A stretch of 64,000 nt of DNA, taken from the NCBI RefSeq assembly GCF_001971585.1, contig NZ_CP019323.1:858053-922052 (forward strand), given 5' to 3'. Below the pieces are notes generated by a model that worked only from the letters and a program-made list of their open reading frames with translations, did no database searches and was not told the origin of the DNA. This document shows positions 1 to 64,000 of this stretch, piece after piece. Positions within the stretch are counted from its first letter, which is position 1. Every line of letters begins with the position of its first letter. The position numbers and the translations under genes were made by a program. Source of the DNA: Companilactobacillus allii (lineage in GTDB: Bacteria; Bacillota; Bacilli; Lactobacillales; Lactobacillaceae).

Positions 1-225
1 AAAGATGTTTTGAAGATTGCTGATAAATATGGAGTTAGTGTTCCACAATTAGCAATTAAGTTTGTTATTCAAAATGATGTCTTGCCATTACCAAAGGCAA
101 CGCACATTGCACATATTGAAGCAAACGCTAAGTTAGATTTCCAGATTAGTGCAGAAGACATGGATGTTTTAAACAATATGCCAGATACTGCACCAAAATC
201 TTTCCATAATCCATCACAACAATAA
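1..225 (+). CDS. Aldo/keto reductase, C-terminal part only
   Basis: The frame is open from the left edge, so the start lies outside the window and only the last 74 codons are seen. The residues match the C-terminal end of NADPH-dependent aldo/keto reductases, cytosolic enzymes that reduce aldehydes and ketones. The stretch LPLPKATHIAHIEANA corresponds to the family's IPKS...ENA region that contacts the NADPH phosphate, followed by the usual ISAEDM turn. The catalytic Tyr, Lys and His lie upstream and cannot be checked. A strong terminator follows. The substrate cannot be inferred. Confidence 0.85.
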   Translation, partial: KDVLKIADKYGVSVPQLAIKFVIQNDVLPLPKATHIAHIEANAKLDFQISAEDMDVLNNMPDTAPKSFHNPSQQ

Positions 226-243
226 GGTTTATTTTTAAAGAAA

Positions 244-282
244 AAGACTGACGTTTACGAAAACAAACGTCAGTCTTTTTTG
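244..282 (+). terminator. Rho-independent terminator after the aldo/keto reductase
   Basis: A 13-bp stem (AAGACTGACGTTT with AAACGTCAGTCTT) around an 8-base loop is followed by a T run. It begins about 20 bases after the stop codon. Confidence 0.9.
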
Positions 283-311
283 CATTGATGGGGTTAACTA
301 TGCTTATTTAA

Positions 312-467
312 GGATTTGTTCAGTCAGGTTTTGCTGTGTCAAAAGTGCAATTCATTGAAATGATCCACACTACGGAGTACTATCAACAACAATAACCAAA
401 AAAAGTTATTGATGAACTTGGCACGGAAATTGAACCAAGGGATGTTACTAGAATCATTGACATATAA
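312..467 (+). pseudogene. Possible decayed gene remnant
   Basis: One frame reads like protein over about 51 codons (GFVQSGFAVSKVQFIEM ... PKKVIDELGTEIEPRDV) but is interrupted by a TAA at 393-395 and has no start codon or ribosome binding site. I do not recognise the family. It lies in the 600-base stretch between the reductase terminator and the 16S gene, which otherwise holds only the rrn promoters and leader. It could be chance. Confidence 0.2.
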
Positions 468-563
468 TAGAAGGTTTCTGTACAATAATACTTGAATATT
501 GATTTGTAAGTGTCAGTTTTTAAATCCGTTTTTAGGAAAAATGAAAAAAGTTTTTAAAAACAC

Positions 564-592
564 TTGCAATGATTATACTCAACTAGTAATAT
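564..592 (+). promoter_or_regulatory. rrn promoter P1
   Basis: TTGCAA, a 17-base spacer and TAATAT, preceded by A/T-rich tracts that resemble an UP element. It is about 290 bases upstream of the 16S gene, as expected for the distal of two rrn promoters. Confidence 0.75.
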
Positions 593-679
593 ATATCTTG
601 TTGTTGCGACAGTGCAACGGCGACAACGTCTTGAGAGCTTCCAACTCGATAGACATTGAAAAATTATTTTAAAAAGTTC

Positions 680-708
680 TTGACTTATAGTTGACTACTT
701 GATAAGAT
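680..708 (+). promoter_or_regulatory. rrn promoter P2
   Basis: TTGACT, a 17-base spacer and TAAGAT, about 115 bases downstream of P1. Tandem promoters of this kind are typical of Firmicutes rrn operons. Confidence 0.8.
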
Positions 709-759
709 AATTGAGTCGCTTGTTAAGAAGTTCACTTCTTGACAGACAGTAGACCTTTG

Positions 760-780
760 AAAACTGAACAAAGTTTTAAC
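760..780 (+). other. 5' half of the 16S processing stem
   Basis: This 21-base segment pairs with 2500-2520 downstream of the 16S gene, with a single G-U pair. Together they form the long stem that RNase III cuts to release precursor 16S rRNA. Confidence 0.8.
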
Positions 781-885
781 AATCAATTGTGTAGGCCTTT
801 TAATTAAGGTTAATTTGTAACAAAGTAACAAGAAACATTGACGAAGTCAATGTTCGCTAGTTTTTAATTTTTGAGTCACAAACTT

Positions 886-2472
<1,587 letters not shown>

Positions 2473-2550
2473 AGTGCGAAAGCACTACGGAATACACAAG
2501 TTAAAACTTTGTTTAGTTTTGAGAGGCCTACTATAGCTTAATGCTTATTT

Positions 2551-2625
<75 letters not shown>

Positions 2626-2648
2626 TTATATTTGAATAGTAGTACCAT

Positions 2649-2721
2649 GGGGGTTTAGCTCAGCTGGGAGAGCACCTGCTTTGCAAGCAGGAGGTCATCG
2701 GTTCGATCCCGTTAACCTCCA
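2649..2721 (+). tRNA. tRNA-Ala (anticodon TGC)
   Basis: Cloverleaf with acceptor GGGGGTT/AACCTCC (one G-U pair), anticodon TGC at 2682-2684 and T-arm GGTTCGATCCC. The CCA end is not encoded. It is the second spacer tRNA of the operon. Confidence 0.97.
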
Positions 2722-2756
2722 TAGGTAAGGAAACTTACCAAACTCGTACCTTGAAA

Positions 2757-2793
2757 ACTGGATATTAAGTAATATTATGAATTAAAGAAACAC
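2757..2793 (+). other. 5' half of the 23S processing stem
   Basis: The segment pairs imperfectly with 5768-5807 (GATATTAAGT with ACTTAATATC, TGAATT with AATTCA, AAGAAACAC with GTGTTTCTT). This is the expected RNase III precursor stem flanking 23S rRNA. Confidence 0.7.
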
Positions 2794-2836
2794 CGAAAAC
2801 TGCGCGATAAAAATGACGCAAGTCATATTTTGTCAA

Positions 2837-5753
<2,917 letters not shown>

Positions 5754-5830
5754 GTAAGTGGTTCGAAGTGTTTCTTATAATAATTCATATTAAACTTAAT
5801 ATCTAGTTTTGAAGGTACGAGTAACGAATA

Positions 5831-5948
5831 GTGTGGTGGTAATGGCAAGAAGGATACACCTGTTCCCATGCCGAACACAGAAGTTAAGCTTCTTCACGCC
5901 AAAAGTAGTTGGTGGGAAACTACCCGCGAGGATAGGTAGCTGCCACGC
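5831..5948 (+). rRNA. rrf: 5S ribosomal RNA
   Basis: 118 bases with the terminal stem GTGTGG/CCACGC and the conserved CACCTGTTCCCATGCCGAAC segment (5868-5887). It lies about 77 bases after the 23S gene, as the last gene of the operon; no tRNA cluster follows. Confidence 0.96.
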
Positions 5949-5957
5949 AATTCGTTT

Positions 5958-5987
5958 AGAGGACTGTTAATTCAGTCCTCTTTTTTT
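5958..5987 (+). terminator. rrn operon terminator
   Basis: GAGGACTG / CAGTCCTC stem with a short loop and seven Ts, directly after 5S rRNA. Confidence 0.9.
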
Positions 5988-6103
5988 GTCTCCAAAATTT
6001 ATTTTTAATAATTGTTGTTGTTAATTCGTATACCAAACTAATATGGCTAAATGTTGTACATTCATGGTACTATTAGCCTAATATTTATTGAAGAGGTGAT
6101 AAT

Positions 6104-6610
6104 ATGCGTCAAGAAAGATATCATAAGAAGTCACATAAGAAGGCTATTTGGATCACTTTGATTACGATATTAGTCTTGATAGTACTTGGTATTGTCTTCT
6201 TTTTTCCATTGAATAATGCTGTACGTAATATCAGCGGAGGAAATGATACACCTTCTGATAAGGTTGTAAAAAGTGAATTGGTCAAAAAAGTCAGCTCAAC
6301 TAAAAATGGGAATGCCAAGCATGACGCCAATGTTGAAAAAGCTGCTACTGCACTGAAAGCAACCAAGATGTCCACCATTGTTAATTCGGCTAATAATGAA
6401 TCTGATGCCGCAAAACTTTTGCAAAAGAATTCTACACTATCTTCATCAGAGTCAAAAGCAGCTGCCAAAACTATTTTTTCTGACAGTAAATATGACGGAT
6501 TGCGTCAAGCTGTGAGCTCAGGTAATTGGTACTCTGCATACAATCAGTACAAGACATTATCAAATGATGGTTCACTAACAAGTCTTCGAGATAGTATCAG
6601 TAATAAGTAA
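6104..6610 (+). CDS. Membrane-anchored protein of unknown function
   Basis: 168 residues. The N-terminus is strongly basic (RQERYHKKSHKK) and followed by one hydrophobic segment at about residues 14-36, so the rest should lie outside the cell, tethered to the membrane. The outer part (about 40-168) is rich in Ser, Lys, Asn and Ala and looks helical, with no Cys and no motif I recognise. GAAGAGGTGATAAT gives a good ribosome binding site 7 bases before the ATG. It is a single-gene unit between the rrn terminator and its own terminator. Small secreted proteins of this type are common in lactobacilli, but I cannot assign a role. Confidence 0.75.
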   Translation: MRQERYHKKSHKKAIWITLITILVLIVLGIVFFFPLNNAVRNISGGNDTPSDKVVKSELVKKVSSTKNGNAKHDANVEKAATALKATKMSTIVNSANNESDAAKLLQKNSTLSSSESKAAAKTIFSDSKYDGLRQAVSSGNWYSAYNQYKTLSNDGSLTSLRDSISNK

Positions 6611-6642
6611 AGCCAAATAAAATATGATTATTTTCAATAACC

Positions 6643-6687
6643 AAAAGAGACTAGTATTTACGTTGAGTAGATATTAGTCTCTTTTTT
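6643..6687 (+). terminator. Terminator after the membrane-anchored protein
   Basis: AAGAGACTA / TAGTCTCTT stem, extended by weaker pairing around the loop, followed by a run of Ts. Confidence 0.8.
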
Positions 6688-6791
6688 GTTTTTTCAAAAT
6701 AAAAGGCGACAAATTGTAAATTGCGCTTGCATTGAAGTTAGCTTTAAGGTGTTAAATGTACATAGTAAGAACTAAGAAGGGAAATAAATAG

Positions 6792-7652
6792 ATGACTAAT
6801 TATAAAAATAAATTTTATACCGGCGAACGTTCATTGTTTGGTGAAAAAGATGCCGTTATTTCAAATACTACTTTTGGAGAAGGTGAATCTCCTCTAAAGG
6901 AAAGTCGCAATATCAATATTGATAATACAATTTTCAAGTGGAAGTACCCTCTTTGGTATAGCAAACATATCAATGTTGATAATTCTATTTTTGAAACGAT
7001 GTCACGTTCTGGTATTTGGTACACGGATGATATTAAGATCACTAATAGTGCACTGCAAGCACCTAAATTATTCCGTCGTGGTAAAGATATTGAATTAACT
7101 AATGTTCACTTTTCTGATGCTGAAGAGACACTTTGGACTTGTCAGAATATCAAATTGGATCACGTTGTCGCTAATGGTGATTACTTTGGTAAGGACAGTG
7201 AGAATATTCGAGTTGATAATTCTAACTTCATCGGGAATTATATTTTTGATGGTGCCAAGAATGTTGAAGTTCATAATTCAACCTTTGTCTCAAAGGATGC
7301 TTTTTGGAATTGTGATAATGTTGTTATTTATGATTCAACTATCGATGGTGAGTATCTAGCTTGGAATACTAAGAATCTCACTTTGATCAACTGTACTATT
7401 GAGAGTGAACAAGGTCTTTGTTACGTGGATCATCTAACAATGAAGAATTGTAAGTTACTTAATACTAACTTGGCATTTGAATATTGTTCTGATGTTGATG
7501 CTGACATTACTTCAAGCATTATTAGTGTTAAGAATCCTATTAATGGTAGGATCCATGCGGAATCTATCGGCAAAATCATTTTTGATGACGACGAAATTGA
7601 TGCTGGTAAGACAGAAATTAAGTGTGATACACAGGAGTCTGCTAATGTCTAA
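6792..7652 (+). CDS. DUF3737 family protein (right-handed beta-helix)
   Basis: 286 residues matching the DUF3737 family known from lactobacilli and other Firmicutes. Short repeats of the type 'NI.VDNS.F' recur about every 20 residues (INIDNTIF, INVDNSIF, IKITNSAL, IRVDNSNF, VEVHNSTF, LTLINCTI), which gives the stacked rungs of a pectate-lyase-like beta-helix. There is no signal peptide, so it is probably cytosolic. No catalytic residues of carbohydrate-active enzymes can be pointed to. Its last codons overlap the start of the C-S lyase gene by 8 bases, implying translational coupling. The biochemical role is unknown. Confidence 0.85.
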   Translation: MTNYKNKFYTGERSLFGEKDAVISNTTFGEGESPLKESRNINIDNTIFKWKYPLWYSKHINVDNSIFETMSRSGIWYTDDIKITNSALQAPKLFRRGKDIELTNVHFSDAEETLWTCQNIKLDHVVANGDYFGKDSENIRVDNSNFIGNYIFDGAKNVEVHNSTFVSKDAFWNCDNVVIYDSTIDGEYLAWNTKNLTLINCTIESEQGLCYVDHLTMKNCKLLNTNLAFEYCSDVDADITSSIISVKNPINGRIHAESIGKIIFDDDEIDAGKTEIKCDTQESANV

Positions 7653-8820
7653 GTATGATTTTGACACTACCATTGATCGTCGGAAGACAGACTCTGTTAA
7701 ATGGGACATTGCATCTAATGAGTTACCTATGTGGGTCGCTGACATGGATTTCAAGACGGCTCCGGTAATTGTAGATGCGATTGAAAAAAAGGCTCAGGAT
7801 GCGATTTTTGGTTATGAAGAGCCACATGATGATTACTTCAGGGCAGTCGCTGATTGGTATGAGTCTGAACATGGATCTCGCCCTGATACTGATTGGATGA
7901 TGTTTGTTACTGGTGTTGTACCGGCAATTTCTTCAGCAGTTCGAAAGGTGACTTCTGTTGGTGATAATGTTTTGATCCAGGCTCCTGTTTATAATATCTT
8001 TTACAATTCTATTGTTAATAATGGACGTCATATTCTGTCCAATGATCTTGTCTATAAGGATTTTGATTATGAAATAGACTTCAAGGATTTGGAAGCTAAG
8101 CTCAAAGAACCACTGACAACTATGATGATTCTTTGTAATCCACATAATCCTGTTGGTAAGGTTTGGTCCAAGAGTGATCTGGTGAAAATTGCTCGATTAT
8201 GTAATAAATATCATGTATTTTTGCTAAGTGATGAGATTCATGGTGATTTAACTTTTGGTGCTGAATATACTCCAATGTTTTCTTTGGATGAAAACTTGAT
8301 TCAAAATCTGATTGTTTGTGTTTCACCAAGCAAGACCTTTAACGTTGCAGCGATGCATGCGGCGACTATCATTGTTCCTAATGAAAATTTACGTATGCAG
8401 GTCAATCGTGGTATCAACACGGATGAGCTTGCTGAACCCAATTCATTTGCGATTCCAGTTACTATTGCAGCTTATGAACATGGTCATGATTGGTTGAAGG
8501 AACTTAAGGAGAAGCTGGTTGATAATAAGAATATCGTGGCTGATTTCTTGCAATCAGAATTGCCAGAGGTGAAATTAATTCCTTCACAGGCTACTTATCT
8601 GTTGTGGATCGATACTTCTAAAGTATCCACTGATTCAAAAGAATTGGCTGCTTTTATACGTAAAGAGACTGGTCTGTATTTATCAGCTGGTAATGTATAT
8701 GGTGGCAATGGTGATGACTTTTTGAGATTAAATATTGCCTGTCCGAAGAAATTGTTAAATGATGGATTAAATCGCTTGAAGCAAGGTATCGAGCTGTATC
8801 AAGCTAATTTGGTAAAATAA
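7645..8820 (+). CDS. MalY/PatB-type C-S beta-lyase (cystathionine beta-lyase-like aminotransferase)
   Basis: 391 residues, fold-type I PLP enzyme of the MalY/PatB group, which splits cystathionine or related cysteine conjugates to a thiol, pyruvate and ammonia. Visible landmarks are the N-terminal PMWVADMDF typical of this group, NPHNPVGKVW, the LLSDEIHGDL Asp that pairs with the pyridine nitrogen, and SPSKTFNVA with the PLP-binding Lys230. The start is placed at the ATG at 7645, which has AGGAG 8 bases upstream and matches the family N-terminus; the frame stays open further upstream inside the DUF3737 gene, but that part is not family-like. It forms a two-gene unit with the DUF3737 gene. Substrate preference cannot be read from sequence. 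Confidence 0.9.
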   Translation: MSKYDFDTTIDRRKTDSVKWDIASNELPMWVADMDFKTAPVIVDAIEKKAQDAIFGYEEPHDDYFRAVADWYESEHGSRPDTDWMMFVTGVVPAISSAVRKVTSVGDNVLIQAPVYNIFYNSIVNNGRHILSNDLVYKDFDYEIDFKDLEAKLKEPLTTMMILCNPHNPVGKVWSKSDLVKIARLCNKYHVFLLSDEIHGDLTFGAEYTPMFSLDENLIQNLIVCVSPSKTFNVAAMHAATIIVPNENLRMQVNRGINTDELAEPNSFAIPVTIAAYEHGHDWLKELKEKLVDNKNIVADFLQSELPEVKLIPSQATYLLWIDTSKVSTDSKELAAFIRKETGLYLSAGNVYGGNGDDFLRLNIACPKKLLNDGLNRLKQGIELYQANLVK

Positions 8821-8835
8821 ATAATCTTTGGTATA

Positions 8836-8876
8836 AAAAAAAGAGGTCTTCACGCAAATGAAAATCTCTTTTTGGC
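8836..8876. terminator. Weak bidirectional terminator between convergent genes
   Basis: AAAGAG / CTCTTT stem with A and T tracts on the two sides. It lies in the 61-base gap between the C-S lyase and mntH stop codons. The stem is short, hence the low confidence. Confidence 0.45.
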
Positions 8877-8881
8877 ACGTT

Positions 8882-10198
8882 CTATAGTATCGATGTGATC
8901 AATCGAAGATTCAAAAAAGTAATAATAGTTGTCAGGATGAAACCAACAATCATGGTTAGTTTGCTGTTGGCGTGAATTCCCATGAGCTTTTTATTACTAG
9001 TAAGAATGATCATCGGATAAAGTGTAAATGGAAGAGCGATACTGAGGGCTATTTGGGCATAAACGATTAGATTCTCAAAGTCTTGTTCTTTGAATCCCAC
9101 TGCAAAGCCGATAAATAAAATGGGTATTAGGGTCACAAATCTGGTTAGTAGTCGTCTCTGCCAAAGCGGTAAGCGGATATTGAGGTATCCTTCCATGACA
9201 ATCTGTCCTGATAGGGTACTTGTAATGGATGAAATCAATCCGGTTATCAGTAGTGCAAAAGCAAATAATCCACTCATAACGGGACTTGCTAGTGCACCGA
9301 CGATATTTTGATTATTTAATCCGTTAAAGACGTCTTCAAAATTGGCCAAGTTACTATTAGTATGGAAGAAAAGTGTTCCGCCTAGTACTAGTAAGAGTGC
9401 GTTAATGAAGAAGGCAGCCACTAGATGAACGTTGGAGTCCCATTTGGCAAAGCGAAGTGCTTCATTCACTTGTTTGGGATTAGTATGATCATATCTTCTA
9501 CTTTGAGCTAATGAAGAATGCAAGTAGATATTATGTGGCATGATCGTCGCTCCCATGATCCCCAGGCTGATGATCAACTTCTTGTGATTTTGCCAAAGAT
9601 CGTTGGTAGGTATGATTCCATTGGAAATGGATGCGATATTTGGGTGTGCTCGAAAGACTTCAACACCAAAGATTATACCAACGGTCAGGATTGCGACTAA
9701 GACGATGAATTCGATTCTACGAATTCCAAATCTTAGGAATATCAAAACAATTAATACGTCTAATATGGTCAAAAGAATTCCATAAAGTAATGGTAAGTTA
9801 AATAATAATTTTAACGCCACAGCTGTCCCAATTACTCCAGTCATATCGGTCGCTACCATGGCTAGTTCGTTGATGATCCAGAGTGTGTAGCGACCCCATT
9901 TGGGTATTTTGGCTGAGATTGCTTGGGCTAGATCTTGTCTAGCTACGACACCTAGCTTGATCGATAGTGTTTGCATGAACATTGCTACAAGAATGGACAT
10001 CAATAGAACTGATAACAATTCATATCGATATTCACTACCGCCAGATAAGGATGTCAACCAGTTACCTGGATCCATATAACCGACTGCTACTAATGCGCCG
10101 GGTCCGCTGTAGGCTAGGAATTTTTGTAAGAAGGATGTTTCGTAAACACTAGGTACGTCGACACTTTCATGAATTTCTTCGAGGCTTTTTTTGTCCAT
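8882..10198 (-). CDS. mntH: NRAMP-family divalent metal (Mn2+/Fe2+) : H+ symporter
   Basis: 438 residues with about 11 membrane segments. The two metal-binding signatures are intact: DPGN in the first helix (Asp43, Asn46) and MPHN in the sixth (Met220, His222). The acidic N-terminal tail of about 28 residues is usual for the family. Such proteins bring manganese into the cytoplasm using the proton gradient; lactobacilli rely on high Mn. The start ATG overlaps the ferrochelatase stop by one base, so the two genes are translationally coupled in one operon. I see no obvious MntR or Fur box upstream of the operon. Confidence 0.95.
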   Translation of the reverse strand: MDKKSLEEIHESVDVPSVYETSFLQKFLAYSGPGALVAVGYMDPGNWLTSLSGGSEYRYELLSVLLMSILVAMFMQTLSIKLGVVARQDLAQAISAKIPKWGRYTLWIINELAMVATDMTGVIGTAVALKLLFNLPLLYGILLTILDVLIVLIFLRFGIRRIEFIVLVAILTVGIIFGVEVFRAHPNIASISNGIIPTNDLWQNHKKLIISLGIMGATIMPHNIYLHSSLAQSRRYDHTNPKQVNEALRFAKWDSNVHLVAAFFINALLLVLGGTLFFHTNSNLANFEDVFNGLNNQNIVGALASPVMSGLFAFALLITGLISSITSTLSGQIVMEGYLNIRLPLWQRRLLTRFVTLIPILFIGFAVGFKEQDFENLIVYAQIALSIALPFTLYPMIILTSNKKLMGIHANSKLTMIVGFILTTIITFLNLRLITSIL

Positions 10199-11142
10199 TA
10201 ATCACTGACCTCATTCATTTTTGCTTGTGCCAAATCAGCTAAGAATTTACTGAAATCGGGGTTTTCATTCATTGGTGGTACTAGTTTGAACTCGTCACCA
10301 CCACTGGCTTTGAAAGATTGGTAATTTTGAACGTTATCTTCTTCAAGAGTCTCAAGACAGTCGACAACAAAAGATGGTGTGACTATCAAGACGTTACGTT
10401 TGCCCATTGCGACTAATTGATTAAGCTCATTTTTCAGGTAAGGCTTCAACCAAGGCATTGGTCCAAATTTGGATTGATAGACTGTTTTTATTTTATCTTC
10501 TGGGAAGTCTAGTTGATCAATGGTCTTTGAAGTAGTCTCAAGGCATTGTTTTTGGTAAGGGTCACCGTGTTTGACCATGGCAGTTGGTATGCTATGATAA
10601 CTGAATAATAATTGATCATAATTGGCTGAGTCCAAAAAGGGTTGGATTTGTGCAGCTAGGATCTTGGTATATTCTGGTTTTTCGTAGAAGTGCTCAATAA
10701 TTCTAATTGGAACATTTGCTGACTTGGCTTGATCGATAATCGATTTACTGGAACTTTGTGTGTACTGTGGGAACAATGGTAACACGACTATTTCGTCGCA
10801 AGTTTTGGCCATATTTTGTAGTGTGTCAACGATGTCTGGTTGCCCGTAAGTCATTGCCATTTGAATATTCCAATCGGGAAGATTTTGTCTGATATTGTCA
10901 CGAATTATTTTGGTGTATGCAATTAAAGGTGAACCTGCTTTGGTCCAGATATGCTTGTAAAAAGTTGATGAACGCCAAGATCTGGTTGGCAAGATTATGC
11001 CATTAAGAATGGGTTGCCAAATAGCTTTTGGCATTTCTATAACGTTAGGATCACTAAGGAATTCCTTTAAGTAAGATTTAACATCTGTTGAATCGGGGGA
11101 TGTTGGTGAGCCTAGGTTAACTAGTAAAAGTCCATGTGTCAT
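10198..11142 (-). CDS. hemH: Ferrochelatase (coproporphyrin type)
   Basis: 314 residues of the type found in Firmicutes, which insert Fe2+ into coproporphyrin III rather than protoporphyrin IX. The catalytic His183 lies in FSYHSIP, the conserved acidic pair is in CLETLEE, and QSKFGPMPWL is the usual segment between them. The ATG is preceded by CAGGAGGTTCGACAAAT, a strong ribosome binding site. It is the first gene of an operon with mntH. No other haem-synthesis gene is in the window and lactobacilli generally lack the pathway, so it may act on imported porphyrin or serve another metal function. The coupling to a metal importer is consistent with metal supply to the enzyme. Confidence 0.93.
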   Translation of the reverse strand: MTHGLLLVNLGSPTSPDSTDVKSYLKEFLSDPNVIEMPKAIWQPILNGIILPTRSWRSSTFYKHIWTKAGSPLIAYTKIIRDNIRQNLPDWNIQMAMTYGQPDIVDTLQNMAKTCDEIVVLPLFPQYTQSSSKSIIDQAKSANVPIRIIEHFYEKPEYTKILAAQIQPFLDSANYDQLLFSYHSIPTAMVKHGDPYQKQCLETTSKTIDQLDFPEDKIKTVYQSKFGPMPWLKPYLKNELNQLVAMGKRNVLIVTPSFVVDCLETLEEDNVQNYQSFKASGGDEFKLVPPMNENPDFSKFLADLAQAKMNEVSD

Positions 11143-11241
11143 ATTTGTCGAACCTCCTGTTTCTATAAACCAATTATAGGATATAATTAATGGAAATGGT
11201 TACATCAGCAAAAAAAATATTACTAAGGAAGAAGAACAAAT

Positions 11242-12051
11242 ATGACAAAAGTAGCGATAATCACAGGTATTTCATCTGGAATGGGGCATGCGGCTGCACT
11301 ATACTTTCATCAGAATGGATTCGAAGTATATGGTGGAGCGCGTCGTGTTGAAAAGTTACAGGATCTAAAAGATGCAGGAATCCATACACAAAAGTTAGAT
11401 GTCACTGATAAGTTATCATTAAGAGAGTTAGTTGATAGAACAGTGGCTGAACAAGGTAGAATCGATGTCTTAGTCAACAACGCTGGTTACGGTGAGTATG
11501 GTCCACTTGAAGAGATTCCAGTGGAAAATGCTAGAAAGCAATTTGATGTGAATTTGTTCGGAGTTGATCAATTGACACAGCTAGTAATTCCAGTTATGAG
11601 ACGCCAAAAGAGTGGTCGTATCGTTAATATTTCTTCAATCGGTGGAGATATGTATACGCCACTTGGTGGTTGGTATCACGCAACAAAAGCTGGATTGAAC
11701 ATGTGGAGTGACGTCTTGGATCAAGAGGTAAGACAATTTGGTATTCGTTCAGTTATCGTTCAACCAGGTGGTACAAAGTCAGAATGGAGTCATGTTGCAG
11801 TCGACAATGCTAGAAAGAATCTGGCAGATAATTCACCATATGGTCCATTAGTTGATAGATTAGATAAGTTGTTGTCTAATTCATTCTTTGGTGCCACTTC
11901 AGAAGACTTGGCCAAGGTATTTTATAAAGCAGCAACTGATAAAAGACCAAAACGCCGTTATTTCAACGCTTTGAGTGACCATGCTATCGTGACGTTTGCA
12001 CGTACTATGCCTAATTCTTATAAATTCCTTATTTCCAAAATAATGAAGTAA
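11242..12051 (+). CDS. Short-chain dehydrogenase/reductase
   Basis: 269 residues of the classical SDR family. TGISSGMG (residues 8-15) binds the nucleotide; the Arg-rich ARRVEK after the second strand suggests NADPH. NNAGYGEYG, the catalytic Ser in NISSIGG and Tyr145/Lys149 in YHATK complete the active site. The C-terminal part (about 190-269) resembles the longer SDRs that act on hydroxysteroid- or retinol-like substrates in vertebrates, but in bacteria this group is unassigned. It is transcribed alone, divergently from hemH. Substrate unknown. Confidence 0.88.
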   Translation: MTKVAIITGISSGMGHAAALYFHQNGFEVYGGARRVEKLQDLKDAGIHTQKLDVTDKLSLRELVDRTVAEQGRIDVLVNNAGYGEYGPLEEIPVENARKQFDVNLFGVDQLTQLVIPVMRRQKSGRIVNISSIGGDMYTPLGGWYHATKAGLNMWSDVLDQEVRQFGIRSVIVQPGGTKSEWSHVAVDNARKNLADNSPYGPLVDRLDKLLSNSFFGATSEDLAKVFYKAATDKRPKRRYFNALSDHAIVTFARTMPNSYKFLISKIMK

Positions 12052-12132
12052 AACGTGTTCAAACTGCCTATGCTAGAATTTCTCTTAGTTATGTTACACT
12101 AAACTCAGAATGAAAAGAATAGGTGAGACTCT

Positions 12133-12579
12133 TTGGAAGAAGCAATTAAGATTTTACGAGATAACCACTATAAAGTAACTAAACAACGCATGGATTTGAT
12201 AGACTTTCTTAGTAATTATACAGATAATTATGTACCGATCAGTTCTGTTGATGATTATATGAAGTCGATTTATCCTGGTATCAGTAATAATACAGTTTAT
12301 CGAAACTTAAAAGAATTCTCTGATATTGGATTAGTAGAATATCAAGAGAAAAACAAAACCATGATTAAGTTCCAATGTGACTTTGATCAAATGCACCACC
12401 ACCATTTTATCTGCACAAATTGTGGCAAAGTAATTGAGTTGAAAGCTTGTCCATTAAGCTTTTTCACAGATCAATTACCAGGATGTGTTGTTGAGTCACA
12501 TGCTATGGAGATATATGGATTGTGCCCTGATTGCTCAAAAAAAGAGCGTAACAATACACGGGTAATTTCCGAGCATTAA
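12133..12579 (+). CDS. Fur-family metal-dependent repressor (Fur or Zur type)
   Basis: 148 residues. N-terminal winged helix (about 1-80, with NNTVYRNLKEF as recognition helix) and a C-terminal metal-binding dimer domain with the His cluster MHHHHFICTNCGK and the two CxxC pairs CTNC and CPDC of the structural zinc site. It starts with TTG at 12133, 5-6 bases after AGGTGAG. It lacks the PerR-type Asp pattern seen in the second family member at 63.5 kb, so Fur or Zur is more likely. The last ten residues (RNNTRVISEH) and the stop codon are encoded by an inserted 126-bp repeat, so the tail is not ancestral. Candidate target: the palindrome upstream of the Zn/Mn lipoprotein gene. Confidence 0.88.
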   Translation: MEEAIKILRDNHYKVTKQRMDLIDFLSNYTDNYVPISSVDDYMKSIYPGISNNTVYRNLKEFSDIGLVEYQEKNKTMIKFQCDFDQMHHHHFICTNCGKVIELKACPLSFFTDQLPGCVVESHAMEIYGLCPDCSKKERNNTRVISEH

Positions 12580-12671
12580 CCTTAATAGTCCTAGTAATCA
12601 CAAAGTGATTGCTAGGACTATTAAGGTTAAGCGGAAGAAATTGTGTATTGTTACGCGTTTGCGAAGCAAAC
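12546..12671. repeat. 126-bp palindromic repeat, copy A
   Basis: Outer 14-bp perfect inverted repeats (GCGTAACAATACAC at 12546-12559, GTGTATTGTTACGC at 12643-12656), inner imperfect arms (AATTTCCGAGCATTAA / TTAAGCGGAAGAAATT), a central stem of about 21 bp (TTAATAGTCCTAGTAATCAC with its complement) and a distal small hairpin GTTTGC-GAA-GCAAAC. The same layout and exact length occur at 52761 and 56498. It lies between the convergent fur-type and ccpN genes and includes the stop codon of the former. The central sequence differs from copies B and C, but the pairing is kept. Confidence 0.9.
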
Positions 12672-12740
12672 AAGGAATATGAGGAAAAGAAAACAAAGCA
12701 GTAAAATTTTTGAATTTGAATTTGAACTTCAATAAATCCA

Positions 12741-12782
12741 AAGAAATTGTGTAATGTCACGCATTCACACCACAAATTTCTT
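12741..12782. repeat. Right-half fragment of the repeat, acting as ccpN terminator
   Basis: AAGAAATTGTGTAATGTCAC (12741-12760) and the following GC match the right arm of copy A (AAGAAATTGTGTATTGTTAC) with two differences. CACAAATTTCTT at 12770-12781 pairs back with AAGAAATTGTG, giving a hairpin whose minus-strand copy ends right after the ccpN stop codon. Confidence 0.6.
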
Positions 12783-13407
12783 AATCCATATACTTCAAAC
12801 CAACTTCAATAAAATACTGAAATATCCGATTCTTAGTAATTTTACCGACGACCTTAGTAGGGTCGTCTTTTTTTGTGACTGGAAGTGAGTCTACTTGATG
12901 TTGATATAGTAGCTTCCCAACGTGAATGATTGACATATCAGCGTCTACAGTCACTAGATTAGGCATACGAGTCATGACCATACTGGCAACCATCGAATCC
13001 GCATCAGCGTTATTGATAGTAACCGCCAATAGGTCCTTACGTGAGATTAATCCTAGTAAGTCATTGTTTGAATCTGTCACGTATAATGAACCAACATCAT
13101 TTATGAAGAGCTTATTGACGCATTCTGGCAAAGTCGTGTCAGGTCGCACAAAGCTTGGTTCAATAAGGATATTATTGATTGATTCTTTGTATAATTCATC
13201 AAAATCTAAGCTAGACTTTGGTAATTGTGAGAATTCATATCCTACCTTTGGGCGTGACTTGAGGATCTCTGTTGCCGTAAGCAATCGTAAGTCCCCACGT
13301 ATCGTAGGTATACTTAATTGCAATTTTTTAGCGATCTGTTCACTAGTCATGGGGCTTTTTTGTTTGGTCATATCTATAATTTGTTTTTGACGGTCAGTTA
13401 AATACAT
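12781..13407 (-). CDS. ccpN: CcpN-type HTH/CBS-domain transcriptional repressor
   Basis: 208 residues: a DeoR/HTH_11-like helix-turn-helix at about 1-60 (TSEQIAKKLQLSIPTIRGDL) and two CBS domains at about 80-205 (VTDSNNDLLGLISRKDLLAV; DSLPVTKKDDPTKVVGKITK). This is the layout of CcpN, the ATP/ADP-responsive repressor of gluconeogenic genes in Bacillus. It lies 62 bases downstream of ppdK on the same strand. In Bacillus and Listeria ccpN is paired with a gene of the pyruvate phosphate dikinase regulatory protein family; here the dikinase itself is the neighbour. It probably represses ppdK according to energy state. Confidence 0.88.
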   Translation of the reverse strand: MYLTDRQKQIIDMTKQKSPMTSEQIAKKLQLSIPTIRGDLRLLTATEILKSRPKVGYEFSQLPKSSLDFDELYKESINNILIEPSFVRPDTTLPECVNKLFINDVGSLYVTDSNNDLLGLISRKDLLAVTINNADADSMVASMVMTRMPNLVTVDADMSIIHVGKLLYQHQVDSLPVTKKDDPTKVVGKITKNRIFQYFIEVGLKYMD

Positions 13408-13469
13408 GATATCTCCTAGAATATATGTTGTTATATTAATTATAATATCACGTATTATTTTTTGAAAGC

Positions 13470-16079
13470 TTAATTATTAGGTAAAGCTGCTTGAGCTGCG
13501 GCTATTCTAGCAACTGGAATCCTGAATGGCGAGCATGAAACGTAAGAAATGCCGATCTTTTCGAAGAACTGAATTGACTTAGGATCTCCACCAACTTCAC
13601 CACAGACGCCAATCGGCAATTCAGGATTGGTGTTACGTCCACCATTTACAGCCATACGCATCAACTCTCCGACACCTTCAATATCGACAGATTGGAAGGG
13701 ATCATTTGGCAATATTTTTTGTGCGATGTATTCAGGCATGAATGAACCTACATCATCACGTGAATATCCAAATGTTAATTGAGTCAAATCGTTAGTACCG
13801 AAGCTAAAGAAGTCTGAAACTTCAGCAATTTTATCAGCAGTAACACAGGCTCTAGGCATTTCCATCATGGTACCGATCTTGTATTCTAGTGTTGTATTTT
13901 TATTGGTCAATATTTTATCGATCGTTTCAACAACGACATCTCTGACCCATTTCATTTCTGTTTTGGAGTTTGTTAGTGGAATCATGATGTGTGGTTTGAT
14001 ATCAAATCCTTCTTGATTCAGGCGAATTACGGCGTTGACGATGGCAGTAACTTGCATTTGATAGATGTCTGGATAAGTCACAGCCAGTCTATCACCACGG
14101 TGCCCCAACATAGGATTCAATTCTTTTAGTGAATCAATACGTGCCTTTAATGCGTCCTTAGTTGTGTTGATTTCTTTAGCGACCAATTCAATTTCCTTGT
14201 CATCATGTGGCAAGAATTCATGCAGTGGAGGATCGAGGAGTCTGACGGTTACTGATTTACCAGCCGATAATTTATATAGTTCGTAGAAATCATTTTCTTG
14301 TAGCAAAAGGATTTTTTCTAGCGGATCGATACGTCCTTTGGCATTTTTTGCTAGGATCAATCGGCGCATTTGTAGGAGCCGTTTTGGTTTGAAGAACATG
14401 TGCTCAGTCCTTGTTAGACCGATTCCGTCGGCATCAAACTTCAGGGCTCGTTTGAAATCTTCTGGTGTATCAGCGTTTGTGTAGACCCCCATATGACTGA
14501 TTTCTTTGGCCCAATCTAGTAATGTGGCTAGATCATCATTGATGATGGCATCGGTTGTTTCTAGTTGGCCAAGGTACAAGTGCCCGCTAGTACCGTCGAC
14601 TGAGATCCAGTCACCTTCATTGATAACACAATCTTCAATTGTGGCGGTTTTGTTAGCGTAATCAACTTGCAGAGCATGTGCACCAACGACGCCAGTTGAA
14701 CCCATACCACGAGCGACGACTGCTGCATGGGAAGTCATTCCACCTCGGGAGGTTACGATGGCCTCACTTACGACCATACCTTCAATGTCTTCTGGGGAAG
14801 TATCTTGTCTTAATAAGATCACCTTTTGGTGCTCTTTGTCATGGGCGTTCTTGGCAGTTTCTGCGGTGAAGTAAACTTGTCCACTAGCAGCACCTGGTGA
14901 AGCAGGTAGTCCAGTGGCTAGGATATGTTGCTCTAGAGCTTTTTGAGCAAATTCAGAGTGAAGCATGACTGAGATTGATTCAGGATCGATACGTTTGATA
15001 GCGGTATTTTTGTCGATCAGGCCTTCATTAACTAAGTCTACAGCGATTTTCACAGCAGCACCCGGTGTACGTTTGCCGGCACGAGCCTGTAATAAGTAAA
15101 GCTTTTTGTGCTCAATTGTAAATTCTAAGTCTTGCATATCACGATAATGTGCTTCAAGTTTCTCGGCGATTTTAGCGAATTGGTCATAGATCTCTGGCAT
15201 TGATTCTTGTAGTGTTGTGATCGATTCAGGTGTGCGTACGCCTGATACTACATCTTCACCTTGAGCATTCAACAAGTATTCACCGAAGAGATTCTTGGTA
15301 CCAGTCGCAGGATTTCTAGTGAAGGCAACTCCAGTACCTGAATCCTCACCGGAATTGCCGAAGACCATAGTCTGAATGTTGACCGCTGTTCCTAGTGTTT
15401 CAGGGATGTTGTTTTGGCGTCGATAGACACGAGCACGATTGTTGTCCCATGATGAGAAGACTGAATCTACGGCTGATAATAATTGTTTTTTAGGATCTTG
15501 TGGGAAGTCTTTTCCAGCAACATCTTGATAGATTTGTTTAAATTTAGTAACGATATTTTTTAAGTCAGCTGTTGTCAATTCTAGGTCGGATTGATAATTG
15601 TTGATTTCTTTTGTTTCGGATAAGACATTGTCAAAAATCTCTTCACTGATGCCATAAACAACATTTCCAAACATTGCCAGTAGACGACGGTAACTGTCAT
15701 ATGCAAAGCGGTCGTTATTTTTCGCCAAGGCGATAACTGAATCATCGTTCAAGCCAATGTTCAAGATAGTATCCATCATGCCAGGCATTGAAATGGCGGC
15801 ACCTGAACGCACTGAAATAAGCAGTGGATCGAACTTATCATTGAACTTTTTTCCAGTTGAAGAACTCAATCTATCCAAAGCATGGTCGATCTCTAGTTGC
15901 AACGCTTCACTTAACTGATGACTATTTTGTTGGTAAGAGTGACAAGCTTCAGTTGTGATCGTGAATCCAGTAGGTACAGGAAGATTCAAGCGAGTCATTT
16001 CGGCCAGATTGGCACCTTTACCACCTAATAAATCACGCATATCCTTGTTGCCTTCGGAAAAGAAATAGATTTGTTTCAT
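13470..16079 (-). CDS. ppdK: Pyruvate, phosphate dikinase
   Basis: 869 residues, full length for the family (about 870-880). It interconverts pyruvate + ATP + Pi and phosphoenolpyruvate + AMP + PPi in the cytoplasm. Visible parts are the N-terminal ATP-grasp domain (GGKGANLAEM near the start), the swivelling phosphohistidine domain (GGMTSHAAVVARG, His451) and the C-terminal PEP/pyruvate TIM barrel with Cys826 in PIGVCGEVGGD. In a fermentative lactobacillus it can serve gluconeogenesis from pyruvate or glycolysis with PPi. A cre-like site covers its -35 box, so CcpA repression is likely, with ccpN downstream giving a second layer of control. Confidence 0.97.
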   Translation of the reverse strand: MKQIYFFSEGNKDMRDLLGGKGANLAEMTRLNLPVPTGFTITTEACHSYQQNSHQLSEALQLEIDHALDRLSSSTGKKFNDKFDPLLISVRSGAAISMPGMMDTILNIGLNDDSVIALAKNNDRFAYDSYRRLLAMFGNVVYGISEEIFDNVLSETKEINNYQSDLELTTADLKNIVTKFKQIYQDVAGKDFPQDPKKQLLSAVDSVFSSWDNNRARVYRRQNNIPETLGTAVNIQTMVFGNSGEDSGTGVAFTRNPATGTKNLFGEYLLNAQGEDVVSGVRTPESITTLQESMPEIYDQFAKIAEKLEAHYRDMQDLEFTIEHKKLYLLQARAGKRTPGAAVKIAVDLVNEGLIDKNTAIKRIDPESISVMLHSEFAQKALEQHILATGLPASPGAASGQVYFTAETAKNAHDKEHQKVILLRQDTSPEDIEGMVVSEAIVTSRGGMTSHAAVVARGMGSTGVVGAHALQVDYANKTATIEDCVINEGDWISVDGTSGHLYLGQLETTDAIINDDLATLLDWAKEISHMGVYTNADTPEDFKRALKFDADGIGLTRTEHMFFKPKRLLQMRRLILAKNAKGRIDPLEKILLLQENDFYELYKLSAGKSVTVRLLDPPLHEFLPHDDKEIELVAKEINTTKDALKARIDSLKELNPMLGHRGDRLAVTYPDIYQMQVTAIVNAVIRLNQEGFDIKPHIMIPLTNSKTEMKWVRDVVVETIDKILTNKNTTLEYKIGTMMEMPRACVTADKIAEVSDFFSFGTNDLTQLTFGYSRDDVGSFMPEYIAQKILPNDPFQSVDIEGVGELMRMAVNGGRNTNPELPIGVCGEVGGDPKSIQFFEKIGISYVSCSPFRIPVARIAAAQAALPNN

Positions 16080-16124
16080 ATATAACTCCTTAAGTATTAA
16101 TATGACGTCTTAAACAATAATTAG

Positions 16125-16162
16125 AATATATATGATGTTTTAAATAATTGCAAGCGATTACA
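16125..16162 (-). promoter_or_regulatory. ppdK promoter with cre-like site on the -35 box
   Basis: On the minus strand: TTGCAA (16153-16148), a 17-base spacer and TATATT (16130-16125). TGCAAGCGATTACA at 16149-16162 matches the CcpA cre consensus TGWAANCGNTNWCA at all but one position and overlaps the -35 box, a typical repression geometry. Confidence 0.65.
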
Positions 16163-16181
16163 GTGAACGAAGTATACCAAT

Positions 16182-16212
16182 CAAAAAAAGACCAACAGTT
16201 AACTGTTGGTCT
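16182..16212 (-). terminator. Terminator of the metal-binding lipoprotein gene
   Basis: AGACCAACAGTT/AACTGTTGGTCT is a perfect 24-base palindrome; on the minus strand it is followed by a T run. Confidence 0.85.
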
Positions 16213-16287
16213 CATGCCTGTTTGAGTAGGCTTAATAAATTTAAATAAAGATACATAATTTAACTGTACCAGTCTGATTTTTAGTTA

Positions 16288-17196
16288 CTATTTAGCTTCT
16301 TTTTCTAATATTGTATTTAATCTTTTGTATTGAGATAACATCCAATTCTTATAAGTCATATCCTTTGGTAAAGTTTCGGTGACTTTTAAAACAGGGATGT
16401 TTTCTTTTTTTGCTAAGGAGATCATGTTGTCGACAAGTTTACTGTCAGCTTGTGCGTTATAGACAAGAAATGATATTTTCTTGTCTTTGATACCTTGGCG
16501 CATGTTTTTGATGATCTTAGGTGATGGATCAGACCCGTTTTCGATTGATTTCTCAAAGGATTTGTTGCCAACGGTAAATCCCATGGCTTCAATGGAATAG
16601 TCAAAAACTGGCTCACTAACGTAGACTTCTTTATTAGAAGTATTTTGGGCGATTTTCTTTAGTGTGGTTAATTCATCTTGAATAGGACTTAGTGATTCGA
16701 TATATTTCTGAGCATTTTTTTCAAAGTAGGCCTTATTATCAGGATATTTCTTACCCAATGTTTGAGCTAGCTTGTTTGCTAGAGCAGGCATGGTAGTGGG
16801 ATCGTACCAGATATGTGGATTGGTACCAGTCTTCTTATCCAAGATGTTTTCACCAACTTTGATGAAAGGACTATTTTTACCTTTAGAAAGTTTGTTCATC
16901 CAAGAATCATAGCCAAGTCCGTTAGCGATGGTTATATCTGCGTTGTTGACGTCTTTGGCAATCTGGGTAGTGGGTTCATAATCGTGTGGATCTACTCCGG
17001 GTTTATTAATAATTGATTGAACGCTACCTTTGTCACCAACGACTGCTTTGGCCACTTCACCGTAGAAGTCAGTCGTTGCCACAATTTTTATTTTGGAATT
17101 GGACGAGGTTTTATTTGTTGTACATCCGGTTAAGACAATACCTATGAATATAAGACTTATGGTAGAAAGCGTAACTTTGAATATTTTTGATATCAT
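16288..17196 (-). CDS. Zn/Mn ABC transporter substrate-binding lipoprotein (ZnuA/AdcA type), orphan
   Basis: 302 residues. A signal peptide ends in the lipobox LTGC (Cys25), so the protein is lipid-anchored on the outer face of the membrane. The cluster A-I metal-binding features are visible: DPHDYEPT, NGLGYDSWM, TNPHIWYDP and the C-terminal YNAQADSKL, with His from DPHD and NPHIWYDP as ligands. There is no long His-rich loop, and the ABC ATPase and permease genes are not adjacent, so it must work with a transporter encoded elsewhere. A Fur-type palindrome lies 18 bases upstream of the start codon. Zinc is more likely than manganese because the operator resembles a Zur box, but this is inference. 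Confidence 0.9.
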   Translation of the reverse strand: MISKIFKVTLSTISLIFIGIVLTGCTTNKTSSNSKIKIVATTDFYGEVAKAVVGDKGSVQSIINKPGVDPHDYEPTTQIAKDVNNADITIANGLGYDSWMNKLSKGKNSPFIKVGENILDKKTGTNPHIWYDPTTMPALANKLAQTLGKKYPDNKAYFEKNAQKYIESLSPIQDELTTLKKIAQNTSNKEVYVSEPVFDYSIEAMGFTVGNKSFEKSIENGSDPSPKIIKNMRQGIKDKKISFLVYNAQADSKLVDNMISLAKKENIPVLKVTETLPKDMTYKNWMLSQYKRLNTILEKEAK

Positions 17197-17213
17197 AAAT
17201 TATCCCCTCTATA

Positions 17214-17280
17214 AATAGTAATTATTACTATTAAATAATATCTTACCGAGAAATGTTTGTAAACAGTAATAGTTACCATT
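17214..17280. promoter_or_regulatory. Fur/Zur-type operator pair
   Basis: AATAGTAAT-T-ATTACTATT at 17214-17232 is a perfect 9-1-9 palindrome resembling Bacillus Zur boxes (ATCGTAATNATTACGAT). A weaker second copy, ACAGTAATAGTTACCAT, lies at about 17263-17279. Both are upstream of the metal-binding lipoprotein gene. The 231-base gap to the acyltransferase gene holds nothing else I can identify. Confidence 0.6.
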
Positions 17281-17427
17281 TACAAATAACGGCAATTATA
17301 AATTGAATATAAGAAATTCATATTTTAACCTTAGTTAATCATCAAGACCCTCTACCTACTGGGATGCTATAACTTATATATGCTTTAACAAAGCGAATAA
17401 ATGTAATTAGTTAACAGAGGTGAGCTC

Positions 17428-18624
17428 TTGGCCGAGAAGAGGAAAAAACGATATTTGCATGAGGTTGATCTGATGAGAGTTATTTTCATCGGAGGCGTGT
17501 TGCTTAATCATACGACAACAGCCTTTAAAGCAAACATGTCAGATAGTTCGTTCAGTAAATTATTTTTAGAAGCAACACATTTGTCATTACACTTTACACG
17601 GATGGGATTCATGTTTATGACCGGACTAGTCTTAGTCCTCAATTATTACCATCGTGATAATCATTGGTTAACATTTTGGAAGAAGCGCTATACCAGCGTT
17701 GGGATTCCATATCTAAGTTGGAATGCGATCATTATGTTATTTTCAACAGTCTTTGCCGGGAGTGCCATTATCTGGAGTGACTATTGGAGTCATCTGGTGT
17801 ATGCATGGTTGCATGGTAACGAGTATTACATGTACTACATTGTAGTTACTTTCCAACTATACTTGATTTTTCCACTTATCATTAAAATGTTTAAAAAATT
17901 TGAGAATCATCATCTTACGATATTAGGAATCAGTGCCACATTGCAACTTCTTATTACCATCGGGATCAAGTATTTTCTACCCGGTGTTGATAGATCCGGC
18001 TGGCCATATCTACTGAACGCTTATGGATTGAACATATTCACATATCAATTCTACTTTATCGCCGGAGCGTTTGTGGCCATTCATTACGGAGAAGTTGATG
18101 CTTTCATAGAGAAATTTCATGAGGCAATCGCATGGACAACAGGAATTTTGGCCCTGGGGACAGTTGGATTGTTCTACTTTGATCAAAATGTTTTAAAACT
18201 AAGTATGAGTGGAACTTTATCAATTCACCAACCATTTATTTTTGTTTATGACGTCGTTATGATCGTCTTTGTTTTCTGGATCGGCCGACAATATGCCCAC
18301 GCCAGAGAACACGGATTACCAGTTTGGATAGACAAAGTAATTAAGAGTCTATCAAAAGTATCATTTGGACTATATCTAGTTCAAAGTCTTCCTGTATTAA
18401 CACTTTACGGAATCCTTTCATTATTCAGTGCACCATCATGGGTAATGTTACTGCTATTACCAATAGGCTATGCTTTCGTCTTAGGTGGAGCATTCTTAAT
18501 ATCTTGGTTCTGCTACAAGGTACCACCATTTGGAATATTAATCGGAAGACCTCAAAAACTCAAAAGGAGTAAATTCAATGTCAAAAATAACCAATCAATT
18601 AAACCAGCAATTGAAAAAGAATAG
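17428..18624 (+). CDS. Acyltransferase family 3 membrane protein
   Basis: 398 residues with about ten membrane segments, of the acyltransferase_3 family (OatA/NodX-like without the extra SGNH domain). The N-terminal RYLHEVDLMRVIFIGGVLLNH contains the family's helix with the conserved Arg and His; members move acyl groups from cytoplasmic donors to sugars or polymers at the membrane. It starts with TTG at 17428 behind AGAGGTGAG. The last 47 bases overlap the ligase gene, so the two are co-translated. The partner ligase might provide the activated acyl group, but the acceptor is unknown. Confidence 0.85.
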   Translation: MAEKRKKRYLHEVDLMRVIFIGGVLLNHTTTAFKANMSDSSFSKLFLEATHLSLHFTRMGFMFMTGLVLVLNYYHRDNHWLTFWKKRYTSVGIPYLSWNAIIMLFSTVFAGSAIIWSDYWSHLVYAWLHGNEYYMYYIVVTFQLYLIFPLIIKMFKKFENHHLTILGISATLQLLITIGIKYFLPGVDRSGWPYLLNAYGLNIFTYQFYFIAGAFVAIHYGEVDAFIEKFHEAIAWTTGILALGTVGLFYFDQNVLKLSMSGTLSIHQPFIFVYDVVMIVFVFWIGRQYAHAREHGLPVWIDKVIKSLSKVSFGLYLVQSLPVLTLYGILSLFSAPSWVMLLLLPIGYAFVLGGAFLISWFCYKVPPFGILIGRPQKLKRSKFNVKNNQSIKPAIEKE

Positions 18625-20095
18625 TGAAAATTTAATTATTAAGGATGAAAGTAGAGGACTGTGGTTCAGCGGTGAAGAGATCAAGTCAGATGTGGATATT
18701 ATTAAAAATTCACTGATGGACTTACGTGTTGGCCACGGAGACGTGGTTTTAGTATGTTTGGAAAATAACGGTGCCTATCCAGTTATCGTTCAAGCTATCT
18801 GGGAAGTCGGAGCAGTTGTTCACCCAATCTCTGATACGACTCCAGCTATTGAATTACAACAAGAACTTACAGAACATCAATATGCAGCCGCAATTGTCAA
18901 AGATGATTTGACCACAGCTGTGACTGAAAATCGTGCAGTAACGATTGTTGATGACAGTCTTGTAACGGCGTTACATTTGACGATTATCCGTGATCAGAAT
19001 ATTGTCGGACATATGGACCAAATCCCTACCGAGAATGATCTGGCATTGATCATGAATACTTCTGGAACAACTGGTAAGCCCAAAGGTGTGGGAATAACTC
19101 ATGAGTTATTGAAGAATGCAGTCGATCACGATATCGAAAGTCACGAGATGACGCAGGCAGATACAACTATGATCGTTATGCCAATGTTCCACATCAATGC
19201 TCAAGCCGTCTCGATGTTATCAACTCGCTTGTCTGGTGGGAGGATCGTTATAACGAAGAAATTCAGTGCATCTAGATTCTGGAATCAAGTCCGAGAAAAT
19301 GGTGTTACATGGGTATCAGTTGTCCCAACTATTGTAAATATTTTACTTATCAATAAGAAGGCCAATGAAGCATATGCTGATGACATTAAGTTGAGATTTG
19401 TTCGTTGTTCATCATTTGCGTTACCACTTGATAAATTGACTTCTTTCCAAAATAGATTCCACACAATTATTCTTGAAGGTTATGGCATGACGGAAACAGC
19501 AAGTCAGTGCACGATCAATCCCTTCGATGCACCCAAGGTTGGTTCAGCTGGTAAACCATTTAAAACTGAATTGGGAATTTTGATCAATGATAAATTCACC
19601 AAAGAAGCTAACCAAGTGGGTGAGATCGCAGTCCGTGGTGATCACGTTATTAAAGATTATATGGAACCACATCCAGATTCCTTCCGAAAAGATTGGTTCT
19701 TAACTGGTGATCTTGGTTATCTAGATGAGGACGGATATCTATTCGTTAAAGGACGTAAAAAAGACATCATCAGTCGTGGTGGCGAAAAAGTTGCGCCAGC
19801 TCACGTTGAAAATGCCTTGAGTCAATTAGATTGCGTGAAGGAAGTAGCGGTGATTGGGACTCCGGATGAATTATACGGTGAGGCCGTTACGGCAGTTATT
19901 ATCAGACAAGATAATCAAAGACTTGAGGATACAAGACAAGATATCTTGAATCATGCTAAGAAATCTTTGGCAGTTTTTGAACAACCTACTAAGGTCATTT
20001 TCGTAGATGACTATCCTAGAAACGCTACTGGTAAAGTATTACGAGTTAAATTACGTAATCAAATATTAGAAGAAGCTGAAAGTATTGGTGCCTAA
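18578..20095 (+). CDS. AMP-forming acyl-adenylate/CoA ligase, paralogue 1
   Basis: 505 residues of the ANL superfamily (acyl-CoA synthetases and adenylation enzymes). Motifs in order: NTSGTTGKPKGVG (ATP P-loop, about 155-170), GYGMTETAS (about 300), TGDLGYLDEDGYLFVKGR (hinge Asp) and NATGKVLRVKLR with the catalytic Lys near the C-terminus. The enzyme activates a carboxylic acid with ATP; the acyl acceptor may be CoA or a protein. The ATG at 18578 has AAAGGAG upstream. A paralogue of identical length lies at 58840-60357 beside an ABC permease and ATPase; both begin MSK.TNQL.QQL. The substrate is unknown. Confidence 0.9.
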   Translation: MSKITNQLNQQLKKNSENLIIKDESRGLWFSGEEIKSDVDIIKNSLMDLRVGHGDVVLVCLENNGAYPVIVQAIWEVGAVVHPISDTTPAIELQQELTEHQYAAAIVKDDLTTAVTENRAVTIVDDSLVTALHLTIIRDQNIVGHMDQIPTENDLALIMNTSGTTGKPKGVGITHELLKNAVDHDIESHEMTQADTTMIVMPMFHINAQAVSMLSTRLSGGRIVITKKFSASRFWNQVRENGVTWVSVVPTIVNILLINKKANEAYADDIKLRFVRCSSFALPLDKLTSFQNRFHTIILEGYGMTETASQCTINPFDAPKVGSAGKPFKTELGILINDKFTKEANQVGEIAVRGDHVIKDYMEPHPDSFRKDWFLTGDLGYLDEDGYLFVKGRKKDIISRGGEKVAPAHVENALSQLDCVKEVAVIGTPDELYGEAVTAVIIRQDNQRLEDTRQDILNHAKKSLAVFEQPTKVIFVDDYPRNATGKVLRVKLRNQILEEAESIGA

Positions 20096-21075
20096 TGAAA
20101 AATAAAAGACGTCTAAAAAAATTATTGATCAGCGTTGTTTTAATATTCTGGGCATGTATCGCCTTTTATGGATTTAAACAGACAGATGCTGGTGCAAGTA
20201 CATCAGGATTAACTAGCGTTACTATCGGATATCAAAAGGGTGATCCGTTTGATATTGCAAAGCAACGTGGTGAGTTTGCCAAAAAGATGAAGGCCAAAGG
20301 ATACAAAGTAGTTTGGAAAGAATTCTCTGATGGTAGTTCTTTGATGCAGGCTCTGAATTCTGGTTCAGTTGATTATGCTAGGACCGGTGATACACCGCCA
20401 GTTTCAGCACAAGCAGCTGGAACTAAACTAGCTTATGTCGCTGCCGGATATTCTAAGGCTAAAGGCTCTGGAATATTAGTAAGTAAGAGCTCAAGCATCA
20501 GCTCAGTTGCTGATTTGAAAGGTAAAAAAGTTGCGTATACCAAAGGAACTAGCTCACAGTATATGTTGCTAAAGGCCTTGAAGAAAGCAGGACTTAGCGC
20601 TGATGATGTAACTTGGGTGAATATGGACCAGTCCTCAGCTAGTGTTGCTTTTGCCAAAGGTAAAGTAGACGCGTGGGCAACCTGGGATCCTTATACATCA
20701 CAGGCACAGATTAATCAAAATGCTAAGCTTTTAGTTGATGGCGAAGGTATTACGAATAATCGTGATTATATTCTTTCCACTACTAGTTTTGCTAAGAATA
20801 ATAAGACAATCACCAAATACATGATTGAGTACTTGCAAGAAGATATGACTTGGGCAAACGATAATCACAGTGAATTGATCACTATGATGAGTAAGTCGCT
20901 GAAAGTATCTAAGTCAGTGGTTAAGAAGATGGTCGAACGTAGGACTTATGGAATATCTGCTATGACTAGTAAGTATGTTAAAGAACAACAACAGATTGCT
21001 GATTTGTTCTATTCGGAAGGATTTATTGAGAAAAAGGTTGATGTTAGTGATGATGTTGACTTGAGTAGTGAGTGA
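20095..21075 (+). CDS. Sulfonate/nitrate/taurine-type ABC substrate-binding protein (SsuA-like)
   Basis: 326 residues. A basic N-terminus and a hydrophobic segment (about 9-27) form a signal or anchor; there is no good lipobox. The mature part has SsuA/NMT1 features: TIGYQKGDPFDIAK, the YARTGDTPPVSAQ ligand loop, DLKGKKVAYTKGTSSQYM and DAWATWDPYT. These proteins hand small organic anions to an SsuBC-type importer. The start overlaps the ligase stop by one base (TAATG) with little Shine-Dalgarno, so translation is coupled. No ATPase or permease follows; matching genes are 36 kb away at 57286-58836 next to the second ligase. Confidence 0.9.
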   Translation: MKNKRRLKKLLISVVLIFWACIAFYGFKQTDAGASTSGLTSVTIGYQKGDPFDIAKQRGEFAKKMKAKGYKVVWKEFSDGSSLMQALNSGSVDYARTGDTPPVSAQAAGTKLAYVAAGYSKAKGSGILVSKSSSISSVADLKGKKVAYTKGTSSQYMLLKALKKAGLSADDVTWVNMDQSSASVAFAKGKVDAWATWDPYTSQAQINQNAKLLVDGEGITNNRDYILSTTSFAKNNKTITKYMIEYLQEDMTWANDNHSELITMMSKSLKVSKSVVKKMVERRTYGISAMTSKYVKEQQQIADLFYSEGFIEKKVDVSDDVDLSSE

Positions 21076-21081
21076 TTTTTT

Positions 21082-21107
21082 GGTCGACCTTTTGGTCGGC
21101 TTTTTTT
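21082..21107 (+). terminator. Terminator of the acyltransferase-ligase-SsuA-like operon
   Basis: GTCGACC-TTTT-GGTCGGC stem (with one G-U pair) followed by seven Ts. Confidence 0.85.
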
Positions 21108-21210
21108 ATTTTAAAGAATTCATCATATGTTATTATAATATGATAAAATGAATATGCGTAAATACTATCATTTATTAATAAATACGTATGATGAATTCAG
21201 GAGATATAAT

Positions 21211-21891
21211 ATGGCTCAAAATCTAGTAGAACAGACAACGGACAAAATTATTGAGTATATAAAAAATAATAACATTCAACCTGGAGAAAAACTTCCGAAT
21301 GAATATATCCTATCGACTGATCTTGATGTTGGTAGAAGCACATTCAGGGAGGCTATAAGAATCCTTATTTCAAGAAATATTCTTGAAGTAAGACAGGGAT
21401 CTGGGACTTATGTCAGTGATAAAGAAGGACGTTCCACCGACCCTTTTGGTTTGACGATGATACGGGATAAAACAAAGATGATTAGTGATTTTTATGATAT
21501 GCGTTATGTATTGGAGCCGGAGGTGGCATCTTTAGCGGCAATTCATGCTACTGATGAACAAATAAACGAAATCAATTTATTGTCGAAGGAAATAGAACAA
21601 TCTTTTAGTGCTGGTAATGATGACCATGTTGAGTTAGACATTAAGTTTCATTCACTGATTGCTAAGGCTAGTGATAATATGGCCTATTCGTATATTCTGC
21701 CTATTATCAATACTTCTATTTCACTATTTAACAAGAATTATACTGATGAGGACGCAAAAAAATTCACTGTTAAAATACATAGAGAGATATGTCGGGCAAT
21801 AGAGGAACGAAATCCTCTGTCAGCGCATGATGCAATGCTTGTTCATATGTCTAATAATCGAATAGCTTTTAAAAGACTAATAAAAAAATAA
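21211..21891 (+). CDS. FadR-subfamily GntR transcriptional regulator
   Basis: 226 residues from the ATG at 21211, which has CAGGAG 8 bases upstream; the frame is open further upstream but without family similarity. Winged helix at about 1-75 (PGEKLPNEYILSTDLDVGRSTFREAIRIL; then VRQGSGTYV) and an all-helical FCD effector domain at about 85-220 with the metal/ligand His and Asp residues expected for this group (DHVELDIKFHSLI, HREICRAI). Such proteins usually sense a sugar acid or its breakdown product. It precedes the MFS-dehydrogenase-KDG kinase operon and is the likely local regulator. Confidence 0.9.
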   Translation: MAQNLVEQTTDKIIEYIKNNNIQPGEKLPNEYILSTDLDVGRSTFREAIRILISRNILEVRQGSGTYVSDKEGRSTDPFGLTMIRDKTKMISDFYDMRYVLEPEVASLAAIHATDEQINEINLLSKEIEQSFSAGNDDHVELDIKFHSLIAKASDNMAYSYILPIINTSISLFNKNYTDEDAKKFTVKIHREICRAIEERNPLSAHDAMLVHMSNNRIAFKRLIKK

Positions 21892-21892
21892 A

Positions 21893-21941
21893 TTGACAAA
21901 GTCATCTGACGTATGATACTTTTAATTCGTCAGATGACTTT
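21893..21941 (+). promoter_or_regulatory. Promoter embedded in a terminator-like inverted repeat
   Basis: TTGACA (21893-21898), a 16-base spacer and GATACT (21915-21920) form a plausible promoter. It overlaps a perfect 14-bp inverted repeat (AAAGTCATCTGACG at 21898-21911, CGTCAGATGACTTT at 21928-21941) followed by TCTTTTTT. Transcripts from the GntR gene would fold the full hairpin and end here, while transcripts from the internal promoter would carry only the right arm. The arms may also be the regulator's operator. Confidence 0.55.
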
Positions 21942-21950
21942 CTTTTTTAT

Positions 21951-21974
21951 TTTAAAGTAAGCGCTTACTTTAAA
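21951..21974. promoter_or_regulatory. 24-bp perfect palindrome, LacI/CcpA-type operator
   Basis: TTTAAAGTAAGC/GCTTACTTTAAA. The centre AGTAAGCGCTTACT differs from the ideal cre TGTAAGCGCTTACA only at its outermost bases. It lies 24 bases before the MFS start codon, downstream of the probable promoter, a roadblock position. Confidence 0.6.
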
Positions 21975-21997
21975 CTTTAATAAGAGGTGAATTATAA

Positions 21998-23251
21998 GTG
22001 AGAAAAAGAAAATATCTTTTATTAGATGCATGTATATTGCTACTTTCCTTAGGATTGATATATGCATATACCATAGTAATGATTCCTTTGAAAAATGAAT
22101 TTGATTGGAGACCGTCTGAACTTTCTATGATTTTTGTGCTCTCAATAATAAGCTTTACCATTGGTAATATAATTGCTGGAAGATTATTGAAAATATATTC
22201 TGTTAAAGTTGTTTTTAACCTTGGAGCAGCTTGCATATTTATTGGCTTTGTTGGTTCAGCATTGGCTAACACTCCATATGATTTATTAGTTATTTATACA
22301 TTATATGGAGTGGTAACTAGTCTTGGTATCGGATTTGTTTATAATGGAATATTGCCCACGATTACTGCCTGGTATCCAGATAAAGTTGGAAAAGCTCAAG
22401 GAGCATTGTTAATGAGTTACGGAATGGGTGCTTTTATATTAGGCCCCATTATTACTAAGATTTATTCTATTCTACCGTGGAGGCCTGTGTTTGTAGCAAT
22501 TGGCATTATTTTTACTGGATTGGTGGTATTTAGTTCGTTTGTCATAAAAAATCCAACACCTGAAGATCATATTGTGAAAATCACTGTTGATAATGTCGAC
22601 TCATCAGCAACAATAGAGGACAAAGACTTTCATTATATGTTACATGATCCAGTCTTCTATCTATTTTATATGTGGATGGTTTTGTTAGGTGGAGTTGGAT
22701 TAGGAATATTGGGTATCGGAAAAAGTTTGCCAGATCAGCACAATATCGAAACAACTTTAGCAGCTGTAATTGTTGGTTTAGTTAGTTTAGGTAATGGTGG
22801 TGGGCGACTAATAGGTGGTTTTATATTAGACAAATTTGGAAGAAGCAAAACAATGCTATTTTCAAATTTCCTGTACATCATTGCGATAGGTCTTTTACTG
22901 CTATCTGAATATAATAATAATGTTTTAATACTATCTTTGGGATGCTTACTATGTGGCATGTCATTTGGATCGATATTAATTATAATGACATATTTTACTA
23001 AAACTGTTTGGGGTCTTAAGAATATGGCTTTGAATTTTGGCGTGATTAACAGTTACGGAATTATTTCAGTCTTCATTGGATCTTACGGATCTAGCAAAAT
23101 ATATGAGTATACCGGGTCGTATGTTTCAGTCTTCATTATTATGTTGGTTATGGTAGTACTGGCAATGGTGCTTCTAGCATTACTAAATAGATATTTAGAA
23201 TCACATAAAAAAGTTACAAATATAGATGCTTTAAATTTAGGAGGAAAATAA
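21998..23251 (+). CDS. MFS transporter (OxlT/monocarboxylate-like)
   Basis: 417 residues, about 12 membrane segments with a polar central loop near residue 190-215 (KNPTPEDHIVK). The helix 4-5 region with YNGILPTITAWYPDKVGKAQGAL is characteristic of the oxalate/formate antiporter-like MFS branch, whose members carry organic acids. It starts with GTG at 21998, 8 bases after AAGAGGTGA. First gene of the operon running to 27717; with the sugar-acid enzymes behind it, it is probably the importer of the operon's substrate. Confidence 0.85.
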   Translation: MRKRKYLLLDACILLLSLGLIYAYTIVMIPLKNEFDWRPSELSMIFVLSIISFTIGNIIAGRLLKIYSVKVVFNLGAACIFIGFVGSALANTPYDLLVIYTLYGVVTSLGIGFVYNGILPTITAWYPDKVGKAQGALLMSYGMGAFILGPIITKIYSILPWRPVFVAIGIIFTGLVVFSSFVIKNPTPEDHIVKITVDNVDSSATIEDKDFHYMLHDPVFYLFYMWMVLLGGVGLGILGIGKSLPDQHNIETTLAAVIVGLVSLGNGGGRLIGGFILDKFGRSKTMLFSNFLYIIAIGLLLLSEYNNNVLILSLGCLLCGMSFGSILIIMTYFTKTVWGLKNMALNFGVINSYGIISVFIGSYGSSKIYEYTGSYVSVFIIMLVMVVLAMVLLALLNRYLESHKKVTNIDALNLGGK

Positions 23252-23252
23252 A

Positions 23253-24017
23253 ATGAATTTGAACGATTTAACAGGGAAAAAAGCAATTGTTACAGGCGCT
23301 GCACAGGGACTAAGTCATGGAATGGCAGAGGGGTTACTTGAAGCAGGAGCAGAAGTTACTATTTTAGATATTAATTCTAAGGCGGTTGATGTAGCAAAAA
23401 AATTTACGCAAAATGGATTTACATGTCATGCAGTAATAGCTGATTTGGGTAATGATATTGATCGAGACAAGGCCTTTGAAGAAGCTGTACAAAAGTTAGG
23501 TGGTCATTTAGATATTTTGGTTAATGGTGCTGGGGTTCAACGTAGACATAAGAGCGAAGAATTTCCTATGGAAGATTGGGATTTTGTTATTAATGTTAAT
23601 TTAAGAGCCGTGTTTGGACTTTGTAAGTTAGCTGGACAACAATTTATTAAACAAGAAGGCAAAGGTAAAATAATTAACATTGCATCCATGCTTTCATTCT
23701 TTGGCGGATACACTGTTCCAGCGTATGCGGCTTCCAAAGGTGGAGTTGCACAATTAATAAAGGCATTATGTAATGAATGGGCTGACAAAGGAATCAATGT
23801 TAATGCGTTAGCTCCAGGTTATATGGCAACTGAAATGAATACTGCGCTATTAGATCCCAAGAATCCTCGATACGAAACCATTACAAATAGAATACCTGCT
23901 AAGGCATGGGGCCAGCCGGAAGATATGAAAGGTCCAGTAGTTTGGCTAGCATCGGATGCATCCAATTATATCAATGGGGCGATTATTCCTGTTGATGGTG
24001 GATATTTAGTTAAATAA
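23253..24017 (+). CDS. SDR dehydrogenase, gluconate 5-dehydrogenase / KduD-like
   Basis: 254 residues. TGAAQGLSHGMA near residue 15 binds the nucleotide, DILVNGAGVQRRH is the NNAG equivalent, and YAASKGG holds the catalytic Tyr and Lys. The C-terminal NVNALAPGYMATEMN ... PVDGGYLV is the pattern of gluconate 5-dehydrogenases and 2-deoxy-D-gluconate 3-dehydrogenases, which oxidise or reduce keto-sugar acids in the cytoplasm. A perfect GGAGG precedes the ATG, which lies two bases after the MFS stop codon. With KDG kinase in the same operon, formation or consumption of a 2-keto-3-deoxy acid is plausible; the exact substrate is not. Confidence 0.87.
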   Translation: MNLNDLTGKKAIVTGAAQGLSHGMAEGLLEAGAEVTILDINSKAVDVAKKFTQNGFTCHAVIADLGNDIDRDKAFEEAVQKLGGHLDILVNGAGVQRRHKSEEFPMEDWDFVINVNLRAVFGLCKLAGQQFIKQEGKGKIINIASMLSFFGGYTVPAYAASKGGVAQLIKALCNEWADKGINVNALAPGYMATEMNTALLDPKNPRYETITNRIPAKAWGQPEDMKGPVVWLASDASNYINGAIIPVDGGYLVK

Positions 24018-24038
24018 TAAAGGATTGGGGATAAAATA

Positions 24039-24986
24039 ATGAAAGTATATATTACTGATTGTGACCACGATAGTATTGATATAGAAAAAAAGGTTTTTTC
24101 TGATGCAGGGATGGAAGTCACTCTATGTAATGCGAAAACTGAAGATGAAGTAATTTCTCAATGTAGTGATGGTGAAATTTTCATTGTTCAATACGCGAAA
24201 ATAACTAAAAAAGTAATGGATGCAGTTCCATCTTTAAAATATATTGTTAGATATGGTGTTGGTGTCGACACAATCGATTTACCGCAAGCAACAAAGCATG
24301 GAATTCAAGTTGGAAATGTCCCTGATTATGGTATGAACGAAGTCGCTGATCATGCTATTTCGTTGTTACTAAGTCTTAAGAGAAAAGTTGTTTTAATGAA
24401 CAATAATACGAAAAATAATAAATGGGATTATCAAAAATCAATACCAATTCATCGTTTTAGCGAACAAACAGTGGGTGTTATTGGATTAGGAAGAATTGGT
24501 CGTAATTTTGCTATAAAAGCGCATGCATTAGGCTTCCACATCATAGGTTATGATCCACATTTTAAAAAATCTGAAGAATTCAGCTTTATTAATAATGTGA
24601 ATCTGGAAGAATTAATAAAAACCTCAGATGCAATCTCCCTGCATATACCTTCAGATGGCAATATTGATTTATTTAATTATGAAGCATTTAAAGAGATGAA
24701 AAATACTGCAGTCATTATTAATGTTGCTCGTGGTGGAATTATTAACGAGAATGACTTAGATAAAGCACTAACCAATGGTGAAATTGCTGGTGCAGGAATA
24801 GATTGTATGGAAAATGAGCCAGTACCATCAGATGATGAATTATTTAGAAATGAAAATTTGATTGTTACACCTCATATGGCTTGGTACTCGGAGGAAGCTG
24901 CAAGTGAACTAAAACGTAAAGTTGCTGAAGAGTCTGTAAGATTTTCAAAAGGTGAAAAAATTCATTATCCTATCAACAGTCTTTAG
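24039..24986 (+). CDS. D-isomer-specific 2-hydroxyacid dehydrogenase
   Basis: 315 residues. The NAD-binding GVIGLGRIGRNFA (about 147-160) is followed by an acidic residue (YDPHF), suggesting NAD. The catalytic triad of the family is visible: Arg in NVARGGIIN, Glu in MENEPVPSDDELF and His in TPHMAWYS. The overall pattern is nearest to phosphoglycerate dehydrogenase/CtBP-like members. It reduces a 2-keto acid to a D-2-hydroxy acid or the reverse. In this operon it may act on a keto-sugar acid. Spacing of 21 bases from the SDR gene indicates one transcript. Confidence 0.88.
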   Translation: MKVYITDCDHDSIDIEKKVFSDAGMEVTLCNAKTEDEVISQCSDGEIFIVQYAKITKKVMDAVPSLKYIVRYGVGVDTIDLPQATKHGIQVGNVPDYGMNEVADHAISLLLSLKRKVVLMNNNTKNNKWDYQKSIPIHRFSEQTVGVIGLGRIGRNFAIKAHALGFHIIGYDPHFKKSEEFSFINNVNLEELIKTSDAISLHIPSDGNIDLFNYEAFKEMKNTAVIINVARGGIINENDLDKALTNGEIAGAGIDCMENEPVPSDDELFRNENLIVTPHMAWYSEEAASELKRKVAEESVRFSKGEKIHYPINSL

Positions 24987-25025
24987 AGCGTGACTGTTTA
25001 AATTAAAAACTAAGAGGATAACAAA

Positions 25026-25925
25026 ATGAAAAGCATCGAAAATGAATTTTTTAAAGCTGAGATTAATGAATTAGGTGCAGAGCTCACCAGCTTAGTGGAT
25101 AAGAAAAGCGGTGTCAACTATATCTGGGATGGTAATACCGATGTATGGGCGAAACGTGCTCCTAACCTATTCCCTTCAATTGGGAGATCGATGAACGATC
25201 ACTATTATGTTGGCGGAAAGAGATACGAGATGCCACAACATGGGGTCGGTTTCTTTCATAACTATGAGGCTGAACAAATTTCGGATAATAGTATTCGTTT
25301 TATTTTAAAAAGTGATGAAGAAACTATAAAATATTATCCATTCGAATTTGAGTTCTCAATCAAGTTTGAGCTTATTGGTAGACGCTTACGTATGATTGAC
25401 ACTGTTAAGAATTTGAATGATAAATTTATGAGTTTTGCTGTTGGAACACATCCAGCTTTTAATGTTCCAATAGGTAATATTGATAATAATAATTTTGAAG
25501 ACTATTATTTAACATTTTATCCTGAAGTAAAAAAGTTAAAATATCATGAATTCACATTCAAAACAGGAGTTCCTTTAAGAACAGGAAGAGTTCTAAATTT
25601 GGATAGCTATAATGGGGATTATTTACCATTAAGTCATGAATTATTTAAAGATGGATTAATAGTTATGACTGAGGATAATAAATTAACTGGAGTTTCTCTT
25701 AAATCTAAAGATGGTAATCATTCCATTAATGCACGTTTTAATGATTTTCCTCAATTATGTTTGTGGACTCAAAATGATGCAAAGGCAAAATTTCTTTGCA
25801 TCGAGCCATTTTATGGAGTTTCAGATAAGTATGGTGACGAGATTGAGTTGAAGGATAAAGAAGGAAACTGTGTGTTAGAACCCCATCAAGAACGTAGTTT
25901 TATAATTGATTATTCTATTGAATAA
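25026..25925 (+). CDS. Aldose 1-epimerase family protein (LacX-like)
   Basis: 299 residues of the galactose mutarotase fold, nearest to LacX-type proteins of lactic acid bacteria. Features include the N-terminal ELGAELTSLVDKKSG, RAPNLFPSIG, MPQHGVGF with the likely catalytic His, VGTHPAFNVP and the Glu near the end in LCIEPFYGVSD. Mutarotases interconvert alpha and beta anomers of free or phosphorylated sugars in the cytoplasm. It is the fourth structural gene of the sugar-acid operon. A hairpin follows it, so the next two genes may be transcribed less. Confidence 0.87.
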   Translation: MKSIENEFFKAEINELGAELTSLVDKKSGVNYIWDGNTDVWAKRAPNLFPSIGRSMNDHYYVGGKRYEMPQHGVGFFHNYEAEQISDNSIRFILKSDEETIKYYPFEFEFSIKFELIGRRLRMIDTVKNLNDKFMSFAVGTHPAFNVPIGNIDNNNFEDYYLTFYPEVKKLKYHEFTFKTGVPLRTGRVLNLDSYNGDYLPLSHELFKDGLIVMTEDNKLTGVSLKSKDGNHSINARFNDFPQLCLWTQNDAKAKFLCIEPFYGVSDKYGDEIELKDKEGNCVLEPHQERSFIIDYSIE

Positions 25926-25942
25926 TTCTTAGTATGTATCAA

Positions 25943-25986
25943 AGAGATTGTCATTTGTATCTATAGATAAATGGCAATCTTATTTT
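25943..25986 (+). terminator. Intra-operon hairpin after the epimerase gene
   Basis: AGATTGTCATTT / AAATGGCAATCTT stem (one mismatch) followed by ATTTTAT. The T run is imperfect, so it may attenuate rather than stop transcription. Confidence 0.6.
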
Positions 25987-26008
25987 ATAAATATAATGAG
26001 GTGGGAAA

Positions 26009-26755
26009 ATGTCATTAATATTGAATACATTAATTTTTGCTAAAGACGTTGAAAATGGAACTAGTCAGGTTAGTTTATTAGAATGTGCATCAAAGTTGGG
26101 TGCTTATGGCGTCGAGGTACGTCGAGAATATTTTAAGGATATCAAAAATGAGTTATCAGATGTAGCAAGACGGGCAAATGAAGATGGATTAAAATTATAT
26201 TACAGTGTACCAGACGTTATCTTTGAAGAAGATGGTTCCCTAAATCCTAAGATTACACAGTACTTTTCAGAGGGAGAAACAATGGGAATTAAAAAAATCA
26301 AGTTCAACATAGGACACTTTGACAGATTTACTGGTAATCTGAAAAAAGTCTTAGGTGAACTTCCGATTGATAAAATAGAAATGAATGTTGAAAATGATCA
26401 AACACAGATTTCTGGATCTGTTTCGTCGTTACTAACTTTTTTAAAAGCTGTAAAAGAAAATAACATAGATATTGGATATGTGTATGATCTTGGAAATTGG
26501 GCTTTTACAGAACAGGATGCTGTTGATAGTGCAAAGGCATTAGCGACGTATACCAGATACATTCATTTGAAAAACATTGTAAGTTCAAATGGATCATTGT
26601 CAACTTCGGCTGATTTAAATAATGGAATCTTTGATTGGAAAAAAGTACTTACATATTTGCCGAATAATGTGGATTTGGCTCTTGAATATCCAATAGATAC
26701 GGATGAACAAATAAAATCACAAATGAATATAGTTAAAACGTTGGAGGAATCTTAA
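26009..26755 (+). CDS. Sugar phosphate isomerase/epimerase-like TIM barrel, paralogue 1
   Basis: 248 residues of the xylose isomerase-like TIM barrel superfamily. Conserved pieces shared with the paralogue at 33225 are VEVRREYFKD, YSVPDVIFE, KIKFNIG, DKIEMNVENDQTQ, IGYVYDLGNWAF, YIHLKN and ALEYP. Acidic and His residues at the strand ends (EMNVEND, YDLGNW, HLKN, LEYP) are the likely metal ligands. It is followed three bases later by a KDG kinase gene, and the same gene order recurs at the second locus, so the two products act in sequence or on related sugar acids. The precise reaction is unknown. Confidence 0.8.
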   Translation: MSLILNTLIFAKDVENGTSQVSLLECASKLGAYGVEVRREYFKDIKNELSDVARRANEDGLKLYYSVPDVIFEEDGSLNPKITQYFSEGETMGIKKIKFNIGHFDRFTGNLKKVLGELPIDKIEMNVENDQTQISGSVSSLLTFLKAVKENNIDIGYVYDLGNWAFTEQDAVDSAKALATYTRYIHLKNIVSSNGSLSTSADLNNGIFDWKKVLTYLPNNVDLALEYPIDTDEQIKSQMNIVKTLEES

Positions 26756-26757
26756 AA

Positions 26758-27717
26758 ATGAGTGAAGTTATTACAATTGGTGAACCACTGGTTATTTTTG
26801 CTTCCAAAGATTCGGATGTTCCTTTAATCGATGCCGTCAATTTTCAAAAATTAATGGGTGGTGCTGAATTAAATGTGGCTATTGGAGTACGTCGATTAGG
26901 ACATTCGGTGGAGTATATTTCACAAGTCGGTCAAGATCCGTTTGGTGACTATATTATTAAGACTATTTTAAGTCATGATGTTGGTACAAAGTATATTTCA
27001 AAGGATGAAAATAATTTTACTGGCCATCAATTAAAACAATTGGTTACAAAGGGGGATCCTGCAACTTTCAACTACCGAAAAGGGTCAGCTTCCGCACATT
27101 TAACTAGTACAATAATTAATAGAGTTGATTTGAATGATGTTAAAATAGCACACATGTCAGGTATTTTCCCTGCAATTTCAGATATTGCTGAAGAAACATT
27201 TGAGGTGTTGATGAATAGATTAGTTGATAATGGCATAATGATCACCTTTGATCCTAATTTAAGACCATCATTATGGAGTAGTGATAAAAAGATGATTAGT
27301 ACCATTAATAAGATGGCATCATCTGCGGACATAGTTCTTCCTGGAATCAATGAAGGGAAAATTCTAGTCGGATCTGATGATCCTGAGGTTATTGCTGACT
27401 ATTATTTAAAAGGTAAAAGAACTAAGACGGTAATTGTTAAAATTGGTTCCGAAGGTGCGTATGTTAAAACTAGGGATGGGGATAGTTATACTGTTGATGG
27501 TTTTGAAGTTAATAAAATTGTTGATACAGTTGGAGCTGGAGATGGTTTTGCTCTAGGAGTTATTACAGCACTATTGGATGGTAAAAACATGAGATCAGCT
27601 GTTCTACGTGGAAATGCTATCGGTGCTTTGCAAATTCAAACTCCTGGCGATAACGATGGATATCCTAATAAAGTGGAACTTGAAGAATTTTATAAAAGAG
27701 AACAAGTAAGAGAATAA
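26758..27717 (+). CDS. kdgK: PfkB-family sugar kinase, 2-dehydro-3-deoxygluconokinase, paralogue 1
   Basis: 319 residues. The N-terminal ITIGEPLVIF and GGAELNVAIGVRRLG are the substrate-binding pattern of KDG kinases; the C-terminal DTVGAGDGFALGVI holds the anion hole and catalytic Asp of the PfkB family. The enzyme phosphorylates 2-keto-3-deoxygluconate to KDPG, which Eda-type aldolases split to pyruvate and glyceraldehyde-3-phosphate. It is very similar to the kinase at 35308. GGAGG precedes the ATG inside the end of the upstream gene. Last gene of the operon. Confidence 0.9.
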   Translation: MSEVITIGEPLVIFASKDSDVPLIDAVNFQKLMGGAELNVAIGVRRLGHSVEYISQVGQDPFGDYIIKTILSHDVGTKYISKDENNFTGHQLKQLVTKGDPATFNYRKGSASAHLTSTIINRVDLNDVKIAHMSGIFPAISDIAEETFEVLMNRLVDNGIMITFDPNLRPSLWSSDKKMISTINKMASSADIVLPGINEGKILVGSDDPEVIADYYLKGKRTKTVIVKIGSEGAYVKTRDGDSYTVDGFEVNKIVDTVGAGDGFALGVITALLDGKNMRSAVLRGNAIGALQIQTPGDNDGYPNKVELEEFYKREQVRE

Positions 27718-27735
27718 ATAGAATATGATTAAATT

Positions 27736-27760
27736 AGTCGACTAAATGTCGGCTTTTTTT
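27736..27760 (+). terminator. Terminator of the first sugar-acid operon
   Basis: AGTCGAC-TAAAT-GTCGGCT stem followed by seven Ts. Confidence 0.75.
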
Positions 27761-27832
27761 GTACAATAAAGCATTTTCGCAATCGATTACATATATATAT
27801 TAATGTATGCTTGTATATGATTTAATGAAAAT

Positions 27833-27846
27833 CTCCTGAAAGGAGG
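27833..27846 (+). promoter_or_regulatory. Hairpin enclosing the rpiR-type gene's ribosome binding site
   Basis: CTCCT-GAA-AGGAG pairs the Shine-Dalgarno sequence with its own complement just upstream, 9 bases before the ATG at 27856. A three-base loop is tight, so the structure may be marginal. Confidence 0.35.
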
Positions 27847-27855
27847 ATGGAATTG

Positions 27856-28617
27856 ATGAACAATGATTTTTATAAACAAATAGCAGATAAGTATGATGGT
27901 CTTACAGCTAATGAACAATTAGTTATAGATTTCATTCTTGCATCCAATAAACCCGATCAACTTAAAATAAAAGATATTTCAGGTAAATTATTTCTTTCTA
28001 GCGCAACTATAGTTAGAGCATCCAAAAAGCTTGGGTTTAAGTCGTTTAGCCAATTGAAGTTTTACGTATCTCAATTTGTGAACAGTAAGGAGGAAAAGCT
28101 TGAAACTGAAAATTATGACAAGATTGTAGATAGAATGCAGAGTGATTTTAAGAAGACGATTGATATGCTGAGTGAAAAGAAGATTAGCACCTTTGTTTCA
28201 TATATAAATTCTGCTAGAAGAATATTTTGTGTTGGTAGTGGTTCAAGCGTCAGTGTATCAAATGATTTGAACAGAAAATTAAAACTTTTGAATTATTGGT
28301 CCAATGATTACGAAGAACTTTATTCGATTAGAGATATTTCGGACATTTCTAGTGATAAAGATGTAATAATAATTATTTCATTAGGTGGTGGAAACGGTAT
28401 TGTAAACCAATACTTGCTGGAGGCAAAGTCTAAAGGAACTAAGGTTATTTCTATCACAGGAACTAACGCAAGTTCTGTAATGAAATTAAGTGACGCCAAT
28501 TTATTGGTTTACGAGTCACCTGTTCCTAGAAAACGTATGAGGTCAAGGCTGATGTTGAATGTGGCTGCTGATATGGTCTTTGAATATATAATTAATTACA
28601 CTTATGAAAAAAAGTAA
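27856..28617 (+). CDS. RpiR/MurR-family transcriptional regulator
   Basis: 253 residues: N-terminal helix-turn-helix (LTANEQLVIDFIL; LFLSSATIVRASKKLGFKS, about 15-75) and a C-terminal SIS domain (about 110-240, FCVGSGSSVSVSNDL; VIIIISLGGGNG) that binds a sugar phosphate. The ATG at 27856 is preferred to the in-frame ATG at 27847, which directly abuts the GGAGG. It lies upstream of a glucose-type PTS operon on the same strand and is the likely regulator of that operon, responding to a sugar or amino sugar phosphate. Confidence 0.9.
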   Translation: MNNDFYKQIADKYDGLTANEQLVIDFILASNKPDQLKIKDISGKLFLSSATIVRASKKLGFKSFSQLKFYVSQFVNSKEEKLETENYDKIVDRMQSDFKKTIDMLSEKKISTFVSYINSARRIFCVGSGSSVSVSNDLNRKLKLLNYWSNDYEELYSIRDISDISSDKDVIIIISLGGGNGIVNQYLLEAKSKGTKVISITGTNASSVMKLSDANLLVYESPVPRKRMRSRLMLNVAADMVFEYIINYTYEKK

Positions 28618-28726
28618 TTTTTTACTCAAAAAGGTAAAATTTTCTTAATGAGTAGTAAAAAAGTAAAAAGCAATTATTTCTTAATCTGGTGTTATCTTGT
28701 AATCAACAAGTTAAGGGGATGTAATT

Positions 28727-30397
28727 ATGGAAGCTCAAGAGGGAAAAAAGAGAAATAATCTCATCAGAGGATTTGAGATGTTTGGTAGATCTTTTTTACT
28801 GCCAGTATCAGTTTTGCCTGCTGCCGGTATTTTACAAGGATTGGGTTCGGCATTTACTAATGCAGATACTGTAAAAATGTATCCTTGGATGCAGAATGGA
28901 ACATTCCAATTTGTAATGGGATTTCTATCAACAATGGGCTCGGCTGCATTTAAGAATTTACCAGTAATTTTCGCTGTTGGTGTTGCCGTCGGACTGGCTA
29001 AACACGAGAAAGGATCGGCCGCAATTTCAGGACTGTTAGGTTATTTAACTCTTCAATATATGATGAACTTTTTATTAAGTACTTCTGGAAGATTAGTTGA
29101 TACGACTGGTATGGATCCAACCAAGGCTGCATTGGCATTAGCTGATAAAATGCAGACAACTGTTTTAGGTATTCAAACAATGGATCTCAATGTTTTTGGT
29201 GGAATTATAACAGGTGTAATTGTTTATTTTGTCCACAAGCATGCAATTAAAATGCATGTACCAACTGTTTTGGATTTCTTTAGTGGACCTAGATTAGTAC
29301 CTATTTTGATTATGCCAGTTATGGCAATGACTGCTGTTGTATTCTTCTTTGTTTGGCCAATAGTACAAACAGGGATTGCAGCATTATCTATCGTGATTCT
29401 AAAGTCTGGTACAATTGGAACCTTCCTTTACGGTGTGATTGAACGACTACTATTACCTTTTGGTTTACATCATGGATTAAATTGGCCAGTTAGAACAACA
29501 GAATTAGGTGGAATTTTCACAATTGGTGGACGTCAATATCAAGGAACTATCGCTGCATATATGGCATCTTTAGCACACGGTGGAGCCATTAATCCAATGA
29601 TTACACGTTTTAGCTCTGGAAAATTTGTTTATAACATGTTTGGTCTTCCTGGAGCAGCTTTAGCAATGTATACATGCGCAAAACCTGAAAATAAGAAAAA
29701 AGTAGGAAGTTTATTATTCGCAGCAGCTGCTACAGCATTTTTGACAGGTGTTACAGAACCAATCGAATTTACATTTTTGTTTGTTGCACCAGCGCTTTAT
29801 GTTATTCACGCCGTTTTAGCGGGATTAACAATGGCTGTTACATCTGCACTTGGAGCAGCATACTTAACTCCTACAGGACATGGATTAATTAATTTTATTA
29901 TTTATGGGGTATTACAAGGAACTAAAACTAAATGGTATATTCTGCCAATAGTTGGAGTATTCTGTTTTGCAATGTATTATGTTGTATTTACATTTGCAAT
30001 CAAAAAATTTAATTTTAAAACTCCTGGTCGTGAAGATAACGATGATGATATCAAATTGCATGGAAAAGATGAGACAAGAAAGAAAATGGGTGTTCATACT
30101 TTAAAGGATGAAGCGAAAGGATCTACAATTCCTGAGGGGAAACTATCCACACATGATCAAGCTGTCGCGCTTATTAAAGCACATGGTGGTTCTGAAAATA
30201 TTTCTGATGTTGATGCTTGTATCACGAGATTAAGAATTAATGTTAAAGATAAGTCTATAGTTGATAAAAATACTATTGTTAATAATTTAGGAGCAATGGG
30301 ATTTAATGAATCTGGAATGCAAATGCAATCCATTTATGGTGGGCATGCTAATGTTCTTAAAATGGAAATTCAAGATATTTTAGGAATAGGTGAGTAA
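28727..30397 (+). CDS. PTS transporter EIICB, glucose/maltose/GlcNAc superfamily
   Basis: 556 residues. The EIIC membrane domain (about 10-430) has the family start LLPVSVLPAAGILQGLG, the FGLHHGLNWP segment and GVTEPIEFTF with the sugar-binding Glu. The EIIB domain (about 470-556) carries the phosphorylated Cys498 in DVDACITRLR. It imports and phosphorylates a hexose or related glycoside; EIIA is encoded separately two genes downstream. GTTAAGGGGATG precedes the ATG. The A/T-rich 109-base gap before it has imperfect inverted repeats (TTTTTTACTCA ... TGAGTAGTAAAAAA, 28630-28667) that may be an RpiR operator or a weak terminator. Confidence 0.92.
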   Translation: MEAQEGKKRNNLIRGFEMFGRSFLLPVSVLPAAGILQGLGSAFTNADTVKMYPWMQNGTFQFVMGFLSTMGSAAFKNLPVIFAVGVAVGLAKHEKGSAAISGLLGYLTLQYMMNFLLSTSGRLVDTTGMDPTKAALALADKMQTTVLGIQTMDLNVFGGIITGVIVYFVHKHAIKMHVPTVLDFFSGPRLVPILIMPVMAMTAVVFFFVWPIVQTGIAALSIVILKSGTIGTFLYGVIERLLLPFGLHHGLNWPVRTTELGGIFTIGGRQYQGTIAAYMASLAHGGAINPMITRFSSGKFVYNMFGLPGAALAMYTCAKPENKKKVGSLLFAAAATAFLTGVTEPIEFTFLFVAPALYVIHAVLAGLTMAVTSALGAAYLTPTGHGLINFIIYGVLQGTKTKWYILPIVGVFCFAMYYVVFTFAIKKFNFKTPGREDNDDDIKLHGKDETRKKMGVHTLKDEAKGSTIPEGKLSTHDQAVALIKAHGGSENISDVDACITRLRINVKDKSIVDKNTIVNNLGAMGFNESGMQMQSIYGGHANVLKMEIQDILGIGE

Positions 30398-30400
30398 ATC

Positions 30401-31183
30401 ATGGAAAATAAAAAAATTTTGCTTACGGATCTAGATGGTACATTCGTTATGAATTCGCATTCAATTAGTGAGAATGCTTTAAAAGCATTTAATGAATTAA
30501 ATAAGAATTTTATTATGGGTGTGGCCACAGGGAGATCTTTGAAAGAAATAGAATATCTTGAGAAAGAAAATAACATTCATTTTGATATTCATGTTGCATT
30601 TAATGGTTCTCTTTTACGAGGGAAAAATAATGAAATATTAGTTGATAATCCGCTAAAGCATGATGACTTATGCCAAATTTTAAATTATTTAAATGAAAAT
30701 AATATTACTTTTGATGCTTTAGATGGAATTGAAAGGATAGGGAATTATAAAACTAAAGATGTTAAACGTCTTTGGGGAATGAATTTGATAACACTGGATG
30801 ATCCCTTTGAGAGAGTCAGGGGAATGAACGTTTATAAAATTAACGTTAGACCAGGGAAAAAGAATTTTGATAAAATTTTTGAAGAAATGAATTCTATGTT
30901 TCCTAAACTGTCAATATATGAAGGTGGAACACAACAACGAATTGAAATTTCAGCAGAGAATAGTTCCAAAGGTACGGCGGTCAATTATTTGAAGAGTAAA
31001 TATAATAAAGCTGTAATTGTTGTCGGAGATTCAGGAAATGATGCTCCTATGTTTGAAAAAGCTGATGTATCATTTTGTATTTCACATGCCAAATCTAATG
31101 TGAAAAATAAAGCTGATCAATCAATAGAAAATTTTGCTGAGGTACCTATTAAACTAAATTCTATTTATAAAGAAGTGATATAA
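30401..31183 (+). CDS. Cof-type HAD-IIB phosphatase
   Basis: 260 residues. HAD motif I is LLTDLDGTF with nucleophile and acid/base Asp, motif II lies in ATGRSL, and motifs III/IV in VVGDSGNDAPMF. The C2B cap is between about residues 85 and 190. Members dephosphorylate sugar phosphates or flavin precursors. Position between the EIICB and EIIA genes suggests removal of surplus sugar phosphate made by this PTS, or a phosphatase step on an unusual phosphorylated sugar. Start follows the EIICB stop by three bases. Confidence 0.9.
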   Translation: MENKKILLTDLDGTFVMNSHSISENALKAFNELNKNFIMGVATGRSLKEIEYLEKENNIHFDIHVAFNGSLLRGKNNEILVDNPLKHDDLCQILNYLNENNITFDALDGIERIGNYKTKDVKRLWGMNLITLDDPFERVRGMNVYKINVRPGKKNFDKIFEEMNSMFPKLSIYEGGTQQRIEISAENSSKGTAVNYLKSKYNKAVIVVGDSGNDAPMFEKADVSFCISHAKSNVKNKADQSIENFAEVPIKLNSIYKEVI

Positions 31184-31666
31184 ATGTTTGGATTTTTAAA
31201 AAATCATCATAATAATAATGAATTACTATCAGTTAGTGATGGTAAAATTGTAAACTTGTCAGATGTTAATGATCCTGTATTTAATACGGGAATAATGGGA
31301 ATCGGTTATGGGATAGTTCCAACTGATGGAACTGTTTATGCTCCAGTATCTGGTAAAATTTCGATGATTGCAGATACAAAACATGGTTTAGGAATTACAT
31401 CTCATGATGATCTTGAAATTTTAGTACACATGGGTATAGATACCGTTGAATTGAAGGGGAAACCTTTTGATATCTTAGTTAAAATTGGAGATGAAGTAGA
31501 AGCTGGACAAAAAATTGCTTTAATGAACCTTGATGATATTAAAAAAAGTGGGAAAGATATAACAACTATGGTTGTTATTACAAATAGTTCAGACAAGGGA
31601 TTATCAGTGAGTGTTAAATCAGGCCAAAGAAGCAATGGAGAATTGGCAGCAACTATCAAATTATAA
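31184..31666 (+). CDS. PTS EIIA component, glucose type (Crr-like)
   Basis: 160 residues, cytosolic, duplicated hybrid motif. The two active-site His residues are visible: His67 in KHGLGI and the phosphorylated His82 in ILVHMGIDTVEL. VYAPVSGKI and DEVEAGQKI are standard. It relays phosphate from HPr to the EIIB domain of the adjacent EIICB. The ATG abuts the HAD stop codon, so translation is coupled. Confidence 0.95.
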   Translation: MFGFLKNHHNNNELLSVSDGKIVNLSDVNDPVFNTGIMGIGYGIVPTDGTVYAPVSGKISMIADTKHGLGITSHDDLEILVHMGIDTVELKGKPFDILVKIGDEVEAGQKIALMNLDDIKKSGKDITTMVVITNSSDKGLSVSVKSGQRSNGELAATIKL

Positions 31667-31671
31667 AAAAT

Positions 31672-31719
31672 AAAGCTATTTCAAAATGAAATCAATACAT
31701 TTTGAAATAGCTTTTTATT
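31672..31719. terminator. Bidirectional terminator, EIIA and lacI-type genes
   Basis: AAAGCTATTTCAAAATG and its exact complement form a 17-bp stem around a 9-base loop, with A and T tracts on either side. It serves the two convergent genes and overlaps the lacI-type stop codon. Confidence 0.9.
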
Positions 31720-32704
31720 TTAATTTTGCCGGAATTATTAATTTTGAGGGGATTTTTTTTGCATCATCGTCATTTAGTAGGTCCATCATAACTTCAGCGG
31801 AACTTGCTCCCATTAAAAATGGATTCTGCTCAATTAATTCAGCTTTAGGTTCTATAGCACGTGCCAAGTCAGTGTCAGAAAATCCGGTAGCAGTGACATT
31901 CATATCATCAATATACCCATCAGTCATTAGGCCAGGAATAAATTCTAATAACCAGCGTTCCTTAATAGCAAAAATCAGTGTTTTTTCATCTGATTTTTTT
32001 ATTAAAGACACAATTTCTTTATGAATGTCTTTGTGATTATGAGATTTTTCAGATATTTCAATTACGTCTACATTATTAGCAACCGATTTGATACCTTGAT
32101 ATCTTTCACGACGAGTGGAGGCTATGTTGATTTCTGAACTTAAAATAATTACATGTTTATATCCTTTAGTTTGGAATTTCAACATAGCGTTTCGTGCGGC
32201 CTCATAATTGTTTGTTATTACTTGTGGCCAGGGAGATAGTTCGATTTCGCGGTCAACAATGACTATTGGGATCTCCCGTCTTATTTCATTTTCTATTAAG
32301 CTCATGTCACTAGTTAAAGGTTGAAATATTAAACCATCAAAACTTTGACTATTAACGGAGTCCATTAATTGAATTTCTCTTTTTTGATTGGTATCCGTAT
32401 CAAAGAGAACACCGATATATCCGGTACTTTCAAGAATAGAACTAATGCCCTTGAATAATTCAGTGGAAAAATAGTCATCAATATTAGCAACTACCACAGC
32501 AATCATTTTACTTGATTTTGTAACCATTTGTCTTGCGGCAGAATTAGGTACGTAATTTAATTTATCTATGGCATCTTTAACTCTTTTTGCAGTTTCTTCA
32601 GACATGCGTGACAGGTCGTTATTTAAAAATCGAGAGACTGTAGCAATTGATACTTGAGATAAGGCAGCTACATCTTTCATATTTGCACTTTGTTTCTTCT
32701 TCAT
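31715..32704 (-). CDS. LacI-family repressor, probably KdgR-like
   Basis: 329 residues: LacI helix-turn-helix (NMKDVAALSQVSIATVSRFL, about 8-28) with hinge LNYVPNSAARQM, then a periplasmic-binding-like effector domain (about 60-325). In Bacillus the kdgRKAT genes for 2-keto-3-deoxygluconate use are controlled by a LacI-type KdgR; here the divergent operon carries KDG kinase, KDPG aldolase and a permease, so the same role is likely. Two identical 14-base operator candidates lie in the divergent intergenic region. Confidence 0.88.
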   Translation of the reverse strand: MKKKQSANMKDVAALSQVSIATVSRFLNNDLSRMSEETAKRVKDAIDKLNYVPNSAARQMVTKSSKMIAVVVANIDDYFSTELFKGISSILESTGYIGVLFDTDTNQKREIQLMDSVNSQSFDGLIFQPLTSDMSLIENEIRREIPIVIVDREIELSPWPQVITNNYEAARNAMLKFQTKGYKHVIILSSEINIASTRRERYQGIKSVANNVDVIEISEKSHNHKDIHKEIVSLIKKSDEKTLIFAIKERWLLEFIPGLMTDGYIDDMNVTATGFSDTDLARAIEPKAELIEQNPFLMGASSAEVMMDLLNDDDAKKIPSKLIIPAKLK

Positions 32705-32789
32705 TATTTAATTTACCACTATTCCTAAAAATACTATTACCACTATATCACACTGAGATGCCAGTTAAGACTGAGATTTATCTAAAAAA

Positions 32790-32908
32790 TTAGGAAAACG
32801 TTTTTATATGATACTTTTGACATATAATAATGAATCATTTGTTGATTTAATAGCCTTTTTAATGTTTTTTAAAAAATGCTTGAATTAATTTAGGAAAACG
32901 TTTACCAT
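32790..32908. promoter_or_regulatory. Divergent control region with two LacI-type operators and a promoter
   Basis: TTAGGAAAACGTTT occurs at 32790-32803 and 32890-32903, exactly 100 bp apart. The second lies in the spacer of a promoter TTGAAT (32880-32885), 17 bases, TACCAT (32903-32908) reading right. The first is 87 bases from the repressor gene start and may serve autoregulation or DNA looping. Confidence 0.65.
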
Positions 32909-32955
32909 AAGTCTTGTAAAGGGTTACAAAAATAGAATGATATGGAGATGAGCAT

Positions 32956-33210
32956 ATGTCAGAGAGAACACAGATCGATTCAGAAAAATTTGCATTGAAC
33001 TTTGCTAGCTCTAATTATGAGAAGGGGCTCAATAAGAAAGAATTAATTAAGGAATCAAAGGATTATTTAATTAGTTATCTAACCGCATATTATTTGGCAC
33101 AAGATTTTAATAATGCTGAAAAGAAGAGTTTTGATAATGATGGAATAAAGTTTCAGGATTTAAGTTTTGAGGAGTTAAAAAATAGGGTACGTGATTTAAA
33201 TAAATATTAA
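32956..33210 (+). CDS. Small acidic/basic mixed-charge protein, unknown
   Basis: 84 residues, no signal peptide, Cys or membrane segment; rich in Lys, Glu, Asp and Asn and predicted largely helical (KKELIKESKDYLISYLTAYYLAQDF; FEELKNRVRDLNKY). GGAGATGAGCAT gives a ribosome binding site before the ATG. It is the first gene of the LacI-controlled operon and lies 14 bases before the second isomerase gene. I do not recognise the family. A small adaptor or enzyme subunit is possible but unproven. Confidence 0.7.
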   Translation: MSERTQIDSEKFALNFASSNYEKGLNKKELIKESKDYLISYLTAYYLAQDFNNAEKKSFDNDGIKFQDLSFEELKNRVRDLNKY

Positions 33211-33224
33211 TGAGGTGTAACAAA

Positions 33225-33974
33225 ATGACTTTAATTTTAAATACATGGATTTTTGAAAAAGATGTTAAAAAGGGTGCTAGTCAAGTTGATTTGGTAGATC
33301 GTGTTGCTAATCTTGGAGTAGATGGCATTGAAGTACGTCGTGAATATTTCAAGGATTTGGATAAAGAATTGCCTGAAACAGCTAAAAAGGCTAAGGAACG
33401 TAATCTAATTGTTAACTATAGTGTTCCGGATGTTATTTTTGAAGATGATGGTTCATTAAATCCAATGTTACAAACATATTTTGAAGAAGGTAAGATTTTA
33501 GGACTTAAGAAAATTAAATTCAATATTGGTAATTACAGTAAATTTACTGGCGATTTAAAAGAAGCATTAAGTCAATTTCCAATCGATAAAATTGAGATGA
33601 ATGTCGAAAATGATCAAACACAGGTATCAGGTACGGTTGTAGCATTAACTAAATTCTTGTCAGCAGCACATGAAGCTGGCTTGCCAGAAATTGGATATGT
33701 TTATGATTTAGGAAATTGGGCATTTACACATGGTGATGCAATTGAAAGTGCTAAAGCACTGGCACCATATACGCATTATATTCACTTGAAGAACACTATA
33801 GATAATCAAGGTGAATTATCAACTTCTGATAATTTGAATGTTGGTATCTATGACTGGAAGAATATTCTTACTTATCTACCAAAGGATGTTTATTTTGCAC
33901 TTGAATATCCAATGGATACTGACGAACAAATCAAAGAACAAATTGAATTGTTTCAAAAAGAGGTAGGTGCATAG
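33225..33974 (+). CDS. Sugar phosphate isomerase/epimerase-like TIM barrel, paralogue 2
   Basis: 249 residues from the ATG at 33225, which has GAGGTG 9 bases upstream and matches the start of the paralogue at 26009. Most conserved blocks are shared with it (EVRREYFKD, YSVPDVIFED, KIKFNIG, DKIEMNVENDQTQ, YVYDLGNWAF, LEYP.DTDEQIK). As at the first locus it is linked to a KDG kinase, though here the permease gene lies between. Its reaction is unknown; it presumably acts just before or beside KDG formation. Confidence 0.8.
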   Translation: MTLILNTWIFEKDVKKGASQVDLVDRVANLGVDGIEVRREYFKDLDKELPETAKKAKERNLIVNYSVPDVIFEDDGSLNPMLQTYFEEGKILGLKKIKFNIGNYSKFTGDLKEALSQFPIDKIEMNVENDQTQVSGTVVALTKFLSAAHEAGLPEIGYVYDLGNWAFTHGDAIESAKALAPYTHYIHLKNTIDNQGELSTSDNLNVGIYDWKNILTYLPKDVYFALEYPMDTDEQIKEQIELFQKEVGA

Positions 33975-33977
33975 TTT

Positions 33978-35270
33978 ATGAGTTCTACAATAATTGCAAT
34001 ATTATTATTAATTACATTTGCCGCCTTTATTTTTTACATATTAAAGGGCGGAAACTTGATGGTTGGATTTTTCGTAATGGCCATTTTGTGGGCATTAATT
34101 GGTATGGTTCCATTTGATACAGCTATTCAAAAAGTATTTGCAGAACCGGCTCTTAATTATGGACCAACTATTATCTACATTGTATTTGGTTCTTGGTTTG
34201 GACGTGTTTTAGTTGAAAGTGGTATTGCTCCGGCAATATCTGAACAGACTAATAAGGTCGGTAAGAAGAAACCATTAATAGCCGGAATTTTAGTTATCAT
34301 TGTTACAGCTTTTATTTTTGTTAGTGCATATGGTGTTGGATCCGTAATAGCTATTGGTGTTATTCTTTTACCAATTCTTTTATCTATTGGTGTACCAAGA
34401 GATCTAGCATTATCAGTATTTGCTTTATCAATTGGAGCTCCAATGTATATTAACGTTGTTTTATATAATCAAATTAAGGCTTTCTTCCCCAAAGCACAAT
34501 ATGGTGGTTCATATCTTGTCTTTGGTGTTATAGCAGCACTTGTTCAACTTGCTGCAGTTATTATTTTGTTGATTTTAAATCGCAAAAAGATTGATTCTTC
34601 TCAAGCAGAGAAAAATTTGGAAATTATTGGTGCAAGTTCAGATAATGTTGAAGATGGTAATAAAGTTCCTAAAATTGCTTTCATTATCCCTATTATTCCA
34701 GTTGCAATGAATATGATATTCAAATGGGATGCAATTCCAGCTTTAACAGTTTCAACATTACTAGCTATGTTATTAACTGGAAAAATGAAAAATTATAAGG
34801 AATTTGTCAAGTTTCTTAACGAAACAGTTCAAAAATCAATTAGTGATATTTCCGGATTGATTATGTTCTTAATGGCATTAACAATGTTTAGTGGAGCTGC
34901 TTCATTAAATGCTGCACGATTCCGTCCAGTATTTGCTGCAATTTTACCACATGATCATTTAATATTAGCAGTTGCTTTAGGTGTTTTAGCACCACTAGCA
35001 TTGTTCCGTGGACCACTTCACGTTTGGGGTGCCGGAGCTGCCACTGCTGCTGTTTTATCGGGTACAGGACTGTTCAATGATGCATTTTTACTTCCATTAT
35101 TATATGTACCAACATTGATGGCTGTTTCTACAGATATTACCCAATCATGGAATATTTGGGGACTAGATTATATGAAAGTTCAATCAAAGAGTTTCTTGAA
35201 ATATGGTGTACCTGTTATGTGGATAGTCTCAATTATTAATGAAGTTTTAGTTTATTATTTCTTTGGATAA
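33978..35270 (+). CDS. GntP-like sugar-acid permease
   Basis: 430 residues with about 12 hydrophobic segments of the gluconate/ion-transporter superfamily pattern: hairpin near TIIYIVFGSWFGRVLVESG, VSAYGVGSVIAIGVILLPILLSIG, and the second-half equivalent LIMFLMALTMFSGAASLNAARF with APLALFRGPLHVWGAG. Members import gluconate, 2-keto-3-deoxygluconate, citrate or related anions with protons or Na+. Placed among KDG enzymes, it is probably the importer for the LacI-type operon. It starts three bases after the isomerase stop. Confidence 0.82.
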   Translation: MSSTIIAILLLITFAAFIFYILKGGNLMVGFFVMAILWALIGMVPFDTAIQKVFAEPALNYGPTIIYIVFGSWFGRVLVESGIAPAISEQTNKVGKKKPLIAGILVIIVTAFIFVSAYGVGSVIAIGVILLPILLSIGVPRDLALSVFALSIGAPMYINVVLYNQIKAFFPKAQYGGSYLVFGVIAALVQLAAVIILLILNRKKIDSSQAEKNLEIIGASSDNVEDGNKVPKIAFIIPIIPVAMNMIFKWDAIPALTVSTLLAMLLTGKMKNYKEFVKFLNETVQKSISDISGLIMFLMALTMFSGAASLNAARFRPVFAAILPHDHLILAVALGVLAPLALFRGPLHVWGAGAATAAVLSGTGLFNDAFLLPLLYVPTLMAVSTDITQSWNIWGLDYMKVQSKSFLKYGVPVMWIVSIINEVLVYYFFG

Positions 35271-35307
35271 ATCAAAAATATATTTATAAATTTAAAGGAG
35301 TTTTACT

Positions 35308-36267
35308 ATGAGTGAAGTTATTACAATCGGTGAACCATTAGTTACTTTTGCATCAAAAGATCCAGACGTTTCACTAGTAGATGCCATTAATTTTCATAAA
35401 ATTATGGGTGGAGCAGAATTAAATGTTGCTATTGGTGTACGACGTTTAGGACATTCAGTAGAATATATTTCTCAAGTTGGAGCAGATCCATTTGGAGACT
35501 ATATTATTAAAACTGTTTTAGGACACAAAGTTGGAACTAAATATATTTCAAAAGACCCCAATAATTTTACTGGTCATCAATTAAAACAATTAGTTACAAA
35601 AGGTGACCCAGATACATTCAATTATCGTAAAGGATCAGCTGCATCACATTTGACAAGTGATGTCATTAATAAAGTTAATTTAGACGATGTCAAAATTGCT
35701 CATATGTCAGGTATTTTCCCAGCAATTTCAGATACTGCAGAAGAAACATTCAGAACTTTATTAAAGAGAATTGTCGAAAAGAATATTTTAGTTACTTTTG
35801 ATCCTAATTTGAGACCATCATTATGGAGTAGCAAAGAAAAAATGATTAGTACTATTAATGAATTAGCTGCTTCAGCAGATATTGTTTTACCAGGTGTTGA
35901 AGAAGGTAAAATTTTGATGGGTTCTGATGATCCAGAAAAGATTGCTGACTTTTATCTTAAAGGTGAACGTACAAAGACGGTTGTCGTCAAAATAGGTGCC
36001 GAAGGTGCATATGTTAAGACAAAAGATGGTGATAGTTATACAGTTAAAGGGTTCAAAGTCGACAAAGTTGTAGACACAGTTGGTGCCGGAGATGGATTTG
36101 CATTAGGAGTTATTACAGCACTACTTGAAGGTCAACCAATGAAATCTGCAGTTCTTCGTGGAAATGCAGTTGGCGCTTTACAAGTTCAGACTTTGGGTGA
36201 TAATGATGGATATCCAGATAAAGATGGATTGAAAGAATTTTATTCAAAAGAAGGAGTTCAAGAATAA
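35308..36267 (+). CDS. kdgK: PfkB-family sugar kinase, 2-dehydro-3-deoxygluconokinase, paralogue 2
   Basis: 319 residues, the same length as the kinase at 26758 and very similar along its whole length (ITIGEPLVTF, GGAELNVAIGVRRLG, DPNLRPSLWSS, DTVGAGDGFALGVI). It makes KDPG from 2-keto-3-deoxygluconate; the KDPG aldolase three genes downstream completes the route to pyruvate and glyceraldehyde-3-phosphate. AAAGGAG precedes the ATG. Why two kinases are kept is unclear; separate regulators (FadR type and LacI type) suggest different inducers. Confidence 0.9.
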   Translation: MSEVITIGEPLVTFASKDPDVSLVDAINFHKIMGGAELNVAIGVRRLGHSVEYISQVGADPFGDYIIKTVLGHKVGTKYISKDPNNFTGHQLKQLVTKGDPDTFNYRKGSAASHLTSDVINKVNLDDVKIAHMSGIFPAISDTAEETFRTLLKRIVEKNILVTFDPNLRPSLWSSKEKMISTINELAASADIVLPGVEEGKILMGSDDPEKIADFYLKGERTKTVVVKIGAEGAYVKTKDGDSYTVKGFKVDKVVDTVGAGDGFALGVITALLEGQPMKSAVLRGNAVGALQVQTLGDNDGYPDKDGLKEFYSKEGVQE

Positions 36268-36269
36268 TA

Positions 36270-36893
36270 ATGAAGCTTCAAGTGGCCATTGACAGAGTAA
36301 CTTTAGATGATGCGGTCAAATTAACGCATGAATTGGATGGAGTAGTTGATATTATTGAATTAGGTACTTCCTTAATTAAGGACTATGGTTTGTTGGCCCT
36401 TAAGGATGCTCCGTTTAATATACATAATTCAAGAGTTTTGTATGATTTAAAGACAAATGATGAGGGTGCCTATGAATTTGAAAAGGGATTTGAATCAAAC
36501 GCCGATATATTAACTGTAATGGCTGGATCGTCCTTAGATACAATCAAACAGGTATATGATGTAACTGAAAAATATAATAAAGAAATGTTGATTGATTTAT
36601 TAGAAGTAGATAATAATAAAATCAAAGATATTACTAGCTTTGATAATGCCATTTATGGGCTACATCACTCAAAGGATTCTAAAGATTCTTTTGATGCAGT
36701 AGATACTTTAGATAAATTTAAGAAGAGTTTCCCAGAGGTTAAAAAAATTGCAGTGGCTGGTGGAATCGACTTGAAACAAGCTAAAGCTATTTCTGCTCAA
36801 GGAATTGCTAATACGATTATTGTTGGTGGTAAAATAGTTAAGACAGATAATCCGGTAGAATCTGCTAAACAATTCATGGAGGCAATAAAATGA
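36270..36893 (+). CDS. hxlA: 3-Hexulose-6-phosphate synthase (HPS) family enzyme
   Basis: 207 residues of the OMP decarboxylase-like barrel. MKLQVAIDR and VDIIELGTSL agree with HPS proteins of the ribulose monophosphate pathway, and YDLKTNDEG is the catalytic Asp/Lys/Asp segment (DxKTxDxG); IAVAGGI binds the phosphate. HPS condenses formaldehyde with ribulose-5-phosphate, or runs in reverse to make ribulose-5-phosphate. The related 3-keto-L-gulonate-6-phosphate decarboxylase is an alternative, but the directly following isomerase gene favours HPS. The next gene overlaps by 4 bases (ATGA). Confidence 0.82.
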   Translation: MKLQVAIDRVTLDDAVKLTHELDGVVDIIELGTSLIKDYGLLALKDAPFNIHNSRVLYDLKTNDEGAYEFEKGFESNADILTVMAGSSLDTIKQVYDVTEKYNKEMLIDLLEVDNNKIKDITSFDNAIYGLHHSKDSKDSFDAVDTLDKFKKSFPEVKKIAVAGGIDLKQAKAISAQGIANTIIVGGKIVKTDNPVESAKQFMEAIK

Positions 36894-37432
36894 CATTAAT
36901 CAGTCAAATTATGCAAGAAGTCAACGAAGTTATGAATATGGTTGATGAAGATCAAATAGATAGTGCTGAAAAATTAATTCAAAAGGATAAACGTATTTTT
37001 GTTCTTGGTGCAGGTCGCTCAGGATTAATGGCAAAGGGATTTGCAATGAGATTAATGCATATCGGATATACTGTATATGTTATAGGTGAAACAATAACAC
37101 CTTCAGTACAATCAGGTGATGTATTAGTATCAGTTTCTGGTTCTGGTAAAACATCGAGCATCTTGGAATTAACTCAAAAGGCAAAAGAAGATGGCGTCGC
37201 AATTGTTGCACTGACAAGTAATGCTGATTCACCACTAGGTCAATTGGGAGATTCAACAATTGTTGTTCCTGGTGCTACTAAAGGTGGAGACGGTGTTAAG
37301 TCTATTCAATTGTTAAGTACATTATTTGATCAAAGTGTTCATATTACTTTGGATACACTTTGCCTAAAATTAAGTAGACGTGACCATACTTCGAATAGTT
37401 CAGCAAAATCTGCACATAGTAACATGGAATAA
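36890..37432 (+). CDS. hxlB: 6-Phospho-3-hexuloisomerase (PHI), SIS domain
   Basis: 180 residues, a single SIS domain. VLGAGRSGLMAKGFAMRL, then GETITPSVQSGDVLVSVSGSG, are the sugar-phosphate-binding segments typical of PHI, and the C-terminal helix with LDTLCLKL also fits. The enzyme interconverts 3-hexulose-6-phosphate and fructose-6-phosphate. It overlaps the HPS gene by 4 bases, the usual HPS-PHI pairing. The tail after about residue 165 (HTSNSSAKSAHSNME) is low-complexity. Confidence 0.87.
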   Translation: MTLISQIMQEVNEVMNMVDEDQIDSAEKLIQKDKRIFVLGAGRSGLMAKGFAMRLMHIGYTVYVIGETITPSVQSGDVLVSVSGSGKTSSILELTQKAKEDGVAIVALTSNADSPLGQLGDSTIVVPGATKGGDGVKSIQLLSTLFDQSVHITLDTLCLKLSRRDHTSNSSAKSAHSNME

Positions 37433-37466
37433 GTAGTGTTTAAAAATTTATTGAGGTGGTAATTAA

Positions 37467-38114
37467 ATGTTACAAAAATTAGAGACACTAAAAGATGTTC
37501 AAAAATCAGGTGTTGTCGCAGTTGTACGTGGTGCAACTAAAGAAGAAGCCTATAAAGCGTCAAAAGCTTGTATTGAAGGTGGAGTAAAGGCAATTGAATT
37601 AACTTTTACAGCACCACATGCGGATGAAATCATTGGTGATTTAGTCGAAGACTATAAAGATGATAAGGATGTAGTCATTGGAGCAGGTACAGTATTAGAT
37701 CCAGCTACAGCACGTTTAGCAATCATTGCAGGTGCAAAGTTCGTAGTTAGTCCATCATTTTCAAAAGATGTAGCTAAGCTATGTAATCTCTATGCTATTC
37801 CATATATGCCAGGTTGTATGACACCTCGTGAGGTTCAAGATGCATTGAGCTATGGATCAGATATCGTTAAGATCTTTCCAGGATCAGTTGTTGGACAAGG
37901 TATGGTTTCTGCTCTCCAAGGACCATTCCCACAAGTTAATATTATGCCTACTGGTGGCGTATCTCTTGAGAACATGAAAGAATGGTTTGATAAAGGTGTT
38001 ATTGTAGTTGGAGCAGGTGGCAATTTGGTTGGACCGGCTGCTAAGGGTGATTTTGCACAAGTTAAGAAAAATGCAGAAGCATATCATGCAGAAATTCTTA
38101 AAATTAGAGAATAA
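37467..38114 (+). CDS. eda: KDPG/KHG aldolase (Eda)
   Basis: 215 residues, class I aldolase TIM barrel. The Schiff-base Lys135 lies in DIVKIFPGS; the general-base Glu is in KAIELTFTAP, and GAGTVLDPATA and MPTGGVSLEN bind substrate phosphate. It splits KDPG into pyruvate and glyceraldehyde-3-phosphate, taking the product of the KDG kinase encoded in the same operon. GAGGTGG precedes the ATG. Last gene before a strong terminator. Confidence 0.94.
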   Translation: MLQKLETLKDVQKSGVVAVVRGATKEEAYKASKACIEGGVKAIELTFTAPHADEIIGDLVEDYKDDKDVVIGAGTVLDPATARLAIIAGAKFVVSPSFSKDVAKLCNLYAIPYMPGCMTPREVQDALSYGSDIVKIFPGSVVGQGMVSALQGPFPQVNIMPTGGVSLENMKEWFDKGVIVVGAGGNLVGPAAKGDFAQVKKNAEAYHAEILKIRE

Positions 38115-38128
38115 TAGATGAATTAATG

Positions 38129-38162
38129 AGAGTGTTTCGTTACTTGAGACACTCTTTTTTTT
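38129..38162 (+). terminator. Terminator of the LacI-controlled operon
   Basis: AGAGTGTTTC / GAGACACTCT stem (one G-U pair), 7-base loop and a run of Ts. Confidence 0.9.
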
Positions 38163-38188
38163 GTGGATTAAAATATAAAATAATTGTA

Positions 38189-38217
38189 GGTAAGCGTTTA
38201 CATTATTACGTTATAAT
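38189..38217 (+). promoter_or_regulatory. Promoter with cre-like site for the Dga-like operon
   Basis: GGTAAGCGTTTACA at 38189-38202 matches the cre consensus except for its first base. A perfect -10 TATAAT lies at 38212-38217. No good -35 exists; the correct position falls inside the cre-like site. Confidence 0.6.
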
Positions 38218-38255
38218 GTTATTATCTATTTGTAAATAAACGAGGGGGACTTGAA

Positions 38256-39380
38256 ATGATTGACTTATATGTGAAGAATGGCAAAACAATTTCTGGTAGT
38301 CCCGTTGATGTATTAATTGATCAAGGAAAAATTATTGATATTCAATCACATATTGACGGCGATGTTATTGCAAAAAAAGTTTTAAACTTGGAATCAAAAT
38401 ATTATCTGAGTTCTGGATGGATTGATGACCACGTTCATTGTTACGAAAAATTAACATTATACTATGACAAACCAGATTTAGATGGTGTTGATGCTGGAGT
38501 TACAACAATTGTTGATGCAGGCTCTACAGGTGCTGATAATTTAGCTGATTTTTATGAACTAACTAAAAAAGTAAAAACAAATGTTTATGCAATGTGTAAT
38601 ATTTCTAAAACAGGGATTATTGCACAAGATGAGTTAGGACACATGGACCGTATTCAGAATAATTTAGTTAAAAATATGATTGATAAGTATCCAGAATTTG
38701 TAGTTGGCATTAAAGCCAGGATGAGTAAGTCAGTTGTTGCTGGAAGTGGAATCCATCCCTTAATAAGAGCTAAGAAAATCCAAAAACTGAATAATAATAT
38801 TCCATTGATGGTTCACATTGGAACCAATCCTCCAGAGCTAAGTGACATTATGAATCTCTTGAATCCAGGAGATATCATCACGCATTGCTATAACGGTAAA
38901 CCAAATGGAATTATGAATTTGAATCTACATGAAATCAAACAATTTGCGATTGAGTCATATAATAGAGGAATTATTTTTGATGTGGGTCATGGAACAGACA
39001 GCTTTAATTTTGAGGTTGCTAGAGTTGCCAAGAGTATCGGATTAATTCCCAAATCTATAAGTAGTGACCTATATCACAGGAATAGAGAAAATGGCCCAGT
39101 TTATAATTTGGCCACGTGTCTAGATAAAATGCTTCATCTTGGTTACACAATGGAAGAAATTATACCGATGATTACAATTAATCCGGCTAATAATTTCAAT
39201 CTTAAGAATAAAGGATTTTTAAAAAAAGGATTCGATGGTGATTTAACAATTTTTAGTGTAGAGAATAGGGAAAAAGAATTAACAGACTCAAATGGCAACA
39301 AAGAAATTGCAAACAAAGTTGTAGTTCCACATTATGCTATCGTCTCAGGAAATGTTTATGAAACAAAAGGGGAATTCTAA
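38256..39380 (+). CDS. Amidohydrolase/deacetylase-family metallohydrolase
   Basis: 374 residues of the amidohydrolase superfamily, near dihydroorotase/enamidase- and D-aminoacylase-like members. The metal-binding HVHCYE follows a beta-sandwich start (GWIDDHVHC), IKARMSKS may give the carbamylated Lys, MVHIGT and ITHCYNG give the later His ligands, and SSDLYHRN the catalytic Asp. It hydrolyses a C-N bond; beside a DgaE-type ammonia lyase it may remove an acyl group or open a ring so that an amino sugar acid is released. It starts the eight-gene operon. Substrate unproven. Confidence 0.85.
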   Translation: MIDLYVKNGKTISGSPVDVLIDQGKIIDIQSHIDGDVIAKKVLNLESKYYLSSGWIDDHVHCYEKLTLYYDKPDLDGVDAGVTTIVDAGSTGADNLADFYELTKKVKTNVYAMCNISKTGIIAQDELGHMDRIQNNLVKNMIDKYPEFVVGIKARMSKSVVAGSGIHPLIRAKKIQKLNNNIPLMVHIGTNPPELSDIMNLLNPGDIITHCYNGKPNGIMNLNLHEIKQFAIESYNRGIIFDVGHGTDSFNFEVARVAKSIGLIPKSISSDLYHRNRENGPVYNLATCLDKMLHLGYTMEEIIPMITINPANNFNLKNKGFLKKGFDGDLTIFSVENREKELTDSNGNKEIANKVVVPHYAIVSGNVYETKGEF

Positions 39381-40486
39381 TGGAAAATATCTATGATAAA
39401 TATGATTTGAAACAAGTAGTTAATGCCAGTGGAAAAATGACGATTTTAGGAGTTTCTAAAGTTTCAGATGATGTCTTGGAAGCACAAAAATTTGGTGGAC
39501 AGAATTTCTTTGAAATAAGTGACTTAGTTCTAAAAACTGGGCAACACTTGGCAAAAGTTATTGGATCGGAGGATGGAGTTGTTCTTGCCTCGGCTTCTGC
39601 AGCAATTGCACAGTCAGTGGCGGCAATCATTGGTAAAGGTAGTTTACATCATGTATATCACCCATTCGATGAGAGATATACAAATAGGGAAATCATTATT
39701 CCAAAGGGACAAAACGTTGATTATGGAACACCTGAAGAAGTAATGATTGAACTAGGTGGTGGAAAAGTAGTTGAAGCTGGTTACGCCAATATGTGTAGTA
39801 AAGAACATATTGAAATGATGATTACAGACAAGACGGCAGCAATACTTTATGTTAAAAGTCATCACGCTGTTCAAAAAAGTATGTTGAGTGTTGAAGAGGC
39901 AATTGAGGTGGCCCACAAACATAATTTGCCATTAATACTTGATGCTGCGGCTGAGGAAAATCTTAAAAAGTACATAAATATGAATGCTGATGTTGTTATA
40001 TATAGTGGTGCAAAAGCGTTCTCAGGACCATCATCCTGTCTCACACTAGGCAAAAAGCCTTATATTGATTGGATAAGATTACAATCTAAGGGTATTGGCC
40101 GAGCAATGAAAATAGGTAAAGATAATATTCTTGGCCTTACAAAGGCTATTGAGGATTACTTAAAGTTCGGTCCTGAAAATGGTGATTCAATGAAAGAAAG
40201 ATTGACACCTTTTGTTAAGGAATTGAATAGCATTAAAGGAATTGATGCAAAAGTTGTTCAGGACGCTGCTGGTCGTGATATTTATAGAGCTAGTGTGACA
40301 GTCTCCGATAATTCATCTATTGATGCTATGGAATTAATTGATGAATTAAAAAAGGATAGCCCGGCAATTTATACTAGAGAATATCGTGCAAATATGGGAA
40401 TCATCGAATTTGATATTCGTGCAGTACATGATACAGAAATGAAAATGATAGTTGGTAAAATCAAACAAATAATGAAGGCGGTGTGA
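39380..40486 (+). CDS. DgaE-type PLP-dependent ammonia lyase (D-glucosaminate-6-phosphate ammonia lyase-like)
   Basis: 368 residues, fold-type I PLP enzyme of the SelA-like branch. LNPOSITION is clear from VVNASGKMTILG at the N-terminus, the Asp in LPLILDAAAEE and the PLP Lys212 in YSGAKAFSGPSS. In Salmonella DgaE converts D-glucosaminate-6-phosphate to 2-keto-3-deoxygluconate-6-phosphate and ammonia. The partner aldolase (DgaF type) is the last gene of this operon, supporting the same chemistry. Start overlaps the preceding stop by one base. The substrate's phosphorylation would need a PTS-like or kinase step that is not obvious here. Confidence 0.85.
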   Translation: MENIYDKYDLKQVVNASGKMTILGVSKVSDDVLEAQKFGGQNFFEISDLVLKTGQHLAKVIGSEDGVVLASASAAIAQSVAAIIGKGSLHHVYHPFDERYTNREIIIPKGQNVDYGTPEEVMIELGGGKVVEAGYANMCSKEHIEMMITDKTAAILYVKSHHAVQKSMLSVEEAIEVAHKHNLPLILDAAAEENLKKYINMNADVVIYSGAKAFSGPSSCLTLGKKPYIDWIRLQSKGIGRAMKIGKDNILGLTKAIEDYLKFGPENGDSMKERLTPFVKELNSIKGIDAKVVQDAAGRDIYRASVTVSDNSSIDAMELIDELKKDSPAIYTREYRANMGIIEFDIRAVHDTEMKMIVGKIKQIMKAV

Positions 40487-40491
40487 CATCT

Positions 40492-40830
40492 ATGAATACT
40501 ATTCAATTAAATACTGCTGCTGAAAAGATAATTCAAGACAGTATTAATCCTAAGAAAACTAGAGAAATTCTTGAGTTTACATTAAATCAAATGAAAACAA
40601 TTAACTCTATTCCTGATGAAACACAGACTGAAGTCTTAGCAAATCATGTAGCAGAAATGGTTGAAAGATCAGAGGATAATAATCAACTAGATGATGTGGA
40701 TGTATCGGTATTTGATGGCTTACCAAATGATAGTGTTGAATTGGCAGGAAGAGTTATTGATGAAATTGGTAATTTAAAAGATCAAGAGAAATATATATTA
40801 GCAGTGCATTTTGAAGTTGCACGTAAATAA
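40492..40830 (+). CDS. Stand-alone PRD-domain protein (EF_0829 family)
   Basis: 112 residues from the ATG at 40492. It consists of one PTS regulation domain without a DNA- or RNA-binding domain. Both conserved His positions of PRDs are present: His52 in LANHVAEMVER and His106 in ILAVHFEVA. PRDs are phosphorylated by PTS proteins. I recall an Enterococcus faecalis family (EF_0829) with the same neighbours, annotated only as a PRD protein. It may couple the adjacent SFCGS/DUF4310-4312 proteins to PTS phosphorylation; that is inference. Confidence 0.82.
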   Translation: MNTIQLNTAAEKIIQDSINPKKTREILEFTLNQMKTINSIPDETQTEVLANHVAEMVERSEDNNQLDDVDVSVFDGLPNDSVELAGRVIDEIGNLKDQEKYILAVHFEVARK

Positions 40831-40843
40831 GGAGGAAACAAAG

Positions 40844-41197
40844 ATGGTTAAAATTGTTATTGCAGACAGAATGGGTAAAGGTCAAAAAGTTGCTAAGGGC
40901 GTAGAAAATGCCGGAGGAGAAGTTTATGTTGTTCCTGGTATGGGAGCAGATATGCGCTTAGGAGACGAAATGAAAAAGCGTAATGCGGATATTGGTATTT
41001 CGTTTTGTGGAAGTGGTGGCGCAGGAGCAATTACTGCGAAGAACAAATATGGATATTCAGAACGCCATAGTATGCGATCGGTTCAAGAAGGAATAACAGC
41101 AATTGAAGATGGCATTCAGGCACTAGGCTTTGGATTTATGGATAAAGAAGAATTAGGTACCAAATTAGTTGAAACATATAACCGTGTTCATTCGTAG
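40844..41197 (+). CDS. Glycine-rich SFCGS-family protein (EF_0830 family)
   Basis: 117 residues from the ATG at 40844 (GGAGG 9 bases upstream); the frame's earlier start would lack a ribosome binding site. Named for the motif SFCGSGGAGA, seen here with Cys55, followed by TAKNKYGYSERHSMR. Cytosolic, alpha/beta by appearance, with an N-terminal strand IVIADRMGKG. The family is found only in this cassette and has no assigned function. The single Cys in a Gly/Ser loop invites comparison with PTS EIIB phospho-cysteine loops, but in EIIB that loop is at the N-terminus, so this is speculative. Confidence 0.88.
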   Translation: MVKIVIADRMGKGQKVAKGVENAGGEVYVVPGMGADMRLGDEMKKRNADIGISFCGSGGAGAITAKNKYGYSERHSMRSVQEGITAIEDGIQALGFGFMDKEELGTKLVETYNRVHS

Positions 41198-41214
41198 AAA
41201 TTGAGGATAATAAA

Positions 41215-41583
41215 ATGGATAACTCTCAAAAAATAACTAATGAAATAATTCAAGTATCTGGAATGGGCCAAGACAAGCAGGAAGCGGTAGCAGATGGTCT
41301 ATCTAAAATATCTAAAATCGTTAGAAAGAAAAATGAAATTACAGTACAAATCACGCCACTTTCTATAGAGATTGATAAAGCAGAGTGTAAAGAATATACA
41401 GAGCGTTTTCTTTTTATTTTTCTACCCAGGAAGAGAAGTATTTACAATGTTTCAATGAGTATAAAGATAGAAATCAAGTACATGGATTTATCAGAAATAG
41501 ACTTCACTGAGAAACAAATAAAAGATCCCAATGGTGTTAGGTTACCAGGACTGAATTCATTGAGAAGTAGTAAGGGGAGTTAG
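41215..41583 (+). CDS. DUF4312 family protein (EF_0831 family)
   Basis: 122 residues, cytosolic, no Cys in a clear active site apart from DKAECKEYTERF. The segment LFIFLPRKRSIYNVSMSIKIEIKYMDLSEI looks like beta strands, flanked by helices; the N-terminus (SGMGQDKQEAVADGLSKI) is helix-like. It always accompanies SFCGS, DUF4311 and DUF4310 genes as far as I know and has no known role. Gaps of 17 and 2 bases on its two sides mark one transcript. Confidence 0.85.
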   Translation: MDNSQKITNEIIQVSGMGQDKQEAVADGLSKISKIVRKKNEITVQITPLSIEIDKAECKEYTERFLFIFLPRKRSIYNVSMSIKIEIKYMDLSEIDFTEKQIKDPNGVRLPGLNSLRSSKGS

Positions 41584-41585
41584 AC

Positions 41586-42365
41586 ATGACAATACTTGTC
41601 ATTTTATTGAAATCAATTTTAATTGGTGGACTAGTTGGATTTGCGGCAGGAATGGGAGCCGCCAGAATGTTTAATGCACCAACGGTACAAGCACTTGGAG
41701 CCTTTAGAACTTTGGGTGAAATGAACGCGTGTGAAGGTGATCCAGCATCTCATTTTTCTTTTGGATTAGGTTTTTTCTTTAATGCTTGGGCATCAACAGT
41801 TGGTGCGGGTGCATTTACACAAGATGTTACTCATCGTGTAATACCAAACTGGGCTGCATCGGTCTTATTATTAAAAGATAAAAAAGTTGAAAATACAGTT
41901 CATAATCCTAAGAAGATGGCAATTGCCGGTGCCATTATTGGTATTATCGTAGTTTCCTTCTTAAATACGACCGCTTCAGCTATTCCTAAGTCACTTCAAG
42001 TTACTGCTGTAAAGGTTCTTGTTCCAGCTGCAGAGTTACTTATTAATATTGTGATGCCTATCATATTTTGGTTATCTGCAATTGACGCTGGTAGACGTTC
42101 AGGACTATGGGCAACAATTTTCGGTGGTCTCTCAGCAATGATTATGGGAAATGCAGTTCCAGGAGTTGTTTTAGGTATTCTAATCGGTAAAGGTGTTGAT
42201 GAACTTGGCTGGGTACGTATTACTAAAGTTATGTTTGGAGCGGTTATTGTACTGTTTGTTTTAAGTGCATTCTTTAGAGGATTTGATATTCAGATGATTG
42301 AAAGTTTCAAGCTTCAGGTTCCAAGTTTTATAACTAATATGCATAATGTATTCAATATCAAGTAG
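41586..42365 (+). CDS. DUF4311 family membrane protein (EF_0832 family)
   Basis: 259 residues, about six or seven hydrophobic segments with many Gly and Ala. Conserved-looking polar parts within or near the membrane are GAARMFNAPTVQALGAFRTLGEMNACEGDPASHFSFG and SAIDAGRRSGLWATIFGG in the second half. The pattern of two short polar re-entrant-like parts and a Gly-rich membrane domain fits a transporter domain. It is encoded with DUF4310 and probably forms the membrane part of the system. Confidence 0.86.
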   Translation: MTILVILLKSILIGGLVGFAAGMGAARMFNAPTVQALGAFRTLGEMNACEGDPASHFSFGLGFFFNAWASTVGAGAFTQDVTHRVIPNWAASVLLLKDKKVENTVHNPKKMAIAGAIIGIIVVSFLNTTASAIPKSLQVTAVKVLVPAAELLINIVMPIIFWLSAIDAGRRSGLWATIFGGLSAMIMGNAVPGVVLGILIGKGVDELGWVRITKVMFGAVIVLFVLSAFFRGFDIQMIESFKLQVPSFITNMHNVFNIK

Positions 42366-42376
42366 GAGGGGAAATC

Positions 42377-43042
42377 ATGGATGAAGAAAAAACAATGGAA
42401 ATAGATAAAAAAAGTTTTTGGTATTCTGAATGGTCATTCCCAATTTTAGTCGGAATAATGTCGGCAGGGGTTTTTGCTGGTACACATATGTATTTTGTCT
42501 ATAATGTTGGAGCGTTTAATGAAGTGGCTATTGTTGCAATGTTAAAAGCTGGAATGGATGGTGGATCGTATGGTGCGGCTGCCGCATTTGGTGCAAGTTT
42601 CCTATTTGCCCGTATTCTGGAAGGTTCATTAGTGGGAATTTTAGATTTAGGTGGTTCAATTTTAACCGGTGTTGGTATTGGAATTCCTGCAATTTTATTA
42701 AGTATTGGTTGGAAGGCCCCTATCACCAATTTCACATTATCAATTACAACAGGGTTAGTTTTAGGATTAATAATTGGTGGGATTATTACTTTGGTTCGTA
42801 AATATACCATTAATCAATCAAACGCTACATTTGGAGCTGACGTTATGATGGGTGCTGGTAATTCATCGGGACGTTTTCTAGGACCATTAATTATTATCAG
42901 TGCTACTACAGCCTCGATTCCTATTGGAATTGGTTCTGTCATAGGAGCGGTTATCTTTTACTTATGGAAGAAGCCTATAGCTGGTGGAGCAATTCTGGGG
43001 GCAATGATTTTTGGAGCATTTTTCCCAGTATCATTAAAATAA
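42377..43042 (+). CDS. DUF4310 family membrane protein (EF_0833 family)
   Basis: 221 residues, about six hydrophobic segments after a polar N-terminal tail. Gly-rich helices contain MLKAGMDGGSYGAAAAFGASFLFARILEGSL and a polar loop FGADVMMGAGNSSGRFLGPL, which could line a substrate path. It follows DUF4311 by 11 bases with AGGAGGGG as ribosome binding site. The pair DUF4311/DUF4310 has the size and polarity of a split carrier, roughly like two-subunit PTS EIIC/EIID or EIIC-type proteins, but I see no sequence proof of that. Confidence 0.86.
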   Translation: MDEEKTMEIDKKSFWYSEWSFPILVGIMSAGVFAGTHMYFVYNVGAFNEVAIVAMLKAGMDGGSYGAAAAFGASFLFARILEGSLVGILDLGGSILTGVGIGIPAILLSIGWKAPITNFTLSITTGLVLGLIIGGIITLVRKYTINQSNATFGADVMMGAGNSSGRFLGPLIIISATTASIPIGIGSVIGAVIFYLWKKPIAGGAILGAMIFGAFFPVSLK

Positions 43043-43065
43043 TTATTTTTTGAGGGAGTTTTATT

Positions 43066-43806
43066 ATGTCAAACATACCTAATTTTTATAAGGATCGTGT
43101 TGCATTGAATGTTTTGGCTGGATCAGTTCAAAATGCTAGTGAATGCTATGAAGCCGCTGAACATCACATTGTGCTTGGGGTTCTATCGAAGAACTATGGT
43201 AATGATGAATTAGCTATTGAAGATATGAAATTGTATCAAGCAGAAACTGATAATGCTCTTTCAGTTGGCTTGGGTGCTGGTGATCCAAACCAAAGCCAAA
43301 TGGTAAGCAGAATTTCAGCAAAATTACAACCTCAACATATTAATCAAGTATTTACTGGTGTTGGAACAAGTAGAGCACTGCTAGGCCAACAGGATACATT
43401 TATTAATGGTCTGGTTTCACCTACGGGTAAAGTTGGACTTGTAAATATTGCCACTGGTCCATTGAGTAGCAAACAACCCACCGCTGAAGTTCCTGTTGAG
43501 ACTGCCATAGCTTTATTAAAAGATATGGGAGGTAGTTCAATTAAGTTTTTCCCAATGAATGGTTTGAATCATATTGATGAATTCAAAGCAGTTGCTAAAG
43601 CTTGTTCTGACAATGATTTCTATCTTGAACCTACTGGTGGTTTGAATCTTGAGAATTTTGAAGAAATATTTCAGATTGCTGTAGATGCTGGTGTGAAGAA
43701 AATTATTCCACATGTTTATAGTTCAATTATTGATAAGAGGACAGGTTACACGCGTCCAGAAGATGTAAAGTCGTTGTTTAAAATTGTTAAAAAAGTATTA
43801 GATTAA
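43066..43806 (+). CDS. DgaF-type 2-dehydro-3-deoxy-phosphogluconate aldolase (EF_0839 family)
   Basis: 246 residues of the KDGP aldolase family that is separate from Eda. Conserved parts are RVALNVLAGS, the NQSQMVSRIS segment, the phosphate-binding TGPLSSKQPTAEVP and IKFFPMNGL with the Schiff-base Lys, then EPTGGLNLENF. In Salmonella DgaF cleaves 2-keto-3-deoxygluconate-6-phosphate to pyruvate and glyceraldehyde-3-phosphate after DgaE. It closes the operon, just before a strong terminator. Confidence 0.88.
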   Translation: MSNIPNFYKDRVALNVLAGSVQNASECYEAAEHHIVLGVLSKNYGNDELAIEDMKLYQAETDNALSVGLGAGDPNQSQMVSRISAKLQPQHINQVFTGVGTSRALLGQQDTFINGLVSPTGKVGLVNIATGPLSSKQPTAEVPVETAIALLKDMGGSSIKFFPMNGLNHIDEFKAVAKACSDNDFYLEPTGGLNLENFEEIFQIAVDAGVKKIIPHVYSSIIDKRTGYTRPEDVKSLFKIVKKVLD

Positions 43807-43822
43807 TAATAAATCAAAACCA

Positions 43823-43869
43823 AAAAAGAAGAATTCATAGCTTATAATAGTAAGCATGAATTCTTTTTT
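43823..43869 (+). terminator. Terminator of the Dga-like operon
   Basis: AAGAATTCAT and GCTTA pair with TAAGC and ATGAATTCTT in a stem of about 15 bp with a small bulge, ending in six Ts. The next gene's ribosome binding site (TTGGAGG) starts immediately after it. Confidence 0.9.
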
Positions 43870-43881
43870 GGAGGTAAGTAC

Positions 43882-44532
43882 ATGAAGGTATACTTTGTAA
43901 GGCATGGAATGACCATGTTCAACAAAATGAACAAGATGCAGGGCTGGTCGGATACGCCTTTGACAAATGAAGGTATATCAGTATTAGAAAGAACTGGTGA
44001 GTATCTAAAGGATACACACTTTGATGCTATCTACAGTTCAGATCTCAAGCGAGCAGTTGATACTGCCAATATTATTAAAGATAAGAATTTGACAAGTACC
44101 GCTGATATACAACAAAATAAAAACTTCCGAGAAATGTGCTTCGGTTCATTTGAAGGCGACAGTACTCCGATGGTCTGGGATATTGTTGTAGCAAAGTATA
44201 ACAATCTAACCAAGGCAAAAATGGAAAACAATTTCTCAGCGATTGTAGCTAAAGGAACACTCAAAAAAGCTGACCCAATGAATCTGGCTGAAGATATAAA
44301 CGATGTTGGTAAGCGCATTGAGGATGGATTACAACAATTACTTGATGAGAACAATCCTGATTCTACAGTTCTAGTTGTTACTCATGGAGCTTTTCTGGAA
44401 ACACTTGTATTGAAGTATTTCAGTGATCAATATGATTTAACTAATGCATTTCCGGATAACGGTAGTATTACTGTAACTGACTTAACTAGGGACCATTTCA
44501 AGCTTGAAAAATTCAATATAGTTCCAAATTAA
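43882..44532 (+). CDS. Histidine phosphatase family protein (phosphoglycerate mutase-like)
   Basis: 216 residues. The phospho-acceptor His is in VRHGMT near the N-terminus; the second catalytic His is in VVTHGAFLETLV near residue 175, and Glu in FREMCFGSFEGD. Lactobacilli carry many such phosphatases with broad activity on sugar phosphates or phosphoglycerate. GGAGG lies 8 bases before the ATG, and the gene stands alone between two terminators. Confidence 0.92.
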   Translation: MKVYFVRHGMTMFNKMNKMQGWSDTPLTNEGISVLERTGEYLKDTHFDAIYSSDLKRAVDTANIIKDKNLTSTADIQQNKNFREMCFGSFEGDSTPMVWDIVVAKYNNLTKAKMENNFSAIVAKGTLKKADPMNLAEDINDVGKRIEDGLQQLLDENNPDSTVLVVTHGAFLETLVLKYFSDQYDLTNAFPDNGSITVTDLTRDHFKLEKFNIVPN

Positions 44533-44557
44533 AACACTTCATTTTGAAGTGCTTTTT
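44533..44557. terminator. Bidirectional terminator, phosphatase and lysR-type genes
   Basis: AAAACACTTC-ATTTT-GAAGTGCTTTTTT: a 6-7 bp stem with A tract left and T tract right, in the 29-base gap between convergent stops. Confidence 0.75.
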
Positions 44558-44561
44558 TATT

Positions 44562-45488
44562 CTAAAAATTACCGCCAGTTTGGGTAGATTTATTTGTAAG
44601 ACTTTTTTTACCTTCTTGCCTAACAAACTTAATAAACTTTTCAACCTCAGGTTGTTCAAAATGCTTTTTTAATGTTGCCATATAAAAGACTCGTTTCCAT
44701 TTTGGATATGAGATTGGAATAACTCGTAATGGCATACTATGTAGCAATTCCATGTCGGGCGTTATAGCGATACCAAAGTCATGAGCTACGAGTCCCGCCA
44801 TTGCTTGATCCTCTTCAACTGAATACACTCCGATGGGATGTCCACCGCTGTCTTCAAACATTTTTTCGATTACTGAATAAAGACCGCTTCTCTTGGAAAA
44901 TACCACTTGTGGATAGGGAAGCGTCTCTCTCAAAGTGAGGCTAGATTTGTTAGCTAATTCATGATGTAGCGGCGTTATGCAGACCATGTTTTGTTCCTCA
45001 ATTGGAAAATAGTCAATATCACCGTATTCATCCATTCTAGAACAAAAAGCCACGTCATATTTACCGTCACGCAATGAATTCAAGATATCAGGTGAAAGTC
45101 CAGTATCGCTACTGAATTGAAATTTCACTGAGGTATCGTTAGTTTCTTGCTGGAATTTTTGGACGATACTTGGTAGCCAATCAATACTTAGAATTCGTAA
45201 AGCACCTATTTGGATAGTCGTCTTCTTACTGTTTAATTCTTCTATTTCAGAGACACTTCGATCTAGCTGTAATAATGCGTTGCCTACGCCTTTAGCAAAT
45301 ATTTTACCTGCGGTCGTCAATACAACGTTACGTCCTCTTTTTTCAAAGAGAGTGACGTTGATCTCAGATTCTAGAGAATGCATTGCCTTGGTCAAGCTTG
45401 GTTGTGTAATATGTAACAATTTTGCGGTTTGTGTGTAGTTTTCACTTTGTGAAAGCTCAATAAAATAGCGAAGATGATCTAAATTCAT
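44562..45488 (-). CDS. LysR-family transcriptional regulator
   Basis: 308 residues: winged helix at about 1-60 (LRYFIELSQSENYTQTAKLLHITQPSLTKAM) and a LysR substrate-binding domain from about residue 90. It is divergent from the first TIM-barrel gene of the shikimate module. Matching palindromes (ATAGCTTTTAGCTAT and ATAACTTTTGGCTAT) lie 122 and 121 bases upstream of the two TIM-barrel genes, giving good candidate binding sites. The effector could be quinate, shikimate or a dehydro form. A good ribosome binding site (GGAAAGGAG) precedes the ATG. Confidence 0.92.
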   Translation of the reverse strand: MNLDHLRYFIELSQSENYTQTAKLLHITQPSLTKAMHSLESEINVTLFEKRGRNVVLTTAGKIFAKGVGNALLQLDRSVSEIEELNSKKTTIQIGALRILSIDWLPSIVQKFQQETNDTSVKFQFSSDTGLSPDILNSLRDGKYDVAFCSRMDEYGDIDYFPIEEQNMVCITPLHHELANKSSLTLRETLPYPQVVFSKRSGLYSVIEKMFEDSGGHPIGVYSVEEDQAMAGLVAHDFGIAITPDMELLHSMPLRVIPISYPKWKRVFYMATLKKHFEQPEVEKFIKFVRQEGKKSLTNKSTQTGGNF

Positions 45489-45552
45489 GATATAAAATCT
45501 CCTTTCCAGAGACGCTTGAAGCCCTGATATTACGACTATTCTCTAAATAATA

Positions 45553-45618
45553 ATAGCTTTTAGCTATAAATGCAACACGAAAAAGCAATTGGACGGGCAA
45601 ACTTGTTAACGGTTACAC
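45553..45618 (+). promoter_or_regulatory. LysR box and cre-like site upstream of the shikimate module
   Basis: ATAGCTTTTAGCTAT (45553-45567) is a palindrome of LysR-box size. AGCAATTGGAC (45584-45594) recurs at the same distance upstream of the second copy of the gene. TGTTAACGGTTACA at 45605-45618 matches the cre consensus with one mismatch. Confidence 0.55.
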
Positions 45619-45688
45619 TATTGGCTGTAAACAAACATGTGAAAAATAATACATGCAAAAATAGAGAATATATTTGGAGGAATCAATC

Positions 45689-46540
45689 ATGACAAAATCA
45701 CATCCAATCACAATCAGTTCGTGGACATTAGGAGACAAGTGTAGTTTTGAAGATCGTGTAAAAACAGCTAGCCAGGCTGGCTACGATGGAATTGGCCTTC
45801 GTGCGGAAACTTACATCGATGCGGTAAATGAGGGACTTTCAGATGATGATATTCTGGCAATTTTAGATAAATATGGAATCAAATGTACAGAGGTTGAATA
45901 CATCGTCCAGTGGTGTGAGGAACCAAGATCATACGAACAAAAATATAAGGAACAAATGTGTTTCCATATGTGTGAATTATTCGGTGTAAAACATATCAAC
46001 ACTGGTCTTATGGAGTCATATTCAGTTGATTATTCAGCTAAGAAGTTACAAGAATTAGCAAGTAGAGCTGGCAAGTGGATCATAGCACTAGAGCCAATGC
46101 CTTACAGTGGTCTACCAAATTTGGACAAAACTTGGAAAATCATGCAAAAGGCAGACTGTGACAACGTCATGATGCTTCTTGATATGTGGCACTGGGTAAG
46201 AGCGGGTCAATCTTATGATTTGTTAACTAAAGAACAAGCCAAGAAGGTTATTTCGATTCAAATTGACGATGCTTACACACGTCCTTATGCAGAATCAATT
46301 CTAAGAGATGAATCGATGCACGACAGATTGGCACCTGGAATGGGTGAGATGGATACCGCTGGATTCGTTAAGATGATCAAAGATGCTGGAGTGGATCCTA
46401 AGGTTATCGGTGTGGAAGTTATTTCAGACAATTATCTTGATAAGGGAATAGATTATACGGCTGATTATACATACAAAGGGACAATCAAAGTTTTGAAAGA
46501 AGCATGGCCGGAGATTCTAGAAGACAAAGTTAGGGAGTAA
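45689..46540 (+). CDS. TIM-barrel enzyme, probable 3-dehydroshikimate dehydratase-like, copy 1
   Basis: 283 residues from the ATG at 45689 (TTTGGAGG upstream). It belongs to the xylose isomerase-like barrel superfamily, which includes sugar isomerases and the QuiC/AsbF-type 3-dehydroshikimate dehydratases. Candidate metal ligands are Glu in IALEPMPYSG, Asp and His in LLDMWHW, Gln/Asp in SIQIDDAY and Glu in GVEVIS. Context (two shikimate dehydrogenases, carriers) favours action on dehydroshikimate, giving protocatechuate; an isomerase or epimerase on the same ring is the alternative. A nearly identical copy lies at 49212. Confidence 0.72.
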   Translation: MTKSHPITISSWTLGDKCSFEDRVKTASQAGYDGIGLRAETYIDAVNEGLSDDDILAILDKYGIKCTEVEYIVQWCEEPRSYEQKYKEQMCFHMCELFGVKHINTGLMESYSVDYSAKKLQELASRAGKWIIALEPMPYSGLPNLDKTWKIMQKADCDNVMMLLDMWHWVRAGQSYDLLTKEQAKKVISIQIDDAYTRPYAESILRDESMHDRLAPGMGEMDTAGFVKMIKDAGVDPKVIGVEVISDNYLDKGIDYTADYTYKGTIKVLKEAWPEILEDKVRE

Positions 46541-46544
46541 TAAT

Positions 46545-47795
46545 ATGTCAGAAGCAAAAACAAAAACTAAAAATTTTTTACCAACGGCTTTAGCGCTATA
46601 TTTTGCTTACTTTATGCTTGGTATTGCTTCTTCGATATTGAGTCAATATAAGACTGAGTTTGCGACGGCATGGGGTGCTCAAAACTTACCGTCTGGTGTT
46701 ATTGATGTAAGTATGGTTGTCTCCGTTGTAGCAGCATTTGGTCTTGGAAGATTAATCGCATATCCATTTGCAGGTCCTGTTTCTGACAAATTAGGCAGAC
46801 GTGTCAGCGGATTGATCGGAACACTTTTGTACGCATGTTATTTCTTCGGTATAGCATTCTCCCCATCGTTTTGGTTCGCCTATGCCATTGGTGTTTTGAA
46901 CGGAATTGCTAATTCGTTTTTGGATACCTGTGTGTCACCAAGTCTGATGGAAATGTTTCCTAAATCTGCTTCAATAGCCAATATATTCACTAAGTTTTCA
47001 GTTGTCGTTGCACAATTCTTACTACCATTCTTCATTGGATGGGTCGCAATGGCACATATGTCATACAAAACTATTTTCATTATTTGTGGATTATTGATGT
47101 TAGTCGATGCCTTTTTGGTTCTTATTTTGCCATTACCAGTTGCCAATGCTGTTGCTGATGAAGATGGCAAAGAAGTGGAAAAAGGAAAACACAAGATTCA
47201 TTTCACTCCAGCTTCAATTTCTGCAATTTTGATTGGATTTACTAGCTCAACGACATTCATGCTTTGGTTAAATTGTAATCAGGAATTAGGTAAAAGCTAT
47301 GGTGTTAAAAATCCAAGTTCATTGCAATCGTTTTATGCTGCGGGGGCTGCTATAGCAGTGTTGTTAACGGCTCAATTAATTCGTTGGGGTCTTAAAGAAT
47401 CAACAGTTCTAGTATTGTATCCAACTATTTCAATTATTACGTTATTACTAAGTTATTTTATTCAAACATCAACAATGCTGTATGTTGCCAGTTTCTTAAT
47501 AGGTTATGCTGCTGCAGGTGGAGTTTTACAACTTGCCACGTCAACAACTATTGAGTTTTTCCCAAAGGATAAAGGGCTTGCAACGTCGTTATGTATGATA
47601 AGTTCTAGTGTTGCCAATTATGCAATGTTATCATTGGCAGCTTTCATCACTAAGAGTACAGGTGGTAGTGCACCTAGAATGATTATCTTGTTAAATATCG
47701 TTATAACCATTGTTGGAGTCGGATTAGCATTAATTGTCAAAAAGGGTCAAAAAAAGACTGTTGATAAAAATGAATCTCAAGCAGTCGCTGAATAA
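46545..47795 (+). CDS. MFS transporter, copy 1 of the shikimate module
   Basis: 416 residues, about 12 membrane segments. The MFS signature after helix 2 is PVSDKLGRRVSG. A polar loop between helices 6 and 7 (VADEDGKEVEKGKHKI) separates the halves. Helix 4-5 has GIANSFLDTCVSPSLMEMFP. It follows the TIM-barrel gene by four bases. The second carrier at 47841 has the same pattern. The likely cargo is quinate, shikimate or a related ring acid; this rests on context only. Confidence 0.85.
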   Translation: MSEAKTKTKNFLPTALALYFAYFMLGIASSILSQYKTEFATAWGAQNLPSGVIDVSMVVSVVAAFGLGRLIAYPFAGPVSDKLGRRVSGLIGTLLYACYFFGIAFSPSFWFAYAIGVLNGIANSFLDTCVSPSLMEMFPKSASIANIFTKFSVVVAQFLLPFFIGWVAMAHMSYKTIFIICGLLMLVDAFLVLILPLPVANAVADEDGKEVEKGKHKIHFTPASISAILIGFTSSTTFMLWLNCNQELGKSYGVKNPSSLQSFYAAGAAIAVLLTAQLIRWGLKESTVLVLYPTISIITLLLSYFIQTSTMLYVASFLIGYAAAGGVLQLATSTTIEFFPKDKGLATSLCMISSSVANYAMLSLAAFITKSTGGSAPRMIILLNIVITIVGVGLALIVKKGQKKTVDKNESQAVAE

Positions 47796-47840
47796 ATTAT
47801 TGTTTTGAAATTTTGAAGCAAGGATAAGAGTTGTAAAGCT

Positions 47841-49064
47841 ATGCAAACAAAAGAGTATAAACCAAGTTTAATTGCTGCAACTATTTACTTTAATTATTTT
47901 GTTTGGGGTTCTTCTATCTTGATTGTTTCCCAATACAGTCGACAATTTATGCGTCTATGGAATACGGATGTTAAAGGAATCTCAACGGTTATTGCCATGG
48001 TGGGTATCGGACATTTGGTAACTGTCATATTTGCTGGATGGATGTCTGATAGATTCGGTCGAAAAAACACTATGATAATTGGATTGATTGCCAACATCAT
48101 ATTTCTTATGGGATTGATCATGAGTAGAAATATCTATATGGCATGTTTCTTTACATTGTTTTTAGGAGCTGCTAATTCATTTGATGATTCAGGTGCTTAT
48201 CCAGCTTTGACAGAGGCGTTTCCAACTAAAGCTGCGAGTATGAATTCACTGGTCAAAGCATGTATGTCTCTATCACAAACTTTGTTGCCGTTCATTGTTG
48301 CAGCTATACCTAGCGTATCTATTGTTTTGCCAATTATGTCACTTTTATTATTCTTGGATATCGTCACTATAGGCGTAATCAAATTCAATAAGGACAGATC
48401 TAATATCGTTAAAGATACAGAATCGATCAAATCAAATGTTGAGGATGTATCGGCAAGAACCAGTAAAGCAATAAAGGGCAATTTACCAAAAATGAGTATT
48501 GACGGAGTTGGTTTAATTATTGTCGGATTTACGATTTCATTTACATTTTATATGTATTCACAATATATTCCACATTTTGGAGTTACAGTCTTGAAACTTT
48601 CTGAAGCAGCGTCAAAGGAGCTGGTTTCTTGGTATGCCTTATCATCTCTTATATCAGTCTTTGTAACGTCGGTAATTATCAGAAAGGCACATCCTTATCG
48701 GGTTATGATGTTCTATTCAACAATATCAGGCATATTTTTAATCCTGATGATAACATTTCCGGGGTATCTATTGGTCAAAGTCACTAGTATAGTAATCGGT
48801 TTCTTTGCCGCAGGAGGCATATGGCAAGTTGGTCTAACCATAATTTCACAATATTTTCCTGATAAAAAGGGGAAGGTTACTGGCTATTATAGCTTTGCTG
48901 CAGCATTAACGTATTTTGTTGGACCATTTATTTCGACATTCATTATTGATGAAACTGCACAAAGCATGATTCGTGTATTCACTATTGATGCAACAGTCAC
49001 AATAGTTGGAATTTTAGTAATGATGTTCTTAGCTTTCAGAGCTCACAAGTACCATTTTATTTAA
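47841..49064 (+). CDS. MFS transporter, copy 2 of the shikimate module
   Basis: 407 residues, about 12 membrane segments; MFS signature WMSDRFGRKNTM after helix 2 and GAANSFDDSGAYPALTEAFP in helix 4-5, parallel to the first carrier. The halves are joined by a polar loop (DTESIKSNVEDVSARTSKA). The ribosome binding site is weak (AAGGATAAG about 15 bases upstream of the ATG), so expression may be lower than that of its neighbours. It may carry a different ring acid or export the end product. Confidence 0.85.
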   Translation: MQTKEYKPSLIAATIYFNYFVWGSSILIVSQYSRQFMRLWNTDVKGISTVIAMVGIGHLVTVIFAGWMSDRFGRKNTMIIGLIANIIFLMGLIMSRNIYMACFFTLFLGAANSFDDSGAYPALTEAFPTKAASMNSLVKACMSLSQTLLPFIVAAIPSVSIVLPIMSLLLFLDIVTIGVIKFNKDRSNIVKDTESIKSNVEDVSARTSKAIKGNLPKMSIDGVGLIIVGFTISFTFYMYSQYIPHFGVTVLKLSEAASKELVSWYALSSLISVFVTSVIIRKAHPYRVMMFYSTISGIFLILMITFPGYLLVKVTSIVIGFFAAGGIWQVGLTIISQYFPDKKGKVTGYYSFAAALTYFVGPFISTFIIDETAQSMIRVFTIDATVTIVGILVMMFLAFRAHKYHFI

Positions 49065-49076
49065 TATTGTAAATCC

Positions 49077-49118
49077 ATAACTTTTGGCTATGTATTTATA
49101 GAAATATAGCAATTGGAC
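49077..49118 (+). promoter_or_regulatory. LysR box upstream of the second TIM-barrel copy
   Basis: ATAACTTTTGGCTAT (49077-49091) and AGCAATTGGAC (49108-49118) repeat the arrangement seen before the first copy at nearly the same distances to the start codon. Confidence 0.55.
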
Positions 49119-49211
49119 TTAACACGTGACAGAGACTAAATTGTAATTGTAAAGTTTTTCACGTGAAGGAATTAACAACTAAATATAACAATTAATTTGG
49201 AGGAATCAATC

Positions 49212-50063
49212 ATGACAAAATCACATCCTATTACAATCAGTTCTTGGACATTAGGAGACAAATGTAGTTTTGAAGATCGTGTAAAGGCAGCCAGTCAAGC
49301 TGGTTACGATGGAATTGGTCTTCGTGCTGAGACTTATGTTGATGCAGTTAACGAGGGACTTTCAGATGATGATATTCTAAATATTCTTGATAAATATGGA
49401 ATCAAATGTACAGAGGTTGAATACATCGTCCAGTGGTGTGAAGAGCCCCGATCATACGAACAAAAATATAAGGAACAAATGTGTTTCCATATGTGTGAAT
49501 TATTCGGTGTAAAACATATCAACACAGGTCTGATGGAGTCATATTCAGTTGATTACTCAGCTAAGAAGTTACAAGAATTGGCAAGTAGAGCTGGCAAGTG
49601 GATCATTGCTCTAGAGCCAATGCCTTACAGTGGCCTACCAAACTTGGATAAGACATGGAAAATCATGCAAAAAGCAGACTGTGACAACGTTATGATGCTT
49701 CTTGATATGTGGCACTGGGTAAGAGCTGGACAATCTTATGATTTATTAACTAAAGAACAAGCTAAAAAAGTTATTTCAATTCAAATTGATGATGCCTACA
49801 CACGTCCTTATGCAGAATCAATTCTAAGAGATGAATCAATGCACGATAGATTAGCTCCAGGAATGGGCGAGATGGATACTGCTGGATTCGTTAAGATGAT
49901 CAAAGATGCTGGAGTGGATCCTAAGGTTATCGGTGTGGAAGTTATTTCAGATAATTATCTTGAGAAGGGAATAGATTATACGGCTGATTATACATACAAA
50001 GGAACAATCAAAGTTTTAAAAGAGGCATGGCCTGAAATTTTAAAAGAAGAAGTTAAAGCTTAA
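49212..50063 (+). CDS. TIM-barrel enzyme, probable 3-dehydroshikimate dehydratase-like, copy 2
   Basis: 283 residues from the ATG at 49212. It differs from the copy at 45689 at only a few residues (for example TYVDA for TYIDA, ILNIL for ILAIL, NYLEKG for NYLDKG, and the last four residues). All candidate metal ligands are the same. Long blocks are identical even at silent positions while others carry clustered silent changes, which looks like duplication followed by gene conversion. It has its own promoter region with a LysR box and starts the second half of the module. Confidence 0.72.
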   Translation: MTKSHPITISSWTLGDKCSFEDRVKAASQAGYDGIGLRAETYVDAVNEGLSDDDILNILDKYGIKCTEVEYIVQWCEEPRSYEQKYKEQMCFHMCELFGVKHINTGLMESYSVDYSAKKLQELASRAGKWIIALEPMPYSGLPNLDKTWKIMQKADCDNVMMLLDMWHWVRAGQSYDLLTKEQAKKVISIQIDDAYTRPYAESILRDESMHDRLAPGMGEMDTAGFVKMIKDAGVDPKVIGVEVISDNYLEKGIDYTADYTYKGTIKVLKEAWPEILKEEVKA

Positions 50064-50089
50064 TTAAGTAGAAAGTGGGAGAAGTTATT

Positions 50090-50929
50090 ATGAGTGATAG
50101 TTGGTTAGGATTAGACGGAAAAGTTTGTGTTGTAACAGGTGCTGTTGGTGGTATGGGTACTGTATTCTGTAAGGAATATGCAAAACAAGGTGCCACAGTA
50201 GTAATGGTCGACTTATTAGAAGATAAAGTTAATGCATATGCAAAAGAGATCCATGAAGAATACAACGTTCCAACATTGGCAATCAAATGTGACACTACTG
50301 ATGAAGATGAAGTAGACGCTGCAGTTAAGAAGGTTGTCGATACTTTTGGCAAAGTTGATGTCGTACTTAATACAGCTGCCATTTTAAGATTCTCTCCACT
50401 AGAAGATCTTCGCTTGGACGAATGGAAAACTTCTTTAAACGTAAATGTAACCGGTTACTTCCTGATGTCTCAAAGATTCGGTCGAGTAATGATCGAACAG
50501 AAACATGGAACATTGTTACATATCTCAACAATTGCTTCACGATTCCCAGAGACATATAGCGCTGGATATAGTACAACAAAAGCTGCAGTTAATATGTTAT
50601 CCAGACAGATTGCCGCTGAATGGGGACAATATGGAGTACGGAGTAATTGTATTCTTCCTTGTTTTGTTAAAACTCCACTATCAGCAGGATTCTATAGTGA
50701 TCCAGAAGTTGAAAAGGGTCGTAAGCGTCTAACTGCAAGTCGTAGAATTGGAACAATTGATGATATTGCTAATGCCGTAATGTACTTGTCAAGTGATCGT
50801 TCAGATTATACGAATGGTGGCGAATTGACAGTTGAAGGTGGATTTGGAATTATGATGGGTGATATGACACCAAAACCAGGTGGCCGTCGTGGATATGCCG
50901 TAGAACATCATCAACCTGCAAAGAAATAA
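50090..50929 (+). CDS. SDR oxidoreductase of the shikimate module
   Basis: 279 residues from the ATG at 50090 (TGGGAG 8 bases upstream). TGAVGGMGTVF binds the nucleotide, with Asp at the end of the second strand (MVDLLED) favouring NAD. NTAAILRFS replaces the usual NNAG (Asn then Thr-Ala-Ala); the catalytic Ser and YSTTK Tyr/Lys are present. C-terminal LTVEGGFGIMMGDMTPKPGG is longer than usual. Between the TIM-barrel and shikimate dehydrogenase genes it may oxidise or reduce a ring hydroxyl. Confidence 0.87.
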   Translation: MSDSWLGLDGKVCVVTGAVGGMGTVFCKEYAKQGATVVMVDLLEDKVNAYAKEIHEEYNVPTLAIKCDTTDEDEVDAAVKKVVDTFGKVDVVLNTAAILRFSPLEDLRLDEWKTSLNVNVTGYFLMSQRFGRVMIEQKHGTLLHISTIASRFPETYSAGYSTTKAAVNMLSRQIAAEWGQYGVRSNCILPCFVKTPLSAGFYSDPEVEKGRKRLTASRRIGTIDDIANAVMYLSSDRSDYTNGGELTVEGGFGIMMGDMTPKPGGRRGYAVEHHQPAKK

Positions 50930-50951
50930 ATAACTTATAAAAATATAATCG

Positions 50952-50981
50952 AACAGAGACAAGAAATTGTCTCTGTTTTAC
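50952..50981 (+). terminator. Intra-operon hairpin before the first shikimate dehydrogenase
   Basis: AACAGAGACA-AGAAAT-TGTCTCTGTT followed by TTA. A good stem with a short T run, so partial termination or a processing site. Confidence 0.6.
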
Positions 50982-50998
50982 TAAGGAGTATCAATATT

Positions 50999-51877
50999 AT
51001 GGAAAAACATATCTCAGGAACAACAGGTCTATTCACACTTCTAGGTACACCGGTGGGTCATTCAGGATCACCTGCAATGTATAACTTCAGTTTTAAAAAG
51101 CAAGGATTAGACTATGCTTATATGGCATTCGATGTTAAAAAAGAACAAATGCCACAAGCAATCGATGCACTAAAACTATTCAAAGTTAGAGGATCAAACG
51201 TAACGATGCCATGCAAGAGCGTTGCTTCAACACTGGTAGATGATCTTTCACCCGCTGCAAAAATTATTGGAGCTATTAATGTTATTGTCAACAATGATGG
51301 TAAGTTAACAGGACACATTACTGATGGTATAGGATTTGTTCGTAATCTTAAGGAAAATGGCGTTGATATTAAAGGTAAGAATATTGTTGTTATTGGTGCT
51401 GGTGGTGCCGCAACGGCTATTCAAGTACAGGTAGCTTTGGATGGAGCTAAATCAATTGCAATATTTAACCAAGATGATGAATTCTTCGAAAATGCCAAAG
51501 AAACAAAATCAAAACTTAAAGATGAAACTCCAAATGTAAAAGTTGATGTTTATCCATTATCAGATAAAGGTTTATTGAAAGAAAAAATTGAAAATGCAGA
51601 TATTTTAGTTAATGCAACCATTGTAGGAATGAAACCACTTGATGTCCAATCCTTAGTTGATAAATCCATGTTGCGTTCTGATTTGATTGTTGCAGATACA
51701 GTCTATAATCCATTGAAAACAAAATTAATTGAAGATGCTGAAGAAGTTGGCGCTAAGGCAATTCCAGGTAAAGGAATGTTGCTATGGCAAGGTGCTGAAG
51801 CATATAAGCTATTCACTGGAAAAGAAATGCCAACCGATGAATATCAAGCATATGAGAAAGAACAAGCAAAAATCTGA
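50999..51877 (+). CDS. Shikimate/quinate dehydrogenase, paralogue 1
   Basis: 292 residues. The AroE/YdiB landmarks are present: GTPVGHSGSPAMYN (substrate carboxylate Ser residues), NVTMPCK with the catalytic Lys, ITDGIGF with the catalytic Asp (but Ile in place of the usual Asn), VIGAGGAATAIQ for the nucleotide, and GMLLWQGAEAYKLFTG with the conserved Gln. It interconverts 3-dehydroshikimate and shikimate (or dehydroquinate and quinate). The Tyr in PAMYN, where biosynthetic AroE has His, and the tandem arrangement suggest a catabolic enzyme. Confidence 0.9.
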   Translation: MEKHISGTTGLFTLLGTPVGHSGSPAMYNFSFKKQGLDYAYMAFDVKKEQMPQAIDALKLFKVRGSNVTMPCKSVASTLVDDLSPAAKIIGAINVIVNNDGKLTGHITDGIGFVRNLKENGVDIKGKNIVVIGAGGAATAIQVQVALDGAKSIAIFNQDDEFFENAKETKSKLKDETPNVKVDVYPLSDKGLLKEKIENADILVNATIVGMKPLDVQSLVDKSMLRSDLIVADTVYNPLKTKLIEDAEEVGAKAIPGKGMLLWQGAEAYKLFTGKEMPTDEYQAYEKEQAKI

Positions 51878-51892
51878 GAGGGTGCGTTAATT

Positions 51893-52759
51893 ATGGAAAA
51901 ATGGATTGATGGTAGAACTAGAATGTTAGGTTTATTCGGTACACCAGTATCTCATTCGGGCTCTCCGGCAATGTATAATTTTAGTTTTGAAAAATCCGGC
52001 ATTAATTATGCATACTTGGCATTTGATGTTACTGAAGAGCAAATGCCACAAGCAATTAATATCATGAAATTATTTAATATGCGTGGGGCAAATATTACTA
52101 TGCCCTGTAAGACTGTGGCTGCAAAGTTGGTCGATAAATTATCACCAGCAGCGGAACTTATTGGAGCAGTTAATACAATTGTGAATGATGATGGAATTCT
52201 AACTGGTAATAACACAGATGGGGCTGGATATGTTGCTAACATCAGACAAAACGGAGTTGATCCTAAGGACAAAGTATTCACAGTTCTAGGTGCAGGTGGT
52301 GCTGGAACAGCTATTGCTGTACAAGTTGCCTTGGATGGAGCTAAAGAGATTAGAATCTTTAATCCCAAGGATGATTTCTTCTCTAATGCTGAAAAGATGG
52401 CAAAAAAAATAATGGATAAGGTCCCTAATTGTAAAGTTACAGTTGGCGATATCAACGATGAGAAAGAACTCAAATCATCAATTTCTAGCAGTGACATTTT
52501 AGCCAATGCCACAAAGGTAGGAATGGCTCCAAATATTGATAATACCAATATTACTGATACAAATGTATTTCGTGAAGATTTAGTTGTAACTGATACAGTT
52601 TATAATCCAACTGAGACAAAAATGTTGAAAGAAGCCAAAAGTAAAGGTAGTAAAGTTATTGGTGGACAAGGAATGCTAGTTTGGCAAGGTGCCGCAGCGT
52701 TTAAACTATATACTGGTGAAGATATGTCAGTTGATGAAGTTAAAAGTCTATTTTTTTAA
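51893..52759 (+). CDS. Shikimate/quinate dehydrogenase, paralogue 2
   Basis: 288 residues, aligned with paralogue 1 along its length. GTPVSHSGSPAMYN, NITMPCK (catalytic Lys), NNTDGAGY (the usual NTDG with catalytic Asp), VLGAGGAGTAIAV and GMLVWQGAAAFKLYTG. The NTDG motif is canonical here but changed to ITDG in paralogue 1, so the two may prefer different ring acids or cofactors. The stop codon lies one base before repeat copy B. GAGAGGG precedes the ATG. Confidence 0.9.
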   Translation: MEKWIDGRTRMLGLFGTPVSHSGSPAMYNFSFEKSGINYAYLAFDVTEEQMPQAINIMKLFNMRGANITMPCKTVAAKLVDKLSPAAELIGAVNTIVNDDGILTGNNTDGAGYVANIRQNGVDPKDKVFTVLGAGGAGTAIAVQVALDGAKEIRIFNPKDDFFSNAEKMAKKIMDKVPNCKVTVGDINDEKELKSSISSSDILANATKVGMAPNIDNTNITDTNVFREDLVVTDTVYNPTETKMLKEAKSKGSKVIGGQGMLVWQGAAAFKLYTGEDMSVDEVKSLFF

Positions 52760-52760
52760 A

Positions 52761-52886
52761 GCGTAACAACACGCGAATAATTTCCGAACATTAACTAAAA
52801 TGAGGCGCCATTCACAACGTGAATGACACCTCATTTTAATGTTAAGCAGAAGAAATTGCGTGTTGTTACGCGTTTGCGAAGCAAAC
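52761..52886. repeat. 126-bp palindromic repeat, copy B
   Basis: Terminal 14-bp inverted repeats GCGTAACAACACGC (52761-52774) and GCGTGTTGTTACGC (52858-52871), central 20-bp stem TAAAATGAGGCGCCATTCAC with its complement (two G-U pairs), and the distal hairpin GTTTGC-GAA-GCAAAC at 52872-52886. It differs from copy C at two bases only. It sits between the convergent shikimate dehydrogenase and gntR-type genes. Confidence 0.95.
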
Positions 52887-52911
52887 AAGAAACAATAAAG
52901 AAGAAGTCGAA

Positions 52912-53607
52912 CTAGAATTTCCTATTCAACAATTCAGATAAACAAAAATCAATCAACTTATCATTACAATCTCGAGCTTTTTCAAAATCACGTTCATTCA
53001 AGTAATAGACAACGTCATCTCGATATTTCTCTACCTGAGATAAATCATGAAATTGAATGATCCACTTGCCCAAAGTTAGATAAATAGATTTAAAATTCAA
53101 AATCAAAAGAGGATAAACCAGATTATTCGAAGAAACTGCCAGTTCATGATAAAAATCAAAGCCTAATTCAGGCTTCTTATTGGAATTCACTTCGTTTTTG
53201 AATCTATCATAAATCAAATTAAGTTTAACAAACGATGTTGATGTATTGCACTCCATAATCATGTCGCCTTCAAAAAGCTTGCGAGCACGGAAAATGGATT
53301 TTAATAGTGAAGGTCGATAATTTCCTCCATTAAAGTTAATAATAATATTAAAAGTCTCTAAATTACCATCTTCATTGAACTTGGCGATGTAATTTCCCTG
53401 TCTTGGGACAACTTTGATAAAACCTAAACGTGACAATTCTTTCAATCCGTTATTAACAACTGAACGGCTAACTCCAAAATTTTGAGCCATTGTACGCTCA
53501 CTTGGCAACTTATCTCCAATTTTTAATTCTCCAGTTAAAATTTTCTTTTCAAAAAAATCTACTAATTGATCTACCTCTGACATTGATTGAATAGTTTCGA
53601 ATTTCAC
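52912..53607 (-). CDS. GntR-family transcriptional regulator
   Basis: 231 residues from the GTG at 53607, which has AAAGGA 8 bases upstream; longer frames lack a ribosome binding site. Winged helix at about 10-80 (IGDKLPSERTMAQNFGVSRSVVNNGLKEL; then GNYIAKF) and a helical FadR-like C-terminal domain. It is divergent from the flavoprotein gene and shares a 166-base control region containing a perfect TGGTtgaACCA palindrome, the operator type recognised by FadR-like GntR proteins. Confidence 0.9.
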   Translation of the reverse strand: MKFETIQSMSEVDQLVDFFEKKILTGELKIGDKLPSERTMAQNFGVSRSVVNNGLKELSRLGFIKVVPRQGNYIAKFNEDGNLETFNIIINFNGGNYRPSLLKSIFRARKLFEGDMIMECNTSTSFVKLNLIYDRFKNEVNSNKKPELGFDFYHELAVSSNNLVYPLLILNFKSIYLTLGKWIIQFHDLSQVEKYRDDVVYYLNERDFEKARDCNDKLIDFCLSELLNRKF

Positions 53608-53624
53608 GATGATTTCCTTTCTGG

Positions 53625-53718
53625 ATCTGGTTGAACCAGATGCCACCAATGCGATATGTCGTTAAATTAAGTATATCGTTTGTGAATCCGTTTACAATGT
53701 AATGCATATATTTAATAC
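53625..53718. promoter_or_regulatory. GntR operator, cre-like site and promoter of the flavoprotein operon
   Basis: ATCTGGTT-G-AACCAGAT (53625-53641) is a perfect 17-base palindrome. TGAATCCGTTTACA (53683-53696) matches cre with one mismatch and overlaps the -35 of a promoter TTTACA (53691-53696), 16 bases, TAATAC (53713-53718) reading right. Confidence 0.6.
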
Positions 53719-53773
53719 TACAAGTAAGAATTCTATTGATCAATGGAAGTTTAATTAATAAGGAGGTTTCATC

Positions 53774-55303
53774 GTGAAAACTGATTTTGATGTGATTGTA
53801 GTTGGTGCTGGAAATGGTGGACTGATAGCTGCCGCAAGCTCTGCTAAGTTGGGTAATTCTACGTTACTGATAGAGAGACATAATTTACCAGGTGGTGCCG
53901 CAACTAGTTTTACAAGAGGTAGATTCGAATTTGAACCATCACTCCATGAACTGGCAAAGTATGGATCAAAGGATAATCCAGGTAATATCCGAAACATATT
54001 TGATTGGCTGGGAATCGATGTTGAATTCAAAGAAGTTCCAGATGCCTATCGTGTTATTAATACTGGTTCAAATGGATTCGATGTTTCAATGCCAACAGGG
54101 ATTCCTAACTTTATCAAATCGATGGAACAGGCCGTTCCAGGCAGCTCTCAAAGTGTTGGTAGATTCTTTAAAATTGCAGTCGAGGTTGCACAAGCATTTT
54201 CAGAATTAACAACTGACCCAGCAAATATCAACATGGAAGATATTGCTGAAAAATACCCACTGTTTATGAAATATGGAACGATATCTTATCAAAAGGTACT
54301 GGATGAATTACAAATACCAAAGAAGGCTCAAGAAATACTCATGGCCTATTGGTGCTATATAGGTATTCCTGGTGACGAATTTGAGTTTGCCTACATGGCC
54401 GCAATGGTTGTGTCCTATGTAGCTTTATCTGCGTATATTCCTGTTAATCGATCTCACGAAATCTCAACAGCATTGATTGATTCATTACAGCAAAATGGTG
54501 GCGAGGTCTGGTTCAATACTGAAATAACCAAGTTGATTGTTCAGGATGGAGAAGTAGTCGGTGTTCGGACAGCAGATAAGGATATTTATGCTAAGCAAGT
54601 TATTATGAATGTCATTCCTGATGTAGTTTATAGCAAAATGCTTGATTCCACGGATGTGCCTATTCGGGAAGTTAAGAAATCTAACGCTAGAAAGATTGGA
54701 ACTAGTGGATTCTTAGTTTATCTTGGACTCAATAAATCAGCTGAAGAATTAGGGATTAAGGATTACAGCACATTCATTGATGATAATTGGGATTCACATT
54801 ATCAGTTTGATCATATGGATAATTTAAAAGATAATGGATTCTTCATAATGAATTGTTTGAACGTTGCTAATCCGGGATGTTCGCCTGAAGGAACCTCAAT
54901 ACTATATGCTACACAGCTATTCTTTGGTGATTCATGGGATGATGTTTCACCAGTTGAATATGCAAAACTAAAGGATAAGATTGCCGAAGATTTAATAAGC
55001 CGTTATGAAAAGGCGACAGGTATCAATATTCGTGATTATATCGAAGAAATTGAAATTGCTACTCCTGAAACGTTTGCTCGTTACCTACGTGGACCAGAAG
55101 GGGAGATTTATGGATACTTTGGAAGCCGTTGGGATCAAATGTTGGCGCGTACAATGAGTTTGGTAAAAGAAGATGAACCAATTAAGAACTTACATTTCTG
55201 TGGTGGACATGGATATTTATTAGATGGATATAGTTCAGCCTATCAGTCAGGTTTAGCTGCCGCTAAATTGGCTAATCAAAATATATCGAAGGAGACGGTA
55301 TAA
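53774..55303 (+). CDS. CrtI/phytoene desaturase-like FAD oxidoreductase
   Basis: 509 residues. The N-terminal DVIVVGAGNGGLIAAA and IERHNLPGGAATSF bind FAD, GRFEFEPSLHELAKYG follows as in phytoene desaturase-like proteins, and HFCGGHGYLLDGYSSAYQSG near the C-terminus is the second FAD contact. The start is GTG at 53774 behind a perfect AAGGAGGT. The next gene, a flavin/[2Fe-2S] reductase, overlaps by one base, so electrons probably flow from NAD(P)H through that protein to this FAD. Such flavoproteins saturate or desaturate C=C bonds; shikimate or dehydroshikimate is a reasonable substrate here. Confidence 0.85.
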   Translation: MKTDFDVIVVGAGNGGLIAAASSAKLGNSTLLIERHNLPGGAATSFTRGRFEFEPSLHELAKYGSKDNPGNIRNIFDWLGIDVEFKEVPDAYRVINTGSNGFDVSMPTGIPNFIKSMEQAVPGSSQSVGRFFKIAVEVAQAFSELTTDPANINMEDIAEKYPLFMKYGTISYQKVLDELQIPKKAQEILMAYWCYIGIPGDEFEFAYMAAMVVSYVALSAYIPVNRSHEISTALIDSLQQNGGEVWFNTEITKLIVQDGEVVGVRTADKDIYAKQVIMNVIPDVVYSKMLDSTDVPIREVKKSNARKIGTSGFLVYLGLNKSAEELGIKDYSTFIDDNWDSHYQFDHMDNLKDNGFFIMNCLNVANPGCSPEGTSILYATQLFFGDSWDDVSPVEYAKLKDKIAEDLISRYEKATGINIRDYIEEIEIATPETFARYLRGPEGEIYGYFGSRWDQMLARTMSLVKEDEPIKNLHFCGGHGYLLDGYSSAYQSGLAAAKLANQNISKETV

Positions 55304-56517
55304 TGGATACTTTTGAAAACCAAATTAAACCGTTCAATAAATTACTTGAAGAACGTAAAGAAAAAATCGATTCAGGATCAACAAAACCTCTAGTTAAAAC
55401 ATTCCCAGTCAATGAGCTGGCAGAACGATTACATCCTGAAAAGCAGTTTTTAAAGGTATTCAAAATTGTTGAACACGGACCAGATGCAAGAAGCTTTTAT
55501 TTTAAGCCAGATACAGATAATGGAACTAATCATTTGGCTTATTTTAGATCAGGCCAGTACATTTCCTTACGACTAAAGATAGACGATAGCTATGTAACAC
55601 GTCCCTATGCGATTTGTTCTTCACCAGCTGATGCAATGAATGATATATACATGTTGACAATCAAACTAGTTCAGACTGGATTCGTCACACCATATATCTG
55701 GGATAATTGGAAAGTGGGTACAAAGATTGAAGCTTCTGCTCCAGCGGGAACCCTTTATTATCAACCACTACGCGATAAAAAACATATTATCGGAATTGCT
55801 GGTGGTAGTGGCATAACGCCGTTTTACTCTATGGCAAAATCAATAAGTGAGGGTGTTGAAGACGTTGATCTAACTATCCTTTATGGAAGTAGGACACATG
55901 ACAATATTTTATTGGGTGAAGAGTTAAATAAGCTAACTAAAGAGACTGATAAGGTTAAGGTCGTCAATGTTCTTAGTGATGAAAATATTTCTGGATATGA
56001 GCATGGTTTTATAAGTGCTGCATTGATTAGTAAATATCAACCTGCACAGGATTATTCTATTTTCATTTGTGGTCCCAATGTGATGTACAAATTTGCCAAC
56101 AAAGAAATTGCAACACTACATTTACCAGCTGGGAGAGTGCGCCACGAATTAAATGGTGATTTCGGTACTCCATATAATGAGTTGGATTATCCCACCTCTG
56201 CTAAGAACAAAATCTTTAATTTAACAGTCAGAGTTAGAGATGATGAACGTGTGATTAAAGCAAAAAGTAACGAGTCATTGTTAGTTGCCATGGAACGTGC
56301 AGGAATAAAAGCCCCATCAATGTGTCGTAGTGGAGAATGTGGATTCTGTCGATCCCAGTTAATCAATGGTAAGGCCTTCACGCCGACATCAATTGATGGT
56401 AGAAGAATCGCCGATAAAAAATTTGGATATGTTCATACTTGCGATGCATATCCATTGAGTGATTTGACAATTGATGTACCAGTGCATGATTTAGAGAGCG
56501 TAACAACACGCGAATAA
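55303..56517 (+). CDS. NAD(P)H : ferredoxin-type reductase with C-terminal [2Fe-2S] domain
   Basis: 404 residues. An extra N-terminal part (1-55) precedes the FNR-like FAD domain (RPYAICSSP), the NAD(P) domain (GIAGGSGITPFYSM; YGSRTHDN; FICGPNVMYKF) and a plant-type ferredoxin domain with Cys in CRSGECGFC and in HTC near the end, the four [2Fe-2S] ligands. Electrons pass from NAD(P)H to FAD to Fe-S and then to a partner, most likely the flavoprotein whose stop overlaps this start. The last six residues and the stop codon come from repeat copy C. Confidence 0.9.
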   Translation: MDTFENQIKPFNKLLEERKEKIDSGSTKPLVKTFPVNELAERLHPEKQFLKVFKIVEHGPDARSFYFKPDTDNGTNHLAYFRSGQYISLRLKIDDSYVTRPYAICSSPADAMNDIYMLTIKLVQTGFVTPYIWDNWKVGTKIEASAPAGTLYYQPLRDKKHIIGIAGGSGITPFYSMAKSISEGVEDVDLTILYGSRTHDNILLGEELNKLTKETDKVKVVNVLSDENISGYEHGFISAALISKYQPAQDYSIFICGPNVMYKFANKEIATLHLPAGRVRHELNGDFGTPYNELDYPTSAKNKIFNLTVRVRDDERVIKAKSNESLLVAMERAGIKAPSMCRSGECGFCRSQLINGKAFTPTSIDGRRIADKKFGYVHTCDAYPLSDLTIDVPVHDLESVTTRE

Positions 56518-56623
56518 TTTCCGAACATTAACTAAAATGAGGCGCCATTCACAACGTGAATGACACCTCATTTTAATGTTAAGCAGAAGAAACCGCGTGT
56601 TGTTACGCGTTTGCGAAGCAAAC
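56498..56623. repeat. 126-bp palindromic repeat, copy C
   Basis: Same structure as copy B: inverted repeats at 56498-56511 and 56595-56608, central stem, distal GTTTGC-GAA-GCAAAC hairpin at 56609-56623. Only TT/CC near 56593 differs from copy B. It lies between the convergent reductase and deaminase genes and includes the reductase stop codon. Confidence 0.95.
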
Positions 56624-56680
56624 AAGAAATTAGATATTAATTGAATTTGAATCCCAAAGTAATAAGAAATTTCATGTGTT

Positions 56681-57157
56681 TTAATACAAAGTACGACCAG
56701 AATCCCGTTTAAAATTATCAAAAGACTTAATAGTCAAATCTCTATCATGCTGTTCAAGATTCAAAACGCTCTTATCAGCCAAACCACCGCTAATAAAATC
56801 ATAAATAAAGTCGTCACGGAAGCCGATATCTGCGGCATCCTTAGCACTATTTCCGTAGTAACAAGTCGAAATGTTCGACCAAATAATTGCACCAAGACAC
56901 ATTGGGCAAGGATATGCATTGGTATACAGAACACATCCAGTTAAGTCGTGAGTTCCCAATTTTTGATAAGCCTCTCTAATAGTCGTGATCTCGCCATGTG
57001 CAGATGGATCATGATTTTCTAACACACGATTATGTCCACTGGCAACTACTTTGCCATCCTTAACAATGACAGTACCAAAAGGTCCGCCAATCTGTGTACC
57101 TACGTTAGATTGAGCCTCTTTTTCTGCTAGTTCCATAAATTTTTGTTCATATGCCAT
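56681..57157 (-). CDS. Nucleoside/guanine deaminase (CDA superfamily)
   Basis: 158 residues from the ATG at 57157, with GGGAG 9 bases upstream. Zinc site: His and catalytic Glu in HGEITTIREA and the two Cys in PCPMCLG. Size and the Trp in IIWSN agree with guanine deaminase-type members, which turn guanine to xanthine, though related tRNA or cytidine-type deaminases cannot be excluded. It stands alone on the minus strand, convergent with the reductase operon. Confidence 0.88.
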   Translation of the reverse strand: MAYEQKFMELAEKEAQSNVGTQIGGPFGTVIVKDGKVVASGHNRVLENHDPSAHGEITTIREAYQKLGTHDLTGCVLYTNAYPCPMCLGAIIWSNISTCYYGNSAKDAADIGFRDDFIYDFISGGLADKSVLNLEQHDRDLTIKSFDNFKRDSGRTLY

Positions 57158-57218
57158 AACGTCCATCTCCCAATCTAAATACTTCAAGGGCAATATTAAC
57201 ATATTTTTGTAGTAAATA

Positions 57219-57272
57219 TTAAAAGCAATCGCCAAAATCATTGATAGAATACAAATGATTTGTCGATTGCTT
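57219..57272 (-). terminator. Terminator of the ligase-permease-ATPase operon
   Basis: AAGCAATCG ... AAATCATT pairs with AATGATTT ... CGATTGCTT in a long interrupted stem. On the minus strand it is followed by TTTTAATATTT. It lies just downstream of the ATPase stop codon. Confidence 0.75.
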
Positions 57273-57285
57273 ATGTATAATAACT

Positions 57286-58014
57286 TTAAGCTGTCTTCAT
57301 AACGTGAGGTTTCTCTTCAAGTATTGCATCAAGAACCTTTTCAGCTACTAAGCCAACTTGTCCTGGGTTACGGATATCTTTGGGACCGTCAGTCTCAAAG
57401 TAATTAGTTGAATCTTTCATAACGACGATATGGTCGGCCATACGAGCAGCTTCATCAACGTCATGAGTGACAAGTACTGTAGTAAGATTTTGCTTCTTAC
57501 AGATATCAAGAATTAAATCTTGCATCTTTCTTCTAGTCAAAGCATCCAATGCACCGAGTGGTTCATCAAGAAGTAATATTTCTGGATCAGTCATTAGAGC
57601 ACGAGCTAGAGCGACCCTTTGCTTTTGACCACCAGACAGTTGATTTGGATAATGGTCTGCATAATCATTCAACTCAACCAAGTCCAATAATTCTTTGGCA
57701 TGTTTAATGTCTTCTGGCTTTTTAGATTTGAATGAGAGGTTCTCAATGACAGTCATCCAAGGAAGCAAGCGGTCTTCTTGGAACATCATTCTAACAAGTG
57801 ACTTAGATTTGGTTTTATCAATATCAATTGAACCACTAGTGGGTTTTTCTAGACCCGCTATAAGTCGTAGTAGAGTACTCTTACCACCACCACTCATACC
57901 AACGAGTGCAACAAATTCACCGTTATGAATATCTAGATTTACACTTTGAAGTGCGATTTGATTGTTATAAGTTTTACCAATATTATTAACTTTTATCATT
58001 GTATTTGTTTTCAT
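57286..58014 (-). CDS. ABC transporter ATPase, SsuB/TauB type
   Basis: 242 residues. Walker A GMSGGGKST (about 38-46), Q-loop MMFQEDRLLPW (the RLLPW is typical of SsuB/TauB/NrtD ATPases), signature LSGGQKQR, Walker B ILLLDEPLGALDA and switch His in VTHDVDEA. It drives an importer for sulfonates, taurine, nitrate or similar small anions. Its start is adjacent to the permease stop, no gap. No binding protein is encoded here; the one at 20095 is the obvious partner. Confidence 0.93.
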   Translation of the reverse strand: MKTNTMIKVNNIGKTYNNQIALQSVNLDIHNGEFVALVGMSGGGKSTLLRLIAGLEKPTSGSIDIDKTKSKSLVRMMFQEDRLLPWMTVIENLSFKSKKPEDIKHAKELLDLVELNDYADHYPNQLSGGQKQRVALARALMTDPEILLLDEPLGALDALTRRKMQDLILDICKKQNLTTVLVTHDVDEAARMADHIVVMKDSTNYFETDGPKDIRNPGQVGLVAEKVLDAILEEKPHVMKTA

Positions 58015-58836
58015 TTAAATGTTATTCCTTCCAGTTGTTTGCCATTCTAGCAATAGACTTTCAAAACTCTTTGCGACGAGATCGGATATTTTACCTAATA
58101 TCGCATAGACTACGATACATAAGACGACAGTCTCCATGTCGACGAAATCTTCGGCGTTGTTTGCCATATATCCAATACCTGAACTGGCTGATATTGTTTC
58201 GGCAACAATCAAAGTTGTCCACATAACACCAAGTGCATATCGAACGCCGACTAATATTTGCGGTAGTGCGGCTGGGAAAATGATTTTCTTGAACATATCA
58301 AATCGTGATAGTTCGTATGATTTGCCCATTTCAATCAAGTCATTATCAACTGAACGAATTCCAGAATAAGTATTGATATAAACTGGGAACATTGTTCCAA
58401 TTGCGACTAGTGATATCTTGGCTGATTCATTGATTCCTAACCAGATAATAATCAGTGGAATTAGTGCTAAATGGGGAATATTTCTAAACATTTGGATCGA
58501 AGAATCGAATAGTAAACTGAATGTCTTGGACATACCATTGACGAATCCCAAGATGAATCCGATACCTCCACCGATCAATAATCCTAATGTGGCACGATAA
58601 AGACTGATGCTGAGGTTCTTTGGTAGTTCTCCACTAGCCGTCAGCGTTATGCCATCTTGTAACACCGCTATGGGTGAGGGTAGAACAGAAGTCGATAACC
58701 AGCCAACTGAACTAGCCAACTGCCAGACGACGACTAATGTAACTGGGATTATAAATGGTAGTAATTTTTGAGTTGGGAAGCTGAAATGCCTTGCTGGATT
58801 TGAATTAGACGTATTAAGGTCGATAGATTTTTGCAT
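58015..58836 (-). CDS. ABC transporter permease, SsuC/TauC type
   Basis: 273 residues, about six membrane segments. The cytoplasmic coupling segment GKSYELSRFDMFKKIIFPAALPQILVG has the EAA-loop pattern of binding-protein-dependent permeases, in the SsuC/TauC/NrtB subgroup. It lies four bases after the ligase and abuts the ATPase gene. With the ATPase it forms the membrane part of an importer whose binding protein is probably the product at 20095-21075. Confidence 0.92.
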   Translation of the reverse strand: MQKSIDLNTSNSNPARHFSFPTQKLLPFIIPVTLVVVWQLASSVGWLSTSVLPSPIAVLQDGITLTASGELPKNLSISLYRATLGLLIGGGIGFILGFVNGMSKTFSLLFDSSIQMFRNIPHLALIPLIIIWLGINESAKISLVAIGTMFPVYINTYSGIRSVDNDLIEMGKSYELSRFDMFKKIIFPAALPQILVGVRYALGVMWTTLIVAETISASSGIGYMANNAEDFVDMETVVLCIVVYAILGKISDLVAKSFESLLLEWQTTGRNNI

Positions 58837-58839
58837 TAA

Positions 58840-60357
58840 TTACGCCTCCTTGACATATTGCTTTTCTTCAATTTCTTTGGCAAGTAAAGTACGTTGAATT
58901 TTACCCGTAGCGTTCTTGGGTAATTCTTGCCCGAAGATATATTGAGTAGGACGTTCTGCTGGCATCAATTGATTATTCGCGAGATTTTTGAGCAATGCCA
59001 ATTGATATCTATGGTCTGTCTGTTCTTCATTTGTAATGATTACCGCTGTAACGGCTTCTCCATAGATTTTGTCAGATGTACCGACTACTGCCATTTCTTT
59101 GATGAATGGTAGGACTGTTAAACAGTCTTCAACTGCTAGTGGATTAACGTTTTCACCACCGCGAATGATCATTTCTTTGCGACGACCGACAATGTATAAG
59201 TAACCATCATCATCGATTTTTCCAAGATCTCCTGTGAGCAAGTATCCATTGCTGAAGGTTTCGGGTTGTGCATCGAGATAGTGGTCGATCACTGAATCAC
59301 CCTTGAGAGCAATCTCACCGATTGCGTTTGTCTTCAATTCTTTGTAGTCTGAATCAACTATCAATACATCGGTGCCATAAGGGATTCCAACACTGTTTTG
59401 TTTAGTGGCGTTCAATGGATTCTGAGTGATTTGACTGGCGGCTTCGGTCATACCGTAACTTTCAATCAATGGAATATCGAATCTGATCTTGAATTCCTCA
59501 TGAGTACTGGGAAGTAGTGGTGCAGAGGCAGTTCTCAAGAATCTTAACTTATTTGGTTTGGGTTGTTCATCACGTTGTAAGAGAATCTCAATGATAGCAG
59601 GTGTCAAAGATACCCAAGTTAATTGTTCATCGAAGACTTCCTTCCAGAATAAGTGAGCACTGAATTTTGGTCTGAAAAGTAATTGTCCATCTGATAGACG
59701 AGTGGCGAGGTTTGAAATGACCATTGCATTAACGTGGAATAGTGGCATAACGATCATTGTGCGGTCATAGTCAGTCAGTTCTTCACTTACGATAATATTG
59801 TCGGCATTAGCCAATAATTGATTGTGAGTAAGTCCAACGCGTTTAGGTTTACCAGTTGTGCCAGAGGTGTGCATGATAATGGCAAATTGGTTATCAAATG
59901 GCTCTTTTGCCAAATGTGATTCGTGAGTTTTGCGAATATATAGTTCCACTTCTGGTTCATGTAGAGTTGTCAATTTAGGGCGTTTTTCAAAAGTATCGTT
60001 GAGAGTATCAGGCTCATCCATATCAGAATTCATGATCATTGCGGAATAGTTATATTGTTCCTCAAGTTCATTGATTTGGATTTCTGTCACAGCAGGGTTG
60101 ATTGGGTGAACGATTGCACCTATTTCCCATAAGCTTTGTACTACTAAGGAGTAAGTTACTGAGTTAGTTAATGCGACTAAGACGATATCGTTATAACCGA
60201 TACCTTGAGTTGACCAGTAGTTCAACCATGTTTCACGTTCCTTATTTAAGACTGATCCTGTATACCAGTTCTTTTGTGCATCTTGCATAATGGGACGATT
60301 AGGATTATTAGTTAATTGTTGTTTTAGTTGGTTAGTTAGTTTAGACATATATATCAC
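58840..60357 (-). CDS. AMP-forming acyl-adenylate/CoA ligase, paralogue 2
   Basis: 505 residues if started at the GTG at 60357 (AAAGGA 4 bases upstream); the ATG at 60348 would give MSKLTNQLKQQL, matching the start of paralogue 1, but lies 13 bases from that ribosome binding site. Motifs: HTSGTTGKPKRVG, ESYGMTEAAS, TGDLGKIDDDGYLYIVGRR and NATGKIQRTLL with the catalytic Lys. It heads the operon with the permease and ATPase. Having a ligase in each half of a split ABC system suggests the imported acid is activated by adenylation; the substrate is unknown. Confidence 0.9.
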   Translation of the reverse strand: MIYMSKLTNQLKQQLTNNPNRPIMQDAQKNWYTGSVLNKERETWLNYWSTQGIGYNDIVLVALTNSVTYSLVVQSLWEIGAIVHPINPAVTEIQINELEEQYNYSAMIMNSDMDEPDTLNDTFEKRPKLTTLHEPEVELYIRKTHESHLAKEPFDNQFAIIMHTSGTTGKPKRVGLTHNQLLANADNIIVSEELTDYDRTMIVMPLFHVNAMVISNLATRLSDGQLLFRPKFSAHLFWKEVFDEQLTWVSLTPAIIEILLQRDEQPKPNKLRFLRTASAPLLPSTHEEFKIRFDIPLIESYGMTEAASQITQNPLNATKQNSVGIPYGTDVLIVDSDYKELKTNAIGEIALKGDSVIDHYLDAQPETFSNGYLLTGDLGKIDDDGYLYIVGRRKEMIIRGGENVNPLAVEDCLTVLPFIKEMAVVGTSDKIYGEAVTAVIITNEEQTDHRYQLALLKNLANNQLMPAERPTQYIFGQELPKNATGKIQRTLLAKEIEEKQYVKEA

Positions 60358-60558
60358 CGAGTCCTTTCAAGTACGTAGGTGTTTTTAATAGATTTATTTT
60401 TCTTTAATTGAATAAACCTAGTTTACAAATATGTCGGCATTCTAACTACTGGTTTTCGCTAAGTGTTAAATAAGATTTTCTTATTAAGATACTTATATAA
60501 AATTCATTACGTAATTTACCCATAGACAGAACTTGAGGTAGGTCGAAAAGGAGTGGAA

Positions 60559-60580
60559 ATTATATCATATATGATATAAT
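60559..60580. promoter_or_regulatory. Perfect 22-bp palindrome at the toxin-antitoxin start
   Basis: ATTATATCATA/TATGATATAAT, ending in the -10-like TATAAT (60575-60580). It lies directly before the toxin start and is the likely operator for antitoxin autoregulation. No convincing -35 box is seen. The rest of the 225-base gap from 60358 is A/T-rich with no gene; the ligase promoter must be in it. Confidence 0.65.
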
Positions 60581-60582
60581 AC

Positions 60583-60945
60583 GTGATGAAGAAAGTTGAA
60601 TTTGTATTTCTAGTGTTAGATGGAAAAAGTGAAATAATGGAATTTATTAATGGTCTCCCGGTTAAAGATAGGAGTAAGCTGTACGATACAATTAATATCA
60701 TATCGGAGTTTGGAATCCCAATTGCTGCACGTCAAGAGTGGGTGAAAAAACTTGATTCTGATATATATGAGATTCGATCTAAGGTTGGGACGAATATTCA
60801 ACGATGTTTGTATTTTCATAAGTATAAAAACATATATGTAATAACTAATGGATTTACTAAAAAGACAGATAGAACCCCACAAAGGGAAATAAGACGTGCT
60901 AGATTATTGATGAATAGGAGCAAATCACAAGATGACAAAAGTTGA
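60583..60945 (+). CDS. higB: RelE/HigB-type toxin (phage Gp49-like family)
   Basis: 120 residues (GTG at 60583, or ATG at 60586). The middle and C-terminal parts follow the Gp49/HigB pattern: FINGLPVKDRSKLYDTI, ARQEWVKKLDSDIYEIRSK, RCLYFHKYKNIYVITNGFTKKTDRTPQREIRRAR. Lys and Arg in KLDSDIYEIRSKV and the basic GFTKKT segment are the usual mRNA-cleaving residues. It probably cuts mRNA on the ribosome. The antitoxin gene overlaps by 14 bases. There is no ribosome binding site at normal distance and the -10-like box ends 2 bases before the start codon, which may mean a leaderless mRNA. Confidence 0.88.
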   Translation: MMKKVEFVFLVLDGKSEIMEFINGLPVKDRSKLYDTINIISEFGIPIAARQEWVKKLDSDIYEIRSKVGTNIQRCLYFHKYKNIYVITNGFTKKTDRTPQREIRRARLLMNRSKSQDDKS

Positions 60946-61222
60946 ACTTATTAATGCAGCAGAATATATTGAAAATGAAAAAAGGAAGAATCCTGAATTA
61001 TCAAGGATGATGGATATAGAAGAAAATAAAATGGAATTAGCTATTAATATTTCAAAGTTACGTCGTTCTCTGGGATATTCGCAAGAAGAATTCGCCAAAA
61101 AAGTCAATAAACCACAATCAACTATCGCTCGTATCGAAAGTGGTGAGGGGAATCCTACAATGAAGACTATTTTTGAAATAGGATATGCTGTTGGTAAAAA
61201 AGTTAATATTTCTTATGAATAA
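60932..61222 (+). CDS. higA: HigA-type antitoxin with XRE helix-turn-helix
   Basis: 96 residues. The first 45 are helical and charged; the XRE domain follows at about 38-92 (LRRSLGYSQEEFAKKVNKPQSTIARIESGEGNP). It should neutralise the upstream toxin and bind the palindrome at 60559. Toxin-first order is typical of hig modules. AGGAGC lies inside the toxin gene before the ATG. Confidence 0.92.
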   Translation: MTKVELINAAEYIENEKRKNPELSRMMDIEENKMELAINISKLRRSLGYSQEEFAKKVNKPQSTIARIESGEGNPTMKTIFEIGYAVGKKVNISYE

Positions 61223-61225
61223 AGA

Positions 61226-61317
61226 GCACACTAAAGTGCGGAATTTCTGAGCATTAACATAAAAAGATGGTGCCATTCACGAAAGTGAGTGACGCCATCT
61301 TTTATGTTCTGTTAAGC
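61226..61317. repeat. Diverged relative of the 126-bp repeat, copy D
   Basis: AATTTCTGAGCATTAAC (61242-61258) matches copy A's AATTTCCGAGCATTAAC. A central hairpin (61256-61308; GATGGTGCCATTCAC with GTGAGTGACGCCATC) and GTTAAGC at the end follow, as in A-C. The outer 14-bp inverted repeats are absent; a small GCAC-CTAAA...GTGC hairpin replaces the left one. It lies between the convergent antitoxin and histidine kinase genes and overlaps the kinase stop codon. Confidence 0.7.
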
Positions 61318-62697
61318 TTTTTTGAATGTAACGGTAAAAATACTTCCGTTGGGTTTATTATCAGAAACGATAATCTGAGCATTATTTAAGATAACCAGTT
61401 TAGCCACAATTGCTAAGCCTAAACCACTACCTTTGATCTGGGTGGAGTGGGATTCGTCCACACGATAGAATCGCTGAAAAATTTTGTCCTTTTTATCATC
61501 AGGAATACCCATCCCGTTATCAGCAATACTCAAGTTGATATTGTCATTATCTTTTGAAACGTTCACATCAATATGCCCATTTTTAGGAGAATATTTACTA
61601 GCATTGTCCAAAAGTGCAATGGTAATCTGTTGAATCAAGTCCAAATTACCATTGATCACTAGATCTGGTTCAATAGATACGTTGATATTTTGTGGTATAG
61701 AGGCTTGATAATGGTCACTAAGTTGTTTGATTGTTTCGGATAAGTTAACTTCAGATAATTCAACGTCAGCTTTGTCAGCTCTGGAAAGATGCAACAGGTT
61801 CTCAATCAGCTTTTGCATCCTCAAAGATTCTTCGTCAATGAAATCCAGAGATTCAGGGATGACCTCGGGATGTTTGTCACCGCGTCGCTTAATTAGGCTG
61901 ATGTTCCCGCGAATGGCGGCGATTGGTGTACGTAATTCATGAGATGAATCGGAAACAAATTGCTTTTCACGTTCCAAACGCTGATTTTGAACGTTCAAGA
62001 GATCATTGAATGAATTACCCAGTTCATTTATTTCAAGTGGACTGTCAGGAACTGTCAAGGAAGGCTGATTGGTCTCTAGATCTTGAGTTGTTTTCTTAGT
62101 CTCATTAACTAGTTCCAATGTTGGTGCACTGAGACTCTTGGCTAATCTTCTAGCCCACCAAGTACCGAATCCCAAAGTTACGAAGACAACAAAGGCTATG
62201 ACTATCAACAATAACAGTAAGCTCCTTAATAGATTGTTCAAACTGACCCAGAGTTGATAGGTAGTATTGTTGTTTTTTTGTGTGTAATAGAGAAATAGAC
62301 CATAGCCTGGAATGTAGACCATATTTTTGTTAAAGAAAATATGTAGCTTTTTCCTAGCTAGGAATCGCTTGGATGATGGGGAAGTCATAATAACACTTTG
62401 ACGTTTTAATGAAGCGGCAGTGACTGACTTGTCTTGGGTCTTGACCCGGATGAAAGAATTTTGCTTGGTGTGTCGCTCATTGGCGTTATTCCATTCAATG
62501 AAGTTAGGAATACTCTCAATATTGGAGCGATTCAAGCTCATCATCAAACCTTGCGCATCCCGAGTCGTCATCATAGTTTGTTGAACGCCGACAAATGCTA
62601 GAATCAACAGGCTTATCGAAAGGGTAATAATGACGACTAAGCGATTGATTCCTTGATTGATCAGCTTCTCATAAGTAGTGACATTTTTAGTCTTCAT
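61312..62697 (-). CDS. Sensor histidine kinase (OmpR/EnvZ-type two-component system)
   Basis: 461 residues from the ATG at 62697, which overlaps the response regulator gene by 11 bases. Membrane segments at about 17-40 and 165-190 enclose an extracellular domain of about 125 residues; then HAMP, HisKA with phospho-His253 in SSHELRTPIAAI, and HATPase with LLDNASKYS (N box), DNGMGIPD (G1) and GSGLGLAIV (G2). Overall like the CsrS/LisK-type kinases of Gram-positive bacteria that sense envelope or acid stress; the actual signal is unknown. Confidence 0.92.
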   Translation of the reverse strand: MKTKNVTTYEKLINQGINRLVVIITLSISLLILAFVGVQQTMMTTRDAQGLMMSLNRSNIESIPNFIEWNNANERHTKQNSFIRVKTQDKSVTAASLKRQSVIMTSPSSKRFLARKKLHIFFNKNMVYIPGYGLFLYYTQKNNNTTYQLWVSLNNLLRSLLLLLIVIAFVVFVTLGFGTWWARRLAKSLSAPTLELVNETKKTTQDLETNQPSLTVPDSPLEINELGNSFNDLLNVQNQRLEREKQFVSDSSHELRTPIAAIRGNISLIKRRGDKHPEVIPESLDFIDEESLRMQKLIENLLHLSRADKADVELSEVNLSETIKQLSDHYQASIPQNINVSIEPDLVINGNLDLIQQITIALLDNASKYSPKNGHIDVNVSKDNDNINLSIADNGMGIPDDKKDKIFQRFYRVDESHSTQIKGSGLGLAIVAKLVILNNAQIIVSDNKPNGSIFTVTFKKA

Positions 62698-63385
62698 TGG
62701 CTGTATCCTCAATCGAATAGCCAACACCACGAATTGTCTGGATAAGAGGTCGATCATTTTTGCCATCTATCTTGCTGCGTAGGTAGCCAACATAGACGTC
62801 GACGACATTTTGTTGTCCCAAGAAATCTTCACCCCAGACGTTATCCAGTAATTCATCACGAGTGAAGACCTGATTGACGTGCTGTAGGAAGAATAACAAC
62901 AAGTCATATTCACGTCTGGTCAATTGAATATTGACGTTATTTCTAACCACTTGATGAGACTTAGTATTGAGCGTTAAATCAGCGATTTGGTAAGTTTGAT
63001 CTGGCTCTGATAATTGTTCAGCACGTCTTTGGATCACACGTACTCTAGCAAGTAACTCTTCTATTTCAAAGGGTTTGGTAATATAGTCATCGGCTCCATT
63101 ATCAAGACCGGCAACTTTATCACCGACATAATCACGAGCCGTCATGATGATAACCGGTACTTGGTCATGCTTTCTAATACGACGTAATACTTCCATGCCG
63201 TCTAGTTTTGGTAACATCCAATCAAGTAAGATAAGTAATAACTCGTTTTGGTGTTCCTCATATTTCTCCATAGCTTCTAGGCCGTCATTAGCTACCACGA
63301 CATTGAAGTCCTCAAATTGTAGTTCTTTTGTTAGATAACTTGAAAGACTTAATTCATCTTCAACGATTAAAATAGTATTTTTCAT
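62687..63385 (-). CDS. OmpR-family response regulator
   Basis: 232 residues from the ATG at 63385 with GGAGG 6 bases before it. Receiver domain (about 1-120) with the acidic pair in LIVEDE, phospho-Asp55 in LLDWMLP, Thr in MTARD and Lys in TKPFE; winged-helix output domain (about 130-230) with QLTRREYDLLLFF and RSKIDGK. It is the partner of the downstream kinase. The pair is transcribed from its own promoter, separate from perR. Confidence 0.95.
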   Translation of the reverse strand: MKNTILIVEDELSLSSYLTKELQFEDFNVVVANDGLEAMEKYEEHQNELLLILLDWMLPKLDGMEVLRRIRKHDQVPVIIMTARDYVGDKVAGLDNGADDYITKPFEIEELLARVRVIQRRAEQLSEPDQTYQIADLTLNTKSHQVVRNNVNIQLTRREYDLLLFFLQHVNQVFTRDELLDNVWGEDFLGQQNVVDVYVGYLRSKIDGKNDRPLIQTIRGVGYSIEDTANED

Positions 63386-63473
63386 TTGAACCTCCAAAAA
63401 GGTATTCGATGTATTTATTATAAGTGATAATCGTTTTGTTTAGATATTTTTTATTGAAATATATTACTAAAAA

Positions 63474-63500
63474 AGGCAGTACCCAAATTGGATACTGCCT
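63474..63500 (-). terminator. perR terminator
   Basis: On the minus strand GGCAGTATCC-AATTT-GGGTACTGCC followed by TTTTTT. Confidence 0.9.
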
Positions 63501-63509
63501 AATCTCGTT

Positions 63510-63968
63510 TTACTTTTTAATTCCCAATTTAACCTGACATTCAGGGCACAACCCATAAACTTCCATATGGTTGCCAGAAATCATATATCCAGAAATGTCG
63601 GCGGTCTTTTCTTCCAAGGCCTTCTCATCTTTACTGAATCCGGGATATGATACATCCACAATTTTACCACAATTGGTACATATTGCATGATAATGTGGGG
63701 TACCGAAGTAATCATAGTGGGTACTGCCATCGCCATTTTGTAATTCCACGACTAGATGATGCTCAACAAATGTATTTAAAGTGTTATAAATCGTTGATGA
63801 ACCCATATTCGGAAGATCTTTGCTCAGGCCAGATCTGATGGTTTCAACAGTAGGGTGATTATGATGACTGGCCAAATAGGCCAAGATGATATGACGCTGT
63901 GGTGTAACTCGTAATTTGTGCTCTTTTAAAACCTTCAGAGTATCCTCCATGACAGAACTATTAGCCAT
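63510..63968 (-). CDS. perR: Peroxide-responsive repressor PerR
   Basis: 152 residues from the ATG at 63968 with AAAGGAAG 7 bases upstream. It aligns closely with Bacillus PerR: RVTPQRHIILAYL, HPTVETI, PNMGSSTIYNTL as recognition helix, GDGSTHYDYF, PHYHAICTNCGKIVDV, and LCPEC. The Fe/Mn regulatory-site His and Asp residues (HPT, HYH, KIVD) and the four zinc Cys are present. It represses peroxide-defence and metal-balance genes until its site is oxidised. It is the second Fur-family protein in the window. Confidence 0.93.
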   Translation of the reverse strand: MANSSVMEDTLKVLKEHKLRVTPQRHIILAYLASHHNHPTVETIRSGLSKDLPNMGSSTIYNTLNTFVEHHLVVELQNGDGSTHYDYFGTPHYHAICTNCGKIVDVSYPGFSKDEKALEEKTADISGYMISGNHMEVYGLCPECQVKLGIKK

Positions 63969-64000
63969 AAGCAATCTTCCTTTCTACTATTTATCATTAA

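Follow-up and report, generated by a model that had tools for sequence, protein, structure and literature searches.

A conserved five-protein module with ties to the phosphotransferase system in a Dga-like operon of Companilactobacillus allii, a possible import route for amino-sugar acids

The window analysed here, a stretch of 64,000 nucleotides from Companilactobacillus allii, contains an operon of eight genes, all on the + strand, at 38256–43806. The operon opens with a metallohydrolase of the amidohydrolase/deacetylase family (EF_0837 family; 38256–39380; solved relative 2ics) and a PLP ammonia lyase of the DgaE family (39380–40486), and closes with a DgaF-type KDGP aldolase (43066–43806; solved relatives 3lm7 and 3nzr). 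Between them lie a stand-alone PRD domain (EF_0829 family; 40492–40830; solved relative 3nuf), an SFCGS protein (40844–41197), a DUF4312 protein (41215–41583) and two membrane proteins with several hydrophobic segments each, DUF4311 (41586–42365) and DUF4310 (42377–43042), which are putative permease subunits. This confirms the gene content given in a preliminary description of the DNA, except that the gaps measure −1 to 23 bases rather than 0 to 33. Seven of the eight proteins pass curated NCBIfam cut-offs (TIGR03583, TIGR01437, TIGR03582, TIGR03577, TIGR03580, TIGR03579 and TIGR03581), and the DUF4312 protein, which scores below the cut-off of TIGR03578 (88.3 versus 89.65), passes that of Pfam PF14189 (80.4 versus 27). 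None of the eight matches a PTS EII model in Pfam at E ≤ 1, in agreement with the earlier statement that no EIIA, EIIB, EIIC or EIID is recognisable in the operon.

A terminator-like hairpin at 38128–38156 (+ strand; 12 pairs followed by a T run, a pattern match) appears to close the upstream operon; 7 such hairpins were found in the region, with 3.0 expected from shuffles. It is followed by a promoter-like site at 38197–38225 (+ strand), TTTACA-17-TATTAT, whose second hexamer is preceded by a TG; three sites, this one among them, score 10 of 12 consensus matches. Sites of this kind, called by consensus match only, number 19 against 31.8 expected in shuffles. The first hexamer is overlapped by a palindromic cre-like site of the CcpA type at 38188–38203, with one mismatch on either strand. 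The cre consensus has 9 matches in the window, where 2.63 would be expected; this site contributes to the number on each strand.

We surveyed the best 80 of at least 491 confirmed relatives of the locus in other genomes, a sample that leans towards close relatives, and scored the presence of each family by BLAST (E 1e-3). Among these best 80 loci, DUF4311 and DUF4310 were found in all 80, SFCGS and DUF4312 in 78 each, PRD in 77, the amidohydrolase in 76, DgaE in 75 and DgaF in 71. Of the 76 loci with a full set of PRD, SFCGS, DUF4312, DUF4311 and DUF4310, 75 have these genes contiguous and in this order. The survey thus bears out that the orphan set is conserved and not a chance assembly, and it supports the five-protein module as a conserved unit that is separable from the enzymes. 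Alignments A2–A6 were subjected to near-redundancy and length filters, which kept 39 of 78 SFCGS, 63 of 78 DUF4312, 45 of 80 DUF4311, 47 of 80 DUF4310 and 71 of 77 PRD sequences; 56 DUF4312 and 47 PRD sequences, plus the window, went to the aligner, and the interrupted DUF4311 of locus L007 was omitted. Residue counts leave out sequences below a set length, so that, with the window included, DgaE is represented by 72 sequences (75 loci) and PRD by 77 (77 loci).

The operon probably breaks down an amino-sugar acid. Its DgaE retains both active-site histidines, the PLP lysine and the three phosphate arginines of DGL, and H161, H162, K212, R303, R333 and R347 are invariant in all 72 DgaE sequences, window included, from the best 80 of at least 491 loci. 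In the same set, the equivalent of R226 is Lys in 58 of 72 and Arg in 11. In the docked model of DGL in PMC9529869 the phosphate arginines lie close to the 6-phosphate, and their invariance supports the earlier expectation that the enzymes should need a phosphorylated substrate.

The proposal that the orphan set replaces the PTS is too simple, as some loci also carry PTS genes. Among the best 80 of at least 491, a cellobiose-type EIIC was found in 17 and separates DUF4310 from the amidohydrolase in 13 of these, and mannose-type PTS genes occur in the flanks of four (L017, L019, L024 and L027), in L024 just downstream of DgaF. The module is therefore not always the sole candidate importer. The genome of the window itself has a second enzyme set adjoining an EIIC. 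No ManX, ManY or ManZ match was obtained among the ORFs of the window (E 1e-4), nor was a gene of these types found in the 14–18 kb around the ten remaining DgaF loci in the phylum sample.

An assignment of the SFCGS protein as EIIB-like was considered and is rejected. It does carry a CGxG motif resembling that of EIIB, and its profile matches EIIB (UlaB, GatB, ChbB) over 17 columns with E 0.034; the profile comparison with RpiB, however, gives E 8e-6, and the predicted structure has the RpiB/LacAB fold over 113 of 117 residues. Cys55, present in 79 of 79 sequences including the window (best 80 of at least 491 loci), follows the third strand of the model (residues 50–54), whereas the phosphorylated cysteine of EIIB directly follows the first; it aligns with the catalytic cysteine of RpiB, presumably Cys66 of the E. 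coli enzyme. No EIIB row appears among the fold matches, an absence that excludes nothing. A sequence search for solved structures returned none for SFCGS, and the single sequence stays below the Pfam cut-off for RpiB (PF02502; 12.5 versus 24.7 bits). SFCGS and YhfU (DUF2620) are homologous: hhalign aligned their profiles over 117 columns with a probability of 94.8 and E 4.9e-8 (reversed controls, E 0.06 and 0.19), although a single SFCGS sequence scores 13.8 against a cut-off of 25 for DUF2620 in Pfam.

No hydrophobic segment was found in DUF4312. In its 78 sequences from the best 80 of at least 491 loci no column has His or Cys in more than half, which makes a phosphocarrier role improbable. 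Its match to tandem RecA chains among solved structures (E 1e-5 over 20 residues, no stretch passing alone) was taken as noise. The two membrane proteins show no sequence resemblance to a known transporter, nor an EIIC or EIID family match in Pfam at E ≤ 1. A fold search with the moderately confident model of DUF4311 (pLDDT 73.7) returned no structural match, and the search of solved structures with DUF4310 gave nothing under E 0.46; none was found for YhfT either. DUF4311, DUF4310 and YhfT were compared with one another using enlarged profiles and global mode, and with themselves to look for internal repeats; at the low diversity of these profiles (Neff 1.8–2.4), no relationship rose above the reversed controls. 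For YhfT, 12 loci were over the cut-off; L105, below it, was excluded, and alignment A7 omits L102, A8 omits L102 (near L101) and L104 (stop within the match), and A9 omits L101. Three weak DUF4311 matches in the phylum sample (L009, L010 and L011, the last at the locus coordinates of L010) and one in the E. coli control genome were taken as chance-like. The protein at L010, once translated, looks to us like an MFS transporter. The idea that the E. coli match is YhfT was rejected, since none of four YhfT proteins, among them the E. coli one, matches a DUF4311 model in Pfam.

The stand-alone PRD, a homologue of YhfY, passes TIGR03582 in the window copy but not the Pfam PRD model (16.6 against a cut-off of 23), which the YhfY protein of the same genome does pass. 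H52, which aligns with H101 and H208 of BglG, and H106 are conserved in 77 of 77 sequences including the window (best 80 of at least 491 loci). Enzyme I was found in 17 of 17 module carriers of the phylum sample, a co-occurrence confounded by kinship, and HPr or Enzyme I genes adjoin the module in a few genomes; among 46 genomes, only G405, a possibly incomplete MAG, gave no HPr or EI match. The PRD histidines, the co-occurrence and the neighbouring genes together support a tie between the module and the PTS. The earlier interpretation therefore stands in part: the phosphorylated substrate, the conserved unit and, of the proposed PTS-like working, the tie to the PTS hold up, whereas an EIIB role of SFCGS is not supported and a phosphocarrier role of DUF4312 is improbable.

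We propose that 40492–43042 encodes a module that supplies substrate, most probably by import, and that is connected to the PTS although it is not made of known PTS subunits; taken as a whole, this best explanation has a probability of roughly 0.5. The module probably transports, along a membrane path that DUF4311 and DUF4310 would form. SFCGS, cytosolic, may act at the inner face on the entering sugar acid or the phosphorylated form of it, with DUF4312 as its partner. HPr quite likely phosphorylates the PRD, and modification of its conserved histidines could gate or energise the unit. The output would be a phosphorylated N-acyl amino-sugar acid, the substrate that we infer, which the amidohydrolase would deacylate, DgaE deaminate and DgaF cleave to pyruvate and glyceraldehyde-3-phosphate. 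That the cargo leaves the module already phosphorylated is doubtful. In yhf operons, a PRD, an RpiB-fold protein and a membrane protein may follow the same plan for a different pathway.

A bolder version, which we consider unlikely, is a second phosphotransferase transport system of independent evolutionary origin, with phosphate passing from HPr to the PRD (EIIA role), to Cys55 of SFCGS (EIIB role) and to the sugar acid via DUF4311/DUF4310 (EIIC/EIID role). It would explain the Enzyme I of all 17 carriers, and also why the phosphate pocket is kept when no PfkB kinase is seen close to most of the operons. Similarly improbable in our view is a secondary, ion-coupled permease with a merely regulatory PTS link, in which phosphorylated PRD signals the energy state, SFCGS acts as a genuine isomerase or epimerase in the pathway and a PfkB- or FGGY-type kinase phosphorylates the substrate afterwards. 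The enzyme fold and retained RpiB cysteine of SFCGS are consistent with such a permease, and a kinase could indeed provide the phosphate, since PfkB lies near DgaE/DgaF in 14 of the 75 loci with DgaE (one query; best 80 of at least 491) and a PfkB or FGGY sugar kinase occurs in 6 of 6 module-free DgaF loci. Two PfkB-family kinases are also encoded in other operons of the window, at 26758 and 35308. Yet in 61 of the 75 DgaE loci (same query and sample, some loci being cut by contig ends) no PfkB is nearby while the phosphate arginines of DgaE are invariant, and SFCGS stops short of the C-terminal tail of RpiB in the alignment.

The module might instead be a membrane-bound sensor, in analogy to the control of BglG by BglF: DUF4311/DUF4310 and SFCGS would sense a sugar, alter PRD phosphorylation and signal to a neighbouring PRD-type transcription regulator. 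This regulator of ~620 residues (HTH, PRD and an EIIB-like stretch with E 0.0054, below cut-off) occurs in 72 of the best 80 of at least 491 loci by clustering, or in 59 by one BLAST query, and in L019 it shares one frame with the stand-alone PRD. To our knowledge, stand-alone PRDs are otherwise regulator domains. The window and five close relatives (L013–L017) nevertheless retain the whole module without the regulator, whose place is taken by a GntR/UTRA gene in L013, and in yhf operons the PRD, YhfU and YhfT adjoin another regulator, YhfZ; we regard the sensor as quite improbable. Least of all do we favour a standard Dga pathway that receives its substrate from a known PTS encoded elsewhere, with the orphan proteins unrelated to it and serving, for example, a side reaction. 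Genes for a glucose-type EIICB (28727–30397) and EIIA (31184–31666) lie 7–10 kb upstream of the operon, and in L164 an EIIBC-type PTS stands beside the same enzymes; the EIICB/EIIA genes, however, belong to another operon, ahead of an opposite-strand gene (31715–32704) and a terminator-like hairpin, and the contiguity of the orphan set (75 of 76 loci, best 80 of at least 491) persists whatever its surroundings.

The PTS-wired supply module may represent a previously undescribed import route for amino-sugar acids. It would bring four orphan families under one testable PTS-linked plan, together with an E. coli K-12 orphan operon that is connected to them through YhfU and YhfY; the yhf branch of the plan can be tested in K-12 itself. 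Stand-alone PRDs would be given a role in transport. Import of sugar acids by the unit would make it a kind of transporter for which we found no described relative; should it phosphorylate them as well, it would be a PTS assembled from different parts. Should a second PTS exist, YhfY–YhfU–YhfT would be another branch of it, found in E. coli K-12.

In the open-licence PMC literature we found no function for SFCGS, DUF4310–4312 or DUF2620. The TIGRFAM set EF_0829–EF_0839/AHA_3910–3917 comprises exactly these families, named conserved hypothetical proteins; the names of the models say nothing of function or fold, nor of any connection to the PTS or to yhf. With the Salmonella D-glucosaminate (Dga) operon the present one has the DgaE and DgaF families in common, including the catalytic His, the PLP Lys and the phosphate Arg triad, but instead of the PTS DgaABCD it has an amidohydrolase and the five-protein module. 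Like EIIA/EIIB/EIIC/EIID permeases, the module combines a phospho-His domain, a Cys protein with a local EIIB-like motif and two membrane proteins, although no module protein matches an EII family in Pfam. RpiB and LacA-LacB isomerases share the predicted fold and cysteine position of SFCGS; the His that opens the ring in RpiB and its C-terminal Arg tail are not conserved in the alignment. The E. coli yhf operon (yhfZ–yhfS) likewise encodes a PRD (YhfY), an RpiB-fold protein (YhfU) and a membrane protein (YhfT) together with a PLP-type enzyme and a hydrolase. It differs in lacking DUF4312, in its single membrane protein of 430 residues, which has no detectable similarity to DUF4311/4310, in its enzymes (YhfW, YhfX, Php and YhfS) and in its regulator, YhfZ, which is not the PRD regulator of the module. 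A search of 185 genomes from the class to which G411 belongs found no YhfT. YhfY of E. coli lies three genes from YhfU, and the order is changed in L174; in the genome of the window, PRD, YhfU and YhfT lie next to one another and follow the order of the SFCGS module, and in L007 SFCGS itself is in one frame with the stand-alone PRD.

The eight-gene operon (38256–43806, forward strand) has intergenic gaps of −1 to 23 bases, and NCBIfam and Pfam profile matches bore out the family that the preliminary description had given to each gene. None of the eight proteins matched an EII family at E ≤ 1, and the observation of a Dga-like operon with an orphan set in place of a PTS stands. The closest named relatives among the matches listed are Companilactobacillus species, with DUF4311 identities of up to 94%. 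A terminator-like hairpin found by pattern match (38128–38156) ends the preceding operon, and a promoter-like site (38197–38225) overlaps a palindromic cre-like site (38188–38203), an arrangement that, judged from the sequence, makes catabolite control of the operon likely.

Elsewhere in the window, a hexulose-6-phosphate-synthase-like gene (161.6 bits, under the cut-off of 200) and a 6-phospho-3-hexuloisomerase gene (passing its cut-off) lie at 36270–37432, with a PfkB kinase on one side and a KDPG aldolase on the other. By eye, two similar pairs of a 248–254-residue protein and a PfkB kinase (26009–27717 and 33210–36267, the second with a membrane protein gene in between) look like a duplication. 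Two almost identical 288-residue proteins (45674–46540 and 49197–50063, also by eye) are evidently a recent duplication; the genes after the first are presumably MFS-like transporter genes, and two shikimate-dehydrogenase-like genes (50999–52759) follow the second.

The core of the operon, PRD-SFCGS-DUF4312-DUF4311-DUF4310 (40492–43042), was compared with module loci of other genomes, one genome per species, of which the best 80 of at least 491 confirmed relatives were retained. These 80 come from Lactobacillales, other Bacilli, Enterobacterales, Chromobacterium and Aliivibrio. Of the 76 loci with all five genes, 75 keep them contiguous and in the same order. The enzyme genes (amidohydrolase, DgaE, DgaF) flank the core on both sides in the window and in its near relatives, as in Bacillus-type loci; they precede it in three Lactococcus loci, and in most Enterococcus and Gram-negative loci they follow it. 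DgaE is absent from five of the best 80 loci, two of which (L050, L053) end at contig ends and three of which (L019, L020, L039) have ample flanks. In genome G244, evidently the same genome as L020, the core stands alone (L172), and amidohydrolase-DgaE-DgaF-PfkB adjoins an EIIC at a separate locus (L162). Given this separation and the variable placement of the enzymes, the core is a unit of its own, separable from them. A PRD regulator of ~620 residues lies alongside the core in 72 of these 80 loci; the window and its relatives L013–L017 lack it. In genome G274, DUF4311 (L007, 1486–2205) is broken by one in-frame TAG, and the other module genes were found.

DgaF occurs in 10 of the 329 genomes of the phylum sample, at 11 loci. 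The module accompanies it at five (the window, G274, G055, G253 and G159), and a PTS EIIC or EIIBC together with MupG-type protein genes at three (L161, a second copy in the window's own genome; L162; and L164 in G066); at L163, L165 and L166 no PTS was recognised with the queries used. Mannose-type PTS genes were found neither in the window nor in the 14–18 kb around the other DgaF loci of this sample. Among the best 80 of at least 491 relatives, a cellobiose-type EIIC and MupG are each present in 17 loci, the EIIC lying between DUF4310 and the amidohydrolase in 13, upstream in L026, L032 and L041, and downstream in L071. Mannose-type PTS genes flank the module in L017, L019, L024 and L027; in Lacticaseibacillus chiayiensis (L024, 15177–17845) the set comes soon after DgaF, downstream of the module operon. 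The module and a PTS can thus occur together.

The 13 operons with a ChbC-type EIIC between DUF4310 and the amidohydrolase (at ~11.5–14.4 kb in loci L018, L023, L025, L035, L037, L042, L044, L045, L047–L049, L051, L052) belong to twelve Enterococcus and one Lactococcus. In the same interval they also carry a MupG-type 6-phospho-N-acetylmuramidase and, in most, a small protein of 86–103 residues; no EIIA or EIIB was found near them with the queries used. Judging from this insert, the substrate may be muramic-acid-like or glycosidic. The second amidohydrolase-DgaE-DgaF set of the window's genome (contig C1, 312–319 kb; L161, 7072–13654), with EIIC, MupG and PfkB, may be broken, since its DgaE match is split over two separate reading-frame pieces.

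For DGL, an ammonia lyase related to DgaE, PMC9529869 describes docking that placed the substrate phosphate near Arg-301, Arg-332 and Arg-346. Their equivalents in DgaE (R303, R333, R347) are invariant in 72 of 72 sequences, as are both histidines and the PLP lysine of DGL; at the position of Arg-226, which lies by the carboxylate, 58 of the 72 have Lys and 11 have Arg. The phosphate may come from a kinase elsewhere in the genome, and PfkB-family kinases are encoded in the window at 26758 and 35308, the latter with sub-threshold matches to 5-dehydro-2-deoxygluconokinase and KDG kinase. At the operons themselves, a PfkB kinase lies near DgaE/DgaF in 14 of the 75 DgaE-bearing loci among the best 80 of at least 491 (one PfkB query, some loci ending early), and a PfkB or FGGY kinase accompanies all six module-free DgaF loci of the phylum sample. 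This pattern and the phosphate-site arginines fit a module that delivers phosphorylated cargo.

A link to the PTS is suggested by the stand-alone PRD, whose diverse alignment has only six invariant columns, two of them histidines; these, H52 and H106, are kept in 77 of 77 proteins, the window's included. H52 aligns with H101 and H208 of BglG, the latter being its known phosphorylation site. In PRDs of yhf-type operons (yhfZ-yhfS in E. coli, where YhfY is the PRD, YhfU is DUF2620 and YhfT a membrane protein), the first histidine is invariant (12/12) and the second is not. Enzyme I (PF05524) was found in each of the phylum sample's 17 carrier genomes (seven with DUF4311 and twelve with YhfT over cut-offs, two with both), compared with 73 of 199 genomes in a phylum sample that includes carriers; because carriers are not independent of kinship, this is support rather than proof. 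HPr and Enzyme I were each found in 45 of 46 genome handles searched (G244 and G414 evidently being one genome); the exception, G405, is a MAG that may be incomplete, and a single missing stretch would account for both. In L170 the two genes lie on the same strand as the operon, 248 bases past its last gene, which encodes a HAD-type hydrolase; in L055 they are immediately upstream of regulator and module, where they may simply be the general ptsHI; in L175 yhfW overlaps at its end with an HPr gene. The stand-alone PRD shares a frame with SFCGS in L007, where an internal start codon makes two products possible, and with the PRD transcription regulator in L019.

The reading that we favour, at a probability of about one in two, is that the module is a PTS-linked importer of undescribed type. 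This retains the earlier proposal of an unassigned supply system tied to the PTS; the idea that SFCGS is PTS-like by fold is not supported. That the module is itself a phosphotransferase system, built of PRD, an RpiB-fold protein and orphan membrane proteins, we regard as rather unlikely.

Profile comparisons of DUF4311, DUF4310 and YhfT gave no detectable relationship, a weak test at Neff 1.8 to 2.4. In some yhf operons an additional gene of the amidase family (PF01425) separates yhfT from php (L176, 7341–8453; L180, 7555–8673). YhfY, YhfU and YhfT are all present in each of the nine yhf-type regions taken from the phylum sample (L171, L173–L180) and are not always neighbours: YhfY lies three genes from YhfU in E. 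coli, and the order is altered in L174. The window's genome also carries such an operon, YhfZ-PRD-YhfU-YhfT-Php-YhfS-YhfX-YhfW (L100, L171). SFCGS is a full-length homologue of YhfU (probability 94.8, E = 4.9e-8), and the stand-alone PRDs of module and yhf operons are likewise homologous (probability 96.6, E = 5e-10, from a comparison without reversed control).
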